DNA of 64,000 nt. Source: Homoserinibacter gongjuensis. Its GTDB lineage: Bacteria > Actinomycetota > Actinomycetes > Actinomycetales > Microbacteriaceae. The notes under the pieces are model-generated. The model searched no databases. It had not been told where the DNA came from and saw only the letters and a program-made list of their open reading frames with translations. The stretch is taken from contig NZ_BSVA01000001.1 of assembly GCF_030161875.1 (NCBI RefSeq), positions 2,914,001-2,978,000 of the forward strand, in the 5' to 3' direction. Made by a program: the position numbers and the translations under genes. Positions 1 to 64,000 of the stretch are shown piece after piece (position 1 is the stretch's first letter; each line of letters starts with the position of its first letter).

Positions 1-962
1 AGCGCGTCCTCGCGACGATCGCCCGCGATCCCGCCTCGGCGTATCGCCCGATCGGCGTCGTGCTGAGTCGCTCCGGAAGCTCGCACGAGGTGCCGATCCC
101 CGGGCAGGGCAGGATCCCCGTGCTCGGCTCACTCGAGGGGATCGGCGAGACGATCCGGCGGCACCGCGTCGACACGGTCATCATCGCGGGGCAGCCTCGC
201 GGAGGCGGCGACTTCATCCGCACCGTGGGGTGGGAGCTCGAGCGCACCGACGCCGAGCTCATGATCGCCTCGCGCCTGACCGACGTCGCGGGCCCGCGCA
301 TCCACTTCCGCCCCGCAGAGGGCATGCCCCTCATGCACGTCGAACTGCCCAACTACGAGGGCGGCAAGCATGTCGTGAAGCGGGTGTTCGATTTCGTCGT
401 GGCAGCCGGAGCGCTCGTCGCTCTCGCGCCTGTCTTCGCGGCGATCGCGATCGTCATCAAACGCGACGACGGCGGGCCCGTGTTCTTCCGTCAGGAGCGC
501 GTGGGCCGCAACGGCCGAACCTTCCTGATGTACAAGTTCCGTTCGATGACGCTCGACGCCGAGGCGCGCCTGGCCGAACTCGAGGCCCTCAACGAGGGGA
601 ACGGGGTGCTCTTCAAGCTGCGGGATGACCCGCGCGTCACGCGACCCGGCCGCATCCTGCGCCGGTACTCGCTCGACGAACTCCCGCAGCTGTGGAACAT
701 CCTCATGGGGCACATGAGCCTCGTCGGGCCGCGGCCTCCGCTGCTGAGCGAGGTCGAGCGCTACGAGGATCACGTGCTGCGCCGGCTGTACATCAAGCCC
801 GGCCTCACCGGCATGTGGCAGATCAACGGCCGGTCCGACCTGAGTTGGCAGGACAGCGTGCGCCTCGACCTCTATTACGTCGAGAACTGGTCGCTCACGG
901 GCGATCTGCTCATCCTGTGGCGCACCCTGCGCATCGTGCTGCGTCCGTCGGGAGCCTACTGA
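1..962 (+). CDS. Exopolysaccharide sugar transferase (polyprenyl-phosphate glycosyl-1-phosphate transferase), 5' partial
   Basis: The reading frame is open from the left edge (codons start at base 3), so the N-terminus is outside the window; about 319 residues are visible. A nucleotide-binding-like segment (VDTVIIAG) is followed by one membrane segment and the bacterial sugar transferase domain: KRVFDF, then the basic stretch RQERVGRNGRTF with YKFRSM, then RYSLDELPQLWNIL, GPRPP and GLTGMWQINGRSD. The family transfers a sugar-1-phosphate to undecaprenyl phosphate at the inner face of the membrane, the first step of exopolysaccharide assembly. It overlaps the next gene by one base (TGATG), so they are probably co-translated. 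The donor sugar cannot be read from the sequence. Confidence 0.93.
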   Translation, partial: RVLATIARDPASAYRPIGVVLSRSGSSHEVPIPGQGRIPVLGSLEGIGETIRRHRVDTVIIAGQPRGGGDFIRTVGWELERTDAELMIASRLTDVAGPRIHFRPAEGMPLMHVELPNYEGGKHVVKRVFDFVVAAGALVALAPVFAAIAIVIKRDDGGPVFFRQERVGRNGRTFLMYKFRSMTLDAEARLAELEALNEGNGVLFKLRDDPRVTRPGRILRRYSLDELPQLWNILMGHMSLVGPRPPLLSEVERYEDHVLRRLYIKPGLTGMWQINGRSDLSWQDSVRLDLYYVENWSLTGDLLILWRTLRIVLRPSGAY

Positions 963-1741
963 TGGCCGCCGCGGGCGTGCTCGAGAACGCGCGTCGTCCC
1001 GGGTTCCGCGAGACGCTCGGCCGGATGTCGGCGGCGCAGAAGCCCGGGCGCGGCGCACCACCGTACTCGCGATGGATCAACCGCCGGATGGGGCGCGTCA
1101 TCGCCGCCGCCGCATTCACGGTGGGGGCGACCCCGAATGCCGTGACCGGGGTGAGCGCGCTGTTCACGGCATCCGCGATCGCGATCATCGCCCTCGTCTC
1201 GCCGGTGTGGTGGCTCGGCCTGCTCGTGGCGGCGCTGCTCGTGCTCGGCTACGCCTTCGACGCGGCCGACGGGCAGCTGGCGCGCGTGCGCGGCGGTGGC
1301 AGCCGCGCGGGTGAATGGCTCGACCACATGGTGGATGTCACCAAGACCTGCCTGCTGCACATCGCGGTGCTGGTCTCGCTCGCTCGCTTCGGCGGGGCGC
1401 CTGGCGAGGCGTTCCTGCTCGTGCCGCTCGGCTACCTCACCGTGTCGGTCGTGCTGTTCTTCGGGATGATGCTCGTCGACCAGCTGCGGCGCTCGGTCGC
1501 CGAGTCGGTTGCGGCGCAGCCGCGCTCCGGGTCGGGCCTGCTGCAGACCCTCGTGGCGCTGCCCACCGACTACGGCATCGTGTGCCTCGCCTTCGTGCTG
1601 TTCGGCTGGCGCGATGCGTTCCTGGTGGCGTACACCCTGCTGTTCGCGGCGCACACCCTCGTGCTGCTCGCGGTGCTCGCCAAGTGGTGGCGAGAACTGC
1701 GCGCACTCGACGCGCGGAGTGCCGCAGCGCGGAAGGCGTGA
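962..1741 (+). CDS. CDP-alcohol phosphatidyltransferase family membrane protein
   Basis: This 259-residue protein carries the complete CDP-alcohol phosphotransferase signature DxxDGxxAR-x8-GxxxDxxxD (DAADGQLARV ... GEWLDHMVD, about residues 100-122), including all acidic metal-binding positions. Several hydrophobic helices follow. The family moves a phosphoryl-alcohol from a CDP-activated donor to an alcohol acceptor in the membrane. In a polysaccharide locus it more likely adds an alcohol-phosphate group than makes bulk phospholipid; that is inference, supported by the cytidylyltransferase-like gene at 21748. The ATG at 962 overlaps the upstream stop (TGATG). Its own stop overlaps the next GTG start (GTGA). 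Confidence 0.85.
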   Translation: MAAAGVLENARRPGFRETLGRMSAAQKPGRGAPPYSRWINRRMGRVIAAAAFTVGATPNAVTGVSALFTASAIAIIALVSPVWWLGLLVAALLVLGYAFDAADGQLARVRGGGSRAGEWLDHMVDVTKTCLLHIAVLVSLARFGGAPGEAFLLVPLGYLTVSVVLFFGMMLVDQLRRSVAESVAAQPRSGSGLLQTLVALPTDYGIVCLAFVLFGWRDAFLVAYTLLFAAHTLVLLAVLAKWWRELRALDARSAAARKA

Positions 1742-2810
1742 CGGTGGCCGAGCTGCGCGTGCTGCTCGACAGCTACTGGTGGTTCGACGGTCCGACCTCG
1801 TGCCGCAACGTCGTGCGCAGCATCGTGCGCACCTGGGCGGAGGACTACCCCGACGATCGGCTCACGCTCACCGCGCGCCCACGTGACGTCGCACGCCTCG
1901 AGTCGGTGCTCGACGGCCTCGGCATCCGCGCCGAGGTGCGCGCCGTGCCCCGTTGGGCCCGCATCCACGCCCTCGCCGCGGTGTCGCTCAGTCGCGAGGC
2001 GCGAGGGCACGACCTGCTGCTCGCGCAGAACTTCTCGGCCCGCGGGCGGGCGCCCTCTCGTGCACCTTCGTGCACGACGCGATGTTCGTCGAACACCCCG
2101 AGTGGTTCCTGCCGATCGAACGGGCCTACCTCGCCGGCATCCGGCCGCTGCTGCGACGCGCGGACGTGGTGTTCACGAGCTCCGCCACCGAGGCGCGACG
2201 CATCCAGCGATGCTGGCCCGAGACGGCGGGGCGCGTGAAGGCCGTCGGGCTGCACACCCCGCGAGATCTGCTCGAGGCGGGCGAGCGACGACCCGTGGGC
2301 GTCGACGACACTCCCTTCCTGCTCGTCGTGGGCCGGTTGAATGTGCGCAAGAACCTCGCGCGGCTCGTGGAGGCGTTTCTCGCCTCGCCGCAGTCGGCGA
2401 GCACACGTCTGCTCGTGGTCGGACAGCCCGACGGGCTCGGCGAGCTCGTGCCCGCCGACGATGCGCGCGTGGCGGTGCTCTCGCACATCGACGACGCCGA
2501 GCTCGCGTGGCTGTATCGCCACGCGCGCGCGTTCGTCTTTCCCTCTCTCGACGAGGGCTTCGGGCTTCCGCTCGTCGAGGCGCGCACCATGGGCGCGCAC
2601 ATCATCGCGAGCGACATCCCGGTGTTCCGCGAGCTCGGCCTCGCCGACGGCTACTTCGACCCGCGATCCGTCTCCGACATCCGGCGCGCGCTCGACGAGC
2701 TGCCCGTCGTCGCGCCGGCGCACGCTCCCGTCACGACGTCGTGGAGCGACACGGTCGCCGGCATCCGCACTGCCGCACTCGAGCGCCTCGCGGCCCCTGC
2801 GCGACGCTGA
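1738..2810 (+). CDS. GT4-type glycosyltransferase, one frameshift near 2050
   Basis: Two overlapping frames make one GT-B glycosyltransferase of about 357 residues. The N-terminal half (LRVLLDSYWWFDGPTSCRN ... LLLAQNFSARGR) is in one frame up to about 2050. It continues one base out of frame as LSCTFVHDAMFVEHPEW and then the GT4 nucleotide-sugar site, LLVVGRLNVRKNLARLVEAF and FPSLDEGFGLPLVEA with the EX7E glutamates. Total length is 3n+2, as expected if one base is missing in the GC-rich stretch at 2041-2055. Start is GTG 1738, overlapping the upstream stop; GTG 1744 is an alternative. Acceptor and donor are unknown. Confidence 0.85.
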
Positions 2811-2834
2811 ACGACCCGCCCTGCGCCTCGCTGC

Positions 2835-3703
2835 TCAGGTGCGGGCGGGGAACAGCTCCTCCACGAGCGCACGCGTCGCCTGGATGTTGGCACGGCTCGA
2901 GGCGCCGAACACCATCGACTCGATACCGGGCTGTCGGGCGATCCACTCGATCGCCTCGCGAGGAGGATGGCACCCGAGGCGAACACCGACATCGCGACCG
3001 CCCGGAACGGCCGTTCGTCGAGCGCCTGCCGGTAGGCCTGGATGCCGCCCGACATCCGAAAGCCGATCTTGTTGATGTTCGCGCAGACGAGCGGGTTCTC
3101 GATCCCGGAGGCGGCGAGCACGGGCAGCAGCATCGGCAGATTCATCGTGATGAAGCCCGGCTCCGCCCCGTAGCGCTGGCGCACGTGGTCGGCGAAGATG
3201 CGGAATGCGTCAGTGAACCCGAGGCCGAGCAGCAGGTCGACCACGACGTTCTGGAGCCACACGACGGGCGTGCGGAGCCCGCGGAACATTGCCATCTCGG
3301 CGTCGACGAGCAACGTGATGATGCCCTCGACGTCTTTCGTAGCCAGCGACTTGCCGCCGCGCATCACGGCGTTCAGCAGGCCCTCCTCGGGCATGAAGCG
3401 ACGGAGGGCACCGACCATGCCGCTCTCGGTCACCGCATCCGCGTACTTGTGCGCGTAGGGCATGCAGGGGAAGAAGGTGAAATCCGGATAACGATCGGGC
3501 GCCGCGCGCACGTGGTCGGCGATCTCGGCGACGCGGTCGTGGGTCGTGCACATGAAGGTCGTGATGCCCTCGTCGTAGGCCGCATCGAGCACCTCGATGA
3601 CCGCACCCAGGTGCTGGAAGCGCATCGCCTGGGCGCGCGCCTTCTCCTCCGACATGTGATTGACGCCGAAGAACTGGTTGTCTCCGAACAGCAGACGGTC
3701 CAT
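2835..3703 (-). CDS. TIM-barrel protein resembling aldo/keto reductases, one frameshift near 2968
   Basis: The protein begins MDRLLFGDNQFFGVNHM and is open for about 245 residues. It then leaves frame at about 2968. Restoring one base gives the tail PREAIEWIARQPGIESMVFG, then GASSRANIQATRALV and a stop at 2835, for 289 residues in all. That tail is typical of the last strand and helix of aldo/keto-reductase-like barrels, but I do not see a convincing catalytic Asp-Tyr-Lys-His set, so the activity is not assigned. ATG 3703 overlaps the stop of the upstream oxidoreductase (ATGA), which places it in the same operon, presumably for a nucleotide-sugar or sugar-modifying step. Confidence 0.65.
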
Positions 3704-4790
3704 CAGCCCCTCCTCCCCCGCCGGGCGCGGCGCGCATCGGGTGCAGCGACGACCGCCTCATCTGTCGTGACCGGGCCGCGGGCGGCGTCGATCGTCAAGA
3801 GCTCGAGCACACGGTCGGTGACCGCCGCGCTCGCGAAGGAGTTGAGGCCCTCGACGTCGTGGCCCCCGACGCGCCGCACGAAGTGATCCAGTTGCGCGCT
3901 GTACTCCTCGCCGCGCAGATAGAACCAGACAGGGTCCGTCAACTCGGTCGTGTACTTGACGTTCCAGCCTGCCTGGTAGCCCTCGATCGCGGGCGCGGTG
4001 TCGCGCAGATAGACGCGGATCTCCTGACGGTCGGCCTCGATCCGACCGGCCGTGCCGGTCGCCGTGACGCGGGTCGTCATCTTGCGGAACGACTCATCCG
4101 ACCAGTTCACCGACAGCTGCGCGTGCATTCCGGATGGGTAATACAAGGTCGCGAAGACCTCGTCCTCGGTGTCCTCGGAGAACACCGAGCCGAGGATCGT
4201 GCCGCCCACCGCGCTCGGCGCGCCGGCGTACCACGAGAGCAGATCGAGCGGATGCGCGGCATAGTCGTACAGGCACCCGCCGCCTTCGGTGCGTCTGCTG
4301 CGCCACGTCGAGCCCTTCGCCCGCAGCACGACCGGCCCGTATGCCTCTGCCTGCATGTGTGTGACGCGGCCGATGGCCCCCGGTCGAGAAGCCGCTTGAC
4401 CTCGCGGAAGGCCGCGACGAATCGGTTGTGATAGCCCACCTGGGTGACGACGCCCGCCGCGTCGGCGAGGGCGGCAAGCTCTGCCGACTCGGCGGCCGAG
4501 AGGGTCAGCGGCTTCTCGCAGAAGACGCTCACCCCGCGCGCGAGGCTGCTGCGCACGAGGGGCGCGTGGAAGCGCGTGGGGGTCGCGATGATGACGGCGT
4601 CGACCTCGACCGCATCCAGTGCGGCGTCGAGATCGGGGAAGGTGCGCATCCCGGTGTACTTGCCCAGCACGTCGAGGATGTAGCCGGTCGCGTCGACGAT
4701 GGCCTCCACCGACACCTGCGGGTGCGCGCGGATCATCGAGAGGTGCGAGAGGCCCATCTTGCCGAGCCCGACCACGGCGACACGGATCAT
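3703..4790 (-). CDS. Gfo/Idh/MocA family NAD(P)-dependent oxidoreductase, one frameshift near 4379
   Basis: The N-terminus MIRVAVVGLGKMGLSHLSMI is a Rossmann dinucleotide-binding fold. EKPLTLSAAES follows in the position of the family EKP motif. The frame breaks at the C5 run 4377-4381; one added base restores IGRVTHMQAEAYGPVV through to the stop at 3703. The 362-residue total is the normal family length. The C-terminal alpha/beta domain contains GGGCLYDYAAHPLDLLSW, the usual family histidine region. Such enzymes oxidise or reduce sugar or nucleotide-sugar hydroxyls. It overlaps both neighbours by ATGA, so three minus-strand genes form one operon. Confidence 0.85.
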
Positions 4791-5949
4791 GTGTGTGCTC
4801 CCATCTGCGCTGCCCGCGCCATGACATCCAGGAGCAGCTGCTCGTACTGTCCCGCGACGTGCTCCCACGTGAACTCCTCCTCGTGGCGTGCACGAGCCGC
4901 GGCGGCGAGCCGCGCGCGAAGCGTCGCGTCGGCGAGGAGGGCGTCGATCGCCGTGGTGGCCTCGGGGATGTCCCGGAAGTACAGGCCCGCCTGACCCGCG
5001 ACCCAGCGGTTGTAGGGGTTGTCGTGGGCGACGACGGGGTTGCCTGCGGCGAGAGCCTCGACGAGCGAGGGATTCGTGCCACCCACGGTGTGCCCGTGCA
5101 GGTAGCCGATGCCGTGGAAGCGCAGCGCTGCGAGCTCGACCGGGTCGTAGATCGAGCCGAGGAACACCACCTCGTCGCTCGCCGCGTCCACGACGGCGCG
5201 ATGGTAGTCGTCCTGGTCGGGCAGATAGTCGCCCACCATCGCGAGCCGCACGCCCCGCGGCCGCGCGGAGAACGCCGTCACGAGCTCCAGGATCGAGTTC
5301 TCGGGAATCGGACGGCACACGAGCGTCACATAGCCGCCCGCGTCGAGCCCGCGGGAACGCACAGGCTCGAGGGCGCCGCCGCCACCCGGTGGGCGCCGTA
5401 GGTGATCGTGGTGATCTTCTCGCGGCGCGCCTTGCGCGAGAGGTAGCGCTCGATCTCGGGGTGGTCGGCGATGAGCGCATCCCCGACCCAGCACGCGATG
5501 CGCTCGTTGGCGTAGAGGATCGCCTGACGCAGCGGGCCCCATCGCGCACGTGACCACTCGATCCCGTCCATGTTGATGACGTTCGGGATGCCACGACGGC
5601 GCTGCGCGAGATTGAAGATCGCCGTGTTGTAGCCGAAGGTCAGACAGGGTTCGCCCGTGGCGACCGCGTGACGGATGGAACGGCGGTCGAACTCCGCGGT
5701 GCCGAGCCAGCCCTCGCGGGCCACGGGAATGCGCACCCGCTCGATCCCGCGCCAGACGTCGGTCGTGATCGGCCCCTCGCCCTGCTCCTGGCAGTAGACG
5801 ATGACGCGCCAACCATGCTCCACGAGGTGCAGGGCGACGTTCTCGGCGGCGGTCTCGAATCCGCCATAGCCCGCGGGCACGCCATGGGTGCCGAGGATGC
5901 GCACGGTGGGAGGCGATCCGGCTGCAGGGAGGACGACGTCGGGAGCCAT
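4787..5949 (-). CDS. Glycosyltransferase with DUF1972 N-terminal domain, one frameshift near 5377
   Basis: ATG 5949 is chosen because VRILGTHGVPAGYGGFETAA, the DUF1972 signature of rhamnosyltransferase-like GT4 enzymes, follows within 20 residues; an upstream ATG at 6063 would add 38 low-complexity residues. The first frame ends in HRVAAAP at about 5377. One restored base continues as LEPVRSRGLDAGGYVTLVCR and then VGGTNPSLVEALAAGNPVVA, which supplies the GT4 EX7E-like site. Intended length is 387 residues. It is first in the minus-strand operon and is followed by the Gfo/Idh gene with ATGA overlap. Rhamnosyl transfer is a family-based guess. Confidence 0.82.
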
Positions 5950-6102
5950 CGGTACCGGTTTTCGGGGACGAGCGGACGCCGGGACGTCCGATCGCGGGGG
6001 CGGGAGGGGATGCCAGCTTACTGACGAGCGCCGCTCGCATCCAGAAGTTTTTTCACGGAGCACTCACGACGACGACGGGTTCTGTGCGGAGCGGTGCCCG
6101 AG

Positions 6103-6134
6103 TAGTGTGAGCGCACCCGAACCCCCGCAAGGAG
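6103..6134 (+). promoter_or_regulatory. Candidate promoter -10 (TAGTGT) and AAGGAG ribosome-binding site
   Basis: TAGTGT lies at 6103-6108, about 30 nt before the ATG at 6139, and AAGGAG sits 4 nt before that ATG. No clear -35 is visible. The divergent glycosyltransferase operon starts at 5949, so 5950-6102 should hold both promoters. Confidence 0.4.
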
Positions 6135-6138
6135 CGAC

Positions 6139-6760
6139 ATGACCTCCGATCCGCCCCGCCCGTCGGCGGCAACGTCCCGTCGAAACCTCATCCTCGCGGG
6201 CGCCTCCACGGCCCTCGTGATCATCGCCGCGGTCGCGCTCGCGCTCACCCTTCCCGCCGGATCGCCGGGCGCGAGTTCCCCCACGACTCCGTCGGCGACG
6301 ACACCGGCCTCCGACGCGCCGACCCCGGTGCCGAGCGAGTCGCCGACGCCCGTCACGCAGCCGCCCGCCGGCGACCCCGTGCCGATCGATACGCCGGCCG
6401 AGGTCGTCACGGGGCTCACCGCGAGCATCAGCGGGATCGAGGCGGTCGACGGGGTGGCGAAGGGCCCCGGCGAGGTCTCCGGTCCGTCGATCCGCTTCAC
6501 GGTCACGATCGCGAACGCGACGGGCGCCCCCGTCGACCTCACCGGCACCGTCGTCACCGTCGACTACGGTGCCGACCGCACCCCGCGGGGCAGCTCTACG
6601 AGCCGGGCGCCGTCCCCCTGGCCACCTCTGTGGCGACGGGGGCACAGCATCCGGGGTCTTCGTGTTCGCGATTCCGCGCGAGTCGCGGGGCCTCGTGCAC
6701 ATCACCGTCGACTACGCGGTCGATGTGGCGCCGCTCGTGTTCGCGGGCGCCACTCCGTGA
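6139..6760 (+). CDS. Membrane-anchored extracellular protein, two frameshifts (about 6585 and 6640)
   Basis: A cytoplasmic Arg-rich N-terminus (SRRNLILAG) precedes one hydrophobic anchor (about residues 18-40), a Ser/Thr/Pro-rich linker and a beta-rich domain (VSGPSIRFTVTIANATGAPV). There is no lipobox cysteine. The frame shifts at about 6585 and again at the G5 run near 6640. With both bases restored the C-terminus reads GQLYEPGAVPLATSVATG, GTASGVFVFAIPRES and LVHITVDYAVDVAPLVF. Total length is 3n+1, as expected for two missing bases. The beta domain resembles DUF4352-like surface domains, and its role is unknown. Confidence 0.7.
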
Positions 6761-6884
6761 CGGGTGCTCGGTAGCGGGCTCTCTGACGCGGGGGCTATCG
6801 CGAGGGGGCGGTGGCGCCGTACGATTCCGGCAGGCCGTGCCGCCTCCTCCCCCTGTCCCGTCCGCGCGCCTCTCACCGAGAGCG

Positions 6885-9800
6885 ATGTGGCATGCGCAAC
6901 GACGGCCGGAACCCCTCTGCACCCGCTGCGCCGCGCGCGCGCGCGCGATCGCCGCCGGCATCGCGATCGTTCTCGCCGCGGCGGTCATGGTGGCCACCGA
7001 ACAGAGCCCGGCGCACGCCGACTCGGCACCCCCGAGCTCCGCGATCCCGGCGACCGTGTCAAGCGATCCGCTGCCGACGCCCCAGATCGACGGCGTGGTC
7101 TGGGATCAGGAGATCGTGGGCGACACCGTGTTCGTCGGCGGCAGCTTCTCCACCGCACGTCCTGCGGGTGCCGCTCCCGGCGCCTCGACCGTTCCGCGCA
7201 CGTTCCTGCTGTCCTACCGCCTGAGCACGGGGGTGCTGACGAACTGGGCACCCGTGCTCAACGGCCAGGTGAACGCGATCGACGCCTCGCCGGATGGGTC
7301 GCGCATCTACGTGGGAGGCGCGTTCACCCAGGTGAACGGCTCCACGCGCAACCGGATCGTCGCGTTCGACGCAGCGACGGGAGCCGTCATCCCGACCTTC
7401 GCGGCCTCGGCGAACGGCGAGGTCTTCGCGGTCGACTCGACGGCGAGCACGGTGTACTTCGCGGGCAACTTCAGCCAGTCGGCCGGCGTCTCCCGGCCGG
7501 GGCGTGCGGCCGCCGCGAGTGCGGCGACGGGTGCCACCACCGCGTGGGCTCCCGTGATCGCGCAGGGTCGAGCGTACGGGCTCGTGGTGTCGCCCGACGG
7601 CAGCAAGGTCGTGATCGGGGGCAGCTTCACGACCCTCAACGGATCGGGCAATCCCGGATACGGTCTGGGCGCGGTCACCTCCACGACGGGCACCTCGCTC
7701 CCCTTCGCCGCGAACTCCACGGTGCGCAACGCGGGCACCGACTCGGCGATCTTCAGCCTGTCCGCCGACGGCGACAGCATCTACGGAACGGGGTACATCT
7801 TCGGCACCGGAGGCAACCTCGAGGGGACGTTCCGGGCGAGCTGGGACGGGTCACTCGTCTGGGCGGAGGACTGCCACGGCGACACCTACTCGGCCGCCGC
7901 CGCGAACGGCGTCGTCTACACCGCGGGGCACGCCCACTACTGCGGCAACCTCGGCGGGTTCCCCGAGCGCTCACCCCGGCTGCACCAGCACGCCGTCGCC
8001 TTCACCAAGGTGGCCACCGGCGTCGCGACGCGCGACGTCAACGGCTACCCGTCGTGGACCGGGGTCGCGAGCCCGAGCGTGCTCACCTGGTTCCCCGAGT
8101 TCTCCATGGGCAGCTACACCGGCATGTACCAGGGCCCGTGGAGCGTGCAAACCGACGGCCGCTACGTCGTGTACGGGGGCGAGTTCCCCCGCGTGAACGG
8201 CGCGGGGCAGCAGGGGCTCGTGCGCTTCGCCATCCCCACGATCGCCCCGAACCGGGACGGTCCCCGGCTGTCGGGATCGAGCTGGCCGATCAGTGCGGTC
8301 TCCCGCGGATCCGGAGAGGTCGCGATCACCTGGCCGGCCAACTACGACCGCGACAACGGCGCGTTGCGCTACCTCGTGATCCGCGGCGGCGATGTGCAGA
8401 ACCCCATCGCACAACGCACCTCGGTGTCGAACGGCTGGGACCGTGGAGGCCTCGGCTTCGTGGATCGCGGCCTCACCCCGGGCTCGACGCAGAGCTACCG
8501 CATCCGCGCCGTCGACCCGTTCGGCAACGTCGCCGACTCGGCCACCGTGCAGGTGACGGTGTCGGGATCGGGCAGCCTCGGCGAGTACGCCCGCACCATC
8601 ATCGGCAGCAACCCGACGTGGTACTACCGCCTGGGCGAGTCGAGCGGCAACGCGATCAACGTCGCGGGCCCCGTGGCGAACGTCAATCGCAGCGGCGCGA
8701 CCGCGGTCGTGAACGCGAGCGTGGGCTCGGGCGCCACCCGCGGTCGCCCCGGCGCCATCGCGGGCGATGCCGATCGCGCGATGGCCTTCGGCGGGTCGTC
8801 GTCGTCGCGCATCGTCAGTTCGGCGTCGACCTGGGGGATGACTCGCTCACGGTCGAGGCGTGGTTCCGCAGCAGCTCCTCGAGCGGCAAGATCGTGGGCT
8901 TCGGAGACAGTGGTTCGGCCTCGACCTCCGGAACCGTCGATCGCCATCTCTTCCTCGACGGCGGGCGCGTCGCGTGGGGGTCAACGACGGATCGAATCGC
9001 ATCGTGCGCAGCGGAACGGGGTACGCCAACGGGGCCTGGCACCACGCGGTCGGCACGGTCGGGCCCGACGGGCAGAAGCTCTACGTCGACGGCGCGCTCG
9101 TCGCGCAGGACCCGGCCGTCGTGAAGGGCTGGCGCTACTGGGGCTACGTGCACATCGGCGGTGACCGTGCCTGGGCGGGGTCGACTGACTTCACGGGCGA
9201 CATCGACGAGGTCGCGATCTACTCCGATGTGCTCGCCGCCGACGCCGTGCTGCAGCACTACCGGATCGGCACCGGCGCCGGGGCGTCGAATCTGCCGCCC
9301 ACGGCCTCGCTCACCACGAGCACCACGGGACTCACCGTGGCGGTCGACGCGCGCGCATCCACCGACTCGGATGGCACGATCGCCTCCTACGCCTGGAACT
9401 TCGGTGACGGCGCCACGGCGAGCGGCGCGACCGCGAGTCACAGCTACGCGACGGCCGGCACCTACACGGTGACGCTCCGGGTGACCGACGACGACGGGGC
9501 CACAGCCACGACGACACGACAGGTGACGGTCGCCGCGACTCCTCCGCCTCCCCCACCGCCCGGCAGCATCGCCGAGGACGACTTCACGCGCACCGTCGCA
9601 TCCGGATGGGGGTCCGCGTCGGTGGGCGGGTCGTGGTCGGCCAGCGGCGCGAACTACGCCGTCACAGGGGACGTCGCCACGGCGCTGCACACTCCGGGAG
9701 CCACCCGGCGGGCCGTGCTGTCGAACGTCGCCACCACGACGGTCGACGTGCAGCTCGTCGTCGCCGTCGACAAGGCCCCGACGGGCGGTGCGTGCGTGGT

Positions 9801-10182
9801 CGGCGTCGTCGGACGCCAGGTGGGTTCCGCGTTCTACCAGGCGCGGTTGCGCATCACCCCGGACGGCGTCACCCGCCTCGAGCTCGTGAACGGGAGCACG
9901 ACGGTGCTCGCCTGGCAGAACCTGACAAACGGGCCGTACACGGCGGGGCGCCAGTACACCATCCGCATGGTCGCGACCGGCACGCAACCCACGACGCTCC
10001 GCGCGAAGGCGTGGCCCACCGGCACCACCGAGCCCGCCGCGTGGCAGCTCACGACCACGGATGCCACGGCCGGGCTTCAGACGGCAGGATCGGTCGGCGT
10101 CGAGAGCTACCTGTCGGGTTCGGCGAGTAACGCCCCCGTGGCGGTGCGCTTCGACGCATTCCGGGCGGTCACGGCGCAGTAA
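6885..10182 (+). CDS. Large secreted beta-propeller/LamG/PKD protein, two frameshifts (about 8830 and 8977)
   Basis: A Sec signal peptide (RARAIAAGIAIVLAAA ... cleavage near PAHA-DS) is followed by repeated blades of a propeller-like domain (NAIDASPDGSRIYVGGAFTQ and relatives, about residues 45-460). Then come a fibronectin-like linker, a LamG/concanavalin-type domain (WYYRLGESSGN, GAWHHAVGTVGPDGQKLYV), one PKD domain (SYAWNFGDGA, about 805-890) and a roughly 200-residue C-terminal beta domain. Two one-base losses, the second in a G5 run at about 8977, split the LamG domain; intended length is about 1099 residues. No LPXTG signal is seen. It is a shorter paralogue of the next gene and probably binds or organises the polysaccharide outside the cell. 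Confidence 0.85.
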
Positions 10183-10195
10183 CGGGACCGGTCGA

Positions 10196-10222
10196 CGCGT
10201 ACCCCCATTTGGGGGGTACGCG
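10196..10222. promoter_or_regulatory. Perfect 11-bp inverted repeat, CGCGTACCCCC / GGGGGTACGCG
   Basis: The arms 10196-10206 and 10212-10222 are perfect complements around a 5-nt spacer (atttg). The site lies between the two surface-protein genes, about 85 bp before the start at 10307, with a possible -10 (TAGGGT) at 10241. No T-run follows, so an operator is at least as likely as a terminator. A shorter site of the same design lies at 22203-22219. Confidence 0.5.
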
Positions 10223-10306
10223 GAGGAATCGTCGGATGGGTAGGGTGAGCCCACTCGGCACATGCACTGCCCCCCGACGTGCCGCTACCCCCACCCCGAG
10301 GTCATG

Positions 10307-13300
10307 ATGGGTCACCCAGAACCCACGAGGCATTGGCGTACCCGCGCCGCCGCCATCGTCGCCGCTCTCCCGCTCGCACTTTCCGCCCTCGTCGCCTTCC
10401 CTGTGCTCGAGGTCGCACCCGCCCTCGCGGCGGAGGATCCGCCTCCCCCGCCCGAGACGGTCAGCAGCGATCCCCTTCCCGCGCCGCAGATCAACGGCGT
10501 CGTCTGGGCACAGGTGATCGTCGGCACCACGGTCTACGTGGGCGGCGAGTTCACCACCGCACGCCCGGCAGGATCCGCGCCCGGCGCTAACGAGGTCACC
10601 CGCACCCATCTGCTCGCGTTCGACGTGACGACGGGAACCCTGTTGCCGTGGGCGCCGACCCTCAACGCGAAGGTGCGCACGCTCGCGGCCTCGCCCGACG
10701 GCACGCGCCTGTACGTGGGTGGAGACTTCACCCAGGTAAACGGCGCCACCCGCAATCGCGTCGTCGCCTTCTCCACCGCGACCGGCGCCGTCGTGAACTC
10801 GTTCGCCGCGAACGCGAACAACTACGTCAGCGCACTCGCCGCCACCAACTCGACCGTCTTCCTGGGCGGGGTGTTCAGCCGCATCAGCGGCGTCGACCGG
10901 GTGTTCCTCGGTGCGGTCGACGCATCCGACGGTCAGACGACCGCGTGGGCGCCCGTGACCACCGGCGGCCGCCCGTACGCCATCGAGGTGAATCCCGACG
11001 GCACGCGCGTCGCGGTCGGGGGCGACTTCCTCACCGCGAACGGCAGCGACAACCCCGGCTACGGTCTCGTGCTCGTCGACTCCACCGTCGGCTCCTCGCT
11101 CCTCCCGCTCAACACGGCGGTACGGAACGCCGGCGTGGACGCCGCGATCTTCGACCTGGCGTCCGATGGCGACAGCTTCTACGGCTCCGGCTACGTGTTC
11201 GGCTCCGGCGGCAACCTCGAGGGCGCCTTCCGCGCCAGCTGGGCGACCGGCGAGCTCGTCTGGGTGGATGACTGCCACGGCGACACCTACTCGGTCGCCC
11301 CGATCGGCGACATCGTGTACTCGGCCTCGCACAAGCACTACTGCGGCAACCTCGAGGGCCCGCCGCAGTACGACCCGTGGCAGTTCAACCGTGCCACCGC
11401 CACCACGAAGGCGGCCACGCAGGTGGCCTCGGCCGACCCGCACGGCTACTACAACTGGCAGAACACCCCCGCCCCGTCGATGCTCAACTGGTTCCCGAGC
11501 ATCAATTCGGGCACCTACACCGGCATGTACCAGGGGCCGTGGTCGGTCACCGGCAACGAGCAGTACGTCGTGTTCGGCGGCGAGTTCACCCGGGTCAACA
11601 ACCGCGACTTCCAGGGCATCGTGCGCTTCGCGAACCGGTCGATCGCGCCCAACACCGACGGGCCGCGGCTCACCGGCGACGACCTGGCTCCCCAACTCGA
11701 CTCGCCCGCCGCGGGCGTCATGCGGGTGTCGTGGCTGGCCGACTGGGATCGCGACGACGCCACGCTGCAGTACCAGGTCATCCGTGACGGTCGCACCGCG
11801 AGCCCGGTCTATACGACCGAGGTCGAGGCACGCTCGTGGGATCGCCCGACCATCACCTTCCTCGACACCGGGCTCGACCCGGGCTCGACGCACACCTACC
11901 GCATCCGGGCGATCGACCCCTCAGGCAACAACGGCTGGGGTTCCACGGTCAGCGGCACCGTCGCCACGACGGGAACCCTGAGCGCGTACGCCGCCGGCGT
12001 GCTCACCGACAACCCGAGCTACTACTGGCGTCTCGGTGAGCAGTCGGGCACGGTGCTGAAGGACTCGACGGGCATCAATGACGGAACGACCGGAAGCGGC
12101 GTCACCTGGGGTGCCGCGGGCGCCATCATCGGCGACTCCGACACGGCGGCGCGCTTCAGCGGCACGACGAACGGCCGCGCGTCCGGCTCCACGAAGCTCT
12201 GGCGCGACAACACCTTCTCGATCGAGGCGTGGGTCAGGACGACCTCGACCCAGGGCGGCAAGATCGTCGGATTCGGATCGTCGGCCAGCGGCAACTCGAG
12301 CAACTACGACCGGCACGTGTACATGAACGCCTCGGGCCAGATCCTGTTCGGCGTCTACCCGAACGCCTCCCGCACGATCAGCGGCCCCAAGGCGTACAAC
12401 GACGGCCAATGGCACCACGTCGTCGCGACGATGGGATCGGCCGGCATGGCGCTGTACGTCGACGGAGTGCGCGTCGCGCGCAATACGACGGTCACCTACG
12501 GCCAGAACTACTGGGGTTATTGGCGGATCGGCGGTGACAACACCTGGAGCGGAGCGCCGTACCTCAACGGATGGATCGACGAGGTCGCGATCTACACGCA
12601 ACCGCTGAGCGCGGCGCAGGTGCAATCGCACTACACGCTGTCGGGACGCACCTCCACGGTGCCGCCCGCCCCCACCGACGTCTACGGCGCGGCCGTGTAC
12701 GCCAGCGAGCCGTTCCTGTACTGGCGGCTCGGCGAGACCACCGGTACCGTCGCGGCGGATGCGAGCGCGGCCGGCTCGCCCGGTGGCTACCGCGGAACGC
12801 CGACACGAGGCGTGCCCGGTGTGCTCGATGAGATCCCCGACACCGCCGTGCGCTTCGGCAGCACCAACGCGATCGTGAGCTCCGCCGGCGCGTGGACGAA
12901 CCCGACCGTCTACTCGCAGGAGGCGTGGTTCAAGACCACCACGACCTCCGGCGGCAAGATCATGGGGTTCGGCAACCGGCAGACCGGCACCTCGACGAGC
13001 TATGACCGCCACGTCTACATGCAGGACGACGGCAAGCTCGTGTTCGGCACCTGGACGGGCCAGACCAACGTGATCACCTCGTCCGTCGCCTACAACGACG
13101 GTCTCTGGCACCACGTCGTGGCCAGCCAAGGCGCCGACGGCATGAAGCTCTACCTCGACGGCGCGCTCGTCGGCACCAATCCGCAGACCGGAGCCGAGGA
13201 CTACACCGGGTACTGGCGCGTGGGCGGAGACACCACGTGGGGCTCCTCGAGCCCCTGGTTCGACGGCGTCATCGACGAGTACGCCGTGTACGACATCGCA

Positions 13301-15652
13301 CTGAGCCCCGCCACGATCTCGCAGCACTACGTGCTGGGCGCGCCGCCGCTGCCGAACCTCACCCCCTCGGCCGCCTTCACCTTCGAGACGCTCGGCAAGC
13401 TCGCGAGCTTCGACGCGAGCGGCTCGAGCGATGTCGACGGCACGATCGCGAGCTACGCGTGGGACTTCGGCGACGGCACGAGCGGCACGGGTGCGACGCC
13501 CACGCACAGCTACACGGCGAGCGGCACCTACCCGGTCACGCTCACGGTGACGGATGACGACGGCGCGTTCGCGGTGCGCACGCACGATGTCGAGGTCACC
13601 GTGGTGGTGATCCCGCCGACCGCGGCGTTCACGAGCTCGGTCGACGGTCTCGACGCGAGCTTCGATGCCAGCGGATCGAGTGACCCGGACGGCGAGGTCG
13701 TGAGCTACAGCTGGGACTTCGGCGACGGAACCCCGGCCGCCTCGGGGGCCACGCCCACGCACCACTTCGCGACGGGCGGCGACCACGCGGTCACGCTCAC
13801 GGTGACGGATGACGACGGCGCGACCGGCACGGTCACCCACACCGTCCAGGCCACGATGCCCAACCAGGCGCCCATCGCGTCGTTCACGCACACGGTGGAC
13901 GAGCGCACGGTGTCGGTCACCTCGACGTCGAGCGATTCCGACGGAACCCTCGTGTCGTACTCCTGGAATTGGGGTGACGGCACCGCGGCCGGCAGCGGCG
14001 CGACGGCGACGCACGCCTACGCGACCGGCGGCGACTACACGGTGACCCTCACGGTCACCGACGACGACGGCGCGACGGCCACCTCGACGGCCACGGTGAC
14101 GACCGTCAACCCGCCCAGCACGACGCTGGCGTCGGATGTGTTCGCGCGGGCGGTGGCGACGGGTTGGGGTTCTGCTGCGGTCGGTGGTGCCTGGACGGTG
14201 TCCTCGACGTCGAACTTCTCGGTCTCGGATGACGCCGGCAAGGTCGTGCACGCCGCGGGAAGCACCCGCCGCGCGACGCTGGGTCAGACCCCGATCACCG
14301 ACGCCGACCTCACCGTGCAGTTCTCCGCCGACAAGCCCACCACCGTGGGCCACATCGTCGCCGGCATCACGGCCCGACAGGTCTCCAGCAGCGACTACTA
14401 CCAGGCCCGGGTGCGACTGCTCCCCGGCGGCACCGTCGCCCTGCAGATCACCAGGACCAGCTCCTCCACGGTGCTGGCCAACGCCACCATCGCCGGACTC
14501 GACTACACCCCCGGCGACCAGCTCCAGATCCGCTTCCAACTCGAGGGCACCAGCCCCACCACCCTCAAGGCGAAGGTCTGGCGCGTCGGAACCACCGAGC
14601 CCACCACCTGGCAGCTCACCACCACCGACACCACCGCATCCCTCCAGACGGCAGGCACCATCGGACTCGAAAGCTACATCTCCGCATCCGCCACCAACGC
14701 CCCCGTCACCATCACCTACGACAACCTCAACGCCATGACGCTCGGGGAGCCCGCCGAGAACCAGGCGCCGACAGCCGCCTTCACGGCCTCGGCGACCGAC
14801 CTCTCGGTCGCGGTCGACGCATCCGGGTCCTCCGACCCCGACGGCGCCATCGTGTCGTACTCGTGGAACTGGGGCGATGGAACGGCCGCGGGCAGCGGTG
14901 CCACCGCAAGCCACAGCTACGCCGCGGCCGGTGACTACACCGTGACGCTGACGGTGACCGACGATCGGGGCGCCACCGCGACCACGACGCACTCGGTCAC
15001 CGCGACGACGCCCGCACCCGCCACCGAGCTGGCGTCGGATGTGTTCGCGCGGGCGGTGGCGACGGGTTGGGGTTCTGCTGCGGTCGGTGGTGCCTGGACG
15101 GTGTCCTCGACGTCGAACTTCTCGGTCTCGGATGACGCCGGCAAGGTCGTGCACGCCGCGGGAAGCACCCGCCGCGCGACGCTGGGTCAGACCCCGATCA
15201 CCGACGCCGACCTCACCGTGCAGTTCTCCGCCGACAAGCCCACCACCGTGGGCCACATCGTCGCCGGCATCACGGCCCGACAGGTCTCCAGCAGCGACTA
15301 CTACCAGGCCCGGGTGCGACTGCTCCCCGGCGGCACCGTCGCCCTGCAGATCACCAGGACCAGCTCCTCCACGGTGCTGGCCAACGCCACCATCGCCGGA
15401 CTCGACTACACCCCCGGCGACCAGCTCCAGCTCCGCTTCCAACTCGAGGGCACCAGCCCCACCACCCTCAAGGCGAAGGTCTGGCGCGTCGGAACCACCG
15501 AGCCCACCACCTGGCAGCTCACCACCACCGACACCACCGCATCCCTCCAGACGGCAGGCACCATCGGACTCGAAAGCTACATCTCCGCATCCGCCACCAA
15601 CGCCCCCGTCACCATCACCTACGACAACCTCAACGCCACACAGCTCCCCTGA
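10307..15652 (+). CDS. Giant secreted beta-propeller / double LamG / four-PKD surface protein
   Basis: This gene is intact, about 1781 residues. ATG 10307 is preferred over ATG 10304 because GAGG at 10298-10301 then has a 5-nt spacer. A signal peptide ends near ALAAED. Residues about 35-450 form propeller blades closely similar to those of the upstream gene (SPDGTRLYVGGDFTQVNGAT). A fibronectin-like segment, LamG domains at about 568-778 and 799-1011, PKD domains near 1020, 1104, 1186 and 1485 (SYAWDFGDG, SYSWDFGDG, SYSWNWGDG), and two near-identical C-terminal modules (about 1274-1477 and 1575-1778) follow. No sortase motif or transmembrane tail is visible, so it is probably released or held by carbohydrate binding. 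Confidence 0.9.
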   Translation: MGHPEPTRHWRTRAAAIVAALPLALSALVAFPVLEVAPALAAEDPPPPPETVSSDPLPAPQINGVVWAQVIVGTTVYVGGEFTTARPAGSAPGANEVTRTHLLAFDVTTGTLLPWAPTLNAKVRTLAASPDGTRLYVGGDFTQVNGATRNRVVAFSTATGAVVNSFAANANNYVSALAATNSTVFLGGVFSRISGVDRVFLGAVDASDGQTTAWAPVTTGGRPYAIEVNPDGTRVAVGGDFLTANGSDNPGYGLVLVDSTVGSSLLPLNTAVRNAGVDAAIFDLASDGDSFYGSGYVFGSGGNLEGAFRASWATGELVWVDDCHGDTYSVAPIGDIVYSASHKHYCGNLEGPPQYDPWQFNRATATTKAATQVASADPHGYYNWQNTPAPSMLNWFPSINSGTYTGMYQGPWSVTGNEQYVVFGGEFTRVNNRDFQGIVRFANRSIAPNTDGPRLTGDDLAPQLDSPAAGVMRVSWLADWDRDDATLQYQVIRDGRTASPVYTTEVEARSWDRPTITFLDTGLDPGSTHTYRIRAIDPSGNNGWGSTVSGTVATTGTLSAYAAGVLTDNPSYYWRLGEQSGTVLKDSTGINDGTTGSGVTWGAAGAIIGDSDTAARFSGTTNGRASGSTKLWRDNTFSIEAWVRTTSTQGGKIVGFGSSASGNSSNYDRHVYMNASGQILFGVYPNASRTISGPKAYNDGQWHHVVATMGSAGMALYVDGVRVARNTTVTYGQNYWGYWRIGGDNTWSGAPYLNGWIDEVAIYTQPLSAAQVQSHYTLSGRTSTVPPAPTDVYGAAVYASEPFLYWRLGETTGTVAADASAAGSPGGYRGTPTRGVPGVLDEIPDTAVRFGSTNAIVSSAGAWTNPTVYSQEAWFKTTTTSGGKIMGFGNRQTGTSTSYDRHVYMQDDGKLVFGTWTGQTNVITSSVAYNDGLWHHVVASQGADGMKLYLDGALVGTNPQTGAEDYTGYWRVGGDTTWGSSSPWFDGVIDEYAVYDIALSPATISQHYVLGAPPLPNLTPSAAFTFETLGKLASFDASGSSDVDGTIASYAWDFGDGTSGTGATPTHSYTASGTYPVTLTVTDDDGAFAVRTHDVEVTVVVIPPTAAFTSSVDGLDASFDASGSSDPDGEVVSYSWDFGDGTPAASGATPTHHFATGGDHAVTLTVTDDDGATGTVTHTVQATMPNQAPIASFTHTVDERTVSVTSTSSDSDGTLVSYSWNWGDGTAAGSGATATHAYATGGDYTVTLTVTDDDGATATSTATVTTVNPPSTTLASDVFARAVATGWGSAAVGGAWTVSSTSNFSVSDDAGKVVHAAGSTRRATLGQTPITDADLTVQFSADKPTTVGHIVAGITARQVSSSDYYQARVRLLPGGTVALQITRTSSSTVLANATIAGLDYTPGDQLQIRFQLEGTSPTTLKAKVWRVGTTEPTTWQLTTTDTTASLQTAGTIGLESYISASATNAPVTITYDNLNAMTLGEPAENQAPTAAFTASATDLSVAVDASGSSDPDGAIVSYSWNWGDGTAAGSGATASHSYAAAGDYTVTLTVTDDRGATATTTHSVTATTPAPATELASDVFARAVATGWGSAAVGGAWTVSSTSNFSVSDDAGKVVHAAGSTRRATLGQTPITDADLTVQFSADKPTTVGHIVAGITARQVSSSDYYQARVRLLPGGTVALQITRTSSSTVLANATIAGLDYTPGDQLQLRFQLEGTSPTTLKAKVWRVGTTEPTTWQLTTTDTTASLQTAGTIGLESYISASATNAPVTITYDNLNATQLP
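14126..14735 (+). repeat. 610-bp intragenic direct repeat, copy 1
   Basis: This copy encodes the module starting LASDVFARAVATGWGSAAVG. It matches 15029-15638 at a constant offset of 903 bp. The only difference I noticed is A for C near 14528 (Ile versus Leu). Such identity in a divergent protein suggests recent duplication or gene conversion. Confidence 0.9.
15029..15638 (+). repeat. 610-bp intragenic direct repeat, copy 2
   Basis: This is the second copy of the module at 14126-14735. A single PKD domain separates the two copies. A more diverged homologue of the same module ends the upstream paralogue (about 9565-10180). Confidence 0.9.
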
Positions 15653-15680
15653 GCGGCGGGGCCGTCTGGCACGGGAGGCG

Positions 15681-15696
15681 GAGACGGCTCCGTCTC
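15681..15696. promoter_or_regulatory. Perfect palindrome GAGACGGCTCCGTCTC
   Basis: Seven-base arms flank a CT centre, 30 bp after the surface-protein stop and 11 bp before the flippase ATG at 15708. It could be a weak terminator or an operator. No T-run follows. Confidence 0.35.
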
Positions 15697-15707
15697 AGGG
15701 GAGAGAG

Positions 15708-16961
15708 ATGAACGACAGGACCACGGCAGGGTGATCTCGCGCGCTCTCGGTGCGCTCCTGGCCCAGGGGGCGCAGGCCGGCGTCAGCTTCGTGCTGCAGG
15801 TGCTCGTGGCGCGGCTGCTGGGCATCGAGGAGCTGGGGCGGTTCGCGATCCTCTACGGCGTGATCGTGATCGCCACGGGCATCGTGAGCGGCGTCGTGGG
15901 CGACTCGCTCGTGGTGCTCGACCGAGGCGACGGGGTCGTGCGCTGGGCGCTTCAGGCCACCACGCTCACGCTGTCGGCTGCGGCGGGCGGCATGGGCGCC
16001 GTCGTCTTCCTCGCGATCGGCCTGATCACGCCGCTCGAGGCGCTGCTGTTCGCGACCGCGACGGCCGCATTCACCTGCGAGGAGGTGCTGCGCCGGCTGC
16101 TCATGGCGCATTTCGGGTTCCTCCGGGTCGTCGCCGCCGACCTCGGGGGTTCGCCCTCGGCCTCGCGCTCATCCTCATCGTCACCATCACCGCCTCACCG
16201 TCGCTCGCGCTCGTGCTGGGCGGCATCACCCTCGGCCAGCTCGTGGCCCTCGTGCTCGCTGTGCTGCTGCTGCCGCGCGTCGAGCGGAGCCTCGCGCCTC
16301 CCCGGCCAGGCGGTCTGGGCACCGTCCTCGCCTACGGCACCTGGCGCGGCCTCCAGCAACTGCTCCGACCGGGTCTGTTGACGGCCATGCGCCTCCTCGT
16401 CGGCGTCGCGGCGGGACTCGCTGCGGTCGGCCTGCTCGAGGCGGCGCGCGTCTATGTCGCACCCGCACTGCTCGCGGTGAGCGGGCTCACCTCGTTCCTG
16501 TTCGTGCGCTACGCACGGGACCGTGACCATCCCCTCGGTGCGGTGCTGCGCCGTGCGGATCTGACGGTCGGCGCGCTCGTGGCGGGCACCGTCGTGATGG
16601 GCGTCATCGGCGTCGCACTGCTGCCCTGGCTGGGGCCGCTGCTGTTCGGCGTGCATCCGGATGCCGGGGTCGTGATCGGATGGCTCGCGTTCACCGTCGC
16701 CGTCGCGGCGACGACGCCCTACGGCTCGCTCGCGGCCGTGCACGGGGGCCAGCGCCGGGTGTTCGCGATCCGGCTCGGCGACTCGCTGCTCTCGCTCGCG
16801 GGGATCGCGCTCGTGCTGCTGCTCGGCGCCTCGCCAGGCTGGGTGCCCTATGTGCTCGCGGGGGCGCGCTGCTCGGCGGCCTCGCGATCCGCTTCCTCGT
16901 GCTCGTGCCGCGTGCGCGCCGCGACCGGGGCGACGGGCTCCCTGAGGGCGCCGGGGCATAG
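15708..16961 (+). CDS. Wzx-type polysaccharide flippase, about three frameshifts
   Basis: The protein is a polytopic membrane protein: ALGALLAQGAQAGVSFVLQV at the N-terminus, then repeated hydrophobic helices to a short basic tail. Frame breaks occur at the G5 run near 16147 and the G5 run near 16861. The best ribosome-binding site (AGGGGAGAG) precedes ATG 15708, but that frame stops after eight residues at GGGTGA. One extra G there would join it to VISRALGALL, so I treat this as a third lost base; the alternative is a GTG start at 15731 coupled to an 8-residue leader ORF. The family moves lipid-linked repeat units across the membrane, the step before Wzy polymerisation. Confidence 0.8.
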
Positions 16962-18786
16962 GGCACGAGCGCGCCGGGCGTCGCCACCACGTCGGGGCCC
17001 AGTAAAACCGCCACGTCGTCGGGCACGACCGGCGCCGAACGGCTCGCCGAGAGAACCGCCTCGGTCGGTGCGAAGTCCGACGCGACCGGCGAGGCGCCCT
17101 CGAGCCCCGCGTTGCCCGAGGCCGAGCGCGCATCCGCCTGCCAGCTCGCGACGTCGTCGTACGAGACCGTCGTGCGGCCCTGCTGCCAGAGCACGAGGGG
17201 CGCCCCGGATGCTGCCTGCAGCACGTTGCCCGCGATCCGGTCGACGAGGTCGTCGGCAGAGAACTCCCCGAGTAGTCGTGCACCCAGATGGGGGCGGCCG
17301 GCTGCGAGTCGGAGTCGCGGGAGGAACCGCCCACCTCGCCCACGATGCTGTCGGCGATGACCGTGCCCGCGGCGACCCAGCTCATGTCGGGGTCGTCGGG
17401 ATGACGCTCGTCGTGGCCGGGAACCGTCGCGTCGCTCGCGCGACGGTCGTCCTGCAGCACGGCGATGCCGAGCCCGTTGCCGACGATGGTCGATCTCCAC
17501 ACCTGCACGCGGCTCGCGTCGTTGATCTTCACGCCGATGCGCCCGTTGCCCGCGATCACGAGATCGACGAGCAGCACACTGTCGGAGATCTCGGCGAACA
17601 CCCCGTGCCCGGCGTTGGAGAGCACATCGCTCGCCGAGACCGTCGCGTGCTTGACCGACTGATCGAGCCAGATGCCGGGCCCTGCATTGCCGCGCACGAC
17701 GCTCGCAGCGATCGCGACGTCGCGCGAGCGGGTGACCTTGATCCCGCCCGAGACGGGCGCCTGGTTGAAGCCCTCGGCGTTGTTGTGCTCGATGAGCGAG
17801 CCGGTCACCGTGAACCCGTCGGCGAAGTTCGCCGCGACCCCGATCATGCCGCTCCGGCGCACGGTGACACGGTCGAGCACCGTACCGTGCCCCGTCACGA
17901 AGACCCCCGTCGTGGACGAGTCCTCCACGACCACCTCGCTCAGCCGGGCACGGTCACCCTCGATCACGAGGGCGCCGAGCGTCGGAACCGACGGGGCGAA
18001 TCGACGGAACCCGATGCCCGTGATCGTGCTGTCGGCGGAGCGGAGGTTCACCGCACGTTGGCGCACGCTCGCCTCCACGACCCGGTCCGCGGGATCCTCG
18101 CCCAGAACCAGCTCGTGCGTTGCGGTGTCGACCGCGAAGGAACCCGGGCCGACCTCGTCGACGGCCACCTGTTCGAGCGGCGACCCGTCGAGCCAGAGCT
18201 GCTCCGGATGCGCGGCGAACGGATGGTCCTCGTTCAGGAAGCGCCAGGTCGGCTCGGTGCCGTCCTCGCCGCCCGTGTAGCTCGGGGCCGAGGAGAACTC
18301 GTGCGACCAGGGCGCGCGCCAGGTCTCCCCGTCGCGCACCCAGCCCTCGATCGCATCCGCACCGTCGAACCACACGACCTCGCCGGGGTAGGCGCGCAGC
18401 TCGATGCTCTTGCTCTTGCCGACGAAGAGCTCTTCACGGTAGACGCCCGCGCGCAGCACGATCGTGCCGGTGCCCTGCACACGGTCCAGAGCCTCGCTGA
18501 CGTGCGCGTACGGACGCTCGAGGGACCCGTTGCCGCCTTCCGCCGCACCGGCCTGCACGATGAACGCTCCCGGAGGCACCGGTCGAGCCTCGCTGCCGAG
18601 GTCGGGCGCGCCCGGGTCGATGCGCGCCGTGAGCTCCTGTTCACGCCAGGGGATCTCATCCCGCGTGCTCATCCTCACGACGACCGCGGTGACGCCCACG
18701 GCGACCACGAGCGCCCCGGCGGCGAGCGCCACGAACCGTCCGACGCGACGACGCCGTGGGCGCGCTTCGGATGCGACCGACGGCAT
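16962..18786 (-). CDS. Membrane-anchored right-handed beta-helix protein, frameshift near 17270; 3' end unresolved
   Basis: ATG 18786 follows GGGGAG. An Arg-rich N-terminus and one transmembrane helix (VALAAGALVVAVGVTAVVV) anchor the protein outside the cell. Then come the pectate-lyase-like start (RPYAHVSEALDRVQGTGTIV, LRAGVYREEL) and many parallel beta-helix coils (ITGIGFRRFA, LDRVTVRRSGMIGV, VQVWRSTIVGNGLG). One base is missing near the C4 run at 17268. The frame then continues (EFSADDLVDRIAGNVLQAA) and passes the flippase stop without ending until 16691. A 270-bp overlap is improbable, so a further error near 16960 is likely. It could be a polysaccharide lyase or epimerase; catalytic residues are not identified. 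Confidence 0.75.
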
Positions 18787-18856
18787 CGGGTCTCCCCTCG
18801 GATGGTGCTCTCATTCTGCCTGCAGATCAGGCCTACCGGTGATCGTTTCTCACGTG

Positions 18857-18888
18857 GATAATAGAGGCCTCCCCCGTGCTACTGGAGG
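18857..18888 (+). promoter_or_regulatory. Candidate -10 (GATAAT) and strong GGAGG ribosome-binding site
   Basis: GATAAT at 18857-18862 is the best AT-rich -10 in the intergenic region between two divergent genes. GGAGG at 18884-18888 sits 6 nt before the ATG at 18895 and fixes that start. Confidence 0.5.
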
Positions 18889-18894
18889 TTTCCC

Positions 18895-20435
18895 ATGGAG
18901 ACCCCGCATTACCCTTCCGCATACCGCGAGCGTTGGTACGTCGTGGTGCTCGCGGCGCTGCTCGGACTGCTCGCGGCGGCCGCCATCTCGGCCGTGCTGC
19001 CGCGCAGCTACGAGGCGACGTCGACCCTCTTCCTGCGGGTCGACTCCCCGATTCGAGCCTCGTCGAGCGCTCCCAGTTCGCCGTGGCGCGCGTGAAGTCC
19101 TACCCGGACCTCGTCGTGAGTCCGCGCGTGCTGCGCGCGACGATCGATCAGCTCGACCTCGACCTCGAGCCCCGCGAGCTCGCTCAGCGCCTGAGCGCAA
19201 GCAATCCGCGCGACACCGTGCTCCTCACGGTGACCGCGTCGGCGGGTGACCCCGAGCTCTCCGCACGCATCTCCGACGCCGTCGCGCGTAACGTGTCGGA
19301 TCTCGTGGGCGAGCTCGAGAGCGACGTCGATCTCGAACTCACCATCCCCGCGATCGCACCGACCTCGCCCGCCTCGCCGCAGACACTCGTGCTCGCCGGC
19401 CTCGGGCTCCTCGCGGGTCTCGCCCTCGGCGGCATCGCGGTCGCCGTGCTCGGCCGCCTCGATCCCCGCGCACGCTCGGTCGCCGAGATCCGGCGGCTCA
19501 CCGGCCTCCCCGTCGTCGGACAGCTGCCCCCTGCCGCCGGGCGTGACGGGCGCGCCCACCACCCCGCGGCCGACACCGCCACACGGGCGTTGCTCGTGAA
19601 CGAACGGCTCCTCACCGGGGACCGGCCGCGCCGCCTCGTCGTGCTCGTGCCGGCCACCGGGATGCGGGCGCCGCTCGTCACGCACACGGCGCTCACGCTC
19701 GGGCATGGCATCCGCGACTCCGGGCACACGGTGGCGCTCATCTGCGCCGAGCCGCCCGCCCCGAGCAGGGCGCACGCCGCGTTGCTGCGCCTACGTGATC
19801 GCTTGCCGAACGGCGCCGGCGAACGCGCTCCCCTCGACACGGTGACGATCGCCCCGGCACACAGCCCCGAACGGCAGCACGAGTTGCTCAAGGCCACAGC
19901 AACCGCCGTCACGCGCCACGACGTCGTCATCGTGGTGGCCGATGCCCCGAGTGATGTCTTCGCCCTCGGCAGCATGGCGGGTGCCGAGGTGCTCGTGCTC
20001 AGCGATGGGCGGCGTACGACTCGCACCCAACTGGTCGAGACGGTCACCTCACTCGATTTCGCGGGCAGCCGCGCGCTGGGCGTGCTCGTGACCAACGTCG
20101 GCGGGCACGACCACATGGACCTCCCGGCGACCTGGATGGAGGCGGACCGCGTCGAACTTCCCACGCTCGCGGTCAGCGCGCCACCAGCTCGCCGCGCGCG
20201 CTCCACCCGGCACCGTCGTCCCGCAGCGAATCGCACCCAGGCACACGCCACGCCGACGGCCGGCACGGGCGCGGCACGCGAGCCGGGCGACGCGGCGGAG
20301 ACAGCTGACGACACGGAGCCGGAGCCCGCGGCGACGGCCGAGTCGGGCCCCGAACCGGAGACGCTCCCCGGGCTCGAGCTGGTCTTCGACGAGGCCGACA
20401 CCCTTTCTCCCGAACCGGAGCCTGAGCCGGTATGA
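18895..20435 (+). CDS. Wzz/chain-length determinant-like protein, one frameshift near 19048
   Basis: The N-terminus MET-PHYPSAYRERW-YVVVLAALLG is a transmembrane helix typical of Wzz proteins, followed by SYEATSTLFLRVDSP. One base is missing near the C4 run at 19047. The periplasmic coil (QFAVARVKSYPDLVVSPRVL) continues in the next frame to a second membrane helix (VLAGLGLLAGLALGGIAVAV, about residue 175). The C-terminal part (RRLVVLVPATGMRAPLVTHT) resembles the ATPase region of capsular chain-length kinases but has no intact Walker A lysine that I can see. A Pro/Glu-rich tail ends EPEPEPV. It likely sets chain length together with the flippase and polymerase. Its stop overlaps the next ATG. 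Confidence 0.8.
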
Positions 20436-21751
20436 CACTCGCCCCGCACACCACCACCACACCGCGGGGCAGCGGGTACGAGCGCACGACCACCCCCGAG
20501 GTCAGCGGCACGCACGTGGTCGCCGTCGCGGCGATCGCACTCGTGACGGTTGTGAGCGTGGTGTCGTGGCGCACGGGCGCGATCTTCGACGGCGGAATCG
20601 ACGGGGTCGTCGTCGCCAAGGCGGCACTCTCGGCGCTCGCTCTGGGCGGAGCGGTCGCGACGCGCCTTCTGAGTCGTGCCCGCTACGCGCTCGGCGTACG
20701 GTCGACGTTCCTGCTGCTGCTCGCGCTCGGCGTCTCCTCGTCGGCGCGCTCGCCTCCGGAAACCTGGTGCCGAGCGGCATCGTCGCCGTCCGGATCGCGA
20801 TGCTCGCCGCGATCGTGCTCGTACTGCTCTCCTGCACGCCCTGGCGTATCGTGCTGACGGCGATGCTCACCGCGATGGGCGTCGTCGCCGTCGTCGCTGC
20901 CGCGACCGGCGTGGCCAGCTATCGCGCGACCGGACGACTGGCCGGCGGCATCCCGGAGGTGCAGGAGAACGAACTCGCGGGACTCGCGGTGCTCCCCTGC
21001 TCGGACTCTTCGTATTGCTCGTGCGCAAGGGGTGCGATGGTGGATCATCGCGCCCGCGGCCGTGCTCGGCACCATCCTGTGGGCGACCCAATCACGCACG
21101 GCCCTGGTCGCCCTCGCCCTCGCCGTCGTGCTCGCCTTCATCGTGGCTCCGCGCGTGCATTGGAGCGCCATCGTGCTCGTGCTGGCGGCCGTGCCCGTCG
21201 GCTACGCGGTGCTCGCCTTCACCTCGCTCGTCGAGGACCTGCTCGTGCGCGACCAGACGGCGGCCGAGATCGCATCGCTGAGCGCACGCACGGATGCCTG
21301 GAAGGTCGTGCTCGAGTGGGCCCCCGCGAGCTGGGAGCGCTGGATCGGACTCGGGCTCTCGGTCAAGCAGATCGACGTCGATCTGCCGTTCCGTGAGGTG
21401 CAGGTCTTCGACAGCAGCTGGGTGTCGCTGCTGGCCCAGGCGGGTCTCATCGGTACCGCGGTCGTCGTCTGCTGGATGCTGCTCACCGTGCGCGACGCCG
21501 CCGATCGCGAGGTGCGCTCGCTCGCGATCCCCCTGCTCACGCTGCTGCTTGTGCGCGGCCTCACCGAGAACGGCTTGCTCGACGCGAGTGCCGCGTTCCT
21601 CGTCGTGTTCTGCCTCGCGATCGGGGTCGACCCCGCCTCCCGTCGCGGGCCCGTGCCGAGCACGCCACCTCGGGAGGCGGCCTATCTGAGGTCTCCCGAA
21701 CGCTTCGCCCCCCACCATCCGCCCCTCATCCCCCAGGGAGCCACGCCATGA
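20432..21751 (+). CDS. O-antigen ligase/Wzy polymerase-like membrane protein, three frameshifts
   Basis: Four fragments in successive frames form one polytopic protein of about 440 residues: HVVAVAAIALVTVVSVV, then SGIVAVRIAMLAAIVLVLLS, a short APLLGLFVLLVRKG piece, then IIAPAAVLGTILWATQSRTA. The last precedes the large extracytoplasmic loop seen in the Wzy_C/O-antigen ligase family. Breaks fall near 20745, 20988 (C4) and 21030 (G4), and total length equals 3n-3. The family joins repeat units or ligates chains on the outer face of the membrane. It overlaps both neighbours by ATGA. Confidence 0.78.
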
Positions 21752-22203
21752 CCCGAGTCGGCTACGCCGCAGGCGCCTACGACCTGTTCCACATCGGTCA
21801 CCTCAACATCCTCAAGCATGCCCGGAGCGCGTGCGACCACCTCATCGCGGGCGTCGTCTCGGATGAGATGCTCGTGGCCGCGAAGGGCCGCGCGCCCGTG
21901 ATCCCGCTTGCCGAGCGCCTCGAGATCGTGCGCAGCGTGCGCTACGTCGACGAGGCGGTCGCGGAGGTGCTGCCCGACAAGCTCGACACCTGGCGGGAGC
22001 TGCGTTTCGACGTCTTCTTCAAGGGCGACGACTGGCGCGGAACCGAGAAGGGCCTGCGTCTCGAGCGCGAGTTCGCCGAGGTGGGTGTCGAGGTCGTCTA
22101 CTTCCCCTACACCGTGACCACCTCCAGCACGGCCCTGCGGCGCACGCTCGACATCCTCATGGCAGGCGCCGACGCGGTCGAGGCGGACAGCCCCGTGGGC
22201 TAG
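21748..22203 (+). CDS. Glycerol-3-phosphate cytidylyltransferase-like nucleotidyltransferase (TagD family)
   Basis: This intact 151-residue protein starts VGYAAGAYDLFHIGHLNILK with the HIGH nucleotide-binding motif. It continues with VVSDEM, FFKGDDW and the C-terminal VTTSSTALRRTL, which stands where the RTxxISTT motif of the family lies. The family makes CDP-activated alcohols from an alcohol phosphate and CTP. With the CDP-alcohol phosphatidyltransferase at 962 it could supply and attach a polyol-phosphate group to the polysaccharide (inference). Its ATG overlaps the polymerase stop and it ends the transcription unit. Confidence 0.85.
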   Translation: MTRVGYAAGAYDLFHIGHLNILKHARSACDHLIAGVVSDEMLVAAKGRAPVIPLAERLEIVRSVRYVDEAVAEVLPDKLDTWRELRFDVFFKGDDWRGTEKGLRLEREFAEVGVEVVYFPYTVTTSSTALRRTLDILMAGADAVEADSPVG

Positions 22204-22219
22204 CCCCCAGTTCGGGGGC
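22203..22219. promoter_or_regulatory. Inverted repeat GCCCCC-agttc-GGGGGC
   Basis: Six-base perfect arms around a 5-nt spacer, directly after the cytidylyltransferase stop and about 45 bp before a possible -10 (TATCCT, 22258). Arms and spacer length match the site at 10196-10222, so both may bind one regulator. A terminator is possible but no T-run follows. Confidence 0.4.
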
Positions 22220-22286
22220 GAGTTGCCGAGATCCCGCCCACCGATGCCGGAACGATCTATCCTGGTCTGGAGACACCGGCCGAGGG

Positions 22287-22523
22287 ATGGGGGGAACGGT
22301 GAATCGGAACACGGCTCGTCGCGCCCGCGTCATCGCGCTGCGTGTGCTCGCCTACCGCGCATGGTCGGACGACCCCGCTGCCGGCGAGATCCCGTCGATC
22401 GACATCCTGAGCGATCCGCGCCTGCATCGCCGTGAGCACGAGCGCGAACTGCGTCGCGCCCAGAACGGCACCTTCGCCGCGCCGGTTCGTCACCACGAGC
22501 CGGGGCTCCGCCGCGTCGCCTGA
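22287..22523 (+). CDS. Small hypothetical protein
   Basis: The ORF has 78 codons from ATG 22287. GTG 22299 is the better start, because the GGGGGGAA just before it can act as a ribosome-binding site. The product is basic (VNRNTARRARVIALRVLAYR ... LHRREHERELRRAQ), mostly helical by composition, with no membrane segment. A TATCCT hexamer at 22258-22263 may be its -10. I do not recognise the family; third-position GC supports coding. Confidence 0.5.
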   Translation: MGGTVNRNTARRARVIALRVLAYRAWSDDPAAGEIPSIDILSDPRLHRREHERELRRAQNGTFAAPVRHHEPGLRRVA

Positions 22524-22684
22524 CCCGGCGTCCGAGAGGCCTCACGCGTCTTAGCGCCTCGGCACAGCCCACGTCAAGGGGATTTCGGCACGCGGACTCC
22601 TGCGGTTGTCTGTTGTCATGCGGAGCACAACTGCCCCGCGTGAAACCGCTCCCGAACCCCGGGCGCGGAGAAGGAGACGCCACC

Positions 22685-22846
22685 ATGAACGCCCTCGGAA
22701 TCATCCTCGCGATCATCGCCATCATCCTGCTCTTCACGGGCGGGTTCGTGCAGACGCTCAACTTCCTGCTGTGGGTCGGGATCGTCCTGCTCGTGATCGC
22801 TGCGATCGTCTTCCTGATGCGCTTCATCAGCGGTCGCCGCGTCTAA
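22685..22846 (+). CDS. Small two-helix hydrophobic membrane protein
   Basis: This 53-residue protein has two transmembrane helices (ALGIILAIIAIILLFTGGFV and FLLWVGIVLLVIAAIVFLM) and a short basic tail (RFISGRRV). AAGGAG lies about 10 nt before ATG 22685. Similar small hydrophobic proteins of unknown function are common in actinobacteria, often stress-linked; no specific role can be read here. A strong hairpin at 22864-22920 probably terminates its transcript. Confidence 0.7.
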   Translation: MNALGIILAIIAIILLFTGGFVQTLNFLLWVGIVLLVIAAIVFLMRFISGRRV

Positions 22847-22863
22847 GCGACAGCGGCACCGAC

Positions 22864-22920
22864 GCCTGCGCCGGATGCGGACTCGCCGTCACTTTCGACG
22901 GCACCGCATCCGGCGCAGGC
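22864..22920. terminator. Long hairpin with perfect 17-bp stem
   Basis: Arms 22864-22880 and 22904-22920 are perfect complements (GCCTGCGCCGGATGCGG and its reverse). The loop contains an inner GCCGTC/GACGGC pair that can stack on the stem. It sits after the small membrane protein and just before the -10 of the next gene. There is no T-run, as is usual for actinobacterial terminators. Confidence 0.6.
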
Positions 22921-22921
22921 G

Positions 22922-22927
22922 TACGTT
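22922..22927 (+). promoter_or_regulatory. Leaderless-type -10, TACGTT
   Basis: TACGTT is followed by 6 nt and then ATG 22934, with no Shine-Dalgarno sequence. Confidence 0.45.
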
Positions 22928-22933
22928 GGGGGT

Positions 22934-23415
22934 ATGTCGTGCATCCGCTTCAACACCCCGCGCAGCGTGCGCAGATGGCGGCGCTGGCTCCGAGCATGCT
23001 GACCCCGGATGAGGTCGCTGCCCAGCACCCGGCTCCTCCTGTCACGGAGTCGAAGATCCGCCGATTGCGGGTCCTCGCGACGAACACGAACCCGAAGATC
23101 CGAGAAGCGGCGGCGAGCTCGTACAACACGCCGGAGGATCTGTTCGAGGTTCTGGCTCGCGACCCCGAGGAGAGCGTGCGTGCCTGCGTGGCCCGCAACA
23201 CCGCCACTCCGTGCGACGTGCTGCGCGAACTCGCCCACGACGAGTCCCCGACCGTGCGCGGTTGGGTCGCCGTGAACTACTTCGTTCCGGCCGACGTCAT
23301 GACCGAACTCGCGGACGACGATGATCCGGTCGTGCGGGGACTCGTGGAGTGGAAGGCGTCGCTCGCCGCCGAACACGACGACACCCGCGCGCTCCAGTTC
23401 GTGCAGACCCGGTAA
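22934..23415 (+). CDS. HEAT-like/leucine-rich-variant repeat protein, possible frameshift near the start
   Basis: The main frame encodes PDEVAAQHPAPPVTESKIRR and then about four 24-residue repeats of the form (V/I)R..(A/V)A.N..(T/V)P.D(V/L)...LA.D....VR, as in NPKIREAAASSYNTPEDLFE and SPTVRGWVAVNYFVPADVMT. This resembles leucine-rich-repeat-variant or HEAT solenoids used for protein contacts. The leaderless-looking ATG 22934 begins MSCIRFNTPRSV in another frame and would need one lost base to join. In-frame alternatives are GTG 22939 and ATG 22975. Function is unknown. Confidence 0.6.
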
Positions 23416-23440
23416 CCCACGGGGCCACCCGGCCGGAGCT

Positions 23441-23962
23441 TCAGCCGCGGATCGCGCGCGCCAGCTCGCCGTCGAACTCGGCGAGTCGCTCGCGCCACCC
23501 CGGCCAACCCGCCTCGACGCCCGGATGCAGGGGCAGCGCCGCGACGTCGGCGAACGGCACCCAGCGCAGCGACACCGACTCGGCATCGCCGATCACGGGC
23601 TCGAACACGCGCCGTGCGCGCGCCAAGACGGTCGTGTAGCTCCAGTAGCCGAGGTCGAGCACCGACTCGGTGAGCACGTCCACGAGCTCGGGCGGCACGC
23701 CTGCCTCTTCCGCCGCTTCGCGGAGGGCGCCATCCCGTGCCGACTCGTGCTCGTCGTGACGGGCGCCGCCCGGCAGCCCCCAGGTGCCGCCGAGGTGGCT
23801 CCACTCCGCACGGAGTTGCAGCAGCACGCCGGCATCCGGGTGCGCGAGCAGCAGACCCGCGGCGCCGAAGCGGCCCCAGTAGCGCCCCTGAGGTCCGTCG
23901 ACCCACGCGTCGCCCGGGCCGTGCGGCCGTCGGGCTCGAGGATCGTGCGGAGCCCGGGTCAT
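23441..23962 (-). CDS. NUDIX hydrolase
   Basis: The 173-residue protein carries a complete Nudix box, GGARHDEHESARDGALREAA followed by EEAGV, matching GX5EX7REUXEEXGU with the metal-binding REAAEEAG. WGLPGG precedes it. The family hydrolyses nucleoside diphosphate derivatives; the substrate cannot be predicted. ATG 23962 has TAGGCT 6 nt upstream and no Shine-Dalgarno, so it is probably a leaderless transcript. Confidence 0.88.
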   Translation of the reverse strand: MTRAPHDPRARRPHGPGDAWVDGPQGRYWGRFGAAGLLLAHPDAGVLLQLRAEWSHLGGTWGLPGGARHDEHESARDGALREAAEEAGVPPELVDVLTESVLDLGYWSYTTVLARARRVFEPVIGDAESVSLRWVPFADVAALPLHPGVEAGWPGWRERLAEFDGELARAIRG

Positions 23963-23968
23963 GGTGCC

Positions 23969-23974
23969 AGCCTA
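23969..23974 (-). promoter_or_regulatory. Leaderless-type -10, TAGGCT
   Basis: The complement of 23969-23974 reads TAGGCT, 6 nt before the Nudix gene ATG. Confidence 0.45.
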
Positions 23975-24047
23975 CGTCGCGCGGCCGCGTGTCGACCGGG
24001 ATGAGACGCCACGTGAAGCCGCCCCTGGCGCTCTCGGGGGTGCCGCG

Positions 24048-24053
24048 TAGGCT
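24048..24053 (+). promoter_or_regulatory. Leaderless-type -10, TAGGCT
   Basis: TAGGCT is followed by 7 nt and ATG 24061. The hexamer is identical to that of the divergent Nudix gene. Confidence 0.45.
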
Positions 24054-24060
24054 CCCCGTC

Positions 24061-25112
24061 ATGGTCTGCAGCATCGTCCCGCCGTACCTGCTCGCCCGGC
24101 TCGCTCAGGCCGACCCCGAGCGCTACCCCGTCGCGACGGCGGCGGCGCAGCGCACCATCCGCATGGACGCGCCCCGCAAGTCGGCCAGGCTCACGCTCAG
24201 CATCGAGGGCGGCGCGCTCGTCGCCGAGCTCTCGGATGCGCCCGATCGCGAGATCGCGGATGCCGGGGCCGCGAGCAGCTGCCCGGTCGCGTCGTGCGCC
24301 GCGAGGGGCAGCCGCCGAGCGGCGATGTCGCAGCCGACGAGGCGTACGAGGGGCTCGGATCGACCTTCGACCTGTACTCCGAGGTCTTCGCGCGCAACTC
24401 GATCGACGGTGCCGGCCTGCCGCTGCGTGCGACGGTGCACTACGGCCACCTCTACGACAACGCGTTCTGGGACGGCGAGCGCATGGTGTGCGGCGACGGC
24501 GACGGCGAGGTGTTCGGCCGGTTCACGAGGTCGCTCTCGGTGATCGGGCACGAGCTCACGCACGGCGTGACGCAGTTCGCATCCGGCCTCGTCTATCGGG
24601 GACAGTCGGGAGCGCTCAACGAGTCGGTCTCCGATGTGTTCGGCGCCCTCGTGGAGCAGTACGCCGCGGGCCAGACGAGCGATCAGGCGACCTGGCTCAT
24701 CGGCGCAGGCCTGTTCACGCCCGAGGTGCAGGGCGAGGCGCTTCGCTCGATGCGGCATCCGGGCATGGCGTACGACGACGACGTGCTCGGGCGCGACCCC
24801 CAACCGGCTCATTTCGACGACTACATCCAAACGGATGAGGACGACGGCGGCGTGCACCTGAACTCGGGGATCCCCAATCGGGCGTTCGTGCTCGTGGCGG
24901 ACGCCCTCGGCGGGCACGCCTGGGAGCGCGCGGGACGCATCTGGTACGACGCCATGACGACGCGCCTGCCCGCGGATGTCGACTTCGCGGGTTTCGCGCT
25001 CGCGACGGCGCACGCGGCATCCGCGCGTTACGGTGAGGTGTCGGCCGAGCTCGACGCGGTGCGCGCCGGCTGGCACGGCGTAGGAGTGACGATCGATGGC
25101 AGAGCCGGCTGA
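24061..25112 (+). CDS. Protealysin-like M4 neutral metalloprotease, one frameshift near 24290
   Basis: There is no signal peptide. The short N-terminal region contains the PPYLL motif (MVCSIVPPYLLARLAQ) that marks the brief propeptide of protealysin-type M4 proteases. One base is lost near 24285-24300. The catalytic domain then runs VHYGHLYDNAFWDGERMVCG, VIGHELTHGVTQF (HELTH zinc site) and GALNESVSDVFG (third zinc ligand Glu), ending with GGVHLNSGIPNRAF and its active-site region. Intended length is 350 residues. The next gene overlaps by 17 bp and looks like the matching inhibitor. It would be cytoplasmic or exported without a classical signal. Confidence 0.88.
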
Positions 25113-25422
25113 GGTGCGAATCCAGGTGACGCGCTCCGGCGGCGTCGCGGGCATCCGGCGCGGATGGTGCGTCGAATCGCAGGAGGCCGACGCCTGGGAG
25201 CCGCTCGTCGCGGCGTGCCCGTGGGATGCCGAGCCCGAGTCGGTCGGGGCGGATCGTTTCGTGTGGCTCATCGAGGTCGCTGCTCCCCCGCCCGTCCGCA
25301 CCGCGCGACTTCCCGAGGGGGCCGTACACGGACCGTGGCGCGAGCTCGTGGAGCGCGTGCGCGAGCAGGGCGAGCCCGTGCGCCCCGCGCGCAGGCACGG
25401 ACGGCGGTCTGAGCATGGCTGA
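25096..25422 (+). CDS. Emfourin-type inhibitor of the M4 protease
   Basis: The 108-residue protein opens VRIQVTRSGGVAGIRRGW, the RSGG.AG.R pattern of emfourin, the protealysin inhibitor encoded beside such proteases. It overlaps the protease stop by 17 bp and its own stop overlaps the S4 gene by 8 bp, so all three are translationally coupled. The basic tail RPARRHGRRSEHG may be unstructured. Identification rests on the N-terminal motif and the gene pairing; the family was recognised from memory. Confidence 0.75.
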   Translation: MAEPAEVRIQVTRSGGVAGIRRGWCVESQEADAWEPLVAACPWDAEPESVGADRFVWLIEVAAPPPVRTARLPEGAVHGPWRELVERVREQGEPVRPARRHGRRSEHG

Positions 25423-25780
25423 GGCGGTGCGCATCGACGCCTGGCTGTGGGCGGTGCGTGTGACGAAGTCGCGGTCCGCCGCGACGGCACTGTGCAAGGC
25501 CGGCCATGTGAAGGTCGGCAGCGAGACGGCCAAGCCCTCGCAGCTCGTGCGCCCCGGCGTCGAGGTGCGCGTCGTGACGCCGCACGGGGCACGCACGCTC
25601 GTCGTGCGGCAGCTGCTCGTCAAGCGCGTGAGCGCGGCCCTCGCGGCCGCCGCCTTCGACGATCTGACGCCGGCTCCCCCGCCTCGCGAGGAGCGCACCG
25701 TGTTCGCACAGCGCGACCGCGGCGCGGGGCGCCCCACCAAGCGCGAACGTCGCGAGATCGAGCGACTGCGGGGCTATTGA
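25415..25780 (+). CDS. S4-domain RNA-binding protein (Hsp15-like)
   Basis: The 121-residue protein starts VRIDAWLWAVRVTKSRSAAT, the S4 RNA-binding fold. GHVKVGSETAKPSQLVRPG follows, and a basic C-terminus (GRPTKRERREIERLRGY) typical of Hsp15 completes it. Hsp15 binds free 50S subunits carrying nascent chains after heat shock. ATG 25415 overlaps the emfourin stop and its stop overlaps the next ATG (TGATG). Confidence 0.87.
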   Translation: MAEAVRIDAWLWAVRVTKSRSAATALCKAGHVKVGSETAKPSQLVRPGVEVRVVTPHGARTLVVRQLLVKRVSAALAAAAFDDLTPAPPPREERTVFAQRDRGAGRPTKRERREIERLRGY

Positions 25781-26400
25781 TGTTCACCGATCGCGTGGAT
25801 GCCGGGCGCCGGCTGGGCGCGCGGGTGCGGGAGGTGCTCGGGCCCTCGCCCGATCGGCTCGTGCTGGGTCTGCCGCGGGGCGGAGTGCCCGTTGCGGCCG
25901 AGGTGGCGCGCGAGCTCGGGGCGAGCCTCGACGTGCTCGTCGTGCGCAAGCTCGGCGCCCCGTCCCAGCCCGAGGTCGCGATCGGCGCGATCGGTCCGGA
26001 TGGTGCGGTGCTGCTGCACGACCACGGTCGCGCGCTCGACCCCGAGACGCTCGACGGCATCCGGCGCCGCGAACTGGCCGAACTCGAACGCCGGGTGCGC
26101 ACCTACCGCGGCAGTCGCGGTCCCCTCGTGCTCGAGGGGCGCCGTGTCGTGCTCGTCGACGACGGCATCGCGACCGGTGCGACGGCGCTCGTGGCGGTGC
26201 AGGCCGCCCGCGCCCACGGAGCCGCCGAGGTCGTCGTGGCCGCACCCGTCGCCGCGCCGGACGCGCGCGATGCGGTGGCGGCGGTCGCGGATCGGGTGAT
26301 CGTGCTCGCGGCGCCGGAGCGCTTCTGGGCGGTCGGCGAGTGGTACGAGGACTTCCGGCAGACCGACGACGCCGAGGTCATGCGCCTGCTCGGGAGCTGA
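25780..26400 (+). CDS. Phosphoribosyltransferase-family protein
   Basis: The 206-residue protein has LVLGLPRGGVPVAAEVAREL, DVLVVRKLGAPSQPE and the PRPP-binding loop RVVLVDDGIATGATA. It belongs to the stand-alone type I PRTase group often annotated as putative phosphoribosyl transferase. The nucleobase substrate is unknown, and some members are not nucleotide salvage enzymes. It overlaps the S4 gene by one base and faces glutathione peroxidase convergently. Confidence 0.85.
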   Translation: MFTDRVDAGRRLGARVREVLGPSPDRLVLGLPRGGVPVAAEVARELGASLDVLVVRKLGAPSQPEVAIGAIGPDGAVLLHDHGRALDPETLDGIRRRELAELERRVRTYRGSRGPLVLEGRRVVLVDDGIATGATALVAVQAARAHGAAEVVVAAPVAAPDARDAVAAVADRVIVLAAPERFWAVGEWYEDFRQTDDAEVMRLLGS

Positions 26401-26407
26401 TAGCGGG

Positions 26408-26893
26408 TCAGGCGGGCAGCGCCTGCTCGATGGCCTCGATGACGGCCGGGTCGTCGGGCTGGGTGCTCGGGCGGAAGCGCGAGACCGTGCCGTCGGGCGC
26501 GATGAGGAACTTCTCGAAGTTCCACTTCACCCGACCGGCGTGCCCCTCGGCATCCGGAACCTGCGTGAGCTGCGCGTAGAGCGGGTGCTTGTGCCAGCCG
26601 TTCACGTGCGTCTTCTCCATGAGCGGGAAGGTCACCCCGTAGGTCGTCGAGCAGAACTCCTTGATCTCCTCGGCCGTGCCGGGCTCCTGCCCCAGGAACT
26701 GGTTGCAGGGAAACCCGAGCACGGTGAACCCGCGGTCCGCGTACTGCTTCTGCAGCTCCTCGAGCTTCTCGTATTGCGGGGTGTTGCCGCAGCGGGAGGC
26801 CACGTTCACCACCATCACGGCCTTCTCGCCGAACTCGGCGAGCGTCGTCGTGCTGCCGTCGATCGTGGTCAGGGGGATGTCGCGGATGCTCAC
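26408..26893 (-). CDS. Glutathione peroxidase family protein (Cys type)
   Basis: The 161-residue protein contains the family motifs NVASRCGNTPQYEKLEELQ (peroxidatic Cys in place of selenocysteine), GFPCNQFLGQEPG and WNFEKFLI, with the Gln and Trp of the catalytic tetrad. In bacteria without glutathione these enzymes reduce hydroperoxides with thioredoxin or mycothiol-linked partners. The GTG start at 26893 lies 6 nt after a TACGCT hexamer, so it is probably leaderless. Confidence 0.92.
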   Translation of the reverse strand: MSIRDIPLTTIDGSTTTLAEFGEKAVMVVNVASRCGNTPQYEKLEELQKQYADRGFTVLGFPCNQFLGQEPGTAEEIKEFCSTTYGVTFPLMEKTHVNGWHKHPLYAQLTQVPDAEGHAGRVKWNFEKFLIAPDGTVSRFRPSTQPDDPAVIEAIEQALPA

Positions 26894-26899
26894 GCTCTC

Positions 26900-26905
26900 A
26901 GCGTA
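26900..26905 (-). promoter_or_regulatory. Leaderless-type -10, TACGCT
   Basis: The complement of 26900-26905 is TACGCT, 6 nt before GTG 26893. It is divergent to the identical hexamer at 26922. Confidence 0.5.
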
Positions 26906-26921
26906 CGAGCAGGAGTGTGCC

Positions 26922-26927
26922 TACGCT
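26922..26927 (+). promoter_or_regulatory. Leaderless-type -10, TACGCT
   Basis: TACGCT is followed by 6 nt and ATG 26934 with no Shine-Dalgarno. Confidence 0.5.
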
Positions 26928-26933
26928 GGCGGT

Positions 26934-27215
26934 ATGGGTATCGAGCTGGCACATGAACCCGACGCGTATCGCTACACGCTGCGGCGCGACGGCGCGATCG
27001 TGAGCGTGCTCGAGTATCGCGACCAGGGGCCGAGCGTCGTGTTCCATCACACGGTGACGGTTCCGAACCAGCGGGGGCACGGCTACGCCGCGCGGCTCGT
27101 CGAGTTCGCGGTCGACGACGTGGAGCGCTCCGGCCGCAGCATCACGCCGACCTGCTGGTACGTCGCGGAGTGGTTCGACGAGCACCCCGAGCGCGCAGGA
27201 GTGCTCGCGCGCTGA
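26934..27215 (+). CDS. GNAT-fold N-acetyltransferase (YjdJ-type)
   Basis: The 93-residue protein contains VVFHHTVTVPNQRGHGYAAR, with the acetyl-CoA pyrophosphate-binding (Q/R)xxGxG/A motif, and SITPTCWYVAEWFDEHPE. This small one-domain arrangement is typical of the YjdJ/Gcn5-related acetyltransferase-like family, whose substrates are mostly unknown. Confidence 0.88.
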   Translation: MGIELAHEPDAYRYTLRRDGAIVSVLEYRDQGPSVVFHHTVTVPNQRGHGYAARLVEFAVDDVERSGRSITPTCWYVAEWFDEHPERAGVLAR

Positions 27216-27225
27216 GTCGAGCGGT

Positions 27226-27708
27226 TCAGCGCGGCACGAGGTGGAAGATGCGCAGCTGTCGACCCGAGCTGCGCTCGTAGCCGCGGTAGCCCGGCCAGTT
27301 CTGCTCGAGGATGGCCCACACGCGCTCGCGGTCGTCATCGGGCACCGCTTTCGCGCGCACGGCGCGACGCTCGCCGCGGAACTCGATCTCGGCATCCGGA
27401 TGCGCCAGCAGGTTCCAGGTCCAGGCCGGATGCTCGGGGCGTGCGAAGTTCGACCCCGTGATGTAGATCGTGCCGTCGTCCTGTGGGCAGCACATGAGCA
27501 GCGTCTCGCGCGGCTGCCCCGACCTGGCCCCGATCGTGTGCAGGATGAGGGAGGGCACGACGACGCCGCTGATCGGACCACGGCGACCGCCCGTGAGCCG
27601 CGAGGCGAATCGCTCGAGCGGGGGCATCATCCGCGGGCCGTAGCGGCGGAAGAAGCGCGTGCGGCTGCCCCACGCCACGACGGCGCGCACGGGTCGGACG
27701 GCAGCCAC
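27226..27708 (-). CDS. Deazaflavin(F420)-dependent nitroreductase-family protein (DUF385)
   Basis: The 160-residue protein contains VVVPSLILHTIGARSGQPRE, TLLMCCPQDDGTIYITGSNF and HPAWTWNLLAHPDAEIEF, the conserved blocks of the Ddn-like split beta-barrel family. Members bind F420 or flavin and reduce varied substrates. GTG 27708 is chosen because TAGGGT lies 7 nt upstream. That hexamer also contains the TAG stop of the upstream gene, so the promoter is embedded in the end of its neighbour. Confidence 0.85.
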   Translation of the reverse strand: MAAVRPVRAVVAWGSRTRFFRRYGPRMMPPLERFASRLTGGRRGPISGVVVPSLILHTIGARSGQPRETLLMCCPQDDGTIYITGSNFARPEHPAWTWNLLAHPDAEIEFRGERRAVRAKAVPDDDRERVWAILEQNWPGYRGYERSSGRQLRIFHLVPR

Positions 27709-27715
27709 GTCGGCC

Positions 27716-27721
27716 ACCCTA
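27716..27721 (-). promoter_or_regulatory. Leaderless-type -10, TAGGGT, overlapping the upstream stop codon
   Basis: The complement of 27716-27721 is TAGGGT, 7 nt before GTG 27708. Its first three bases are the stop codon of the 27719-29149 gene. Confidence 0.4.
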
Positions 27722-29149
27722 GCCCGCGCGGAGCCGCCGGGGTGGATATGCCTCCCCGAGGCTCTCGCGCATCCAGACGAGTCCCGTGCGTCGTTTCTCC
27801 TCGCGGCTCGTGAAGCGGTAGTGCCACACCGTCGCCCGCACCCAGCGCGGCCGCTCGCCGTGGAACGGGTCGACCCGCAACAGCCGCAGAGTGCGCGGGT
27901 CGGCCTCGAGCAGACGGCGCAGGAACGCGTCGAACCAGCCGGTATCGGGCGAGCCGAGGGCGAGGAACCACATGAGCCAGTCGAGTCGCAGGTGGTACGG
28001 CGCGAACTGCCGCGGGATGCGGCGCGGATCCCCCGGTTTGCCGGGGAACTCGTACGCGCGCCAGTCGGCCGACTCGTCCGGGAACTCGGCGTCGGTGCCC
28101 TCCACGATGATCTCGTAGCGGGTCTGGGTGACCGATCCGAAGGCACCGTACGCGTTCACCAGGTGCCAGCGGTTGAAGCTGGCGTTCATGAGCTGCCGCT
28201 TGGCCACGAGGTTACGGGCCGGGAACCAGCTGAGCGCCACGAGCAGCGCCGTGACCGCGAGCACGGGCACGCCGAACCAGATCGGCATCCCCTCCGGCCC
28301 GGCGCCTGCAGGCCATGCCGCGATGAGCGCGTGCACCGTCGCATCGTCGATCGCGGCGAAGGCGAGCACGATCGTGAGCCAGTTGAGCCACGCGAAGTTG
28401 CCGGTGACCACGAGCCACAGCTGGGTGAGCACGATCACCGCGGCGGCAGCGGATGCGACAGGTTGCGGCGCGAACAGCAGCCACGGCACCACGAGTTGCG
28501 CGAAATGGTTGCCGAGCACCTCGAGGCGGTGCAGCGGCTTCGGCAGCAGGTGCGCCTGCCTGCTGAGCGGTCCCGGCATCGGCTGGGTCTCGTGGTGGTA
28601 GTAGAGCGCCGTGAGGTCGCGCCACGAGCGGTCGCCGCGCAGCTTGATCATGCCCGCGCCGAACTCGAGACGGAACACGAGCCAGCGCAGGAACCAGATC
28701 ACGGGGATGGGGGTGGCCGTCTCGCTCGACCCGAGCCACGCGACGATGAAGCCCGCCTCGAGCAGCAGCGACTCCCATCCGAAGCCGTAGAAGGTCTGCC
28801 CCATGGTGACGACCGAGAGATAGAGCCCCCACAGCACGAGGAAGCAGAGGGTCGGCACCCACGCGGGGCCGAGCTGCGGCACGCCCACGACGAGCGCGAG
28901 ACCGACCCCGATGCCACCTGCGCACACCAGCCGCAGCATCCGGTCGGAGTAGTGCCAGCGGAAGATCGTCGGCTGCTTCCGAGCGTATGCGTACTCGAGG
29001 AAGCGCGGCACCGGAAGGAGGCCCCGCTCGCCGAGCAGGGCGGGGAACTGCTGCAGGGTCGAGAGGAACGCGACCACGAAGATCGCCGCAACGCCCCGCT
29101 GCAGCACCTCGCGGGCGAGGTCGTAGTCGGTCGTGCCGAGCCACTCCAT
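27719..29149 (-). CDS. Lipase maturation factor family membrane protein
   Basis: This intact 476-residue polytopic protein has about eight hydrophobic helices. It also carries the lipase maturation factor 1 blocks: FLRWLVFRLEFGAGMIKLRG, DLTALYYHHETQPMPGPLS (a conserved WW/YHYETQP-type loop), FNRWHLVNAYGAFGSVT and the C-terminal PYHLRLDWLMWFLAL. In animals LMF1 folds secreted lipases; the role of bacterial homologues is unestablished. ATG 29149 lies 6 nt after TAGCGT, a leaderless arrangement. Confidence 0.85.
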   Translation of the reverse strand: MEWLGTTDYDLAREVLQRGVAAIFVVAFLSTLQQFPALLGERGLLPVPRFLEYAYARKQPTIFRWHYSDRMLRLVCAGGIGVGLALVVGVPQLGPAWVPTLCFLVLWGLYLSVVTMGQTFYGFGWESLLLEAGFIVAWLGSSETATPIPVIWFLRWLVFRLEFGAGMIKLRGDRSWRDLTALYYHHETQPMPGPLSRQAHLLPKPLHRLEVLGNHFAQLVVPWLLFAPQPVASAAAAVIVLTQLWLVVTGNFAWLNWLTIVLAFAAIDDATVHALIAAWPAGAGPEGMPIWFGVPVLAVTALLVALSWFPARNLVAKRQLMNASFNRWHLVNAYGAFGSVTQTRYEIIVEGTDAEFPDESADWRAYEFPGKPGDPRRIPRQFAPYHLRLDWLMWFLALGSPDTGWFDAFLRRLLEADPRTLRLLRVDPFHGERPRWVRATVWHYRFTSREEKRRTGLVWMRESLGEAYPPRRLRAG

Positions 29150-29155
29150 GCCAGC

Positions 29156-29161
29156 ACGCTA
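29156..29161 (-). promoter_or_regulatory. Leaderless-type -10, TAGCGT
   Basis: The complement of 29156-29161 reads TAGCGT, 6 nt before ATG 29149. Confidence 0.5.
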
Positions 29162-29185
29162 ACCCCGCGCCCCCGGCTGCGGCGA

Positions 29186-29191
29186 TACCGT
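29186..29191 (+). promoter_or_regulatory. Leaderless-type -10, TACCGT
   Basis: TACCGT is followed by 5 nt and ATG 29197. It is divergent to the lipase maturation factor promoter. Confidence 0.4.
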
Positions 29192-29196
29192 TGCGT

Positions 29197-30635
29197 ATGG
29201 CCACGCGACGCGCGATCATCGTCGGTTCGGGACCGAACGGTCTCGCCGCTGCGGTGACGCTCGCCCGCGCCGGAATCGAGGTGACGGTGCGCGAGCGCTC
29301 CGCCACGATCGGCGGCGGCACGGCCACCCACGAGCTCACACTGCCTGGCTACCGCCACGACGTGTGCTCGGCCGTTCATCCGATGGCGGCGGCGAGCGGG
29401 TTCTTCCGGAGCTTCGAGCTCGCCTCGCGCGTCGAGCTGCTGACGCCCGAGATCTCCTACGCGCAGCCGCTCGCACCCGGCCGCTCGGCCCTCGCCTATC
29501 GTTCCCTCGGCCGAACCGTCGAAGGGCTCGGGGCGGATGGCGCGGCGTGGCAGCGCCTGTTCGCACCGCTCGTGGAGCGCGCGGCCGAACTCAGCGCGAT
29601 CGCCGGCTCCCCGTGCTGCCACCCCGCCACCTCGCGACGCTCATCCAGCTGGGGTTGCGCATCCTGCACCAGGGCACTCCCGCCTGGAACCTCGGGTTCC
29701 GCGGTGAGGAGGCCCCCGCGCTGCTGACAGGCGTCATGGCCCACGCGATCCAGCGCCTGCCGGGCCTCGGAGCCACCGCGCCCGGGCTCGTGCTCGCCAC
29801 CCTCGCCCACACGGTCGGCTGGCCCATCGTGCGCGGCGGCAGCGGCGCCATCGCCGATGCCCTCGCCGACGACCTGGCCGCACACGGGGGTCTCATCGAG
29901 ACGGATGCCGAGGTGCGTGATCTCGCCGAACTGGACGCCGACCTCGTGATGCTCGATGTGACGCCGCGCGCCCTCCTGAAGCTTGCGGGGTCGAAGCTGC
30001 CCGGCGGGTACGCACGGATGCTGCGCCGCTTCCGCTACGGAGACGGCGTGGCGAAGATCGACCTCGCGCTCGACGGACCGGTGCCGTGGGCGGATCCCGC
30101 CCTCGCCGAGGTCGTCACGCTGCACCTCGGGGGAACGCGCGCCGAGGTCGCGCGGGGCGAGGCGGAAGTCGCCGCGGGACGGCATCCCGAGCGCCCCTAC
30201 GTGCTCGTGACCCAACCGAGCGTGCTGGATACGACGCGTGCCCCCGATGGACACCAGGTGCTGTGGGCCTACACGCACGTGCCGCGCGGCTCGACCCTCA
30301 ACCGCTCGGAGGCGGTCATCGCCGAACTCGAGCGGCTCGCGCCGGGAGTGCGCGATCGCATCCTCGCCGTATCGTCACGCAGCGCCGCCGAGGTGGAACG
30401 GCACGACGTGAATGACATCGGTGGCGACATCGCGGCGGGTGCCGCGTCGTTCCGGCAACTCGTGGCGCGCCCGCGGCTCTCCCCCACGCCCTGGCGCACG
30501 CCGCTGCCGGGCGTCTGGCTGTGCTCGGCCTCCACCGCGCCGGGTCCCGGCGTGCACGGCCAGAGCGGCTGGCTCGCGGCGCGAGCCGCGTTGCGCGAGC
30601 TCGGGATTCCCGAGCCGGCGCTCGGCATCCGCTGA
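29197..30635 (+). CDS. Phytoene-dehydrogenase-related FAD-dependent oxidoreductase, one frameshift near 29610
   Basis: The N-terminus RRAIIVGSGPNGLAAAVTLA is the FAD dinucleotide-binding motif, followed by RERSATIGGGTATHELTLPG and HDVCSAVHPM. One base is lost at the C4 run near 29610. The next frame continues PRHLATLIQLGLRILHQ, VRGGSGAIADALADDL (a substrate-domain motif of the CrtI/COG1233 group) and GVWLCSASTAPGPGVHGQSG at the C-terminus. Intended length is 479 residues. No carotenoid cluster is adjacent, so carotenoid desaturation is not implied. Confidence 0.85.
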
Positions 30636-30656
30636 GCCCGTCGACGGCGGCCGCGC

Positions 30657-31022
30657 TCACCCTGCCGGGATCGGCGTCTGCTGGTAGAGCGCGAGTCGCC
30701 AGCGCGCGTCACGGCGCACGTAGACACTCGACATGAGCGCCTCGAACGCGGGCTCGCCGTCGCGCCAGGCCCGGCCCGTGTAGACAAGCGCGGTCGCGTC
30801 ATCGTCCAGCGCGACGAGACGCGGATCGCGGATCTCGTAGCCCACCCACGGCGGAGCATCGCCGAGGGACGCGACCACGGCATCCCGTCCCAACGCGAAG
30901 CCGTGAGCGAGCACCATGACCCCGTCGTCGGTCATGAGCCCACCGTAGAACTCGCCGCCGGTGCCGTCACAGAGAGAGTCCCATCCTCGTCGTTCGAGGG
31001 TCAGCAGTTCGTCGATCTCCAT
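30657..31022 (-). CDS. NTF2-like (DUF4440-type) protein
   Basis: The 121-residue protein begins MEIDELLTLERRGWDSLCDG and contains MTDDGVMVLAHGFALGRDAV and a final WRLALYQQTPIP, the layout of small NTF2-fold proteins (SnoaL/DUF4440). These bind small hydrophobic ligands; no catalytic set can be named. ATG 31022 is 7 nt after TACCCT. Confidence 0.8.
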   Translation of the reverse strand: MEIDELLTLERRGWDSLCDGTGGEFYGGLMTDDGVMVLAHGFALGRDAVVASLGDAPPWVGYEIRDPRLVALDDDATALVYTGRAWRDGEPAFEALMSSVYVRRDARWRLALYQQTPIPAG

Positions 31023-31029
31023 GCGAGCG

Positions 31030-31035
31030 AGGGTA
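31030..31035 (-). promoter_or_regulatory. Leaderless-type -10, TACCCT
   Basis: The complement of 31030-31035 is TACCCT, 7 nt before ATG 31022. Confidence 0.4.
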
Positions 31036-31062
31036 CGCGGGGCCGCCGATCGCGTGCGGCGA

Positions 31063-31068
31063 TACGCT
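31063..31068 (+). promoter_or_regulatory. Leaderless-type -10, TACGCT
   Basis: TACGCT is followed by 6 nt and GTG 31075. Confidence 0.45.
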
Positions 31069-31074
31069 CGAGGG

Positions 31075-31674
31075 GTGGACGGCATTCGAGGCATCGCGCG
31101 TGGTGACCGCGACCTGGCGACCCTCGCCGTGCTCGCGCTGCTGTCGACGGGACCGCGGCATCCGTACGACATCCACCGGATGCTGATCGAGACCGGCAAG
31201 GTCTTCGTGACGGGCCTGCCGCGCAGCCTGTACCACGCGGTCGACAAGCTCGAGCGCGACGGGTTGATCGAAGCGATGGGCACCGAGCGCCAGGCTGGGC
31301 GCCCGGAGCGCACCGTGTACGCCCTCACCGATTCGGGTCGTCGCGAGGTGCGGCGCCGCGTCGAGACCCTGCTGGCCACGCCGACCCCCGACGCCGACCT
31401 GAGCTACGCCGCGCTGTCGTTCGTCGCGGTGCTCGAGAAGGAGCAGGCGATCGCGGCGGTGCGGGAGCGGTGCGCGGCCCTCGAGGCCACCATCGCGCAG
31501 CTCGAGGCGGCGCTCGCCGCCGCATCCGAGGTGGAACCGCTGCTGCTCGTGGAGTCGGAGTTCGAACTGGCGCGCGTGCGCGCGGAGCGAGTCTGGATGA
31601 CAGAGCTCGTCGATCGGGTCGAGTCAGGTCGCCTCACCTGGCTAGACGCGTTCGCGGCCGCGACAGCTCGTTGA
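31075..31674 (+). CDS. PadR-family transcriptional regulator
   Basis: The 199-residue protein has the PadR winged helix, LAVLALLSTGPRHPYDIHRM, GLPRSLYHAVDKLERDGLIE and RPERTVYALTDSGRREV. A C-terminal coiled coil (ERCAALEATIAQLEAALAAA) serves dimerisation. PadR proteins usually repress neighbouring transporter or stress genes. The convergent membrane gene at 31676 and the NAD-binding gene are plausible targets, but no operator is proven. Confidence 0.9.
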   Translation: MDGIRGIARGDRDLATLAVLALLSTGPRHPYDIHRMLIETGKVFVTGLPRSLYHAVDKLERDGLIEAMGTERQAGRPERTVYALTDSGRREVRRRVETLLATPTPDADLSYAALSFVAVLEKEQAIAAVRERCAALEATIAQLEAALAAASEVEPLLLVESEFELARVRAERVWMTELVDRVESGRLTWLDAFAAATAR

Positions 31675-31675
31675 G

Positions 31676-32191
31676 TCAGCTCGTCGGTGCGAGGAGTGCC
31701 GGACGCAGGAGTCCGTACGCCAGCGCAGAGAACAGCGGGATCATCACGAGATTCCGCACGCCGAAGCTCCACGCCGCGGCCACGCGCGGATCGGTGCTGA
31801 ACTGCCGCACGACAGCCTCGACGACGGGCCCGCCGAGCAGATTGAGCACGAGCCCCGCGATGAGCGCCGCCACGAGCAGTCGCCCGCCATCGTGTCGCAC
31901 ATAGTCGACGAGCGCGCCGAGCACCCGGCCGACCGAGTCGACCTCGGGGCGGCGCAGCGCGGCATCCGCTCGCCAGCCGAGCCAGAAGACGACGACGATC
32001 GCGGCGATCCGCAGCAGGCCCACGAGCGCCTCGACGGGCCAGGCGTACACGCGCGGGTCATCGGGGTGCAGCGCGGCGAAGATCCGCTGGGCGGCCGGAA
32101 GCGCCGACAGCAGAACGATCACCCATGCAAAGCGCGCGAAGAAGCCGAGCGACCAGAGCACGTCACCCGCGCCGGAGGCGACGGTGGTCAC
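31676..32191 (-). CDS. Four-helix membrane protein of unknown function
   Basis: The 171-residue protein has about four transmembrane segments (FARFAWVIVLLSALPAAQRI, GLLRIAAIVVVFWLGW, LLVAALIAGLVLNLLGG, LVMIPLFSALAYGLL). GTG 32191 overlaps the stop of the NAD-binding gene (GTGA), so the two are co-translated. Similar proteins are usually annotated as hypothetical integral membrane proteins. It ends 1 bp from the convergent PadR gene. Confidence 0.7.
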   Translation of the reverse strand: MTTVASGAGDVLWSLGFFARFAWVIVLLSALPAAQRIFAALHPDDPRVYAWPVEALVGLLRIAAIVVVFWLGWRADAALRRPEVDSVGRVLGALVDYVRHDGGRLLVAALIAGLVLNLLGGPVVEAVVRQFSTDPRVAAAWSFGVRNLVMIPLFSALAYGLLRPALLAPTS

Positions 32192-32816
32192 GAGGTGCGT
32201 GCTCCCGTGACCTCGATCGCCTCACGGCGCAGGCCGTCATCCTCCACGATGTCGAGCAGGGTCGCGGCGAGATCCGCGCGCGTGAGCTCATGAGCGCCGC
32301 CGTCGAAATCGGCGCCGTCCGGCATCCGCACCACCGCGCCGACTGCGGGCTTGTCGACGAGACGGTTCGCGCGCACGATGCGCCAGTCGAGGTCCGACCG
32401 CTGCAGCACGGCCTCCATGTTGCGCGCGTCGGCGTACGAGTGGCGAAGAACCATCCGGATGAAGGCGACCGCGAGCCGGGGTCGGGTCGCGACGAGCGCG
32501 TGGCTGCTCGTGACCACGATGCGGTGCACCCCGTGCTCCCCATCGACTGCACGAGGTTGCGGATGATCTGCTCCGACACCGTGGTGGCCTTGAGATCGGG
32601 CGCCGCCACGATCGACAGCACGGCGTCATGGCCGGCGAGCTGTGCGAGGTCGGCCGGCACGAGCGCGTCACCCTCCGCCACCCGAAGCCGCGGATGCTCG
32701 AAGCCCACGGCCTCGGGCCGACGCGTGAAAGCGGTGACCTCGTGCCCGCGCTCGAGTGCCTGACGCACGACGAGACCCCCGGTGCGACCCGTCGAACCGA
32801 CGACGAACAACTTCAT
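32188..32816 (-). CDS. NAD(P)H-binding SDR-like (NmrA/YwnB-type) protein, one frameshift near 32540
   Basis: The N-terminus KLFVVGSTGRTGGLVVRQAL carries the GxxGxxG motif of atypical short-chain dehydrogenases. One G is lost in the GGGG run near 32540. Restoring it joins NLVQSMG to EHGVHRIVVTSSHALV and then LDWRIVRANRLVDKPAVGAV and the C-terminal RADLAATLLDIV. Intended length is 209 residues. The upstream region has a clear inverted repeat over the likely promoter, so expression is probably regulated. Confidence 0.82.
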
Positions 32817-32818
32817 GA

Positions 32819-32852
32819 TGCATTCCTCTCGCTTATGGCGGAATGCACTATA
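32819..32852 (-). promoter_or_regulatory. Operator TGCATTCC-N13-GGAATGCA with -10 TATAGT
   Basis: Perfect 8-bp arms (32819-32826 and 32840-32847) lie between ATG 32816 and a minus-strand -10 TATAGT (complement of 32847-32852). A bound protein would block the transcription start of the SDR-like gene. The cognate regulator is not identified; PadR at 31075 is one candidate. Confidence 0.55.
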
Positions 32853-32881
32853 GCATCATGCGACATGACATCGCGAGGCCC

Positions 32882-33286
32882 TCACTCCTCGATGGGCTCG
32901 TAGCAGTCGAAGGTCTCGATCTCGACGATGCGGCCGTCGCGAAAGCGCACGAACTGGGCGATGTGCGCCGTCAGTCGCGCTCCGGCACGGAACGGCCCGA
33001 CATCCGCCGCGATCACGCCCGACCAGTGCAGGCGTGCCGCCACGACGCCGTCGTCGAGCTCGTCGAGCGAGCGCACCTCGTAGTGCTGGCTCGCCAGCAT
33101 GCCGGCGCCCGCCGTCGACGCCGCGAGCATCGCGTCGCGATCGCTCACCCGCCCCTGAGGCATGAGCGCGCTGGGACGCTCGATGGTGCACACATCCGGA
33201 TGCAGGAAGGAGCTGAGCGCGTCGCCGTGGCGCCCGGCCTCAATGGCGGCATAGAAGGAACGGAGGGTCTCGGAGGACATGGACAT
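32882..33286 (-). CDS. SnoaL-like NTF2-fold protein
   Basis: The 134-residue protein reads ETLRSFYAAIEAGRHGDALS, LHPDVCTIERPSALMPQGRV, HYEVRSLDELDDGVVAARLH and RFRDGRIVEIETFDCYEPI. This is the classic SnoaL ketosteroid-isomerase-like arrangement with the final DGRIVE.ETFD strand. Substrate is unknown. ATG 33286 or 33280 could start it; both lie in a short divergent overlap with the small plus-strand ORF at 33279. Confidence 0.85.
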   Translation of the reverse strand: MSMSSETLRSFYAAIEAGRHGDALSSFLHPDVCTIERPSALMPQGRVSDRDAMLAASTAGAGMLASQHYEVRSLDELDDGVVAARLHWSGVIAADVGPFRAGARLTAHIAQFVRFRDGRIVEIETFDCYEPIEE

Positions 33287-33428
33287 TCGCGAGTTCGAGG
33301 ATGAGCTACGCGGCGCCGTCGACGGCGCCGCCCTCGTCACGGCACGCGAGGTGCTCGCGTCGCTGCTCGACATCACGGGCGGCGCACACCCCGTGCGCGA
33401 GCGTGCCGTTCCCGCGCCCGAGCAGTAG
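33279..33428 (+). CDS. Small hypothetical ORF (49 residues)
   Basis: ATG 33279 follows GGAGG closely and opens MDIREFEDELRGAVDGAALV, continuing TAREVLASLLDITGG to a stop at 33428. Third codon positions are mostly G/C, so it looks coding. It overlaps the SnoaL start by 8 bp on the other strand and ends 9 bp from a second tiny ORF. I recognise no family. Confidence 0.35.
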   Translation: MDIREFEDELRGAVDGAALVTAREVLASLLDITGGAHPVRERAVPAPEQ

Positions 33429-33437
33429 CCGCGTGCC

Positions 33438-33528
33438 TCAGGCCGCCTCCGGGGTCTCCGCGAAGAACTCCCCGCAGGAGGGCGTGCTGTCTCACGGCGG
33501 AGAACTCCGGCGCGCTCGAGCGGCCCAT
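33438..33528 (-). CDS. Tiny ORF with strong Shine-Dalgarno, frame broken once
   Basis: AGGAGG lies 5 nt before ATG 33528. The frame begins MGRSSAPEFSAV. After a shift near 33492 a fully GC3-biased frame gives DSTPSCGEFFAETPEAA and a stop at 33438, about 30 residues with one cysteine. Total length is 3n+1, so two lost bases (or one gained) would be needed. It follows the ABC permease stop by about 35 bp and may belong to that operon. Function is unknown. Confidence 0.3.
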
Positions 33529-33564
33529 GGACGCCTCCTCTCCCCTGATCATCACGCACCGCCG

Positions 33565-36063
33565 CTACTGGCGCGACCCGATTTCGGTGAGGGGCGCACT
33601 GCGCATGACACCCCGGGTGGCGAGCGCGAGCGCGATCACGCCGATGATGCTCAACGAGCCGACGATCGCGGCGCTCTCGATCAGCGAGATCTTCGGGAGC
33701 GGTTGCCCCGAGATGCCGACGCTGATCCCGACGAGCGGAGCTGCCGCCACGAGCACGCCGAGCACAGCTGCAAGCACGACCGCCACGAGCGATTCGATGC
33801 GCATCATCGCCCGCACCTGCCGTCGGGTCGACCCGACGAACTGCATCAGGGCGAACTCACGACGCCGCTCACCCGTGGCCAGCACGAGCGTGTTCACCAC
33901 CGCGATGGCGATATAGCCGAGGATGACAGCCAGCGCGATCAGATTGACGAGCGAGTTCGCCTCCCGCGCGCCGTCGCCCGCCGCACGCAGCGCCCGATGA
34001 TCGAGCACCGTGAAGCCGGCCGCCCCCAACGATTCCTGCACGCTCGCCGACATCCCCGACTCCGTGCTCACCAACGCGTAGTCGCTGAGGCCGGACGTCG
34101 TGTGCGCCCGCAGGGCCGCGTTCGTCATCGTGACGTCGCCGAAGCCCAGCCCGCGGGTGTAGGTGGCGACCACGGTCGCGGTGATCACCGCGCCGTCGCC
34201 GAGATGGCCGGTGACGGAGTCGCCGAGCTGTGCGCCGGTCGCGAGCGCAGCATCCGAACTCAGGGCGATGGTGTGATCGTCGGTCACGTCGTCGAGCGTT
34301 CCCGACACGACCCCGAGATCCATGGTGGTGCCGAGGGCAGCCGGATCGATCCCCTGGATCGGATACTGCTCGGATGTCGGATCCCCGAGTTGCACGAAGC
34401 TGACGATGATCTGGCTGACCACCACCGGATTCACCGCCTCGACACCCGGCGTCCTCACGATCGTTCCGACTGCCGCATCGGACAGCCCGGACGGGCCGCC
34501 CGTCACCATCAGGTCGGCGGTCACGCCCGCGCGGGATTGCGCGGTCGCCTCCGCCGCGACGATCGACTGGGTGCCCACCTGCACGAGCCCGAGACCGATG
34601 CCGAGGGCCAGCGGAACGATCGCCGCCGCGAGTCGACGCGAGTTGCTGCGCGCGTTCGTCGCCGCGAGGAACGCCGAGGCCGACCCGAGGTGGCGAAGCG
34701 GCGCACCGAGCACGGCGATCGCGATGCGCACCAGACGCGGTCCGAGCAATCCGACGGCCACGATGAGCAGCAGGGCGGCCGCGACGGGCCCCGCGATCGC
34801 GATCGTGCCGGGAACGACCAGGGGAACGGCCGAGGCGGCCAGGCCGAGCACGCCCAGAACGACGCCCACGATCGTGCGCGCCCGCCCCACGCGGGCCGGT
34901 GTCGTCGATGCCTCCTGCAAGGCTTCGATCGGGCTGATACGCGCAGACCTCCGCGCAGCCACCGCCGCGGCGAGCTGCGACGCCGCCACCATCGCCACGA
35001 CGGCGATCAGCGGAGGAATCGGCCCGAAGGTGAGCGCGAAGTCCGAGGGGATGACTCCGGCCTGCGCGAAGCCGAAGCGCATGACCGCCGCGAGAAGGAG
35101 GCCGGGGATCACTCCGAGGATCGCTCCCACGCCTGCCACGATGAGCACCTCCTGCGCGACGAGCCGATGGATCTGCAGCGGCGTCGCGCCGATGGCCCGC
35201 AGGAGGGCGAACTCCCGCCGTCGCCGCTGGATCGACAACGACAGCGTGCTCGTGACGACGAACAGGGCGATGAGGATCGCGGTGCCGGCGAACGAGGAAC
35301 CGATCGCGACGAGGGTTGCTCGCGCGGCCCCCGCATCCAGGAACTCGCCCGCGCCGCGATCGCGCCCGGTGTAGGTGGCGACCTCAGGCACCTGCGCGTG
35401 GATCTCGCGCGCCAGCTCGCTCGGCGAGACGCCGTCGCGTGCGAACACGCCCACCACGGTGGCCCCTCCATGCGGCATCCACGCGGATGCTGTCGCATCG
35501 GTCACGAAGACGTGCGCCGCGCGCGAGGGTTGGTCGCCGTCCGCGGCCGCGATGCCGACCACCCGATACTCCGCGTCGATGCCTCCGTGGCCGAGCGTGA
35601 TGGTGGCACCGAGTTCCGTGCGAGCAGCGAGGATGCCGTCGACGACGACCTCATCCGCCGCCCGTGGGGCGCGTCCCTCCGTGATCGAGTACGGCGTGAG
35701 GGTCGCGGCGCTCCAGCCGTGCGCCTCGATCGCCGTGCCACCCCACGACAGAGGCACCGTGGTGTCGGCGACCACGGCCGCCGCATCCGGAAGCACGCGA
35801 ATCGCGTCAAGCGCGTCGGCGGGCACAGGGACGCGCTCGGGAAGCGCGTAGCTCGCGTCCTCGGGGCTCACGAAGGTCTGGGTACCGCCGACGATCACGT
35901 CGGCGGCGGCGTAGCGTTCCGGATCGAGCCCTCCGCGAGCGCCCGATTCGATCAGCACGCCGAGGCCGGTCGCCAGCATGGTCGCCGTGAGCACCGCCAC
36001 GAGCATGCCGATGAGGGTGCCCCGGTTCTGGCGGATGCCCGCCCGCACGAGCGCGTTCACCAT
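33565..36063 (-). CDS. FtsX/MacB-type ABC transporter permease
   Basis: This intact 832-residue permease has the duplicated FtsX layout. An N-terminal helix (GTLIGMLVAVLTATMLATGL) precedes a large extracytoplasmic domain, then a first three-helix FtsX block (SLSIQRRRREFALLRAIGAT), a second extracytoplasmic domain and a second block (LVLATGERRREFALMQFVGS). The REFAL.R.IG motifs are the coupling helices for the ATPase. It overlaps the ATPase gene by 7 bp. Such pairs export peptides, lipoproteins or drugs by a mechanotransmission mechanism; the cargo is unknown. Confidence 0.92.
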   Translation of the reverse strand: MVNALVRAGIRQNRGTLIGMLVAVLTATMLATGLGVLIESGARGGLDPERYAAADVIVGGTQTFVSPEDASYALPERVPVPADALDAIRVLPDAAAVVADTTVPLSWGGTAIEAHGWSAATLTPYSITEGRAPRAADEVVVDGILAARTELGATITLGHGGIDAEYRVVGIAAADGDQPSRAAHVFVTDATASAWMPHGGATVVGVFARDGVSPSELAREIHAQVPEVATYTGRDRGAGEFLDAGAARATLVAIGSSFAGTAILIALFVVTSTLSLSIQRRRREFALLRAIGATPLQIHRLVAQEVLIVAGVGAILGVIPGLLLAAVMRFGFAQAGVIPSDFALTFGPIPPLIAVVAMVAASQLAAAVAARRSARISPIEALQEASTTPARVGRARTIVGVVLGVLGLAASAVPLVVPGTIAIAGPVAAALLLIVAVGLLGPRLVRIAIAVLGAPLRHLGSASAFLAATNARSNSRRLAAAIVPLALGIGLGLVQVGTQSIVAAEATAQSRAGVTADLMVTGGPSGLSDAAVGTIVRTPGVEAVNPVVVSQIIVSFVQLGDPTSEQYPIQGIDPAALGTTMDLGVVSGTLDDVTDDHTIALSSDAALATGAQLGDSVTGHLGDGAVITATVVATYTRGLGFGDVTMTNAALRAHTTSGLSDYALVSTESGMSASVQESLGAAGFTVLDHRALRAAGDGAREANSLVNLIALAVILGYIAIAVVNTLVLATGERRREFALMQFVGSTRRQVRAMMRIESLVAVVLAAVLGVLVAAAPLVGISVGISGQPLPKISLIESAAIVGSLSIIGVIALALATRGVMRSAPLTEIGSRQ

Positions 36064-36860
36064 GTCCCCAATCCGGTCATGCGGTCGACGATCTGCTGCG
36101 TCGTCGCGCCCTCCAGCGCGCCGACGAGTGCACCGTCGGCGAGGAAGATCACCCGCTCGGCTCGTGCCGCGACCATCGGGTCGTGCGTCACCATGACGAC
36201 CGTCTGGTTCAGCTCGTGGGTCATCTGCACCAGGAGGTCGAGCACCTGCTTGCCCGCTCGCGAATCCAGAGCGCCGGTCGGCTCATCGGCGAACACCGCA
36301 TCCGGTCGCGTGATGAGCGCCCGCGCGATGGCCACCCGCTGCTGCTGGCCACCCGAGAGCTCTGCCGGGCGTCGCCCCCGGAGGTCGTCCAGGCCCACGG
36401 AGTGGATCATGCGGTCGCGCCAGGGCTTGTCCACGCCGCGGCCCGCCAGGCGAAGCGGCAGCGTCACGTTCTCCTCGACCGACAACGCGGGCAGGAGGTT
36501 GTAGGCCTGGAAGACGAAGCCGACATGCTCCCGCCGGAACTTGGCGAGCCGGGTGGCCCGCAGGTGCGAGATCTCGGTGTCGCCGATCCACACCGAGCCG
36601 CTCGTGGGCGTGTCGAGGCCGGCTGCCGTGTGCAAGAACGTGCTCTTGCCCGAGCCCGACGGCCCCATGATCGCCGTGAACGACCCGCGCGCGAGGCTCA
36701 GATCGATGCCCCGCAACGCCATCACGGCGGATGTGCCGGTGCCGTACTGCTTCACGACACCCTGGAGGCGGATGGCGGATCCCGTCGCCGGGGACCCGGC
36801 GGTCGCCCGCGCGGGTCCCCGGTGATCGACGGTGGTCACCGCCGTGTCGAGGCGCGACAT
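36057..36860 (-). CDS. ABC transporter ATPase (MacB/LolD type)
   Basis: The 267-residue protein contains Walker A (MGPSGSGKSTFLH), the Q loop (VGFVFQAYNLLP), the signature AELSGGQQQRVAIARAL, Walker B (AVFADEPTGALDS) and the H loop (TVVMVTHDP). A 30-residue N-terminal extension precedes the fold. ATG 36860 starts directly after a tiny ORF stop and has a poor Shine-Dalgarno, suggesting translational coupling. Its partner is the downstream permease. Confidence 0.95.
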   Translation of the reverse strand: MSRLDTAVTTVDHRGPARATAGSPATGSAIRLQGVVKQYGTGTSAVMALRGIDLSLARGSFTAIMGPSGSGKSTFLHTAAGLDTPTSGSVWIGDTEISHLRATRLAKFRREHVGFVFQAYNLLPALSVEENVTLPLRLAGRGVDKPWRDRMIHSVGLDDLRGRRPAELSGGQQQRVAIARALITRPDAVFADEPTGALDSRAGKQVLDLLVQMTHELNQTVVMVTHDPMVAARAERVIFLADGALVGALEGATTQQIVDRMTGLGTW

Positions 36861-36862
36861 GG

Positions 36863-36967
36863 CTATGCCGCCACCCGGGTGTCGACCGCGAGCGCGATGT
36901 TGAACCCGAGGCCCGTGCGGGCCAGACCCATCTCGAGCAGGCTCGCGCTCTCGAGCCAGTGCGCCAT
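36863..36967 (-). CDS. 34-residue small ORF between oxidoreductase and ABC ATPase
   Basis: ATG 36967 starts 2 nt after the stop of the upstream oxidoreductase and reads MAHWLESASLLEMGLARTGL, then GFNIALAVDTRVAA, ending 2 nt before the ATPase start. Codons are strongly GC3-biased and the spacing is that of a coupled operon, so translation is likely. It could encode a peptide exported by the ABC system or only a coupling leader. No family is recognised. Confidence 0.4.
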   Translation of the reverse strand: MAHWLESASLLEMGLARTGLGFNIALAVDTRVAA

Positions 36968-36969
36968 GC

Positions 36970-37488
36970 TCAGATCCCCGCGTCGCGCGGGCGAAGTCCG
37001 AGGCTCGTGATGAAGGTGGCCAGGCTCTGCTTGGCCTTCGGGTCATCGCCCGCCAGGAACACGTCCACCGGGTTGCCCGAGGCGAGCACGTGGCTGAAGA
37101 GCGTGTTGAACGCCTTGATCACGTGGGTGCTCTCCGGGGCCGCCTCCGCGATCTGCGTCGCGACGGACGTGCCGGCCGGAACGGCCAGCCCGGTGGCGTC
37201 GGGTGTGAACGGGTTCGTGATGTCGACCACGATCTTGCCGGCGAGCGCCTCGCCGAAGTCGCGGACGACGGGCACGGCCCCGGCGAACAGCACGGCGAGG
37301 ATGACGATGTCACCCGTCGGCCGCGTGCCCCAGGTTCCCGTCGTGGTGTCCCCGCCGAGAACTCGGGCGAGGGCTGCGGACTTATCCGGGTTGCGCCCGA
37401 TGATCTCGACGGTGTTCCCGCCGGCGACTGCCCGACTGCCGATGGCGCGGGCCATGTTGCCCGAGCCGATGATGCTGATGCGTGCCAT
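36970..37488 (-). CDS. NADPH-dependent F420 reductase-like NADP oxidoreductase
   Basis: The 172-residue protein begins ARISIIGSGNMARAIGSRAV, a Rossmann motif. It continues EIIGRNPDKSAALARVLG, VVDITNPFTPDATG and HVIKAFNTLFSHVLASGNPV, the standard blocks of the coenzyme-F420-dependent NADP oxidoreductase family. ATG 37488 has AAGGAG six bases upstream. It heads a minus-strand operon with the small ORF and the ABC genes, opposite a TetR regulator. Confidence 0.85.
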   Translation of the reverse strand: MARISIIGSGNMARAIGSRAVAGGNTVEIIGRNPDKSAALARVLGGDTTTGTWGTRPTGDIVILAVLFAGAVPVVRDFGEALAGKIVVDITNPFTPDATGLAVPAGTSVATQIAEAAPESTHVIKAFNTLFSHVLASGNPVDVFLAGDDPKAKQSLATFITSLGLRPRDAGI

Positions 37489-37555
37489 GAGATGCTCCTT
37501 CTTCGGTGTCTTCTGATTCACCGCGGGCGTTCATCTGGCGTCGAGTCGATCGTCA

Positions 37556-37606
37556 AGGTGAGGCACCCCTCCGGTTGCGGGATATAACCGGAGGGTTGCC
37601 TCACCT
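37556..37606. promoter_or_regulatory. Large inverted repeat operator between the TetR gene and the reductase/ABC operon
   Basis: Arms 37556-37576 and 37586-37606 are 21 bp each with one mismatch. They are built from AGGTGAGGCA and CCCTCCGGTT, around a 9-bp AT-rich spacer that supplies a minus-strand -10 (TTATAT). The length allows two TetR dimers or one extended site. Position over the operon promoter suggests direct repression by the TetR protein encoded at 37694. Confidence 0.65.
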
Positions 37607-37681
37607 ATTCCGCCCGCCGCGAAGTTTTTCGTCAGTGCTCGACCGAGCGACGAAGAATCGGAGGGCCCCTCCGCTTCGGCG

Positions 37682-37687
37682 TAGAAT
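37682..37687 (+). promoter_or_regulatory. Leaderless-type -10, TAGAAT
   Basis: TAGAAT is followed by 6 nt and GTG 37694. Confidence 0.5.
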
Positions 37688-37693
37688 CGCGGT

Positions 37694-38356
37694 GTGACGA
37701 TCACCGCAACGAGTCGGACGCGTCGACCGCGTCGTCGGGACGCTCAGGAGCGCTACGACAGGATCCTGGCGACGGCGCAGCGCGAGTTCGCCGTGCGCGG
37801 TGTGGATGCCTCACTGGAAGGGATCGCTCGCGAGGCGGGCGTCGCGATCGGCACGCTGTATCGCCACTTCCCGACCCGGCTGGATCTGCTGCTCGCGGCC
37901 CTCGAGCCGCGCCTCGCCGAGCTCCTCGACGAATCAGAGCGCGTCATGGGGATCGACGACCCGTGGAGGGCATTCGCCTCCTACCTGGAGAACCTCTTCC
38001 GGCTCCAGGCGGGCGACCGGGGGTTCAACGACTTCCTCTCCCGGCGCTTCCCCGGCAGCGCCGAGACCGAGCGCCTCCACGACCAGATCTGCGAGCACAT
38101 CGACGAGGTGCTCATCCGCGCCCAAGACGCGGGCGTCGTGCGCCCCGACATCGCGCGCGGCGACATCGTCACGCTCATCTGGTCGAGCAGCCGCATGATC
38201 GACGCCACGAGCGTCACCGCGCCGAACGCCTGGCGTCGGCAGCTCGCGCTCATGCTCGACGCCTATCGGGCACCCCGCGCGCATCCGCTTCCCGAGCCGC
38301 CGCTCACCGACGAGCAGCTCTACGACGCCATGGTGCGCCTCAACGCCGCCGACTGA
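37694..38356 (+). CDS. TetR-family transcriptional regulator
   Basis: The 220-residue protein has the TetR helix-turn-helix, YDRILATAQREFAVRGVDAS, LEGIAREAGVAIGTLYRHFP, TRLDLLLAAL. A helical ligand-binding domain of the SbtR-like type follows, with TLIWSSSRMIDATS near residue 165. It is divergent to the reductase/ABC exporter operon, with a large inverted repeat between them, so it very probably represses that operon and is relieved by a ligand that the exporter removes. Confidence 0.92.
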   Translation: MTITATSRTRRPRRRDAQERYDRILATAQREFAVRGVDASLEGIAREAGVAIGTLYRHFPTRLDLLLAALEPRLAELLDESERVMGIDDPWRAFASYLENLFRLQAGDRGFNDFLSRRFPGSAETERLHDQICEHIDEVLIRAQDAGVVRPDIARGDIVTLIWSSSRMIDATSVTAPNAWRRQLALMLDAYRAPRAHPLPEPPLTDEQLYDAMVRLNAAD

Positions 38357-38380
38357 GTCCTCGCGCCCTGTTGCGCGCCG

Positions 38381-38719
38381 TCAGACGAGCGGGTGCGTCT
38401 GGGGCGGCAGCGCGGCCACCAGCGAGTGATCGAAGTCGTAGACGCCGACCTTCGCCGCGCCACCGGGCGAGCCGATCTCTGCGAAGAACTCGGCGTTGGC
38501 CACCGTGTAGTCGCGCCACTCGTCGGGCACGTCGTCTTCGTAGTAGATCGCCTCGACCGGGCACACCGGTTCGCACGCACCGCAGTCCACGCACTCGTCC
38601 GGGTGGATGTACAGCATCCGCTCGCCCTCGTAGATGCAATCGACGGGGCACTCGTCCACGCAGGCCCGGTCTTTGACATCCACACAGGGCAGAGCGATCA
38701 CGTAGGTCACGTCGACCAC
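38381..38719 (-). CDS. fdxA: Ferredoxin, 7Fe (3Fe-4S/4Fe-4S) type
   Basis: The 112-residue protein contains CVDVKDRACVDECPVDCIY and HPDECVDCGACEPVCPVEAI, the cysteine patterns of the actinobacterial seven-iron ferredoxin. A C-terminal extension completes it. It carries electrons at low potential, and the natural partner is the ferredoxin-NADP reductase gene two loci away. GTG 38719 follows GAGAGGGA. Its promoter overlaps a SoxR box with a 19-bp spacer, so induction by redox-active compounds is expected. Confidence 0.93.
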   Translation of the reverse strand: MVDVTYVIALPCVDVKDRACVDECPVDCIYEGERMLYIHPDECVDCGACEPVCPVEAIYYEDDVPDEWRDYTVANAEFFAEIGSPGGAAKVGVYDFDHSLVAALPPQTHPLV

Positions 38720-38752
38720 TCCCTCTCGACCACTGTCGATGCGGTCAACCTC

Positions 38753-38783
38753 ACGCTAATATCTAAAGTGAACTTGAGGTCAA
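38753..38783 (-). promoter_or_regulatory. SoxR-type promoter of the ferredoxin gene
   Basis: On the minus strand TTGACC (38778-38783) and TAGCGT (38753-38758) are separated by exactly 19 bp. An 18-mer at 38762-38779, ending AACTTGAGG, matches the E. coli SoxR box CCTCAAGTTAACTTGAGG at 15 of 18 positions. Long 19-bp spacers are the hallmark of promoters activated by MerR-family DNA distortion. The same box may also affect soxR at 38800. Confidence 0.75.
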
Positions 38784-38799
38784 GCCGAGAGGAGGCGAC

Positions 38800-39267
38800 A
38801 TGTCGCCCGTTGAGCCCGACCCGGACGACCTGCTCTCGATCGGCGAGATGAGTCGACGCACGGGCGTGGCCGTCTCCGCGCTGCGCTACTACGAGAGCCT
38901 CGGCCTCATCGTCTCGGTGCGCACCGAGGGCAACCAGCGTCGTTTCGCGCGCCACATGCTGCGCCGGGTGTCGCTCATCTCGGTCGCGCGCAACCTCGGC
39001 GTCTCGCTCGAGAGCGTGCAGGATGTATTCGACACGGTGCCGCTGGATCGCACGCCGAGCCATGAGGACTGGCAGCGCGCCTCCCGAGCGTGGAAGAAGC
39101 AGCTCGAGGAGCGCCGGCATCGACTCGAGCGACTCGAGCACGAGTTGACCGGCTGCATCGGGTGCGGATGCCTCTCGATGAAGGCCTGCCCCGTGCTCAA
39201 CCCGGGCGACGCGCTTGCCTCCACCGGGGCGGGCGCCCGCCGCTTGGAGGACTACTCCGACGCGTGA
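38800..39267 (+). CDS. soxR: Redox-sensitive regulator SoxR (MerR family, 2Fe-2S)
   Basis: The 155-residue protein has the MerR helix-turn-helix (LSIGEMSRRTGVAVSALRYY, ESLGLI), a dimerisation coiled coil (WKKQLEERRHRLERLEHEL) and the diagnostic cluster CIGCGCLSMKACP, whose four cysteines bind the 2Fe-2S centre. ATG 38800 has GGAGG upstream. SoxR is activated by oxidation through redox-cycling compounds. Boxes at 38762 and 39292 indicate that it controls the adjacent ferredoxin and ferredoxin-NADP reductase. Confidence 0.95.
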   Translation: MSPVEPDPDDLLSIGEMSRRTGVAVSALRYYESLGLIVSVRTEGNQRRFARHMLRRVSLISVARNLGVSLESVQDVFDTVPLDRTPSHEDWQRASRAWKKQLEERRHRLERLEHELTGCIGCGCLSMKACPVLNPGDALASTGAGARRLEDYSDA

Positions 39268-39287
39268 GCGCGCATCGCGATCACGCT

Positions 39288-39318
39288 TTGACCTGAAGTG
39301 CAGTTGAGGTTCTACCGT
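39288..39318 (+). promoter_or_regulatory. SoxR-type promoter of the ferredoxin-NADP reductase gene
   Basis: TTGACC (39288-39293) and TACCGT (39313-39318) are 19 bp apart. CCTGAAGTGCAGTTGAGG (39292-39309) matches the SoxR box at 14 of 18 positions. Geometry is the same as at the ferredoxin promoter. Confidence 0.7.
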
Positions 39319-39344
39319 GAAGGTGTTCCTCGCGAAAGGACGCC

Positions 39345-40715
39345 ATGACCCACGACCTCGCTCCCCTGAGAGTCGCCGTGGTGGGCGCCGGTCCCGCGGG
39401 AATCTTCACCGCCCAGCTGCTCCGCCACGATGCGCCCGACACCCAGGTCGACATCTTCGAGCGGCTGCCGGTGCCGTTCGGCCTCGTGCGCTACGGGGTG
39501 GCACCCGACCACCCCCGCATCAAGGGCGTGGTCGACACCCTGCACGAGGTGCTCGATCGGCGGGATGTGCGGCTCGTGGCCGGCATCGAGGTGGGAACGG
39601 ATGTGAGCGTGTCGCGGTTGCGCGCAGCCTACGACGCCGTGATCTTCGCGACCGGCGCTGACCGGGACGCGCCGCTCGCCCTCCCCGGAATCGAGCTGCC
39701 CAGGTCCTTCGGCGCGGCCGAGTTCGTCTCCTGGTACAACGCGCACCCCGAGGCCCCCACCGCGTGGCCGCTCGACGCTGAGCACGTCGGCGTGATCGGG
39801 GCGGGGAATGTGGCCCTGGATGTCGCACGGATGCTGGCGAAGCATCCGCGCGAGCTGACCGCGACCGAGATCCCCGATCACGTCGCCGAGGCGCTTGCGG
39901 CCAGTCGGATCACCGACGTGCACGTGTTCGCGCGCCGCGGTCCCGCCGAGGCCCAGTTCACGCCACTCGAGTTGCGCGACCTGGGCGAGCTGTCCGACGT
40001 GGATATCGTGGTGGACCCCGCGGATGTGGTGCTCGCGCGTTCCTCGGAGGCGCTCGTACGCAGCTCCCACCAGCGGAGCATCGTGGTGCGCACCATCCAG
40101 GAGTGGGCGGGGCGCGATCCCTCGACCTTCACGGCCTCGCGTCGCATCCACCTGCACTTCATGCAGGCCCCCGTGAGCGTCGAGGGTGACGGCCGGGTGG
40201 AGGCACTGACGCTCGAGCGCACCCGCCACCTGGTGAACGGCGCGGTGGAGGGCACAGGCGAGCTGCGTCGACATCCGCTCGGCCAGCTGTACCGGGCCAT
40301 CGGATACGCCTCGCGCCCGATCCCCGGCGTGCCGTTCGATGCGGCGCGGCGCACGATCCCGCACGACACGGGCCGCGTGATCGGCAACGACGGCGCCCCC
40401 GTGCCCGGCCTCTACGTGAGCGGCTGGATCAAGCGCGGTCCCACCGGCCTGATCGGCTCGACCAAGATGGACGCGCAGCAGACCGTCACCCAGTTGCTCG
40501 ACGACCTGGCCCCGGGCCGCGTCCGCCGCGTCGGCAGCGACCCCCTGCCTGCACTGCTCGAGGAGATCGGCCGCCCGGGCATCGACTGGAGCGGATGGCT
40601 GCGTGTCGACGAGCACGAGCGCGCCCTCGGCGAGGAGCAGGGCCGCGCACGCGTCAAGGTGCACTCGCTCGCGGACCTGACGGCGATCGCGCTCGAGGCC
40701 CACGTGACGAACTGA
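39345..40715 (+). CDS. fprA: Ferredoxin-NADP(+) reductase (FprA/adrenodoxin-reductase type)
   Basis: This intact 456-residue protein has LRVAVVGAGPAGIFTAQLLR (FAD), FERLPVPFGLVRYGVAPDHP, EHVGVIGAGNVALDVARMLA (NADP) and GWIKRGPTGLIGSTKMDAQQ, the diagnostic blocks of the FprA/adrenodoxin reductase family. It transfers electrons between NADPH and ferredoxin. ATG 39345 follows GAAAGGA. With SoxR and the 7Fe ferredoxin it forms a three-gene redox-stress module. Confidence 0.95.
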   Translation: MTHDLAPLRVAVVGAGPAGIFTAQLLRHDAPDTQVDIFERLPVPFGLVRYGVAPDHPRIKGVVDTLHEVLDRRDVRLVAGIEVGTDVSVSRLRAAYDAVIFATGADRDAPLALPGIELPRSFGAAEFVSWYNAHPEAPTAWPLDAEHVGVIGAGNVALDVARMLAKHPRELTATEIPDHVAEALAASRITDVHVFARRGPAEAQFTPLELRDLGELSDVDIVVDPADVVLARSSEALVRSSHQRSIVVRTIQEWAGRDPSTFTASRRIHLHFMQAPVSVEGDGRVEALTLERTRHLVNGAVEGTGELRRHPLGQLYRAIGYASRPIPGVPFDAARRTIPHDTGRVIGNDGAPVPGLYVSGWIKRGPTGLIGSTKMDAQQTVTQLLDDLAPGRVRRVGSDPLPALLEEIGRPGIDWSGWLRVDEHERALGEEQGRARVKVHSLADLTAIALEAHVTN

Positions 40716-40857
40716 GGCGCCCGCATTGCGCGCGACTCGACAAGGGCCACGGACGCCGGGTGTCACGAGCGGTCGAGGCGGATGACCCGGCGGCCGCGCC
40801 GTTGCCGAGCGCGGTGCGGGTGCACGAGAACCATGTGGTGGGGCGGGCCAGGCTCCG

Positions 40858-40863
40858 TATGCT
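40858..40863 (+). promoter_or_regulatory. Leaderless-type -10, TATGCT
   Basis: TATGCT is followed by 7 nt and GTG 40871. Confidence 0.45.
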
Positions 40864-40870
40864 GCTGTGC

Positions 40871-41593
40871 GTGACAACGGCACACGTCGCGCTCTTGCGT
40901 GGCATCAACGTCGGCGGCCGAAATGCTGTCCGCATGCCTGAGCTCGTGGAGCTCTTCCGCGAACTCGGGTACCAGAACGTGCGCACCCATCTGCAGAGCG
41001 GAAATGTGCTCTTCGAGACTGACCGCACGGAACGCGCGAAGTTGGAGACGACGCTCGACGATCACCTCTCGTCACGCGTTGGATTCGTCGTTCCCGCCAT
41101 CGTGAGGTCACGGGAGGATCTGGCGGAGACCATTGCCTCCGCTCCGCCGCGGCACGGCTCATCAGAGTTGCGCAGTGATGTGTTCTTCCTCAAGCAGCCG
41201 TTGTCCGTTCGCGAGGTGATGGATCAGGTGCCCGAACTGCGGACGGGCGTCGACACGATCACCCCGGGACCGGATGCCGTCTACTTCTCGCGGGATGCCG
41301 CGCACGCGCGGAAGACGCGGATCACGAAGTTCATGGGATTACCGATCTTCCAGCAGATCACGGTCCGCTCCTGGAGTACGACGACTCGCCTGCTTGAGCT
41401 TCTGGTTAACACCTCGAGCGCATCAGTTCTGGAAATGAAAGCCGAGCTCCTCACTAATCGCGCCTCCGAACGCCGCTACGCCGCGGAGCCCCTCGATGGC
41501 GGGCCTACCAGCTCGCAGATCAGTTCTCACCGCTGGAGACAACGAAAAAGAGGGCCGCCTTCGGCGACCCTCTTCTTCGTTCCGGCGGGCTGA
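40871..41593 (+). CDS. DUF1697 protein with an apparent read-through tail
   Basis: GTG 40871 gives TTAHVALLRGINVGGRNAVR, MPELVELFRELGYQNVRTHL, QSGNVLF and the C-terminal FMGLPIFQQITVRSWSTTTR, LLELL, the whole DUF1697 domain (about 180 residues). The family normally ends there, but this frame runs on through the tRNA terminator to 41593. A TAA at 41407-41409 lies one base out of frame and would give the usual length, so another lost base is likely and the true end is probably 41409. Function of DUF1697 is unknown. Confidence 0.8.
   Translation: MTTAHVALLRGINVGGRNAVRMPELVELFRELGYQNVRTHLQSGNVLFETDRTERAKLETTLDDHLSSRVGFVVPAIVRSREDLAETIASAPPRHGSSELRSDVFFLKQPLSVREVMDQVPELRTGVDTITPGPDAVYFSRDAAHARKTRITKFMGLPIFQQITVRSWSTTTRLLELLVNTSSASVLEMKAELLTNRASERRYAAEPLDGGPTSSQISSHRWRQRKRGPPSATLFFVPAG
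41545..41577 (-). terminator. tRNA-type hairpin terminator, left copy
   Basis: The AAGAGGG...CCCTCTT hairpin with a TTCG loop and flanking A/T runs is almost identical to 58249-58283, downstream of the intact tRNA-Pro. Confidence 0.7.
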
Positions 41594-41618
41594 CAGGATT
41601 TGAACTTGCGACCCCTTG
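41586..41618 (-). other. attL: duplicated 3' end of tRNA-Pro
   Basis: 33 bp match the T-arm and acceptor end of the tRNA-Pro at 58296-58328 with one mismatch (T for C at 41606). The rest of the tRNA is absent. Similarity extends left to 41521 and includes the terminator. Confidence 0.75.
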
Positions 41619-41834
41619 GATGGGATCGTCACTTTGGTACTGAATGACCGCGGAAACCGCCGGATCCCTTATGTTTACTGGGGAGTCGTACAGCCGTCCG
41701 GTTCCGCGTCCAGCGGGTCGATTCGGGATGTTTCGGGGTCAATGTGATGAGTAGGTGAGGACTCAACCGGAGCACACTTGCAGCATTCACACTGACAACC
41801 TGGCACTTCGCCAGCATCAACTGGGACCTGGACT

Positions 41835-43385
41835 CTACTTCTTCTTGCGCCCGCGGCCAATCAATCGCTTCAGAGGGTTTCGCGACTCCAGGATGCCGGC
41901 CGTCTCGAGGGACGAGCGAACGGTGCCGGAGATCCTGACATTCGGCCACATCGCCAGCGCGGTCTTTGCTCGGGTCTTCTGCACGCTGGTGAGCACGCTG
42001 GCCACCGTAGCGAGGATCTCGTGCGCAAGGGGTCCGTCGACGCCACGGGCTTTCCCCTGGAGTGTCGCGAGCGCTTCCATCGCGACACGGGCCTTATCAG
42101 GGGTGGTCGGCAGCGTCCCGAAGTCGGTGAGGCCCGCGCGCCGGGCGCCGATAGAGGCGCCAACGGTGAGCTGCTTGGCCACCTGATCATAGAGATCGGC
42201 GGAGGGACCGTCGGCGATGATCAGAGTGAGGGTAGTGGCCGGAAGGCCAGTGTTGGAGGACAGCCTCCAGGCGACGGCCCGATCGGCCGGGGTGACCAGC
42301 TTCGACCAGGCAGACCAGTCCGCATTCGTGATGATCGAGAGCGCGATGACGTCGGCGGCCGCCTCCACTTCGTCGGCGGCGGGTCCGGTGCGCAACCACT
42401 CCGGCGCAATTGAATCAAGCGCGGTCGTCGGGATCGTTTCGGCAACGTCGACCCAGGCAAGGTGGTCGATGGCGATGCCGCGGGCGACCTGCCGCAGCTG
42501 GAGCCGGATCATGGCACGCACCTCCGGGGCGGTGAGGTTGCGCTCGTTGCGCTCGACGCCCAGGCGGGCGGCGAGCAGGTCAACGCGGCTATCCGCAGCG
42601 GAGTCGATCAATTCGATCGCAGGTTGAAGTGCGGCTTCAGGGGTCGCGGTCGCAAGTGCCCACTGGACGAGTCCCGCCCAGTGAGCGGCGGCGTCGACGG
42701 CAGGAAGACCGTCGAGGGCGTCGACCAGGGCGATCCTGGCTCCGAGGGCGGCCTCGGTGAAGGTCTTCGCCTCGGTCGGCTCGACGGCGGCGGCGACCTC
42801 GGCGGGGGTAGCCTCACCGGTCAGCGGCGACGGGCAGGCGGCGCGAATGGCCATGACGATAGTGACGGCATCGTCCAGGAGTCCGTCGGCCTCCGGCTCC
42901 TCCAGGGCCCAGGCGACGGTCGCAGCGATCGCGGCGCCACTGCGCGCCCTGTCGAGGCCGACCCCCGCGGGTAGCAGGTCGAGCCAGCGCACCTCGGCGA
43001 GTTCGGGCAGATCGATGATCGCGTCGAGGGCCTCATCGCCGGCGACCTCGGCAGCGACGGTGTCGCGGTCGTGGACGAGTCTCGCGTCGTGGAGGTCGAG
43101 CGCCCAGGCACTGTCTGGGTCGACGCGGCGCAGGGCGCTGAGCAGGGCGCCCCGCAATTGCCGGCCGGTCGGCAGCGCGTCCCAGTCGGCGATGAGGTCG
43201 GCGAAGTCTTCGGCAGCCTGCTCGTTGTGCGCGTCCCGTGCGGCCTGGAGCTGCGCCTCGCGCTCGGCGGTGACGGCGCGGCTAGGGGTGCCGGAGGCTC
43301 CTCGGCGGGTTCATCCGGCGGCGAGTAGGCGAGTGCGAGTCGCTCAATCTGCGCCTCGGTGAGGCTCGCGCGGGTCTCGGTGCCA
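41835..43385 (-). CDS. Unrecognised alpha-helical protein, 5' end lost at a junction, frameshift near 43312
   Basis: An open frame of 440 codons from 43157 extends upstream without a start (AEREAQLQAARDAHNEQAAE, DFADLIADWDALPTGRQLRG). After one frame change near 43312 it reads RIGTETRASLTEAQIERL up to the junction with the FAH gene at about 43390. Composition is Ala-rich, acidic and helical, ending in a basic tail (RNPLKRLIGRGRKKK). There are no signal peptide, membrane helices or known motifs. It is probably an N-terminally truncated phage- or island-derived gene; I assign no function. Confidence 0.5.
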
Positions 43386-43399
43386 ATCCGGGCGTGTCG

Positions 43400-44163
43400 G
43401 GAATGCCGAGAGCGACCCCGGCCGGGGTTCCCGTGTTGATCACGTCGCCCGGGTAGAGCACCATGAACTGGCTCAGATACCAGACGAGGTGCGCCACCGG
43501 GAAGATCATGTCGGCGGTCGTCCCCTCCTGGCGGACCACCCCGTTCACGACGAGCCGCAGGGCGAGAGCCTGCGGATCCTCGATCTCGTCGACGGTAACG
43601 AGCGTCGGCCCGAAAGGGTTGAAGGTCTCGCAGCTCTTGCCCTTGCCCCACTGACCGCCGCGCTCGAGCTGGAACTCCCGCTCCGACACGTCGTGCGACA
43701 CCGCGTATCCGGCAACGTGGCGGATCGCCTCCTCAGGGGAGGCGGCGTACCGCACCTCCGACCCGATCACGACCCCCAGCTCGACCTCCCAGTCGGTCTT
43801 CGTCGAACCCCGCGGGATGCGCACCTCGTCGTAGGCACCCACGAGGGTCATCGGATCCTTCAGGAACACGATGGGTTCCGCGGGGAGGTCGGCCCCCGTC
43901 TCGGCCGCGTGGTCGCGGTAGTTGAGGCCGATGCAGACGACCTTCCCGGGTCGTGCGATCGGGGCGCCCACCCGGAGGCTCATCGCATCCGGAAGCTCTG
44001 CCAGGGCTCCGACCCCATGGGCCTCGCGGACGAGGGCGGTACCCCCGCGGGCGAAGAACGCCCCGTCGAGGTCGTCGGTGATGCTGCGCAGGTCGAAGAC
44101 CGTGCCTCCGGCGTGCAGCACGGGGATCTCCGTGCCCCGCTCCCCCAGTCGTCCCAGTCTCAT
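43400..44163 (-). CDS. Fumarylacetoacetate hydrolase-family protein, 3' truncated by fusion
   Basis: ATG 44163 follows AAGGAG. The protein reads GKVVCIGLNYRDHAAETGAD, EPIVFLKDPMTLVGAYDEV, DWEVELGVVIG and GDVINTGTPAGVALG, the FAH fold with its metal ligands (E..E...D region). After about residue 254 the family tail (roughly 30 residues) is replaced by unrelated sequence, marking a recombination junction. In L-fucose and L-rhamnose oxidation related enzymes cleave the 2,4-diketo-3-deoxy acid to pyruvate and lactate. The stop of the aldo/keto reductase overlaps its ATG. Confidence 0.82.
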
Positions 44164-45059
44164 CCGTGTTCTCCTTCTGTTTCGAGTACCGCGTTCCACA
44201 GTCCCTCGGCATCCCCCTGAGCTTCTGCGGCGCGCACATTGGCCCGCACCTGATCGGCCGACTCGGCACCCAGAACGACAGAGGCGACGGGGGCCGGGTG
44301 CCGCGCGAACGCGATCGCCGCCTGCGGCAGGGTGTAGCCGAAGCGTGCGCTCAGCTGAGCGAGTTCGCCCGCCCGCTCGACGACCGCATCCGGCGCGACC
44401 GTGTAGTCGAAGCGACCCCCGGCGGCGGGGTGCGGTGTGGCCAAGATCCCGCTGTTGAAGACGCCGACGTTCAGGATCTGCACGCCGCGGTGTTCGCACA
44501 ACGGCACCAGTTCATCGAGGGCGGAATGGTCGAGCATGGTCAGCCTGCCTGCCACCATCACCACATCGACGTCGGTCTCGCGCACGAATCGCACGAGGCT
44601 CGGCAGATGTCTGCTGCCGACCCCGATCGCGTCGACGATGCCCGCGGAACGCATCCGCTCGAGTTCGGGGTAGGCGGCGGTCAGCGCCTCGTCGAGGTGC
44701 CCCTCCGGGTCGTGCACGAGTGCCGTGTCGACACTGTCGAGGCCGAGCCGCCGGAGCGAGCTCATGAGAGAGGTGCGCACGCCGTCGGCCGAGAAATCCC
44801 AGGTGCGGGTTCTGCCGCCGTCGATGTCGACGATGAGGCGCCCGACTTTCGTGCTGAGCCGGTACTGCTCGCGGGGTCGGTGGCGCAGCGCCGTACCGAG
44901 GCGCTCCTCGGCGAGCCCCAGACCGTAGTGGGGCGCCGTGTCGAAGAGGCGGATGTCGCACGCCCAGGCGGCGTCGACTATCGCCGTCGCAGTGTGCTGG
45001 TCGAGCGGTTCGAAGAGGTCGCCGAGTTGGGCGGTACCCAGGCCGAGATCGGTGCCCAT
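44160..45059 (-). CDS. Aldo/keto reductase, D-threo-aldose (L-fucose) 1-dehydrogenase-like
   Basis: The 299-residue protein reads LGLGTAQLGDLFEPLDQHTA, IRLFDTAPHYGLGLAEERLG and EQYRLSTKVGRLI, so the catalytic Asp, Tyr and Lys are present, then DSVDTALVHDPEGH. This matches the D-threo-aldose 1-dehydrogenase branch, which oxidises L-fucose to the lactone with NAD(P). The start may be ATG 45059 or 45062, since the preceding gene ends within ATGATG. It is the first oxidation step proposed for the cluster. Confidence 0.85.
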   Translation of the reverse strand: MGTDLGLGTAQLGDLFEPLDQHTATAIVDAAWACDIRLFDTAPHYGLGLAEERLGTALRHRPREQYRLSTKVGRLIVDIDGGRTRTWDFSADGVRTSLMSSLRRLGLDSVDTALVHDPEGHLDEALTAAYPELERMRSAGIVDAIGVGSRHLPSLVRFVRETDVDVVMVAGRLTMLDHSALDELVPLCEHRGVQILNVGVFNSGILATPHPAAGGRFDYTVAPDAVVERAGELAQLSARFGYTLPQAAIAFARHPAPVASVVLGAESADQVRANVRAAEAQGDAEGLWNAVLETEGEHG

Positions 45060-45871
45060 CATGCGGCGATCCCGTACACGCGTGCGGCGGTGCCCCCGAG
45101 CAGGAGCGCGCGCTCGTCGCGGCTCCCGGGCGACGTCGCCTCGACCAGCCGCCGCCACGCCCCACCGCCGTGCAGGGTCGAGACGGGCCAGTCGGATCCG
45201 GCCATGAGACGTGACGGGCCGAAGGCGTCGCCGACGGTGGCCAGCATTTCGGGGAGATCGGCCGCGAAGACGGCATCCCCCGACACCTTCAGGTGCGCCC
45301 CGTCGACCGCCGCCAGCTCGCGGATACCGGTGCGCCAGCAATCCCGGAGCCCGCCCGGGGTGGGGCCGCCCAAGTGGTCGACGACGACCGTCAACCCCGG
45401 AACGGCGCGGCCGACCGCGGCGAGCGCCGGCAGCGCCCCCTCGTCGGCGAGCACCTCGACCACGAGGCCGAGATCGCGCAGCGCGGCGAACGCGGTCGTC
45501 ACGTCGCGACTCGCCCACCCCTCGGCGTCGGCACCGACCGCCGAGACGCGCACGCCGCGCAGCAGTTCGCCGCCCGGTGCGTTACGCAGCAGGGCGACTC
45601 TCTCCTGCGCTCCGGGGGCGAACGGGTCCACACTCCCCACCACCGCACCGATCCGTTCCGACCGCGAAGCCACTTCGAGCAGGCGGCGGTCTCCCGCGGC
45701 CGTCTCCTCGGCCGCGACGAGAACCGCCCTGTCGACACCTGCCAGGTCGAGTTCGTGCTCGAGCTGCTGGATGCCGAACGGTCGCCGGATGCCGGCGGCG
45801 GCATCTGCCCGCAGCCAGGGCGCGTCGAGCAGTTCGTGGCCCCAGACGTGCGTGTGCGCGTCGACGAGCAT
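45059..45871 (-). CDS. Amidohydrolase-family sugar lactonase (L-fuconolactonase-like)
   Basis: The 270-residue protein starts MLVDAHTHVWGHELLDAPWL (HxH metal motif). It contains AVLVAAEETAAGDRRLLEVA, VVVDHLGGPTPGG and LMAGSDWPVS (the conserved Asp/SDWP of the COG3618 group). The family hydrolyses sugar lactones such as L-fucono-1,5-lactone. It sits 2 bp after the RraA-like gene and overlaps the aldose dehydrogenase, its expected partner. Confidence 0.85.
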   Translation of the reverse strand: MLVDAHTHVWGHELLDAPWLRADAAAGIRRPFGIQQLEHELDLAGVDRAVLVAAEETAAGDRRLLEVASRSERIGAVVGSVDPFAPGAQERVALLRNAPGGELLRGVRVSAVGADAEGWASRDVTTAFAALRDLGLVVEVLADEGALPALAAVGRAVPGLTVVVDHLGGPTPGGLRDCWRTGIRELAAVDGAHLKVSGDAVFAADLPEMLATVGDAFGPSRLMAGSDWPVSTLHGGGAWRRLVEATSPGSRDERALLLGGTAARVYGIAA

Positions 45872-45873
45872 GG

Positions 45874-46665
45874 TCAGGCGAGCGGTAGGCGACCGGCGTC
45901 GCGCCACGCCTCGTACTCGGCGCGGCTGTCGGGGCTGAGCGGGTAGTAGTCCGAGAGTCGCGCGCCCTGGTCGAGGCGCATCCGGCTGAACTCCTCCCAG
46001 TTCTCGTGATCCTCGGCCGACTGCACCAACTCGAGCGCCTTGCCCGCGGGCACGATCACGGCGCCGTCGTCGTCGGCCACCACCACATCCCCGGGGAGGC
46101 ACAGCACGCCTCCCGCGGCGACCGGCACGTCGTACGCCCACGGGAACTGGTCGGTCTGCGATGCGTAGTGGGGCGTCGTGCCGGTGCACCAGATCGGCAC
46201 CCCGAGTTCGCGCACCCGCGCGGCGTCGCGGATGCGGCCGTCGACGACGATGCCCGCGCCTCCGCGACGCTTGAAGTAGCGCACCAGCATGTCTCCGAAG
46301 CACCCGGTGAAGGGGCTGCCGTTCGCCTGGACGACGAGAACGTCGCCCTCCTGCACCGTCTCGAGCACGGCCCACAGCGCCGTATGCCGTTCGACGTACT
46401 CCTGGCCGAGACCGGTGGCCACGTCTTCCCGCTGCGGCATGAACTGCAGCGTGAGCGCGGAGCCGACGACGCGGCTTCCCCGTTCGAGTGCGACGGGGCC
46501 CTCCACGTACGAGCGGCTGATCCCCATCCCCTGCAGCTTGGCGCACGCGGTCGCGGCGCTCACCGCCTCCATCCGCTGCAGGATGTCGGCGTCGGCGCGG
46601 TCGAAGCTGCCGCCGCGCACGGGCAGCGGCCACACGGCCGACGGGGATTCGAGGACGGTGTTCAT
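45874..46665 (-). CDS. RraA-family protein (4-hydroxy-4-methyl-2-oxoglutarate aldolase-like)
   Basis: The 263-residue protein contains ATACAKLQGMGISRSYVEG, GDVLVVQANGSPFTGCFGDM (in place of the G..GD..A motif), GIVVDGRIRDAARVRELGVP (D-G-R-RD catalytic residues) and PGDVVVADDDGAVIVPAGKA. The residues for Mg-dependent pyruvate aldolase or oxaloacetate decarboxylase activity appear present. Its substrate here is unknown; it could replace a missing aldol step of the deoxy-sugar route. ATG 46665 overlaps the upstream stop. Confidence 0.85.
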   Translation of the reverse strand: MNTVLESPSAVWPLPVRGGSFDRADADILQRMEAVSAATACAKLQGMGISRSYVEGPVALERGSRVVGSALTLQFMPQREDVATGLGQEYVERHTALWAVLETVQEGDVLVVQANGSPFTGCFGDMLVRYFKRRGGAGIVVDGRIRDAARVRELGVPIWCTGTTPHYASQTDQFPWAYDVPVAAGGVLCLPGDVVVADDDGAVIVPAGKALELVQSAEDHENWEEFSRMRLDQGARLSDYYPLSPDSRAEYEAWRDAGRLPLA

Positions 46666-48592
46666 GCTTTCTCCTGTTTCGTGGGGATATAGGTCTGGTG
46701 GGCCGCGACGTTCGCGCGGCGGGTGATGGTGAGTTGGAGGGCGATGCGCGTTCGAGGCGGCAGTACGACCTCGAGGCGGGATGAACCGATCCGATGCGTG
46801 CTCGAGGACGGAACCGTGGGCGGGATGGCGTAGCTGTGCGGGTCGCCGGGGTATCCGGGTGCCGCGCCGCTGTAGGTGACCTCGTCGATCGTGTCCTCGC
46901 CGAAGGCACCGGCCGTCAGCACGACGACACGTTCGGTGTCGCCGGTGTTGACGAGTTCCGCGGTGACGTCGTCTCCCCGGATTCCACTGACGAGCATCGC
47001 GACGCCCGGCGGCAGGCCGGGGCGCGACCGGTCGGCGTCGCCGACGGCGAGCCGGGCGAAGGTCAGGCCGCCGTAGTAGACGGCCGGTGGCGCGCCGGTT
47101 ACGAGTTGCGTGAGCACCTCGGTAACCACCGGGTTGAGGCGCTGCCAGAAGTGGATGTCGCCGTCCTCGGGTGCATCGGGCGCCTCGGCGATGAGGGCTC
47201 GCTGCCGCAGCACCTGGCCGATCGCCATCTCGAGCGCGCGCTCGGGGTAGTCGATGTTGCGGCCTTCGAGGTACTCATGCCAGGGCGCCTCATGCCCCTG
47301 CTCCTCCTTGTCGCGGAACCACCGCACGGCGCTCCAGTCCGATTCGGACGCCGCGTGCACGCGGGCGACGCGATCGCGATCGGTCTCGGCATCCGACACC
47401 CATCCGAGCCAGAGCAGGGGCGACAGCGGCACGGGGTGGAAGTCGAACCAGCCGTCGGGGCCGTGACGGTACGGCACCAGCAGCTCGCGGGTGTCGGGGG
47501 TCGCGCCGAGCTTCTCGGCCCATCCGGGGCCGAGGTTGCCGCGTTCCGCGATGCGATCCGACACCTCGGCATGGCCGAGCACGGTGTCGAGCGGATCCCG
47601 GGCCAGATCGAGCCGGTCGAGCTCGCCGGTGAGTACCACCGCGTTGAGCGACGCGACAGTCGCCGCGGCGCCGATCGAGTGCAGCCCGTGCGGCCACGTC
47701 CAGCCGTAGTGGCCACCCCACCACGCGCCGCCGTGAAGTTCGCCGACGGCACCCGTGGGGCCCACGTTGTCGGGCAGTGCTCCCCTGTTCGCGGCCGCAC
47801 GCTCGCGCCACGCGTCGATGTACTCGAGCGCCCACTCGGCGAACGCCGGCTCGTGGTCGTACAGCCAGGCGTTCACCGCGAGCGTCGTCGCGGCCAGGTT
47901 CACCACGGTGTCTCCACGCCCCATCCGGGTCTGCATCGCGGCACCCATCGCTGAGGCGGCCCCGGGGACGCGGAGGTCATCCCAGCTTCTGATGCCGTCG
48001 ACATCGTGCAACGGCAACCCGTAGGGCTCCATGCCCGGCTGCTCGGCTGAGTATCGGTCCCAGTCCTCGCCGACACCCCAGCGGGGTCCCTGCGATCCGG
48101 TGTGGGGGCCACGATCGTGCGGGTCGCGGCGTCGTAGTTACCGGTCGGCGAACCCGGCAGGTAGTAGCCCGCGAAGCGCCGAGCCCGGTCGCGGAACACC
48201 GCATCCGCCGGGTCCGCCGCGCAGATGCCCAGCAGCAGGCCGAGCGACTCCGCCTGATGGAACCAGTCGTAGCCGACCTCGTACTCGTCGGCGACGAACC
48301 CGAACTCGGTGAGCTGGAGGGTGACGCCCTCCCAGTGGTGCTTCGCTGCGGCGAGCAGCTCGTCGGAGCCGCCCAGCCGGTAGAGCGCCGGCCAGTTGAA
48401 GAACGGTTCGTAGAAGTCGTCGACACCGTCCCGCCCGTGCATCCGGCCGCCGTAGCGCAGCCTGCCATCCAGCTCGCAGAAGCGCCGCTCGAACTCGCGC
48501 CACCCCTCCTCGAGCAGGTCGAACAGCGTACGCTCCAGCACCGCCCATCGGGGAAGCTCCCGCAGCGGCTCGGATGCGCGCAGGCGGGTCAT
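46662..48592 (-). CDS. Uncharacterised 643-residue helical-barrel protein of the sugar operon, one frameshift near 48108
   Basis: The N-terminus (MTRLRASEPLRELPRWAVLE, then DFYEPFFNWPALYRLGGSDE and VGYDWFHQAESLGLLLGI) and the C-terminal part (NAWLYDHEPAFAEWALEYID, GHYGWTWPHGLHSIGAAAT) are in different frames, joined by one lost G in the G5 run at about 48108. Paired aromatic helices suggest an (alpha/alpha) barrel of glycosidase type, followed by a beta-sandwich tail (AELVNTGDTERVVVLTAGAF). There is no signal peptide, so it is cytoplasmic. It overlaps RraA and the permease by ATGA. A glycosidase acting on imported oligosaccharide is a guess. Confidence 0.65.
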
Positions 48593-49419
48593 CCCTTGAC
48601 CGCCCCCGAGGTGAGGCCGCCGATGATGCGCTTCTGCAGCAGCACGTAGAAGATGATCACGGGCGCGACCGCGAGCAGCATGTTCGAGTACACGATCGTG
48701 AAGTCGGTCGAGTACTTGCTGATCGCCGAGTAGACGCCCGTCGTCACCGTGTAGATGCCGGAGCCGGGGCCCAGGATGATGCGCGGGTTGACAAAGTCCG
48801 ACCACACGCCCACCGCGTTCAGCACCACCGCGGTGGCGACCGCCGGCCGCATGAGCGGGAAGATCACCCGCCAGAAGGTGCCGAGGCGCGAGGCGCCGTC
48901 GATGCGGGCCGCCTCGTCGAGTTCGCGCGGAATGCTCTGCACGAAGGCGGTGAACAGGAACAGCGTCGTTGGGATGGTGAGGGCCGTCTGGAAGAGCACG
49001 AGCCCGGGCAGGGTGCCCATCAACCCGAGGGTCTTCAGCACGTAGATGACGGGGATCACGATCGTCTGGCTGGGGATGAACAGGCCCGCCAGCATCACGA
49101 GCAGCACGATGCGGTGCCCGCGGCGCACACCCCGCGCGATCGCGTACGAGGCGGGGCCGGCGACCAGCACCGACAGCACATTGACGACGATGACGAGCAG
49201 CGCCGTGGTGCCGTAGGCCCCCACCACGTTGAAGTCGGTGGAGGTGGCGGCGCGCCACAGGTTGTCGAGCGTGAAGCCGTCGTCGGGCCAGCCGAACGGC
49301 GAGCCCACGATGTCCTGCTGGGTTTTGAAGGCGTTGGTGACCAGCAGGTACAGCGGCGCGAGCATCGCGACGCCGATCAGCACGAAGGCGGCGGTTCGCA
49401 GCGTGCGGCGCGCGATCAT
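48589..49419 (-). CDS. ABC sugar transporter permease, MalG type
   Basis: The 276-residue protein has six membrane helices (TAAFVLIGVAMLAPLYLLVT first) and the EAA loop ELDEAARIDGASRLGTFWRV, which contacts the ATPase. It belongs to the carbohydrate uptake CUT1 family. It overlaps the MalF-type permease and the 643-residue gene by ATGA. No ATPase gene is in the cluster, so a shared MsiK/UgpC-like ATPase elsewhere must serve it, as is common in actinobacteria. Confidence 0.92.
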   Translation of the reverse strand: MIARRTLRTAAFVLIGVAMLAPLYLLVTNAFKTQQDIVGSPFGWPDDGFTLDNLWRAATSTDFNVVGAYGTTALLVIVVNVLSVLVAGPASYAIARGVRRGHRIVLLVMLAGLFIPSQTIVIPVIYVLKTLGLMGTLPGLVLFQTALTIPTTLFLFTAFVQSIPRELDEAARIDGASRLGTFWRVIFPLMRPAVATAVVLNAVGVWSDFVNPRIILGPGSGIYTVTTGVYSAISKYSTDFTIVYSNMLLAVAPVIIFYVLLQKRIIGGLTSGAVKG

Positions 49420-50378
49420 GCCGACACCGCCAGTTCGCTGCGGCGACGCAACTGGGTGAGCACGACGGTGACCGTGATGATGACGACCATCAGAACGACC
49501 GACTGCGCAGCCCCGTAGCCGAGCTGCGAGCGGCTGAACGAGGTGGTCAGGATGTTGAACACGACCGTTTGGGTCGTCCCCGCGGGCCCGCCCGCGGTGA
49601 GCGCCAGCACGATTTCGTAGACGCGCAGCAGGCCGATCGCGGCGAGCACCACGTTGAGGGTGACGGTCGGGGCGAGCACCGGCAGCTTCACGCGCCAGAA
49701 CGTCTGCCAGGGGCTGGCGCCGTCGATGACGGCCGCCTCGATGAGCGAGTCGTCGAGGGTCTGCAGACCCGCCAGGTAGAGCACGACGTTGACGCCGAAG
49801 CTCGCCCAGATGATGACGAGGAGGGTGGTGACCATCGCCCACGTCGGGTCGGCGAGGAAGGGCAGACGCTCGGCACCCAGGTTGGTGAGCACCGAGTTGA
49901 TGGCGCCGTTGCTGCCGAGGATCGACGACCAGAGGAACCCGAGGATGATCGGGCCGATCACGTAGGGAGAGAAGACGAGCACACGCATGACCGTGTTGAC
50001 CCGCGTGTTGCGGTTCAGCAGCACCGCAATGCCGAGCCCGAGCGCGTTGCAGGCGATCGTACCGACCACCGCGATCACAGCGGTGAACGCTGCAGCCCGC
50101 AGCACATCCGGGTCCTGGAACAGGCGCGTGTAGTTGCGCGCGCCGATCCAGTCGGGCGGGATGGTGAAGCCGTCCCAGTCGGTGAAGCTGAGGTACACGG
50201 CGATGCCGATGGGGATCAGCACGAACGCCACGACGAGGGCGAAGGCGGGCCCGATCATGACCGCGTCGGTCATGAGGTCGGTGCGCGCGGCGCGACGCCG
50301 CCGGGATGAGGTGGCCGGGGCCGGCGGGGCGGCCGAAGCCACCCCGCCGACTCCGACCGGTGCGTTACTGCGCGGCAT
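49416..50378 (-). CDS. ABC sugar transporter permease, MalF type
   Basis: The 320-residue protein has an N-terminal helix (MIGPAFALVVAFVLIPIGIA), YLSFTDWDGF, and the EAA loop LIEAAVIDGASPWQTFWRVK. It pairs with the following MalG-type permease. Its start overlaps the end of the binding-protein gene by 14 bp, which supports one transcript. Confidence 0.92.
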   Translation of the reverse strand: MPRSNAPVGVGGVASAAPPAPATSSRRRRAARTDLMTDAVMIGPAFALVVAFVLIPIGIAVYLSFTDWDGFTIPPDWIGARNYTRLFQDPDVLRAAAFTAVIAVVGTIACNALGLGIAVLLNRNTRVNTVMRVLVFSPYVIGPIILGFLWSSILGSNGAINSVLTNLGAERLPFLADPTWAMVTTLLVIIWASFGVNVVLYLAGLQTLDDSLIEAAVIDGASPWQTFWRVKLPVLAPTVTLNVVLAAIGLLRVYEIVLALTAGGPAGTTQTVVFNILTTSFSRSQLGYGAAQSVVLMVVIITVTVVLTQLRRRSELAVSA

Positions 50379-51605
50379 TCAGATCCCACCACGAGTCGAG
50401 CGCAGCCGCGGCGTCCGCGGGGCTCGTTCCGACGTACAGCGCCTGCACCTGCTTGTTGACCTCGTCGCCGAAGCCGCCGGGGATGCCGGGGCCGGACGTG
50501 CCGAGCACGAGACCCGGCGACGCGTCGAGGATCGCCGCGACCTCCGTGTTGAGCGCGCTGCCCTCGTACGAGACGCCCTGACGGAAGTTGCCCTCGGATG
50601 CGAGAGAGGTGGCGATCGCCTCCGGGTCGGACACGAGGTACTCGACCAGGTCGAGCGCGAGCTCGTGGTGCTTCGAGCCCTGCATGATCGAGTACGGCTG
50701 CGCCGGCCCGCTCAGCTGGCCGGTGGGCGAACCGTCGAGCGACGGGGTCGCGAAGACGCCCACCTCGAAGTCGGTCGCCGCCTCGTCGAGTGTCGGCACG
50801 ATCCAGTTACCGATGATGTAGCTGGCGGCAGCACCGGAGGTGAAGCCGTCGATCGAGTCCTGGTACTTGAATCCCAGGGCGGCCGGGTCGACGAGGCCAT
50901 CGGCGATCCAGCCCGAGTAGGCCTCGAGGTAGTCGGCGTAGGCGCTGTCGGCGAAGGTCGCGTCCCCTGCCGTGCGCTCGGCGTAGAAGTCGCCGTCGGC
51001 GAGCAGTTCGGGGTTGGCGAGCATCGCGAACTGCGCGCCCGTCACCCACTCGCCGGCGGTCTGCAGCGGCAGGTAGCCGGCATCCTTCAGCTTCTGCAGG
51101 TCGGCGGTGAAGTCGTCGAGGCTGGTCGGCAGCTCGTCGATGCCCGCGGCGGCGTAGGCGTCCTTGTTGTAGAAGACGAGCGACTGGATCTGGGCGCCCG
51201 TGGCGACCTGCCAGATCTTGCCGTCGACGCGGTTCTGCTCGGCGAGCGGGGTGTCGAGCACCCAGTCTTCTTCGGGGAAGGCGAGCAACTGGGGGCCACG
51301 ACGGGGTCGAGGTTGCTGGCGACGACGTCGGGCACGTCGCCGGATGCGAGCTCCTGCTGCAGGGTCGCCTGCACGTTCTCGGCGCTCGGCACCTCGATCG
51401 TGATGGTGACGTTCTCGTGCTCGTCGAGCCAGGGCTGAACGAGCTCCTCGTAGTACTCCTTCGTGAGAACGGGGGTGATGTTGGCGAGGATGCGGAGCTC
51501 GGTCGTCTCCGACCCGCCCCCATCCGCCGCGCATCCCGTCAGCAGGCCGGCCGTGAGGGCGGTGCTGGCGAGGACGGCGGCTGCGCCTCGGGTGCTGTGT
51601 CGCAT
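50365..51605 (-). CDS. ABC sugar-binding lipoprotein (extracellular solute-binding family 1), one frameshift near 51295
   Basis: ATG 51605 follows AAGGAGG. A lipoprotein signal with lipobox LLTGC is followed by TELRILANITPVLTKEYYEE and SGDVPDVVASNLDPVVAP. One G is lost in the G5 run near 51293. The next frame gives LLAFPEEDWVLDTPLA, KIWQVATGAQIQSLVFYNKD and SLDDFTADLQKLKDAGYLPL, the typical family-1 binding-protein core. Intended length is 413 residues. It is the first gene of the minus-strand operon and has a perfect 24-bp palindrome just upstream. Confidence 0.9.
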
Positions 51606-51624
51606 GAATCCTCCTTGATCTGGA

Positions 51625-51648
51625 CAATCGCCTATCGATAGGCGATTG
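51625..51648. promoter_or_regulatory. Perfect 24-bp palindromic operator upstream of the sugar operon
   Basis: CAATCGCCTATC followed by its exact reverse complement, 20 bp before the binding-protein ATG. The half CTATCGATAGGCGATTGG is matched by sites at 52364 and 52746, the other two island promoters. It is the most likely binding site of the GntR protein. Confidence 0.75.
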
Positions 51649-51681
51649 GAACACTAACGCGCCGACGCCGAGACGGCAAGT

Positions 51682-52328
51682 TCAGCGCGCGTCGTCGCTG
51701 TCGAGGCCACCGGACGCATGCTCGGCGAACATCGCCGCCGCCGCATCCGGGTCTCCCGCGAGCAGGGCATCGACCAGCTCGATGTGCCACGCGACCACGC
51801 GTCGGCGGTCCCCTAGATAGGCGGGGTCGCCGATCGCCCGCTGGCTGACGAGCACCGGCTCGAGCGTGTCCCACATGCGTGCGAGCACCGCCAGTCCGGT
51901 CGACGCGATCACCGAGCGGTGGAACTCCACGTCGAGCGTCCGGAAGGTCGCCCAGTCGTCGGCGTCGACCGCCTGCTGCATGCGGGTGGTGATCGAGCGC
52001 AGCATCGCGATCTCCGCCGACCCGACCTTGCCGGCCGCGAGGTGGGCGCCCTTCGCCTCGAGGGTTGCCCGCATCTCGCGCGCGATCGCGAACTCCTCGG
52101 GCGAGATCTCGGTGACGTAGCTGCCGTGCCGCGCAACCGACACGACGAGCCCGGCATGCACGAGCCGCTTCACCGCCTCGCGCACCGGCGCCTGACTGAT
52201 GCCCAGCTGCCGGGCGATCTCCGACTCGACCACCCGCGAACCAGGCGCCCTGCTCCCATCGAGGATCGACGCGAGGATCAGGTCGTACACCTGATCCGAG
52301 AGCAGCCCCTGCTGATTGACTCGGCCAT
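51682..52328 (-). CDS. GntR-family regulator (FadR/FCD type), one frameshift near 52310
   Basis: ATG 52328 has AAGGGG 5 nt upstream; one G lost in the run after SISRG joins it to LLSDQVYDLILASILDG. The winged helix (VESEIARQLGISQAPVREAV, KRLVHAGLV) is followed by the all-helical FCD ligand domain (REMRATLEAKGAHLAAG, LDVEFHRSVIASTG, WHIELVDALLAGD), whose His/Asp residues bind a metal-ligand complex. It is encoded between the two transcription units it probably controls and likely senses a sugar acid from the pathway. Confidence 0.88.
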
Positions 52329-52363
52329 CGTCGCCCCTTCGCCTGTATATGCTGCGAGCAACA

Positions 52364-52380
52364 CTAGCGATAGTCGATTG
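52364..52380. promoter_or_regulatory. Second GntR operator copy (CTAGCGATAGTCGATTG)
   Basis: The site lies between the divergent GntR and mutarotase genes and resembles CTATCGATAGGCGATTG at 51632-51648 (15 of 17 positions). GntR autoregulation is implied. Confidence 0.55.
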
Positions 52381-52389
52381 GGAGCTTTC

Positions 52390-52710
52390 GTGGGCACGGT
52401 CATCGAGGGGTTCCGCACCCGGCTGAGGCCGGGCGCGGCCGACGACTACAGGCGCGTCCACGCCAGCATCCCCGAGCCGCTCGCCGCCGCCCTCGAAGAG
52501 TGTGGGCTCGTGAGCTGGCGCATCTGGATCGACGGCGAGACCCTGTTCCACGCGATCGAGACCCGCGACGGCCGAGAGACGATGGTGGAGCGGATGATGC
52601 GGCTGCCGCCGGTCGACCCCGAATGGGACGCACTCATCGACACCCTCGTCGACCCCGCGCCCGAGTCGGCATCCGCTCTGGATTCGGTGTGGGAGTTCGT
52701 TGCCCGTTGA
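52390..52710 (+). CDS. L-rhamnose/L-fucose mutarotase (RhaM family)
   Basis: The 106-residue protein reads GFRTRLRPGAADDYRRVHAS, IPEPLAAALEECGLVSWRIW, IDGETLFHAIETRDGRE and WEFVAR, the compact RhaM/DUF718 fold with its active-site His and Tyr. GTG 52390 follows GGGAG. The enzyme interconverts the anomers of L-rhamnose or, in related clusters, L-fucose, so that the dehydrogenase receives the right form. It is divergent to GntR. Confidence 0.87.
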   Translation: MGTVIEGFRTRLRPGAADDYRRVHASIPEPLAAALEECGLVSWRIWIDGETLFHAIETRDGRETMVERMMRLPPVDPEWDALIDTLVDPAPESASALDSVWEFVAR

Positions 52711-52745
52711 CGCGACCGCGGTCGGGCCGTAGCGTGTGGTCATTG

Positions 52746-52764
52746 TTTTCGATAATCGATTAGT
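52746..52764. promoter_or_regulatory. Third, weaker GntR operator copy (TTTTCGATAATCGATTAG)
   Basis: It shares TCGATAnTCGATT with the sites at 51632 and 52364 and lies about 15-30 bp before the start of the secreted beta-helix gene. Confidence 0.45.
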
Positions 52765-52774
52765 GATTGGGTCA

Positions 52775-55509
52775 ATGATGATCTTCACCGCTCGCCGCAT
52801 CCGAGTCGTCGCCGTGGCTGTCGCCGCCGCCTTGCTGTGCACCCTGCTCCCCCAGACCCCCGCCTACGCGACGGGCGGCGCCACCTACTACGTGAGCACC
52901 AGCGGCTCCGACACCAACGCGGGGACCAGCACCGGAGCCGCGTTCCGCAACGTGCAGAAATGCGCCACCGTGATGATCGCCGGCGACACCTGCCAGATCG
53001 CTGCCGGCACCTACCGCGAGAAGGTCGCGCCCACCGCGAACGGCACCGCCACCAACCGGATCACCTACGTCGCGGCGCCCGGCGCCCGTGTCGTCATCGA
53101 CGGCAGCGACGTCGTCACCGGATGGTCGGCGGTGACGGCGGGGCAGCTCGCCACCCTCCAGACCGCCGACTCGACACTCGTCGGCTCTGAGTTCGCAATC
53201 GCCGTGGGGGCCGGACGCGTCTACCGCGCATCCGTCTCCCCCACCGCCGGGCTGCCCGGTCTGCAGGTGTTCGTCGACGATGCGATGCAGCCCGAGGCTG
53301 CCTGGCCCCACGCCGGAAACAACCCGGCAGAGCCTGTGCTCGCGTCGGCTCAGTCGGGCACCACCACCTCGCTCTCCGACTCCGCGCTCACGCAGCCGGC
53401 CGGCTGGTGGGTGGGGGCCCGACTCACGTCGCACAACTGGTTCGTCAGCGAAACCGGCACGGTCACCAGCTCGAGCGTCGGCACCGTCACCGCGAGCAGC
53501 CTCCCCGCCTGCGTGGGCCTCAGCCCCAACCAGACCAACCGCTACTCGCTTTCGAACAAGCTCGCCCTGCTCGGCAGGGCCGGCGAATGGCACTACCGCG
53601 CAGCCGATGGCTACCTCTACGCGTGGATGCCCGACGGGGCCAGCCCCTCGGGCCACGTTGTCGAGCTTAAGAAGCGCGACATCGCCTTCGACCTCTCGGG
53701 GCGCTCGTACACGACAGTGCTCGGCCTGGGCCTGAAAGCCGCCACCATCACCACCTCGTCGACCTCGCACCACCTCGTGCTCGACGGCCTCACCGCCCGC
53801 TACGTGTCCGCCTACAGCGACCTCACCATCGACCCGAACAAGGTCACAGGCCCGGACGCGTGCGATGTGCTCACCGCGGGTGAGACCACGAGCGGCATCC
53901 AACTGCGCGGGTCGGCGAACACCCTGCGCAACAGCACCATCGACTGGAGCGCCGGCAACGGCGTGATGGTCGCCGGCTCGGGGAACACCGTCACCAATAA
54001 CCGCATCACCAACGCCAACTACATGGGCAGCTACGCCGCCAGCATCAACCTGCTCGGCGACGGCCACCTCATCAGCCACAACACGGCGTGGGGCAGCGGA
54101 CGCAGCAACCTCAACATCGACAACAAGGTCGCCGGCACCACCTCGGCCAACCACCTCATCCGCTACAACGACTTCGGCGACTACGGCAAGCTCGTGAACG
54201 ACGTCGGCGCCATCTACGTCTGCTGCCGCGTCAACATGGCCGGAACGGTCATCGACCACAACGCGCTCCATGACGCCGCACCTGGCGTCGCCGCCGAGGG
54301 CCCGCTCCCGGTGTCTACCTCGACCTCGAGACCTACAACGCGACCGTCGCCGACAACGTCGCCTGGAACCGCACCACCTACGGCGTCGTGCTGATCAACC
54401 CGAACGGCGGCACCAGCTCGGGCAACAAGATCTACGGCAACACGAGTGGAACCGATTCGAAAGCGGTGAGCCTGTTCGGCGGCACGTACTCGACCTCCGA
54501 GATCAAGAACAACATCGGCACCGTCGACACCGCATCCGGGGTGACCGTGAGCAACAACCTGCCCAACACGACGAACCCGCAGTTCACCAACGCCGCTGCC
54601 CTCGACTTCACTGTCGGGTCGGGCTCGCCCGCACGCAACGCCGCGGCCGTGCTCAGCCCGTGGACGGATGGCTCCACCGATGCGACGCCGACCATCGGCG
54701 CGTACCAGTACGGAGCCCCGAAATGGGTCGCCGGTGCGCGCAGCGTCGGCAGCACGATCCAGGCGGAGTCGTACGCCTCCTCCTCGGGGGTCACCACCCG
54801 CTCGGCGGGCACCGGCACCGTGTTCGGCAGTTTCGATGGAGGCGACTGGGTGCGGTACGCGGGCGTGCAGTTCGGCAACGGCCGCACCATGTTCGAGGCC
54901 ACCCTCGCCACTGAGGTGAACTACGCCGGCCAGCGGTTCCAGATCCGCATCGACTCGGCCACCGGCCCCGTCATCGGCACGGCCACCGTCGACTCGACGG
55001 GCAGCTTCAACCGCTTCACCACCCAGTACACGCCGATCGTGCCGACCAGCGGCACCCACGACGTGTACCTGATTGCCCTCGGGAGCGGACCAGGCGTCGG
55101 CGACGTCGACACGATCGCCTTCACCCGCACGCCCGCGAAGGTGGATGCGGAACGCGCGGATGCGAGTTCCGGCACGACCACCGCATCCGGCGCCACCGGC
55201 GCGTTCGTCGGATCGTTCGACGGGGGCGACAGCCTCACCTTCCGCTCGCTCGACTTCGGCATCGGCCGCACCTCGCTCGCGGTGGCTCTCGCCGTCGACC
55301 CCGCCTACGCCGGTCAGACGTTCGCGGTGCGACTCGACAGCGCCTCGGGCACCACAATCGGGACGATGACGGCAGCCTCCACCGGGTCGTGGACCCGCTT
55401 CCTGACTCAGACGCTGCCCATCACGTCGACGACCGGCATGCACGACGTGTTCATCGTCGCGACCGGTGGTGCGGGCATCGCCAACATCGACTGGATCTCG
55501 CTCGAGTAG
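52775..55509 (+). CDS. Secreted right-handed beta-helix protein with two CBM6-type modules, one frameshift near 54303
   Basis: A Sec signal peptide (VVAVAVAAALLCTLLPQTPA) leads into TYYVSTSGSDTNAGTSTGAA and AGTYREKV, the opening of pectate-lyase-like beta-helices. Many coils follow (GIQLRGSANTLRNSTIDWSA, GNGVMVAGSGNTVTNNRITN). One C is lost near 54303; restoring it gives SPGVYLDLETYNATVADNVA. Two C-terminal modules (IQAESYASSSG with FGSFDGGDWVRYAGVQFG; VDAERADASSG with VGSFDGGDSLTFRSLDFG) match CBM6. Intended length is 911 residues. It is probably the polysaccharide lyase or glycosidase that supplies the sugar operon. Catalytic residues are not identified. Confidence 0.82.
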
Positions 55510-55526
55510 CGACGGGCGGGAACCGC

Positions 55527-55973
55527 TCACACCCCGTTCCCGTGGCGCAGTATCTCGGGATGGAGGCGAATCCACACCACGCTCACCAGTGGCCCGTTGA
55601 AATCCACGGTGATCAGTGCGGCGGCTTCGCCGTCGCGGGTGAGAAGGAGACCCGCCTGACTGTTGACCGACCGTGGAGTGATCTTGAGACCCGCACGTTT
55701 GCCCATCCCGTGTACAAGCAAAGTTGTCGCGTCCTTCACGCCGTACGTGACCCTCGCGCCGGACGCGCGCACGTCCTGCGACTCCACGACGACAGCGACT
55801 TTGGGATCCAGGATCTCTGAGAGCCGGTGCTCGTCGCCACTCTCTGCGGCGAGCCAGAGTTCTCGCACCGCACGAGAGTGAATCGGGCGAGCGAGCCATT
55901 CCCATGCGACCGACCACGCTCGATGCACAGTCGGCAACCGGTCCTGGGAAGTCGATCTCGATGCAACTGACAT
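55527..55973 (-). CDS. NTF2-like protein resembling the C-terminal domain of ECF41 sigma factors
   Basis: ATG 55973 follows GGAGG at a loose spacing of about 9 nt. The 148-residue product reads RELWLAAESGDEHRLSEILD, KVAVVVESQDVRASGARVTY, GVKDATTLLVH and VNSQAGLLLTRDGEAAALIT. That layout is like the SnoaL-type tail of ECF41/SigJ factors but without sigma regions 2 and 4. An N-terminal basic segment replaces them, so it may be a remnant. Function unknown. Confidence 0.6.
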   Translation of the reverse strand: MSVASRSTSQDRLPTVHRAWSVAWEWLARPIHSRAVRELWLAAESGDEHRLSEILDPKVAVVVESQDVRASGARVTYGVKDATTLLVHGMGKRAGLKITPRSVNSQAGLLLTRDGEAAALITVDFNGPLVSVVWIRLHPEILRHGNGV

Positions 55974-56431
55974 TTGAGTTTCACCTCCACCAATGAAGAC
56001 CATCCGAAGGCGGCAACTGTGACTAGATCCGCAGCGCAGCTGACAGAATCTCTCGACGCTGCGTCGTGTCCGACGTCGAAGCCACCGGTCGGTGCTCGCG
56101 GACTTTCCAAGAGAAGGGGCTGCTGTCTGAGTGGTGCTGATGTCGGGCCGGTGTCGCAGAGCGGTCACTGCCGTTGGTGGCCAGCGGCGGCGTTGCAGTA
56201 CGCAACGATGTCGGCGGGCAGCTTTCCGTCGGCGTAGCCCTTTCTCAGCCACGAGAGGGTCCGCAGCTCGCGTGACTCGGCGGGGTCGCCGGAGCCGTAT
56301 CGCGGCTGTCGCTCGTGCGCGAATGGCGCTGGGATCAGAAGGATCCAGCGCAACGATTCGACGGCGACCCGTGCGCGCCGCGTCGGTTGCTGATGGGTTC
56401 TGGATCAGGTACCAAGCGCGAAGCCGAGTGG
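55974..56431 (-). other. Gene remnants beside the IS left end
   Basis: No intact gene is seen. On the minus strand the piece STRLRAWYLIQNPSATDAAR runs from the IS boundary. Near 56165-56300 another frame reads SRELRTLSWLRKGYADGKLP then ADIVAYCNAAAGHQRQ and a stop. Together these look like the 3' part of a gene cut by the insertion and by frame loss. The remainder (55974-56160) holds nothing I can support. Confidence 0.35.
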
Positions 56432-57832
56432 AGTCCCGCATAGTGGTGTAACTGCACGGTGGTCGTCGAGGTCGTTGCCGACGTAGACGCGGTCACCGTG
56501 TGATCCTTCGAGAAAGCTCTCTACTTCTCACTCGAAAGGTGTCATCACGATGACCGCTCCCCATATTGTCGACCCCGCGACCGTGCTCGGTGAAGTGCTC
56601 GCCGACGCGTCTCCGGATTTGATGCGGCATCTGCTGCAGACGATGATCAACGCCCTGCTGTCCGCCGACGCGGATGCGGTGGTCGGCGCTGAGTGGGGTC
56701 AGCCGTCCCCTGCCCGCACGACGCATCGCAACGGCTACCGCCACCGCGAGCTGGACACCCGCGCCGGCACGATCGATGTCGCGATCCCGAAGCTGCGCTC
56801 GGGCACCTACTTCCCGGAGTGGCTGCTCGAGCGGCGGAAGCGGTCCGAGGCGGCGTTGATCACGGTGATCGCCGACTGCTACCTCGCCGGCGTCTCCACC
56901 CGCCGGATGGACAAGCTCGTCAAGACCCTCGGCATCCATGCGCTGTCGAAGTCGCAGGTGTCGCGGATGGCGACCGAGCTCGACGAGCACATCGCCCAGT
57001 TCCGGCACCGGTCGCTCGCGGAAGCTGGCCCGTTCACGTTCGTCGCCGCCGACGCCCTCACGATGAAGGTCCGCGAAGGCGGCCGGGTGGTCAGCACGGT
57101 GGTGCTGATCGCCACCGGCGTCAACGGCGACGGCCGCCGCGAGGTCCTCGGCCTCACGGTCGCCACGAGCGAGACCGGCCCGGCCTGGAACGCGTTCTTC
57201 GCCGACCTCGTCGCCCGCGGCCTCACCGGCGTCCAACTCGTCACCAGCGACGCACACGCAGGGTTGAAGGACGCGATCACCGCAAACCTCCCCGGCACCA
57301 CCTGGCAACGCTGCCGCACCCACTATGCCGCGAACCTCATGTCCGTGACACCGAAGAGCATGTGGCCCGCGGTCAAAGCGATGCTGCACTCCGTCTATGA
57401 CCAGCCCACCGCCGCCGACGTCCACGCCCAGTTCGACCGCACCCTGGACTACGTCACCGACCGGCTGCCCGCGGTCGCCGAGCACCTCGAGACCGCCAGG
57501 ACCGACATCCTCGCGTTCACCGACTTCCCGAGAGACGTCTGGGCGCAGATCTGGTCCAACAACCCCAACGAGCGGCTCGACCGCGAGATCCGCCGCCGCA
57601 CCGACTCCGTCGGCATCTTCCCCAACCGCGACGCGATCATCCGCCTCGTCGGCGGCGTCCTCGCCGAGCAAACCGACGAATGGGCAGAAGGCCGCCGCTA
57701 CCTCGGACTCGACGTCCTCACACGCTCCCGCATGCGCGCACTCCCCAACAACGAAAGCGAGGCGACCACCGACACCATCATCGCGCTCAGCGCCTAACCG
57801 AAGGACCAGCCGTTACACCACCCCCAGGGACT
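56432..57832 (+). mobile_element. IS256-family insertion sequence, about 1.4 kb
   Basis: The ends share the inverted repeat AGTCCC-N5-GTGGTGTAAC (56432-56452 and complement of 57812-57832) with identical internal spacing. One transposase gene fills the element. I could not find a matching 8-9 bp target duplication, so either one flank has changed or the exact ends differ by a few bases. It is inserted next to a subtilase-like fragment. Confidence 0.75.
56550..57797 (+). CDS. IS256-family DDE transposase
   Basis: The 415-residue transposase is intact. It has THRNGYRHRELDTRAGTIDV, IPKLRSGTYFPEWLLERRK, LVKTLGIHALSKSQVSRMA and the DDE triad D168 (VAADALTMKV), D234 (VTSDAHAGLKDA) and E341 (NNPNERLDREIRRRTD, with the conserved RR-T-D block). 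WQRCRTHYAANLM is also typical of the family. It cuts and pastes the element through a copied circle. No lost base is apparent in this gene. Confidence 0.95.
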   Translation: MTAPHIVDPATVLGEVLADASPDLMRHLLQTMINALLSADADAVVGAEWGQPSPARTTHRNGYRHRELDTRAGTIDVAIPKLRSGTYFPEWLLERRKRSEAALITVIADCYLAGVSTRRMDKLVKTLGIHALSKSQVSRMATELDEHIAQFRHRSLAEAGPFTFVAADALTMKVREGGRVVSTVVLIATGVNGDGRREVLGLTVATSETGPAWNAFFADLVARGLTGVQLVTSDAHAGLKDAITANLPGTTWQRCRTHYAANLMSVTPKSMWPAVKAMLHSVYDQPTAADVHAQFDRTLDYVTDRLPAVAEHLETARTDILAFTDFPRDVWAQIWSNNPNERLDREIRRRTDSVGIFPNRDAIIRLVGGVLAEQTDEWAEGRRYLGLDVLTRSRMRALPNNESEATTDTIIALSA

Positions 57833-58225
57833 TGACCAAGGTCACTCGGTAGTGGCGAACGGTCTCCCACTTTCCACTGTCACGCAGTTGCGCTTCCGGG
57901 GCGCCTCGCTTCGCGGCGCCGAGCGTCTTGCTGCCCGGCTCCTGGCTCGGCGTCCATCCCTGCGCGATAAGCACACGTGCGGTATCGCCTCCGATGTCCA
58001 GAGCTTGCTTCTGTCAGGTAGTCCCTTCGGTGGGGTGAAGGTGTGAATCCGGTGATGCGGGCGCAGAACGAGTTCGAGAGAGGCACTCGTGTACTCGGTC
58101 GGCCGCGTCGGATCGACGGTCGATGCGTAGGCGAGCGTGATCTGGAGTTGCGTGTCGGTGCCGGCCGGTACGCCGCTTAGCGCCGACGGCGCCCTCGCCA
58201 GCGGGGGCCCACCTGCTCGCAGGTG
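57833..58225 (-). pseudogene. Fragment of a subtilase-like protein at the right island border
   Basis: On the minus strand VPAGTDTQLQITLAYASTVD and PTRPTEYTSASLELVLRPHH, then after a frame change near 58010 LDIGGDTARVLIAQGWTPSQ and RDSGKWETVRHYRVTLVKSL, run to the IS end. The YTSASL and GKW.TV.HY blocks recall the C-terminal part of Y4bN-like S8 peptidases often found in accessory regions. There is no start codon, catalytic domain or downstream end, so it is a remnant broken by both the island edge and the IS. Confidence 0.45.
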
Positions 58226-58248
58226 CAGTTCTACCGGCTCGAGACAAC

Positions 58249-58283
58249 GAAGAAGAGGGCCGCCTTCGGCGACCCTCTTCTTC
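58249..58283 (-). terminator. Hairpin terminator of tRNA-Pro
   Basis: GAAGAAGAGGG...CCCTCTTCTTC hairpin with a TTCG loop, 11 bp beyond the tRNA 3' end on the minus strand. The end of the transcript is T-rich. Confidence 0.8.
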
Positions 58284-58294
58284 GTTACGTTACG

Positions 58295-58368
<74 letters not shown>

Positions 58369-58446
58369 TGGCTTGTGCCGCATCCGAGGATCCGGCACGG
58401 CTCCTTACATTACCTTGTCGGCGGCACGGCTCGTGACCAGCGCGCG

Positions 58447-58685
58447 TCAGGCGAGCTGCGCCTTCACGTACGCGACGATCGCGCTCGCGTGGCCGTGCCC
58501 CAGGCCGTGCGCCGACTTCAGCCAGTCGACGACCTGCATGTGCGGATGCTCGGCGAGGCGGTCGGCGGCCAGATCGAGCCAGTGCTGGATCGGGTGACCG
58601 TAGGTCTTCTCGATGCTGGGAAAGTACGAGGCCGGGCCGGCGAGCTTCTCCCCGGCTTCACGGATGGTGCGGTCACGCGCGACAT
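58447..58685 (-). CDS. DUF4287 protein, one frameshift near the start
   Basis: The readable frame gives IREAGEKLAGPASYFPSIEK, TYGHPIQHWLDLAADRLAEH and GLGHGHASAIVAYVKAQLA to a stop at 58447, matching the small DUF4287 family. That frame has no start codon. ATG 58685, which has TACGCT 6 nt upstream, reads MSRVTAP in another frame; one lost base near 58668 joins them to a 79-residue protein. Function is unknown. Confidence 0.7.
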
Positions 58686-58691
58686 GCCGTC

Positions 58692-58697
58692 AGCGTA
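58692..58697 (-). promoter_or_regulatory. Leaderless-type -10, TACGCT
   Basis: The complement of 58692-58697 is TACGCT, 6 nt before ATG 58685. Confidence 0.45.
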
Positions 58698-58718
58698 ACC
58701 GAGGCGCACACTGGAGTC

Positions 58719-59225
58719 ATGGCCGAACTCATCGTCGTGCATCGCGACATCACCGAACAGCGTGTCGACGCGATCGTCAACGCCGCGAACAATGCGATGC
58801 GCGGCGGCGGCGGGGTCGACGGCGCGATCCACCGGGCGGGCGGCCCCGACATCCTGCGCGACTGCATCGAGCGCTTCCCCGAGGGCCTGGCCACCGGGGA
58901 TGCCGGATGGACCACCGCCGGACGCCTGCCCGCACAGTGGGTCATCCACACGGTCGGCCCGAATCACGCGGCAGGCCAGCGCGACCGCACACTGCTCGTC
59001 TCGTGCTACCGGCGCGCGCTCGAGGTCGCCGACGAGCTGGGGGCTCGCAGCATCGCGTTTCCCCTCATCAGCGCCGGCATCTACGGCTGGCCGCTCGAGG
59101 ATGCGATCCAGGTCGCCGTCGGCACGATCGCGGACGCGTCCACACGCGTGAGCGAGGCACGGATCGTGGCGCGGGATGCTGAGATCGTCGAGCGGGTGCG
59201 GGCGGTCGTCGAGGGGCGCGGGTGA
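58719..59225 (+). CDS. Macro-domain protein, O-acetyl-ADP-ribose deacetylase-like
   Basis: The 168-residue protein has ITEQRVDAIVNAANNAMRGG, GGVDGAIHRAGG and SIAFPLISAGIYGWPLEDAI, the ADP-ribose-binding loops of the MacroD/YmdB type with the catalytic Asn/Asp-containing NAAN...GGGVDGAIH block. It removes ADP-ribose from O-acetyl-ADP-ribose or proteins. ATG 58719 is divergent to the DUF4287 gene, and CACACT stands where a leaderless -10 would be, a weak match. Confidence 0.92.
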   Translation: MAELIVVHRDITEQRVDAIVNAANNAMRGGGGVDGAIHRAGGPDILRDCIERFPEGLATGDAGWTTAGRLPAQWVIHTVGPNHAAGQRDRTLLVSCYRRALEVADELGARSIAFPLISAGIYGWPLEDAIQVAVGTIADASTRVSEARIVARDAEIVERVRAVVEGRG

Positions 59226-59318
59226 CGCCGATTTCGAGACGCGTCGCGCTGCGCGCGCCGCTCCTCAACCAGCTGACAGCAGGAGCGGGGGCTGACGCCG
59301 TCGGACCACCGACGTAGG

Positions 59319-59324
59319 ATCGTG
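59319..59324 (+). promoter_or_regulatory. Candidate -10, TAGGAT
   Basis: TAGGAT is about 38 nt before ATG 59362 and follows a small inverted repeat (CGTCGG-acca-CCGACG). GAGGGAG precedes the ATG, so this gene appears to have a normal leader. Confidence 0.4.
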
Positions 59325-59361
59325 CGCGCAGGGGCCGGCCTGCTCTCGACGAGGGAGCACC

Positions 59362-59721
59362 ATGGTCATCAACGCCGACCCGCAAGACGGGCTCGACGCT
59401 GCCGAACGCGCGCGGTCCGGCTATCGGGGCGAATGGCATCCGCTGCTCGCCGCCGTCGAGGGGCCCGTCGGCACCTGGACCATGACGGCACCCGACGGCT
59501 GGCCGTACGGCATCATCCGGCTGCTCGAGCTCGGCGGCGAGCAGGGCTACCGCGCCGTCACGTGGGCCGAGCGCTCGGCAGACCGCCAGCTCGTCGGCTA
59601 CTACCGCACGCTCCGTGCCGCTGCCATGGCGGCGCATCGCCGCTACCTCGCGGGCCACGGTCCTCGGCAGCACGGTCGCGAGGCGCAGTCGGCACGCGGG
59701 CCGCGTAGCCTGGGCGGGTGA
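59362..59721 (+). CDS. Hypothetical conserved-looking protein, 119 residues
   Basis: ATG 59362 follows GAGGGAG. The product reads RSGYRGEWHPLLAAVEGPVG, TWTMTAPDGWPYGIIRLLEL and ADRQLVGYYRTLRAAAMAAH, a soluble alpha/beta-like protein common in Microbacteriaceae by my recollection. The last 25 residues are low-complexity Arg/Gly and the stop overlaps the apt GTG, so the true end could be earlier if a base is missing. Function unknown. Confidence 0.65.
   Translation: MVINADPQDGLDAAERARSGYRGEWHPLLAAVEGPVGTWTMTAPDGWPYGIIRLLELGGEQGYRAVTWAERSADRQLVGYYRTLRAAAMAAHRRYLAGHGPRQHGREAQSARGPRSLGG
59706..59711 (+). promoter_or_regulatory. Leaderless-type -10, TAGCCT
   Basis: TAGCCT is followed by 6 nt and GTG 59718, inside the end of the upstream ORF. 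Confidence 0.4.
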
Positions 59722-60241
59722 CCGACGCCGCCGCGCACCTGCACCGCCTCATCCGCACCATCCCCGACTTTCCCGAGCCCGGCATCCAGTTCCGCGACCT
59801 CACCCCCGTGCTCGCGGACGGCGAGGCGTTCGCGACGGTCACGGATGCGCTCGTCGCGCCCTTTGCGGGCCGCTACGACGTCGTGGCGGGCGTGGAGGCA
59901 CGCGGGTTCGCCCTTGCCGCGGCGGCCGCGGCGCGTTCGCGGCACGGGCTGCTGCTGATCCGCAAGGCGGGCAAGCTGCCCGGCACGACCCTCGGCGAGA
60001 GCTACACGCTCGAGTACGGCCAGGCGACGCTCGAGCTGCACGCCGAGCAGCTGCCGGCCGGCACCCGGGTGCTGCTCGTCGACGACGTGCTCGCCACGGG
60101 GGCACCCTCGCGGCATCGCAACGCCTCATCGAACGGGCCGGATGGCAGCTCGTCGGCACGACCGTCGTGCTCGAACTCGAGGGCCTCGGCGGGCGCGACA
60201 GGCTCGCGCCGCGCGAGGTGCACGCGCTCACCCGGCTCTGA
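59718..60241 (+). CDS. apt: Adenine phosphoribosyltransferase, one frameshift near 60100
   Basis: The protein reads LIRTIPDFPEPGIQFRDLTP, VVAGVEARGFALAAAAA, IRKAGKLPGTTLGESYTLEY and the PRPP loop RVLLVDDVLATG. One G is lost in the G5 run near 60098; restoring it gives ATGGTLAASQRLIERAGWQ and the normal C-terminus, 174 residues in all. It converts adenine and PRPP to AMP in purine salvage. In many actinobacteria apt lies near relA, which is not seen here. Confidence 0.9.
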
Positions 60242-60361
60242 CGAGCCCCGGGCCCAGAGATGGTCACAAGTCGGTAACAACCGTCGAGCGGCCGGTGGAT
60301 GCGACCCGATTCGCCCCCGTTTCGGCCAGCGGATGTCGGTGGCTCGCGATGGTCTCGATTC

Positions 60362-61615
60362 ATGGAAGAACGACTCGATGCCATCGCCCAGGCGGATGCC
60401 GCACTGAGCCGTGTCATCGAGGTGCAGGCGCAGATCGACGCGCTCATGGCGGTGCGCACCGAGGCCCTCGTCGCGTTCGATGAAGCCTTCACGGCGGCCT
60501 ACCCGACCGACCGGTCGGCGCTCAGAGAACGGGCACGCAACGCGGAACTCGCCTGCGGGTTGCGGATGCCGGAGCAGAGCGTGCAACGTCTCTGCGGTGA
60601 GGCGCAGATTCTGACGCGCGACCTGCCGGCGACACTCGCCGGACTCGCCGAGGGGCGCTACTCGTACCGGCACGCGCAGGCGCTCGTCGACGAGACCGCG
60701 GGCCTCGACGCGGACGACCGCGCGGCCGTCGAACGCGTCGCGCTCGGTACCGCGGCGACGACGACCGCGGCGCAGTTCCGGCGGCGCGTGCGCAAGCTCC
60801 GTGAGAAGCGCCGACCCGAGACCATGCCGCAACGTGCCGCGGAGGCGCGCACACGGCGCTCGGTGACCATGGATCCTCTGGCCGACGGCATGGGGTGCCT
60901 GATGCTGTACACGGGCGCGGTCGAGGTGGCTGCGATCTATGAGCGCGTCTGCGAGGCCGCAGCGCGCGAAAAGGCCGACGGAGACCCGCGCACGATCACC
61001 CAACTGCGCGCCGATCTCATGGTCGACGCGCTGCTCGAGCGTCAGAGTGCGCTCGGCCTCTCCCGCACGCAGCTGCAAGCCCTCGACCTCACCGCTGAGG
61101 AAGCGGCGCACATCCAGGAGACCGAGCTGGGCAGCTTCTCCGGCATCGTGCCGACCGTCCTGGTGACGGTGCCCGTCATGACGCTGCTCGGTGGCACCGA
61201 GCCCGGCATGCTCGAAGGGGTCGGCCCGATCGACGCGGTCACCGCCCGCCGGCTCACCGCCGAAGCTCCCACCCTCTACCGGGTGCTCACCGATCCCGAG
61301 ACCGGCATCTCGCTCTCGATGTCGAGAACCAGCTATCGGGTACCCGACCCACTGCGACGATGGTTGCGATTGCGCGACGACACCTGCACCTTCGCGATGT
61401 GCGGCATCAGCGCTCGCCGATGCGACATCGACCACACCCGCGATTGGCACGCGCACGACGGGCCTACCGACCACGACAACCTCGCCCACCTCTCGCGCGG
61501 CCACCACACCCTCAAGCACCACGGCGGATGGCGCGTGCGACAAGACAAGCCGGGGCACCTTACCTGGACGAGCTACCTCGGCCGGGAGTATGCCGTCGCG
61601 CCCGCCAGCGCGTGA
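60362..61615 (+). CDS. DUF222/HNH endonuclease-domain protein
   Basis: The 417-residue protein starts [20 protein letters not shown]. The DUF222 helical region (about residues 20-330, [20 protein letters not shown]) is followed by an HNH nuclease motif ([19 protein letters not shown] ... [19 protein letters not shown]) with the paired Cys, DH and HH residues. Multicopy DUF222-HNH genes are characteristic of Microbacteriaceae and related actinobacteria; they may be homing-type or mobile. ATG 60362 is chosen over an upstream ATG at 60299 because the domain starts directly after it. Confidence 0.85.
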
Positions 61616-61678
61616 CCGGGCAGGGCGGTCCGTCGGAATCGATCAGGATTGAGGAAGCCCGCTGTCCGCGTCGGCCGG

Positions 61679-61684
61679 TAGCGT
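61679..61684 (+). promoter_or_regulatory. Leaderless-type -10, TAGCGT
   Basis: TAGCGT is followed by 7 nt and ATG 61692. Confidence 0.45.
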
Positions 61685-61691
61685 CTCTCGC

Positions 61692-64000
<2,309 letters not shown>

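Follow-up and report, generated by a model that had tools for sequence, protein, structure and literature searches.

A proposed agl3-type gene cluster of Homoserinibacter gongjuensis, probably involved in the import and oxidation of an L-fucose-type saccharide

The window, i.e., the whole 64,000-nucleotide stretch of the H. gongjuensis contig NZ_BSVA01000001.1 that was analysed (positions 2,914,001 to 2,978,000), contains a sugar-utilisation cluster for which sequence comparisons point to an agl3-type operon, with a 643-residue orphan protein as the counterpart of Agl3X and an RraA-family protein as the counterpart of Agl3Y, itself equated with RraAS2. This identification with agl3EFGXYZ is suggested by gene order and near-identity, the Streptomyces coelicolor side being known from published SCO numbers. 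The reading that we favour, with a probability of roughly 55%, is that of an operon for the import and oxidation of an L-fucose-type saccharide, in which the oxidation would be finished at a second locus, Agl3X would act as a glycosidase or epimerase and RraA as an aldolase.

On the minus strand, the Agl3R-type regulator (51682–52353; Pfam GntR and FCD), a sugar-binding protein in the Agl3E position (50365–51605; SBP_bac_1) and two CUT1-like permeases in the Agl3F and Agl3G positions (49416–50378 and 48589–49419, respectively; both BPD_transp_1) stand in agl3 order. They are followed, on the same strand, by the orphan (46662–48592; no family match), the RraA-family protein (45874–46665; RraA-like), an amidohydrolase-2 lactonase as candidate L-fucono-1,5-lactonase (45060–45871; Amidohydro_2), an aldo-keto reductase (AKR) as candidate L-fucose/D-threo-aldose 1-dehydrogenase (44160–45062; Aldo_ket_red) and a FAH-family hydrolase (43384–44163; FAA_hydrolase). 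The plus strand carries a RhaM-type mutarotase (52357–52710; rhaM, E 4.3e-15) and a beta-helix/CBM6 protein (52778–55509; Beta_helix and CBM_6 on two pieces), the N-terminus of which, judged by eye, resembles that of a secreted protein. Pfam cut-offs were passed by the FAH, AKR, lactonase, RraA, permeases, mutarotase and GntR/FCD regulator, as well as by the larger piece of the binding protein, while its smaller piece reached 21.5 bits vs. 26 for SBP_bac_1. The gene content and coordinates given in the preliminary description were thus re-derived and hold, but four of its genes are not whole: the FAH is truncated, while the orphan, the binding protein and the beta-helix/CBM6 protein each contain a single, previously missed, frame change (at about 48.10, 51.29 and 54.30 kb, respectively).

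The two window pieces of the orphan have no match in Pfam or NCBIfam, and its family (at least 559 confirmed matches, for which no assigned function was found) has no credible match to Pfam or to PDB sequences. The structural model of a homologue is confident (pLDDT 89.5, pTM 0.91) and shows a helical domain followed by a C-terminal beta domain; the helical domain is probably an (alpha/alpha)6 barrel, its Foldseek neighbours being largely of that class, though remote (query-length TM at most 0.36 among the 50 matches listed). Only 4 of the 322 Foldseek matches have an E-value of 0.001 or lower, the best (3.9e-4) being a Thioredox_DsbH-domain protein. Two sets of gene predictions were rejected on the way: the long orphan frames of four loci (L032, L033, L034, L036), which would have been permease fusions, have N-terminal parts that are not permease-like and look out-of-frame, and six clusters (c15, c18, c22, c31, c33, c34) are antisense, tblastn placing RraA, AKR or permease on the opposite strand.

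The RraA-family protein lies above the NCBIfam PRK08245 cut-off, stands two genes past the last permease and is 76.7% identical to a chain segment of PDB 5x15 (E 5.5e-128), which we take to be RraAS2. Its match to the HMG/CHA aldolase 3noj is more distant (E 3.5e-20), and its scores against the two HMG/CHA aldolase equivalogs are below cut-off (107.8 vs. 179 and 99.2 vs. 304.5). From residue 125, it carries D-X20-R-D, presumably the metal/pyruvate motif of RraA-family class II aldolases, which is found in 65 of 67 RraA sequences, the other two having, by eye, E for D. In the available text of PMC10126417, RraAS2 is described as binding and inhibiting RNase ES and as exceeding the length of E. 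coli RraA by some 60 residues, a remark that the window protein fits poorly, since its 263 residues extend about 100 beyond the 161-position E. coli-type model. The same text identifies RraAS2 with SCO7163, two numbers from the permease SCO7165. The RraA family also includes enzymes, such as the HMG/CHA aldolase (3noj; as presented in PMC5065237) and FlDet, a KDGR dehydratase/decarboxylase according to the portion of PMC8563752 consulted; a limited literature search found no report of an RraA within an L-fucose operon.

According to the preliminary description, the sugar-acid dehydratase and the second dehydrogenase of the pathway were absent, which is confirmed for the cluster but does not extend to the organism, a genome-wide search having found the dehydratase and, as candidate for the second dehydrogenase, an SDR at a second locus (1,834,669–1,845,666) that also encodes a second FAH. 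An organism without dehydratase is thus rejected: L-fuconate dehydratase (FucD) is encoded at 1,834,669–1,835,970 on the same contig, 1.1 Mb from the cluster, and matches the PDB L-fuconate dehydratase 1yey with an E-value of 8.8e-182. The second FAH (77% over 144 residues) lies in two frames, and the adjoining SDR, 61% to that of Promicromonospora MEB111 (locus L119), is a candidate L-KDF 4-dehydrogenase, although it stays below the cut-off of each of the 25 listed NCBIfam models. Similarly, the importer without ATPase, once seen as an oddity, turns out to be ordinary, as a MsiK/MalK-like ATPase is encoded elsewhere in the genome (1,678,217–1,679,290).

The module recurs in other genomes and is therefore more than chance; the operon is widespread in actinobacteria. 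Loci were examined for the best 80 of the at least 559 orphan matches, so that the frequencies lean towards close relatives. In 65 of these 80 loci, RraA immediately follows the orphan; in the stretches fetched for these 65, AKR is missing from 14, lactonase from 8 and both from 3. When only the RraA-adjacent loci of at least 20 kb are considered (n = 56, from the same best 80), AKR is present in 43, lactonase in 49, GH95 in 17 and GH141-like proteins in 19, while 47 of these loci have one or more members of a set of four extracellular-type proteins. Comparing gene order in relatives, as had been proposed, shows a conserved module: in MEB111, a single run reads binding protein–permeases–orphan–RraA–lactonase–AKR–FAH–SDR, and in another locus (L112) the order is GntR / binding protein–permease–permease–orphan–RraA–AKR–SDR–lactonase, the RraA beside this orphan being 98% identical to PDB 5x15.

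The idea that RraA and the orphan define a variant route survives insofar as the two form a conserved unit; however, this unit usually accompanies FucD, which is not the pattern of a replacement. L-fuconate dehydratase was found in 68 of the 74 named genomes searched (the genomes of loci L121, L123, L125, L126 and L128 being outside the search, and L062 and L063 being one genome). Within the family, it is present in 14 of 15 orphan-carrying genomes vs. 96 of 284 others (Fisher p 4.9e-6, uncorrected for kinship), one of the 15 (G130) having a short match only, with an internal stop; for the orphan subfamily of the window, the proportions are 9 of 10 vs. 101 of 289 (p 6.8e-4, likewise uncorrected for kinship). 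This co-occurrence bears on the proposal that the orphan or RraA is itself the sugar-acid dehydratase, in a self-contained route made of AKR, lactonase, Agl3X or Agl3Y, SDR and FAH. In its favour, the MEB111 run contains AKR, lactonase, SDR and FAH, leaving only the orphan and RraA without assigned role, but the genome of MEB111 has FucD elsewhere. The one clear exception is Nocardioides marmorisolisilvae (G307), in which AKR, lactonase, SDR and FAH are on one contig with the orphan–RraA set, LutABC-like genes lie beside FAH–SDR and no FucD match was found at E ≤ 1e-20 in an assembly of unstated completeness. This genome has one ILVD_EDD match and two MR_MLE_C matches, which are read as enolase and, from MenD/MenE-like neighbours, as MenC. 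In a genome of the genus of the window (G228), the best FucD match has an E-value of 5.8e-22 and FAH and SDR lie 10–12 kb from the module, yet this genome encodes, like G316, other MR_MLE proteins. Finally, FlDet offers a dehydratase precedent within the RraA family, but its substrate is a 2-keto-3-deoxy acid and not an aldonate, at least as reported in the accessible part of PMC8563752. Altogether, we regard a dehydratase role for either protein as unlikely.

The oxidation enzymes support the proposed non-phosphorylating deoxy-sugar oxidation module, and the imported sugar is probably L-fucose or an L-fucose-containing compound, as far as can be judged from homology. The nearest PDB structure of the FAH is L-2,4-diketo-3-deoxyrhamnonate hydrolase (8gsr, E 2.9e-60), and its score for the NCBIfam 2,4-didehydro-3-deoxy-L-rhamnonate hydrolase is 261.8 bits vs. 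a cut-off of 500, which the full-length MEB111 orthologue does not reach either (301.5 bits). The lactonase matches PDB 4dlf (E 1.9e-18) and scores 105.5 bits vs. a cut-off of 400 for the NCBIfam L-fucono-1,5-lactonase. As for the AKR, it is 61% to that of MEB111, its best PDB matches are L-galactose dehydrogenases (8scc, E 1.7e-27) and, in NCBIfam, it matches no dehydrogenase of the non-phosphorylating L-fucose route. Since the lactonase and FAH are far below equivalog cut-offs and the AKR is unmatched, L-fucose is not proven over other galacto-configured sugars. The module might even serve another saccharide (melibiose- or trehalose-like, L-galactose, D-arabinose or an O-substituted fucose), with only the downstream enzymes in common with the L-fucose route. 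Beyond the similarity of the AKR to L-galactose dehydrogenases, this would agree with trehalose and melibiose, which the text of PMC3924187 at hand gives as inducers of agl3 in S. coelicolor and which speak against a pure L-fucose reading, and with Cellulomonas (L060), where FAH, FucD, SDR and another AKR form a second run next to the module, suggesting different entry sugars. The strong co-occurrence with FucD and the neighbouring GH95 and GH141-like proteins argue the other way, and we consider such a substrate improbable.

At the 3' end of the cluster, the FAH has 260 residues vs. 283 in its MEB111 orthologue, and the alignment stops at residue 260. At this junction (43379–43384, assigned to neither strand), the 3'-truncated FAH meets a 5'-truncated KAP-NTPase-like gene, the C-terminal remnant of which (41835–43378, minus strand, with an apparent frame change at about 43.19 kb) is not a member of the module. 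It has no Pfam match itself but is similar to the C-terminal portion of a longer, KAP-type protein from another genome (G058), in which Pfam recognises KAP_NTPase. Because the MEB111 operon has an intact FAH, then SDR, and no dehydratase, the suggested deletion at 43.39 kb accounts for the 3' end of FAH and for SDR only; the absence of the dehydratase from the window cluster need not be a loss. The loss of FAH and SDR would have been tolerated owing to the second copies. That the whole cluster is instead decaying and functionless in this strain, which would be compatible with the other readings, is quite unlikely: the three frame changes and the truncation of the FAH, all within 12 kb, would suit a pseudogene cluster, the third change having no nearby run of at least four equal bases, but the other two are at or a few bases from a run of five G. 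Moreover, FAH, binding protein, Zn-alcohol dehydrogenase and two MR_MLE genes are split in and near the second locus too, and the genome scores 89.8% complete as a single contig, as uncorrected indel errors would lead one to expect.

Under the favoured L-fucose-type reading, the beta-helix/CBM6 protein would act extracellularly on a polymer, and the CUT1-type importer, driven by the shared MsiK-like ATPase, would take up a small saccharide with L-fucose or a similar sugar, on which the Agl3X-type orphan would act, most likely as glycosidase or sugar epimerase. Mutarotase, AKR and lactonase would convert the sugar to L-fuconate, which the second-locus enzymes would dehydrate, oxidise and split into pyruvate and L-lactate, while RraA would be a metal-dependent enzyme, most likely an aldolase, acting on a 2-keto acid of the route. 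More tentatively, Agl3X may represent a new barrel-fold enzyme family partnering Agl3Y, i.e., RraAS2, which would be sugar-catabolic by descent and context, the pair supplying, in organisms such as N. marmorisolisilvae, a sugar-acid dehydration or aldol cleavage for which the genome revealed no enzyme of a known family. The cluster joins three threads: the agl3 operon of uncertain substrate, the non-phosphorylating L-fucose route and the inhibition of RNase ES by RraAS2. Should RraAS2-type proteins be catabolic enzymes, the view of them as RNase regulators would have to be reconsidered; moreover, as the orphan family is large, without function in records and endowed with a near-fixed partner, its activity can be searched for with a short list of substrates.

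Among known systems, the N-acylglucosamine 2-epimerase superfamily and GH76 resemble the orphan only structurally, through remote Foldseek matches and with no sequence match (e.g., cellobiose 2-epimerase 5zhb, TM 0.54 by target length and 0.36 by query length), and the orphan adds the C-terminal beta domain. The window RraA shares its family with 3noj, 5x15 and FlDet, of which RraAS2 has been studied as an RNase ES inhibitor. With route 3 of the non-phosphorylating L-fucose/L-rhamnose pathway (FucM-A-B-C-F-G, as outlined in the available text of PMC11199699), the window shares mutarotase, AKR and, as candidates, lactonase and FAH-type hydrolase, whereas the orphan and RraA are extra; here, the route 3 dehydratase and the candidate SDR sit at the second locus, so that the pathway is split over two loci, and the cluster FAH is truncated. 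The fum locus of Bifidobacterium kashiwanohense, as far as described in the part of PMC6817895 at hand, shares with the window a binding protein and a pair of permeases, none of its listed genes being an ATPase, and also has mutarotase, lactonase and dehydratase, as the window genome does; it differs in its GH95/GH29 fucosidases, in a KDF aldolase where the window module has the orphan and RraA, and in its LacI regulator (vs. GntR/FCD). A further counterpart is agl3EFGXYZ of S. coelicolor, in which Agl3EFG are SCO7167–SCO7165 and Agl3R is the repressor (PMC3924187, PMC10704036), with derepression in low carbon/high nitrogen via Agl3R and GlnR (PMC10704036): in the portions of these sources consulted, it shares with the window the GntR regulator, the binding protein and the two permeases, followed by three more genes.

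At 43400–55509 of the window, the gene content proposed in the preliminary description agrees in position with our gene calls and Pfam assignments. A binding protein, two CUT1-like permeases, a 643-residue protein without known family (the orphan, 46662–48592), an RraA-family protein, a lactonase, an aldo-keto reductase (AKR) and an FAH-type protein follow one another in this order on the (−) strand, with overlapping or abutting ends and a GntR/FCD regulator upstream on the same strand; a RhaM-type mutarotase and a beta-helix/CBM6 protein are encoded on the (+) strand. These genes had been treated as whole, but the orphan, the binding protein and the beta-helix protein switch frame near 48.10, 51.29 and 54.30 kb, respectively, and FAH homology ends at residue 260 of 283 (position 43,384). 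Two of the three frame changes lie at, or a few bases from, a run of five G, and around the third no base is repeated four or more times in a row; we read all three as assembly indels. Split genes also occur in or near a second sugar locus, 1.1 Mb away (FAH, binding protein, Zn-alcohol dehydrogenase and two MR_MLE genes), where only a 184-residue piece of the AKR was found, and the genome is a single contig of 3,290,533 bases with 89.77% completeness. Beyond position 43,384, the sequence aligns with the C-terminal portion of a far longer KAP-type NTPase of genome G058 (from a Pfam match on the G058 homologue). What is left here of the KAP-type P-loop NTPase gene (41835–43378, (−) strand), apparently with a frame change of its own, has a long homologue in one of eight other genomes of the genus. 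Both junction genes, FAH and KAP-type NTPase, appear to be cut, and the 43.38-kb junction may reflect a true deletion or a join made during assembly. After the cluster come a Mutator-type transposase (Transposase_mut; 56550–57797, (+) strand) and a tRNA-Pro(ggg) (58294–58368, (−) strand), and the block between these and the truncated KAP gene looks like an inserted island. An open frame at 55527–56441 ((−) strand) has no Pfam match; by eye, its C-terminal half is like a protein adjoining the same operon in locus L122.

The closest operon, in Promicromonospora sp. MEB111 (L119), runs from binding protein through permeases, orphan, RraA, lactonase, AKR and a full FAH to an SDR, followed by a beta-helix gene on the opposite strand. 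Identities to the window are 87% for permease 2 and RraA, 84% for permease 1, 72% for the binding protein, 68% for FAH, 67% for the C part of the orphan and 61% for AKR, while the lactonase matches only partially (44%). The module proteins found in G228, a genome of the window's genus, are 37–69% identical to those of the window, suggesting that the module may have been transferred between families. Judged against L119, the FAH end and an SDR were probably lost from the cluster, in line with the earlier proposal of genes deleted at the 43.39-kb junction. For the dehydratase, that proposal need not hold: the L119 run has none either, so that its absence here need not be a loss.

Moreover, the genome itself does encode a dehydratase and a candidate second dehydrogenase (SDR), the two enzymes previously considered missing. 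Its search yielded an L-fuconate dehydratase at 1,834,669–1,835,970 (top PDB match: L-fuconate dehydratase 1yey, E 8.8e-182), near which the second locus encodes an SDR, the AKR piece, a lactonase, a binding protein, permeases, an FAH (77% identical to the window FAH over 144 residues, in two frames) and an RraA-family protein more distant from that of the window (29% over 162 residues). An MsiK/MalK-like ATPase is encoded at 1,678,217–1,679,290. Since dehydratase, FAH, SDR and ATPase are present elsewhere in the genome, they can complete the route in trans, and the “unusual composition” of the cluster is due to enzymes supplied in trans and to the broken junction. The second locus (L046:3679–19670, about 1.83–1.85 Mb) also holds a binding-protein-like gene, a MaoC-like gene (judged by eye) and a type III CoA-transferase, with relatives in 10 of the best 80 of at least 559 orphan loci.

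Of 299 genomes of the host's family, 15 carry the orphan (one, G130, through a short weak match), and a scan of named genomes returned at least 559 confirmed relatives. Gene content was determined for the best 80 of these loci (tblastn, E ≤ 1e-8, window proteins as queries): permease 2 was found in 73, permease 1 in 70, RraA in 67, the binding protein in 64, GntR in 61, the lactonase in 57, AKR in 53, the beta-helix protein in 12, the mutarotase in five and FAH in three. In 65 of these best 80, RraA lies directly downstream of the orphan on the same strand; it is elsewhere in two (L079, L116) and not found in 13, including two whose contig ends within 55 bases (L063, L104). Within the fetched stretches of the 65 loci, 14 are without AKR, eight without lactonase and three without both; the constant core of the module is the importer, the orphan and RraA. 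Among the 56 RraA-adjacent loci of at least 20 kb, 47 encode at least one of four types of apparently extracellular protein (by Pfam labels, GH95 in 17, GH141-like in 19, window-type beta-helix in eight, long beta-helix in 20), GH95 and GH141 being named among the fucosidase families (PMC10154630).

The published non-phosphorylating L-fucose/L-rhamnose pathway comprises mutarotase, dehydrogenase, lactonase and dehydratase, its route 3 continuing with an SDR and a hydrolase to pyruvate and L-lactate (PMC11199699). L-fuconate dehydratase (E ≤ 1e-80; 110 of 299 family genomes) is present in 14 of 15 orphan-bearing family genomes versus 96 of 284 orphan-less ones (Fisher p 4.9e-6, kinship ignored). 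Five of the 15 have a second orphan subfamily only; counting just the subfamily found in the window gives 9 of 10 versus 101 of 289 (p 6.8e-4, kinship ignored). Among named orphan-bearing genomes, it was found in 68 of 74 (21/24 at E ≤ 1e-100, 47/50 at E ≤ 1e-60), a count that leaves out the genomes of five further loci. In the 24 named genomes plus G000 and G228, SDR is present in 25 (E ≤ 1e-79) and FAH in 24 (E ≤ 1e-90). This co-occurrence links the module to L-fucose. The dehydratase was not found in four of these 26 genomes (G228, G306, G307, G316) nor in three of the 50 (G372, a Microbacterium MAG; G373 and G374, Chloroflexi MAGs). The clearest exception is Nocardioides marmorisolisilvae (G307), where one contig carries AKR, binding protein, permeases, orphan, RraA, lactonase, GntR, mutarotase and beta-helix genes and, farther along, SDR and FAH adjoining LutABC-like genes (Pfam). 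Its two MR_MLE_C matches are enolase and a protein read as MenC from its neighbours, and there is one ILVD_EDD match. With the oxidation genes present and the dehydratase not found, the orphan or RraA could stand in for it there. The other three genomes prove less, because different MR_MLE proteins are encoded in G316 and G228, and in G306 no SDR reaches E ≤ 1e-30 and the FAH match is weak (5e-44).

Pfam matches among 48 aligned members of the orphan family are unconvincing: six families appear, none in more than two members, with a best E of 0.028; against PDB chains, a 13-sequence profile reached E 0.62 at best and a 48-sequence profile nothing up to E 10. For the L117 homologue, AlphaFold2 gives a model (pLDDT 89.5, pTM 0.91) that is helical to about residue 490, with beta strands after. 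Its Foldseek neighbours are remote (4 of 322 hits at E ≤ 0.001; among the 50 matches listed, TM ≤ 0.54 by target length and ≤ 0.36 by query length), the best being a Thioredox_DsbH-domain protein (3.9e-4), followed by N-acylglucosamine-type 2-epimerases and GH76 enzymes. The model would suit an (alpha/alpha)6-barrel enzyme acting as a glycosidase or epimerase; a dehydratase may be compatible with the same fold, which linalool dehydratase has. The second orphan subfamily (L039, L040, L041, L043, L044) is 33–35% identical to the first and without RraAS2-type protein; a FucD (L-fuconate dehydratase) gene is close to the orphan in L040, L041 and L043, on the same contig in L039 and not close in L044. 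A sulfatase lies nearby in L039, as if for sulfated fucose.

The window RraA matches PDB 5x15 (E 5.5e-128, 76.7% identity), labelled a putative transferase, which we take to be RraAS2 of Streptomyces coelicolor; the RraA adjoining the orphan in Streptomyces sp. MH60 (L112) is 98.0% identical to the 5x15 chain (249 residues). D-X20-R-D, presumably the RraA-family metal/catalysis motif, is present in the window RraA and in 65 of 67 relatives, the other two having E for D (by eye). For metal binding and catalysis, most RraA-family homologues are reported to carry either of two motifs (PMC5065237), and the family member FlDet is described as a KDGR dehydratase/decarboxylase (PMC8563752). RraAS2 (SCO7163) is described as an inhibitor that binds RNase ES and is longer than E. 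coli RraA by about 60 residues (PMC10126417), at odds with the window RraA, which exceeds the 161-position E. coli-type model by about 100. At L168:8282–10069, a 595-residue frame matches RraA and FAH, likely a fusion, in a locus resembling homoprotocatechuate degradation by eye, i.e., an RraA–FAH pairing in a different pathway.

In S. coelicolor, Agl3EFG are SCO7167–SCO7165 (PMC3924187) and the operon agl3EFGXYZ is described as repressed by Agl3R and GlnR (PMC10704036). The reported inducers are trehalose and melibiose (PMC3924187), which we cannot reconcile with L-fucose as the module's sugar. Combining the published SCO numbers of Agl3EFG and RraAS2, Agl3X should be SCO7164 and Agl3Y SCO7163, the very places of the orphan and RraA in L112. 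The cluster is probably an agl3-type sugar module, published piecemeal; what is new is how two of its genes are read, those of the orphan and of the RraAS2-type protein.
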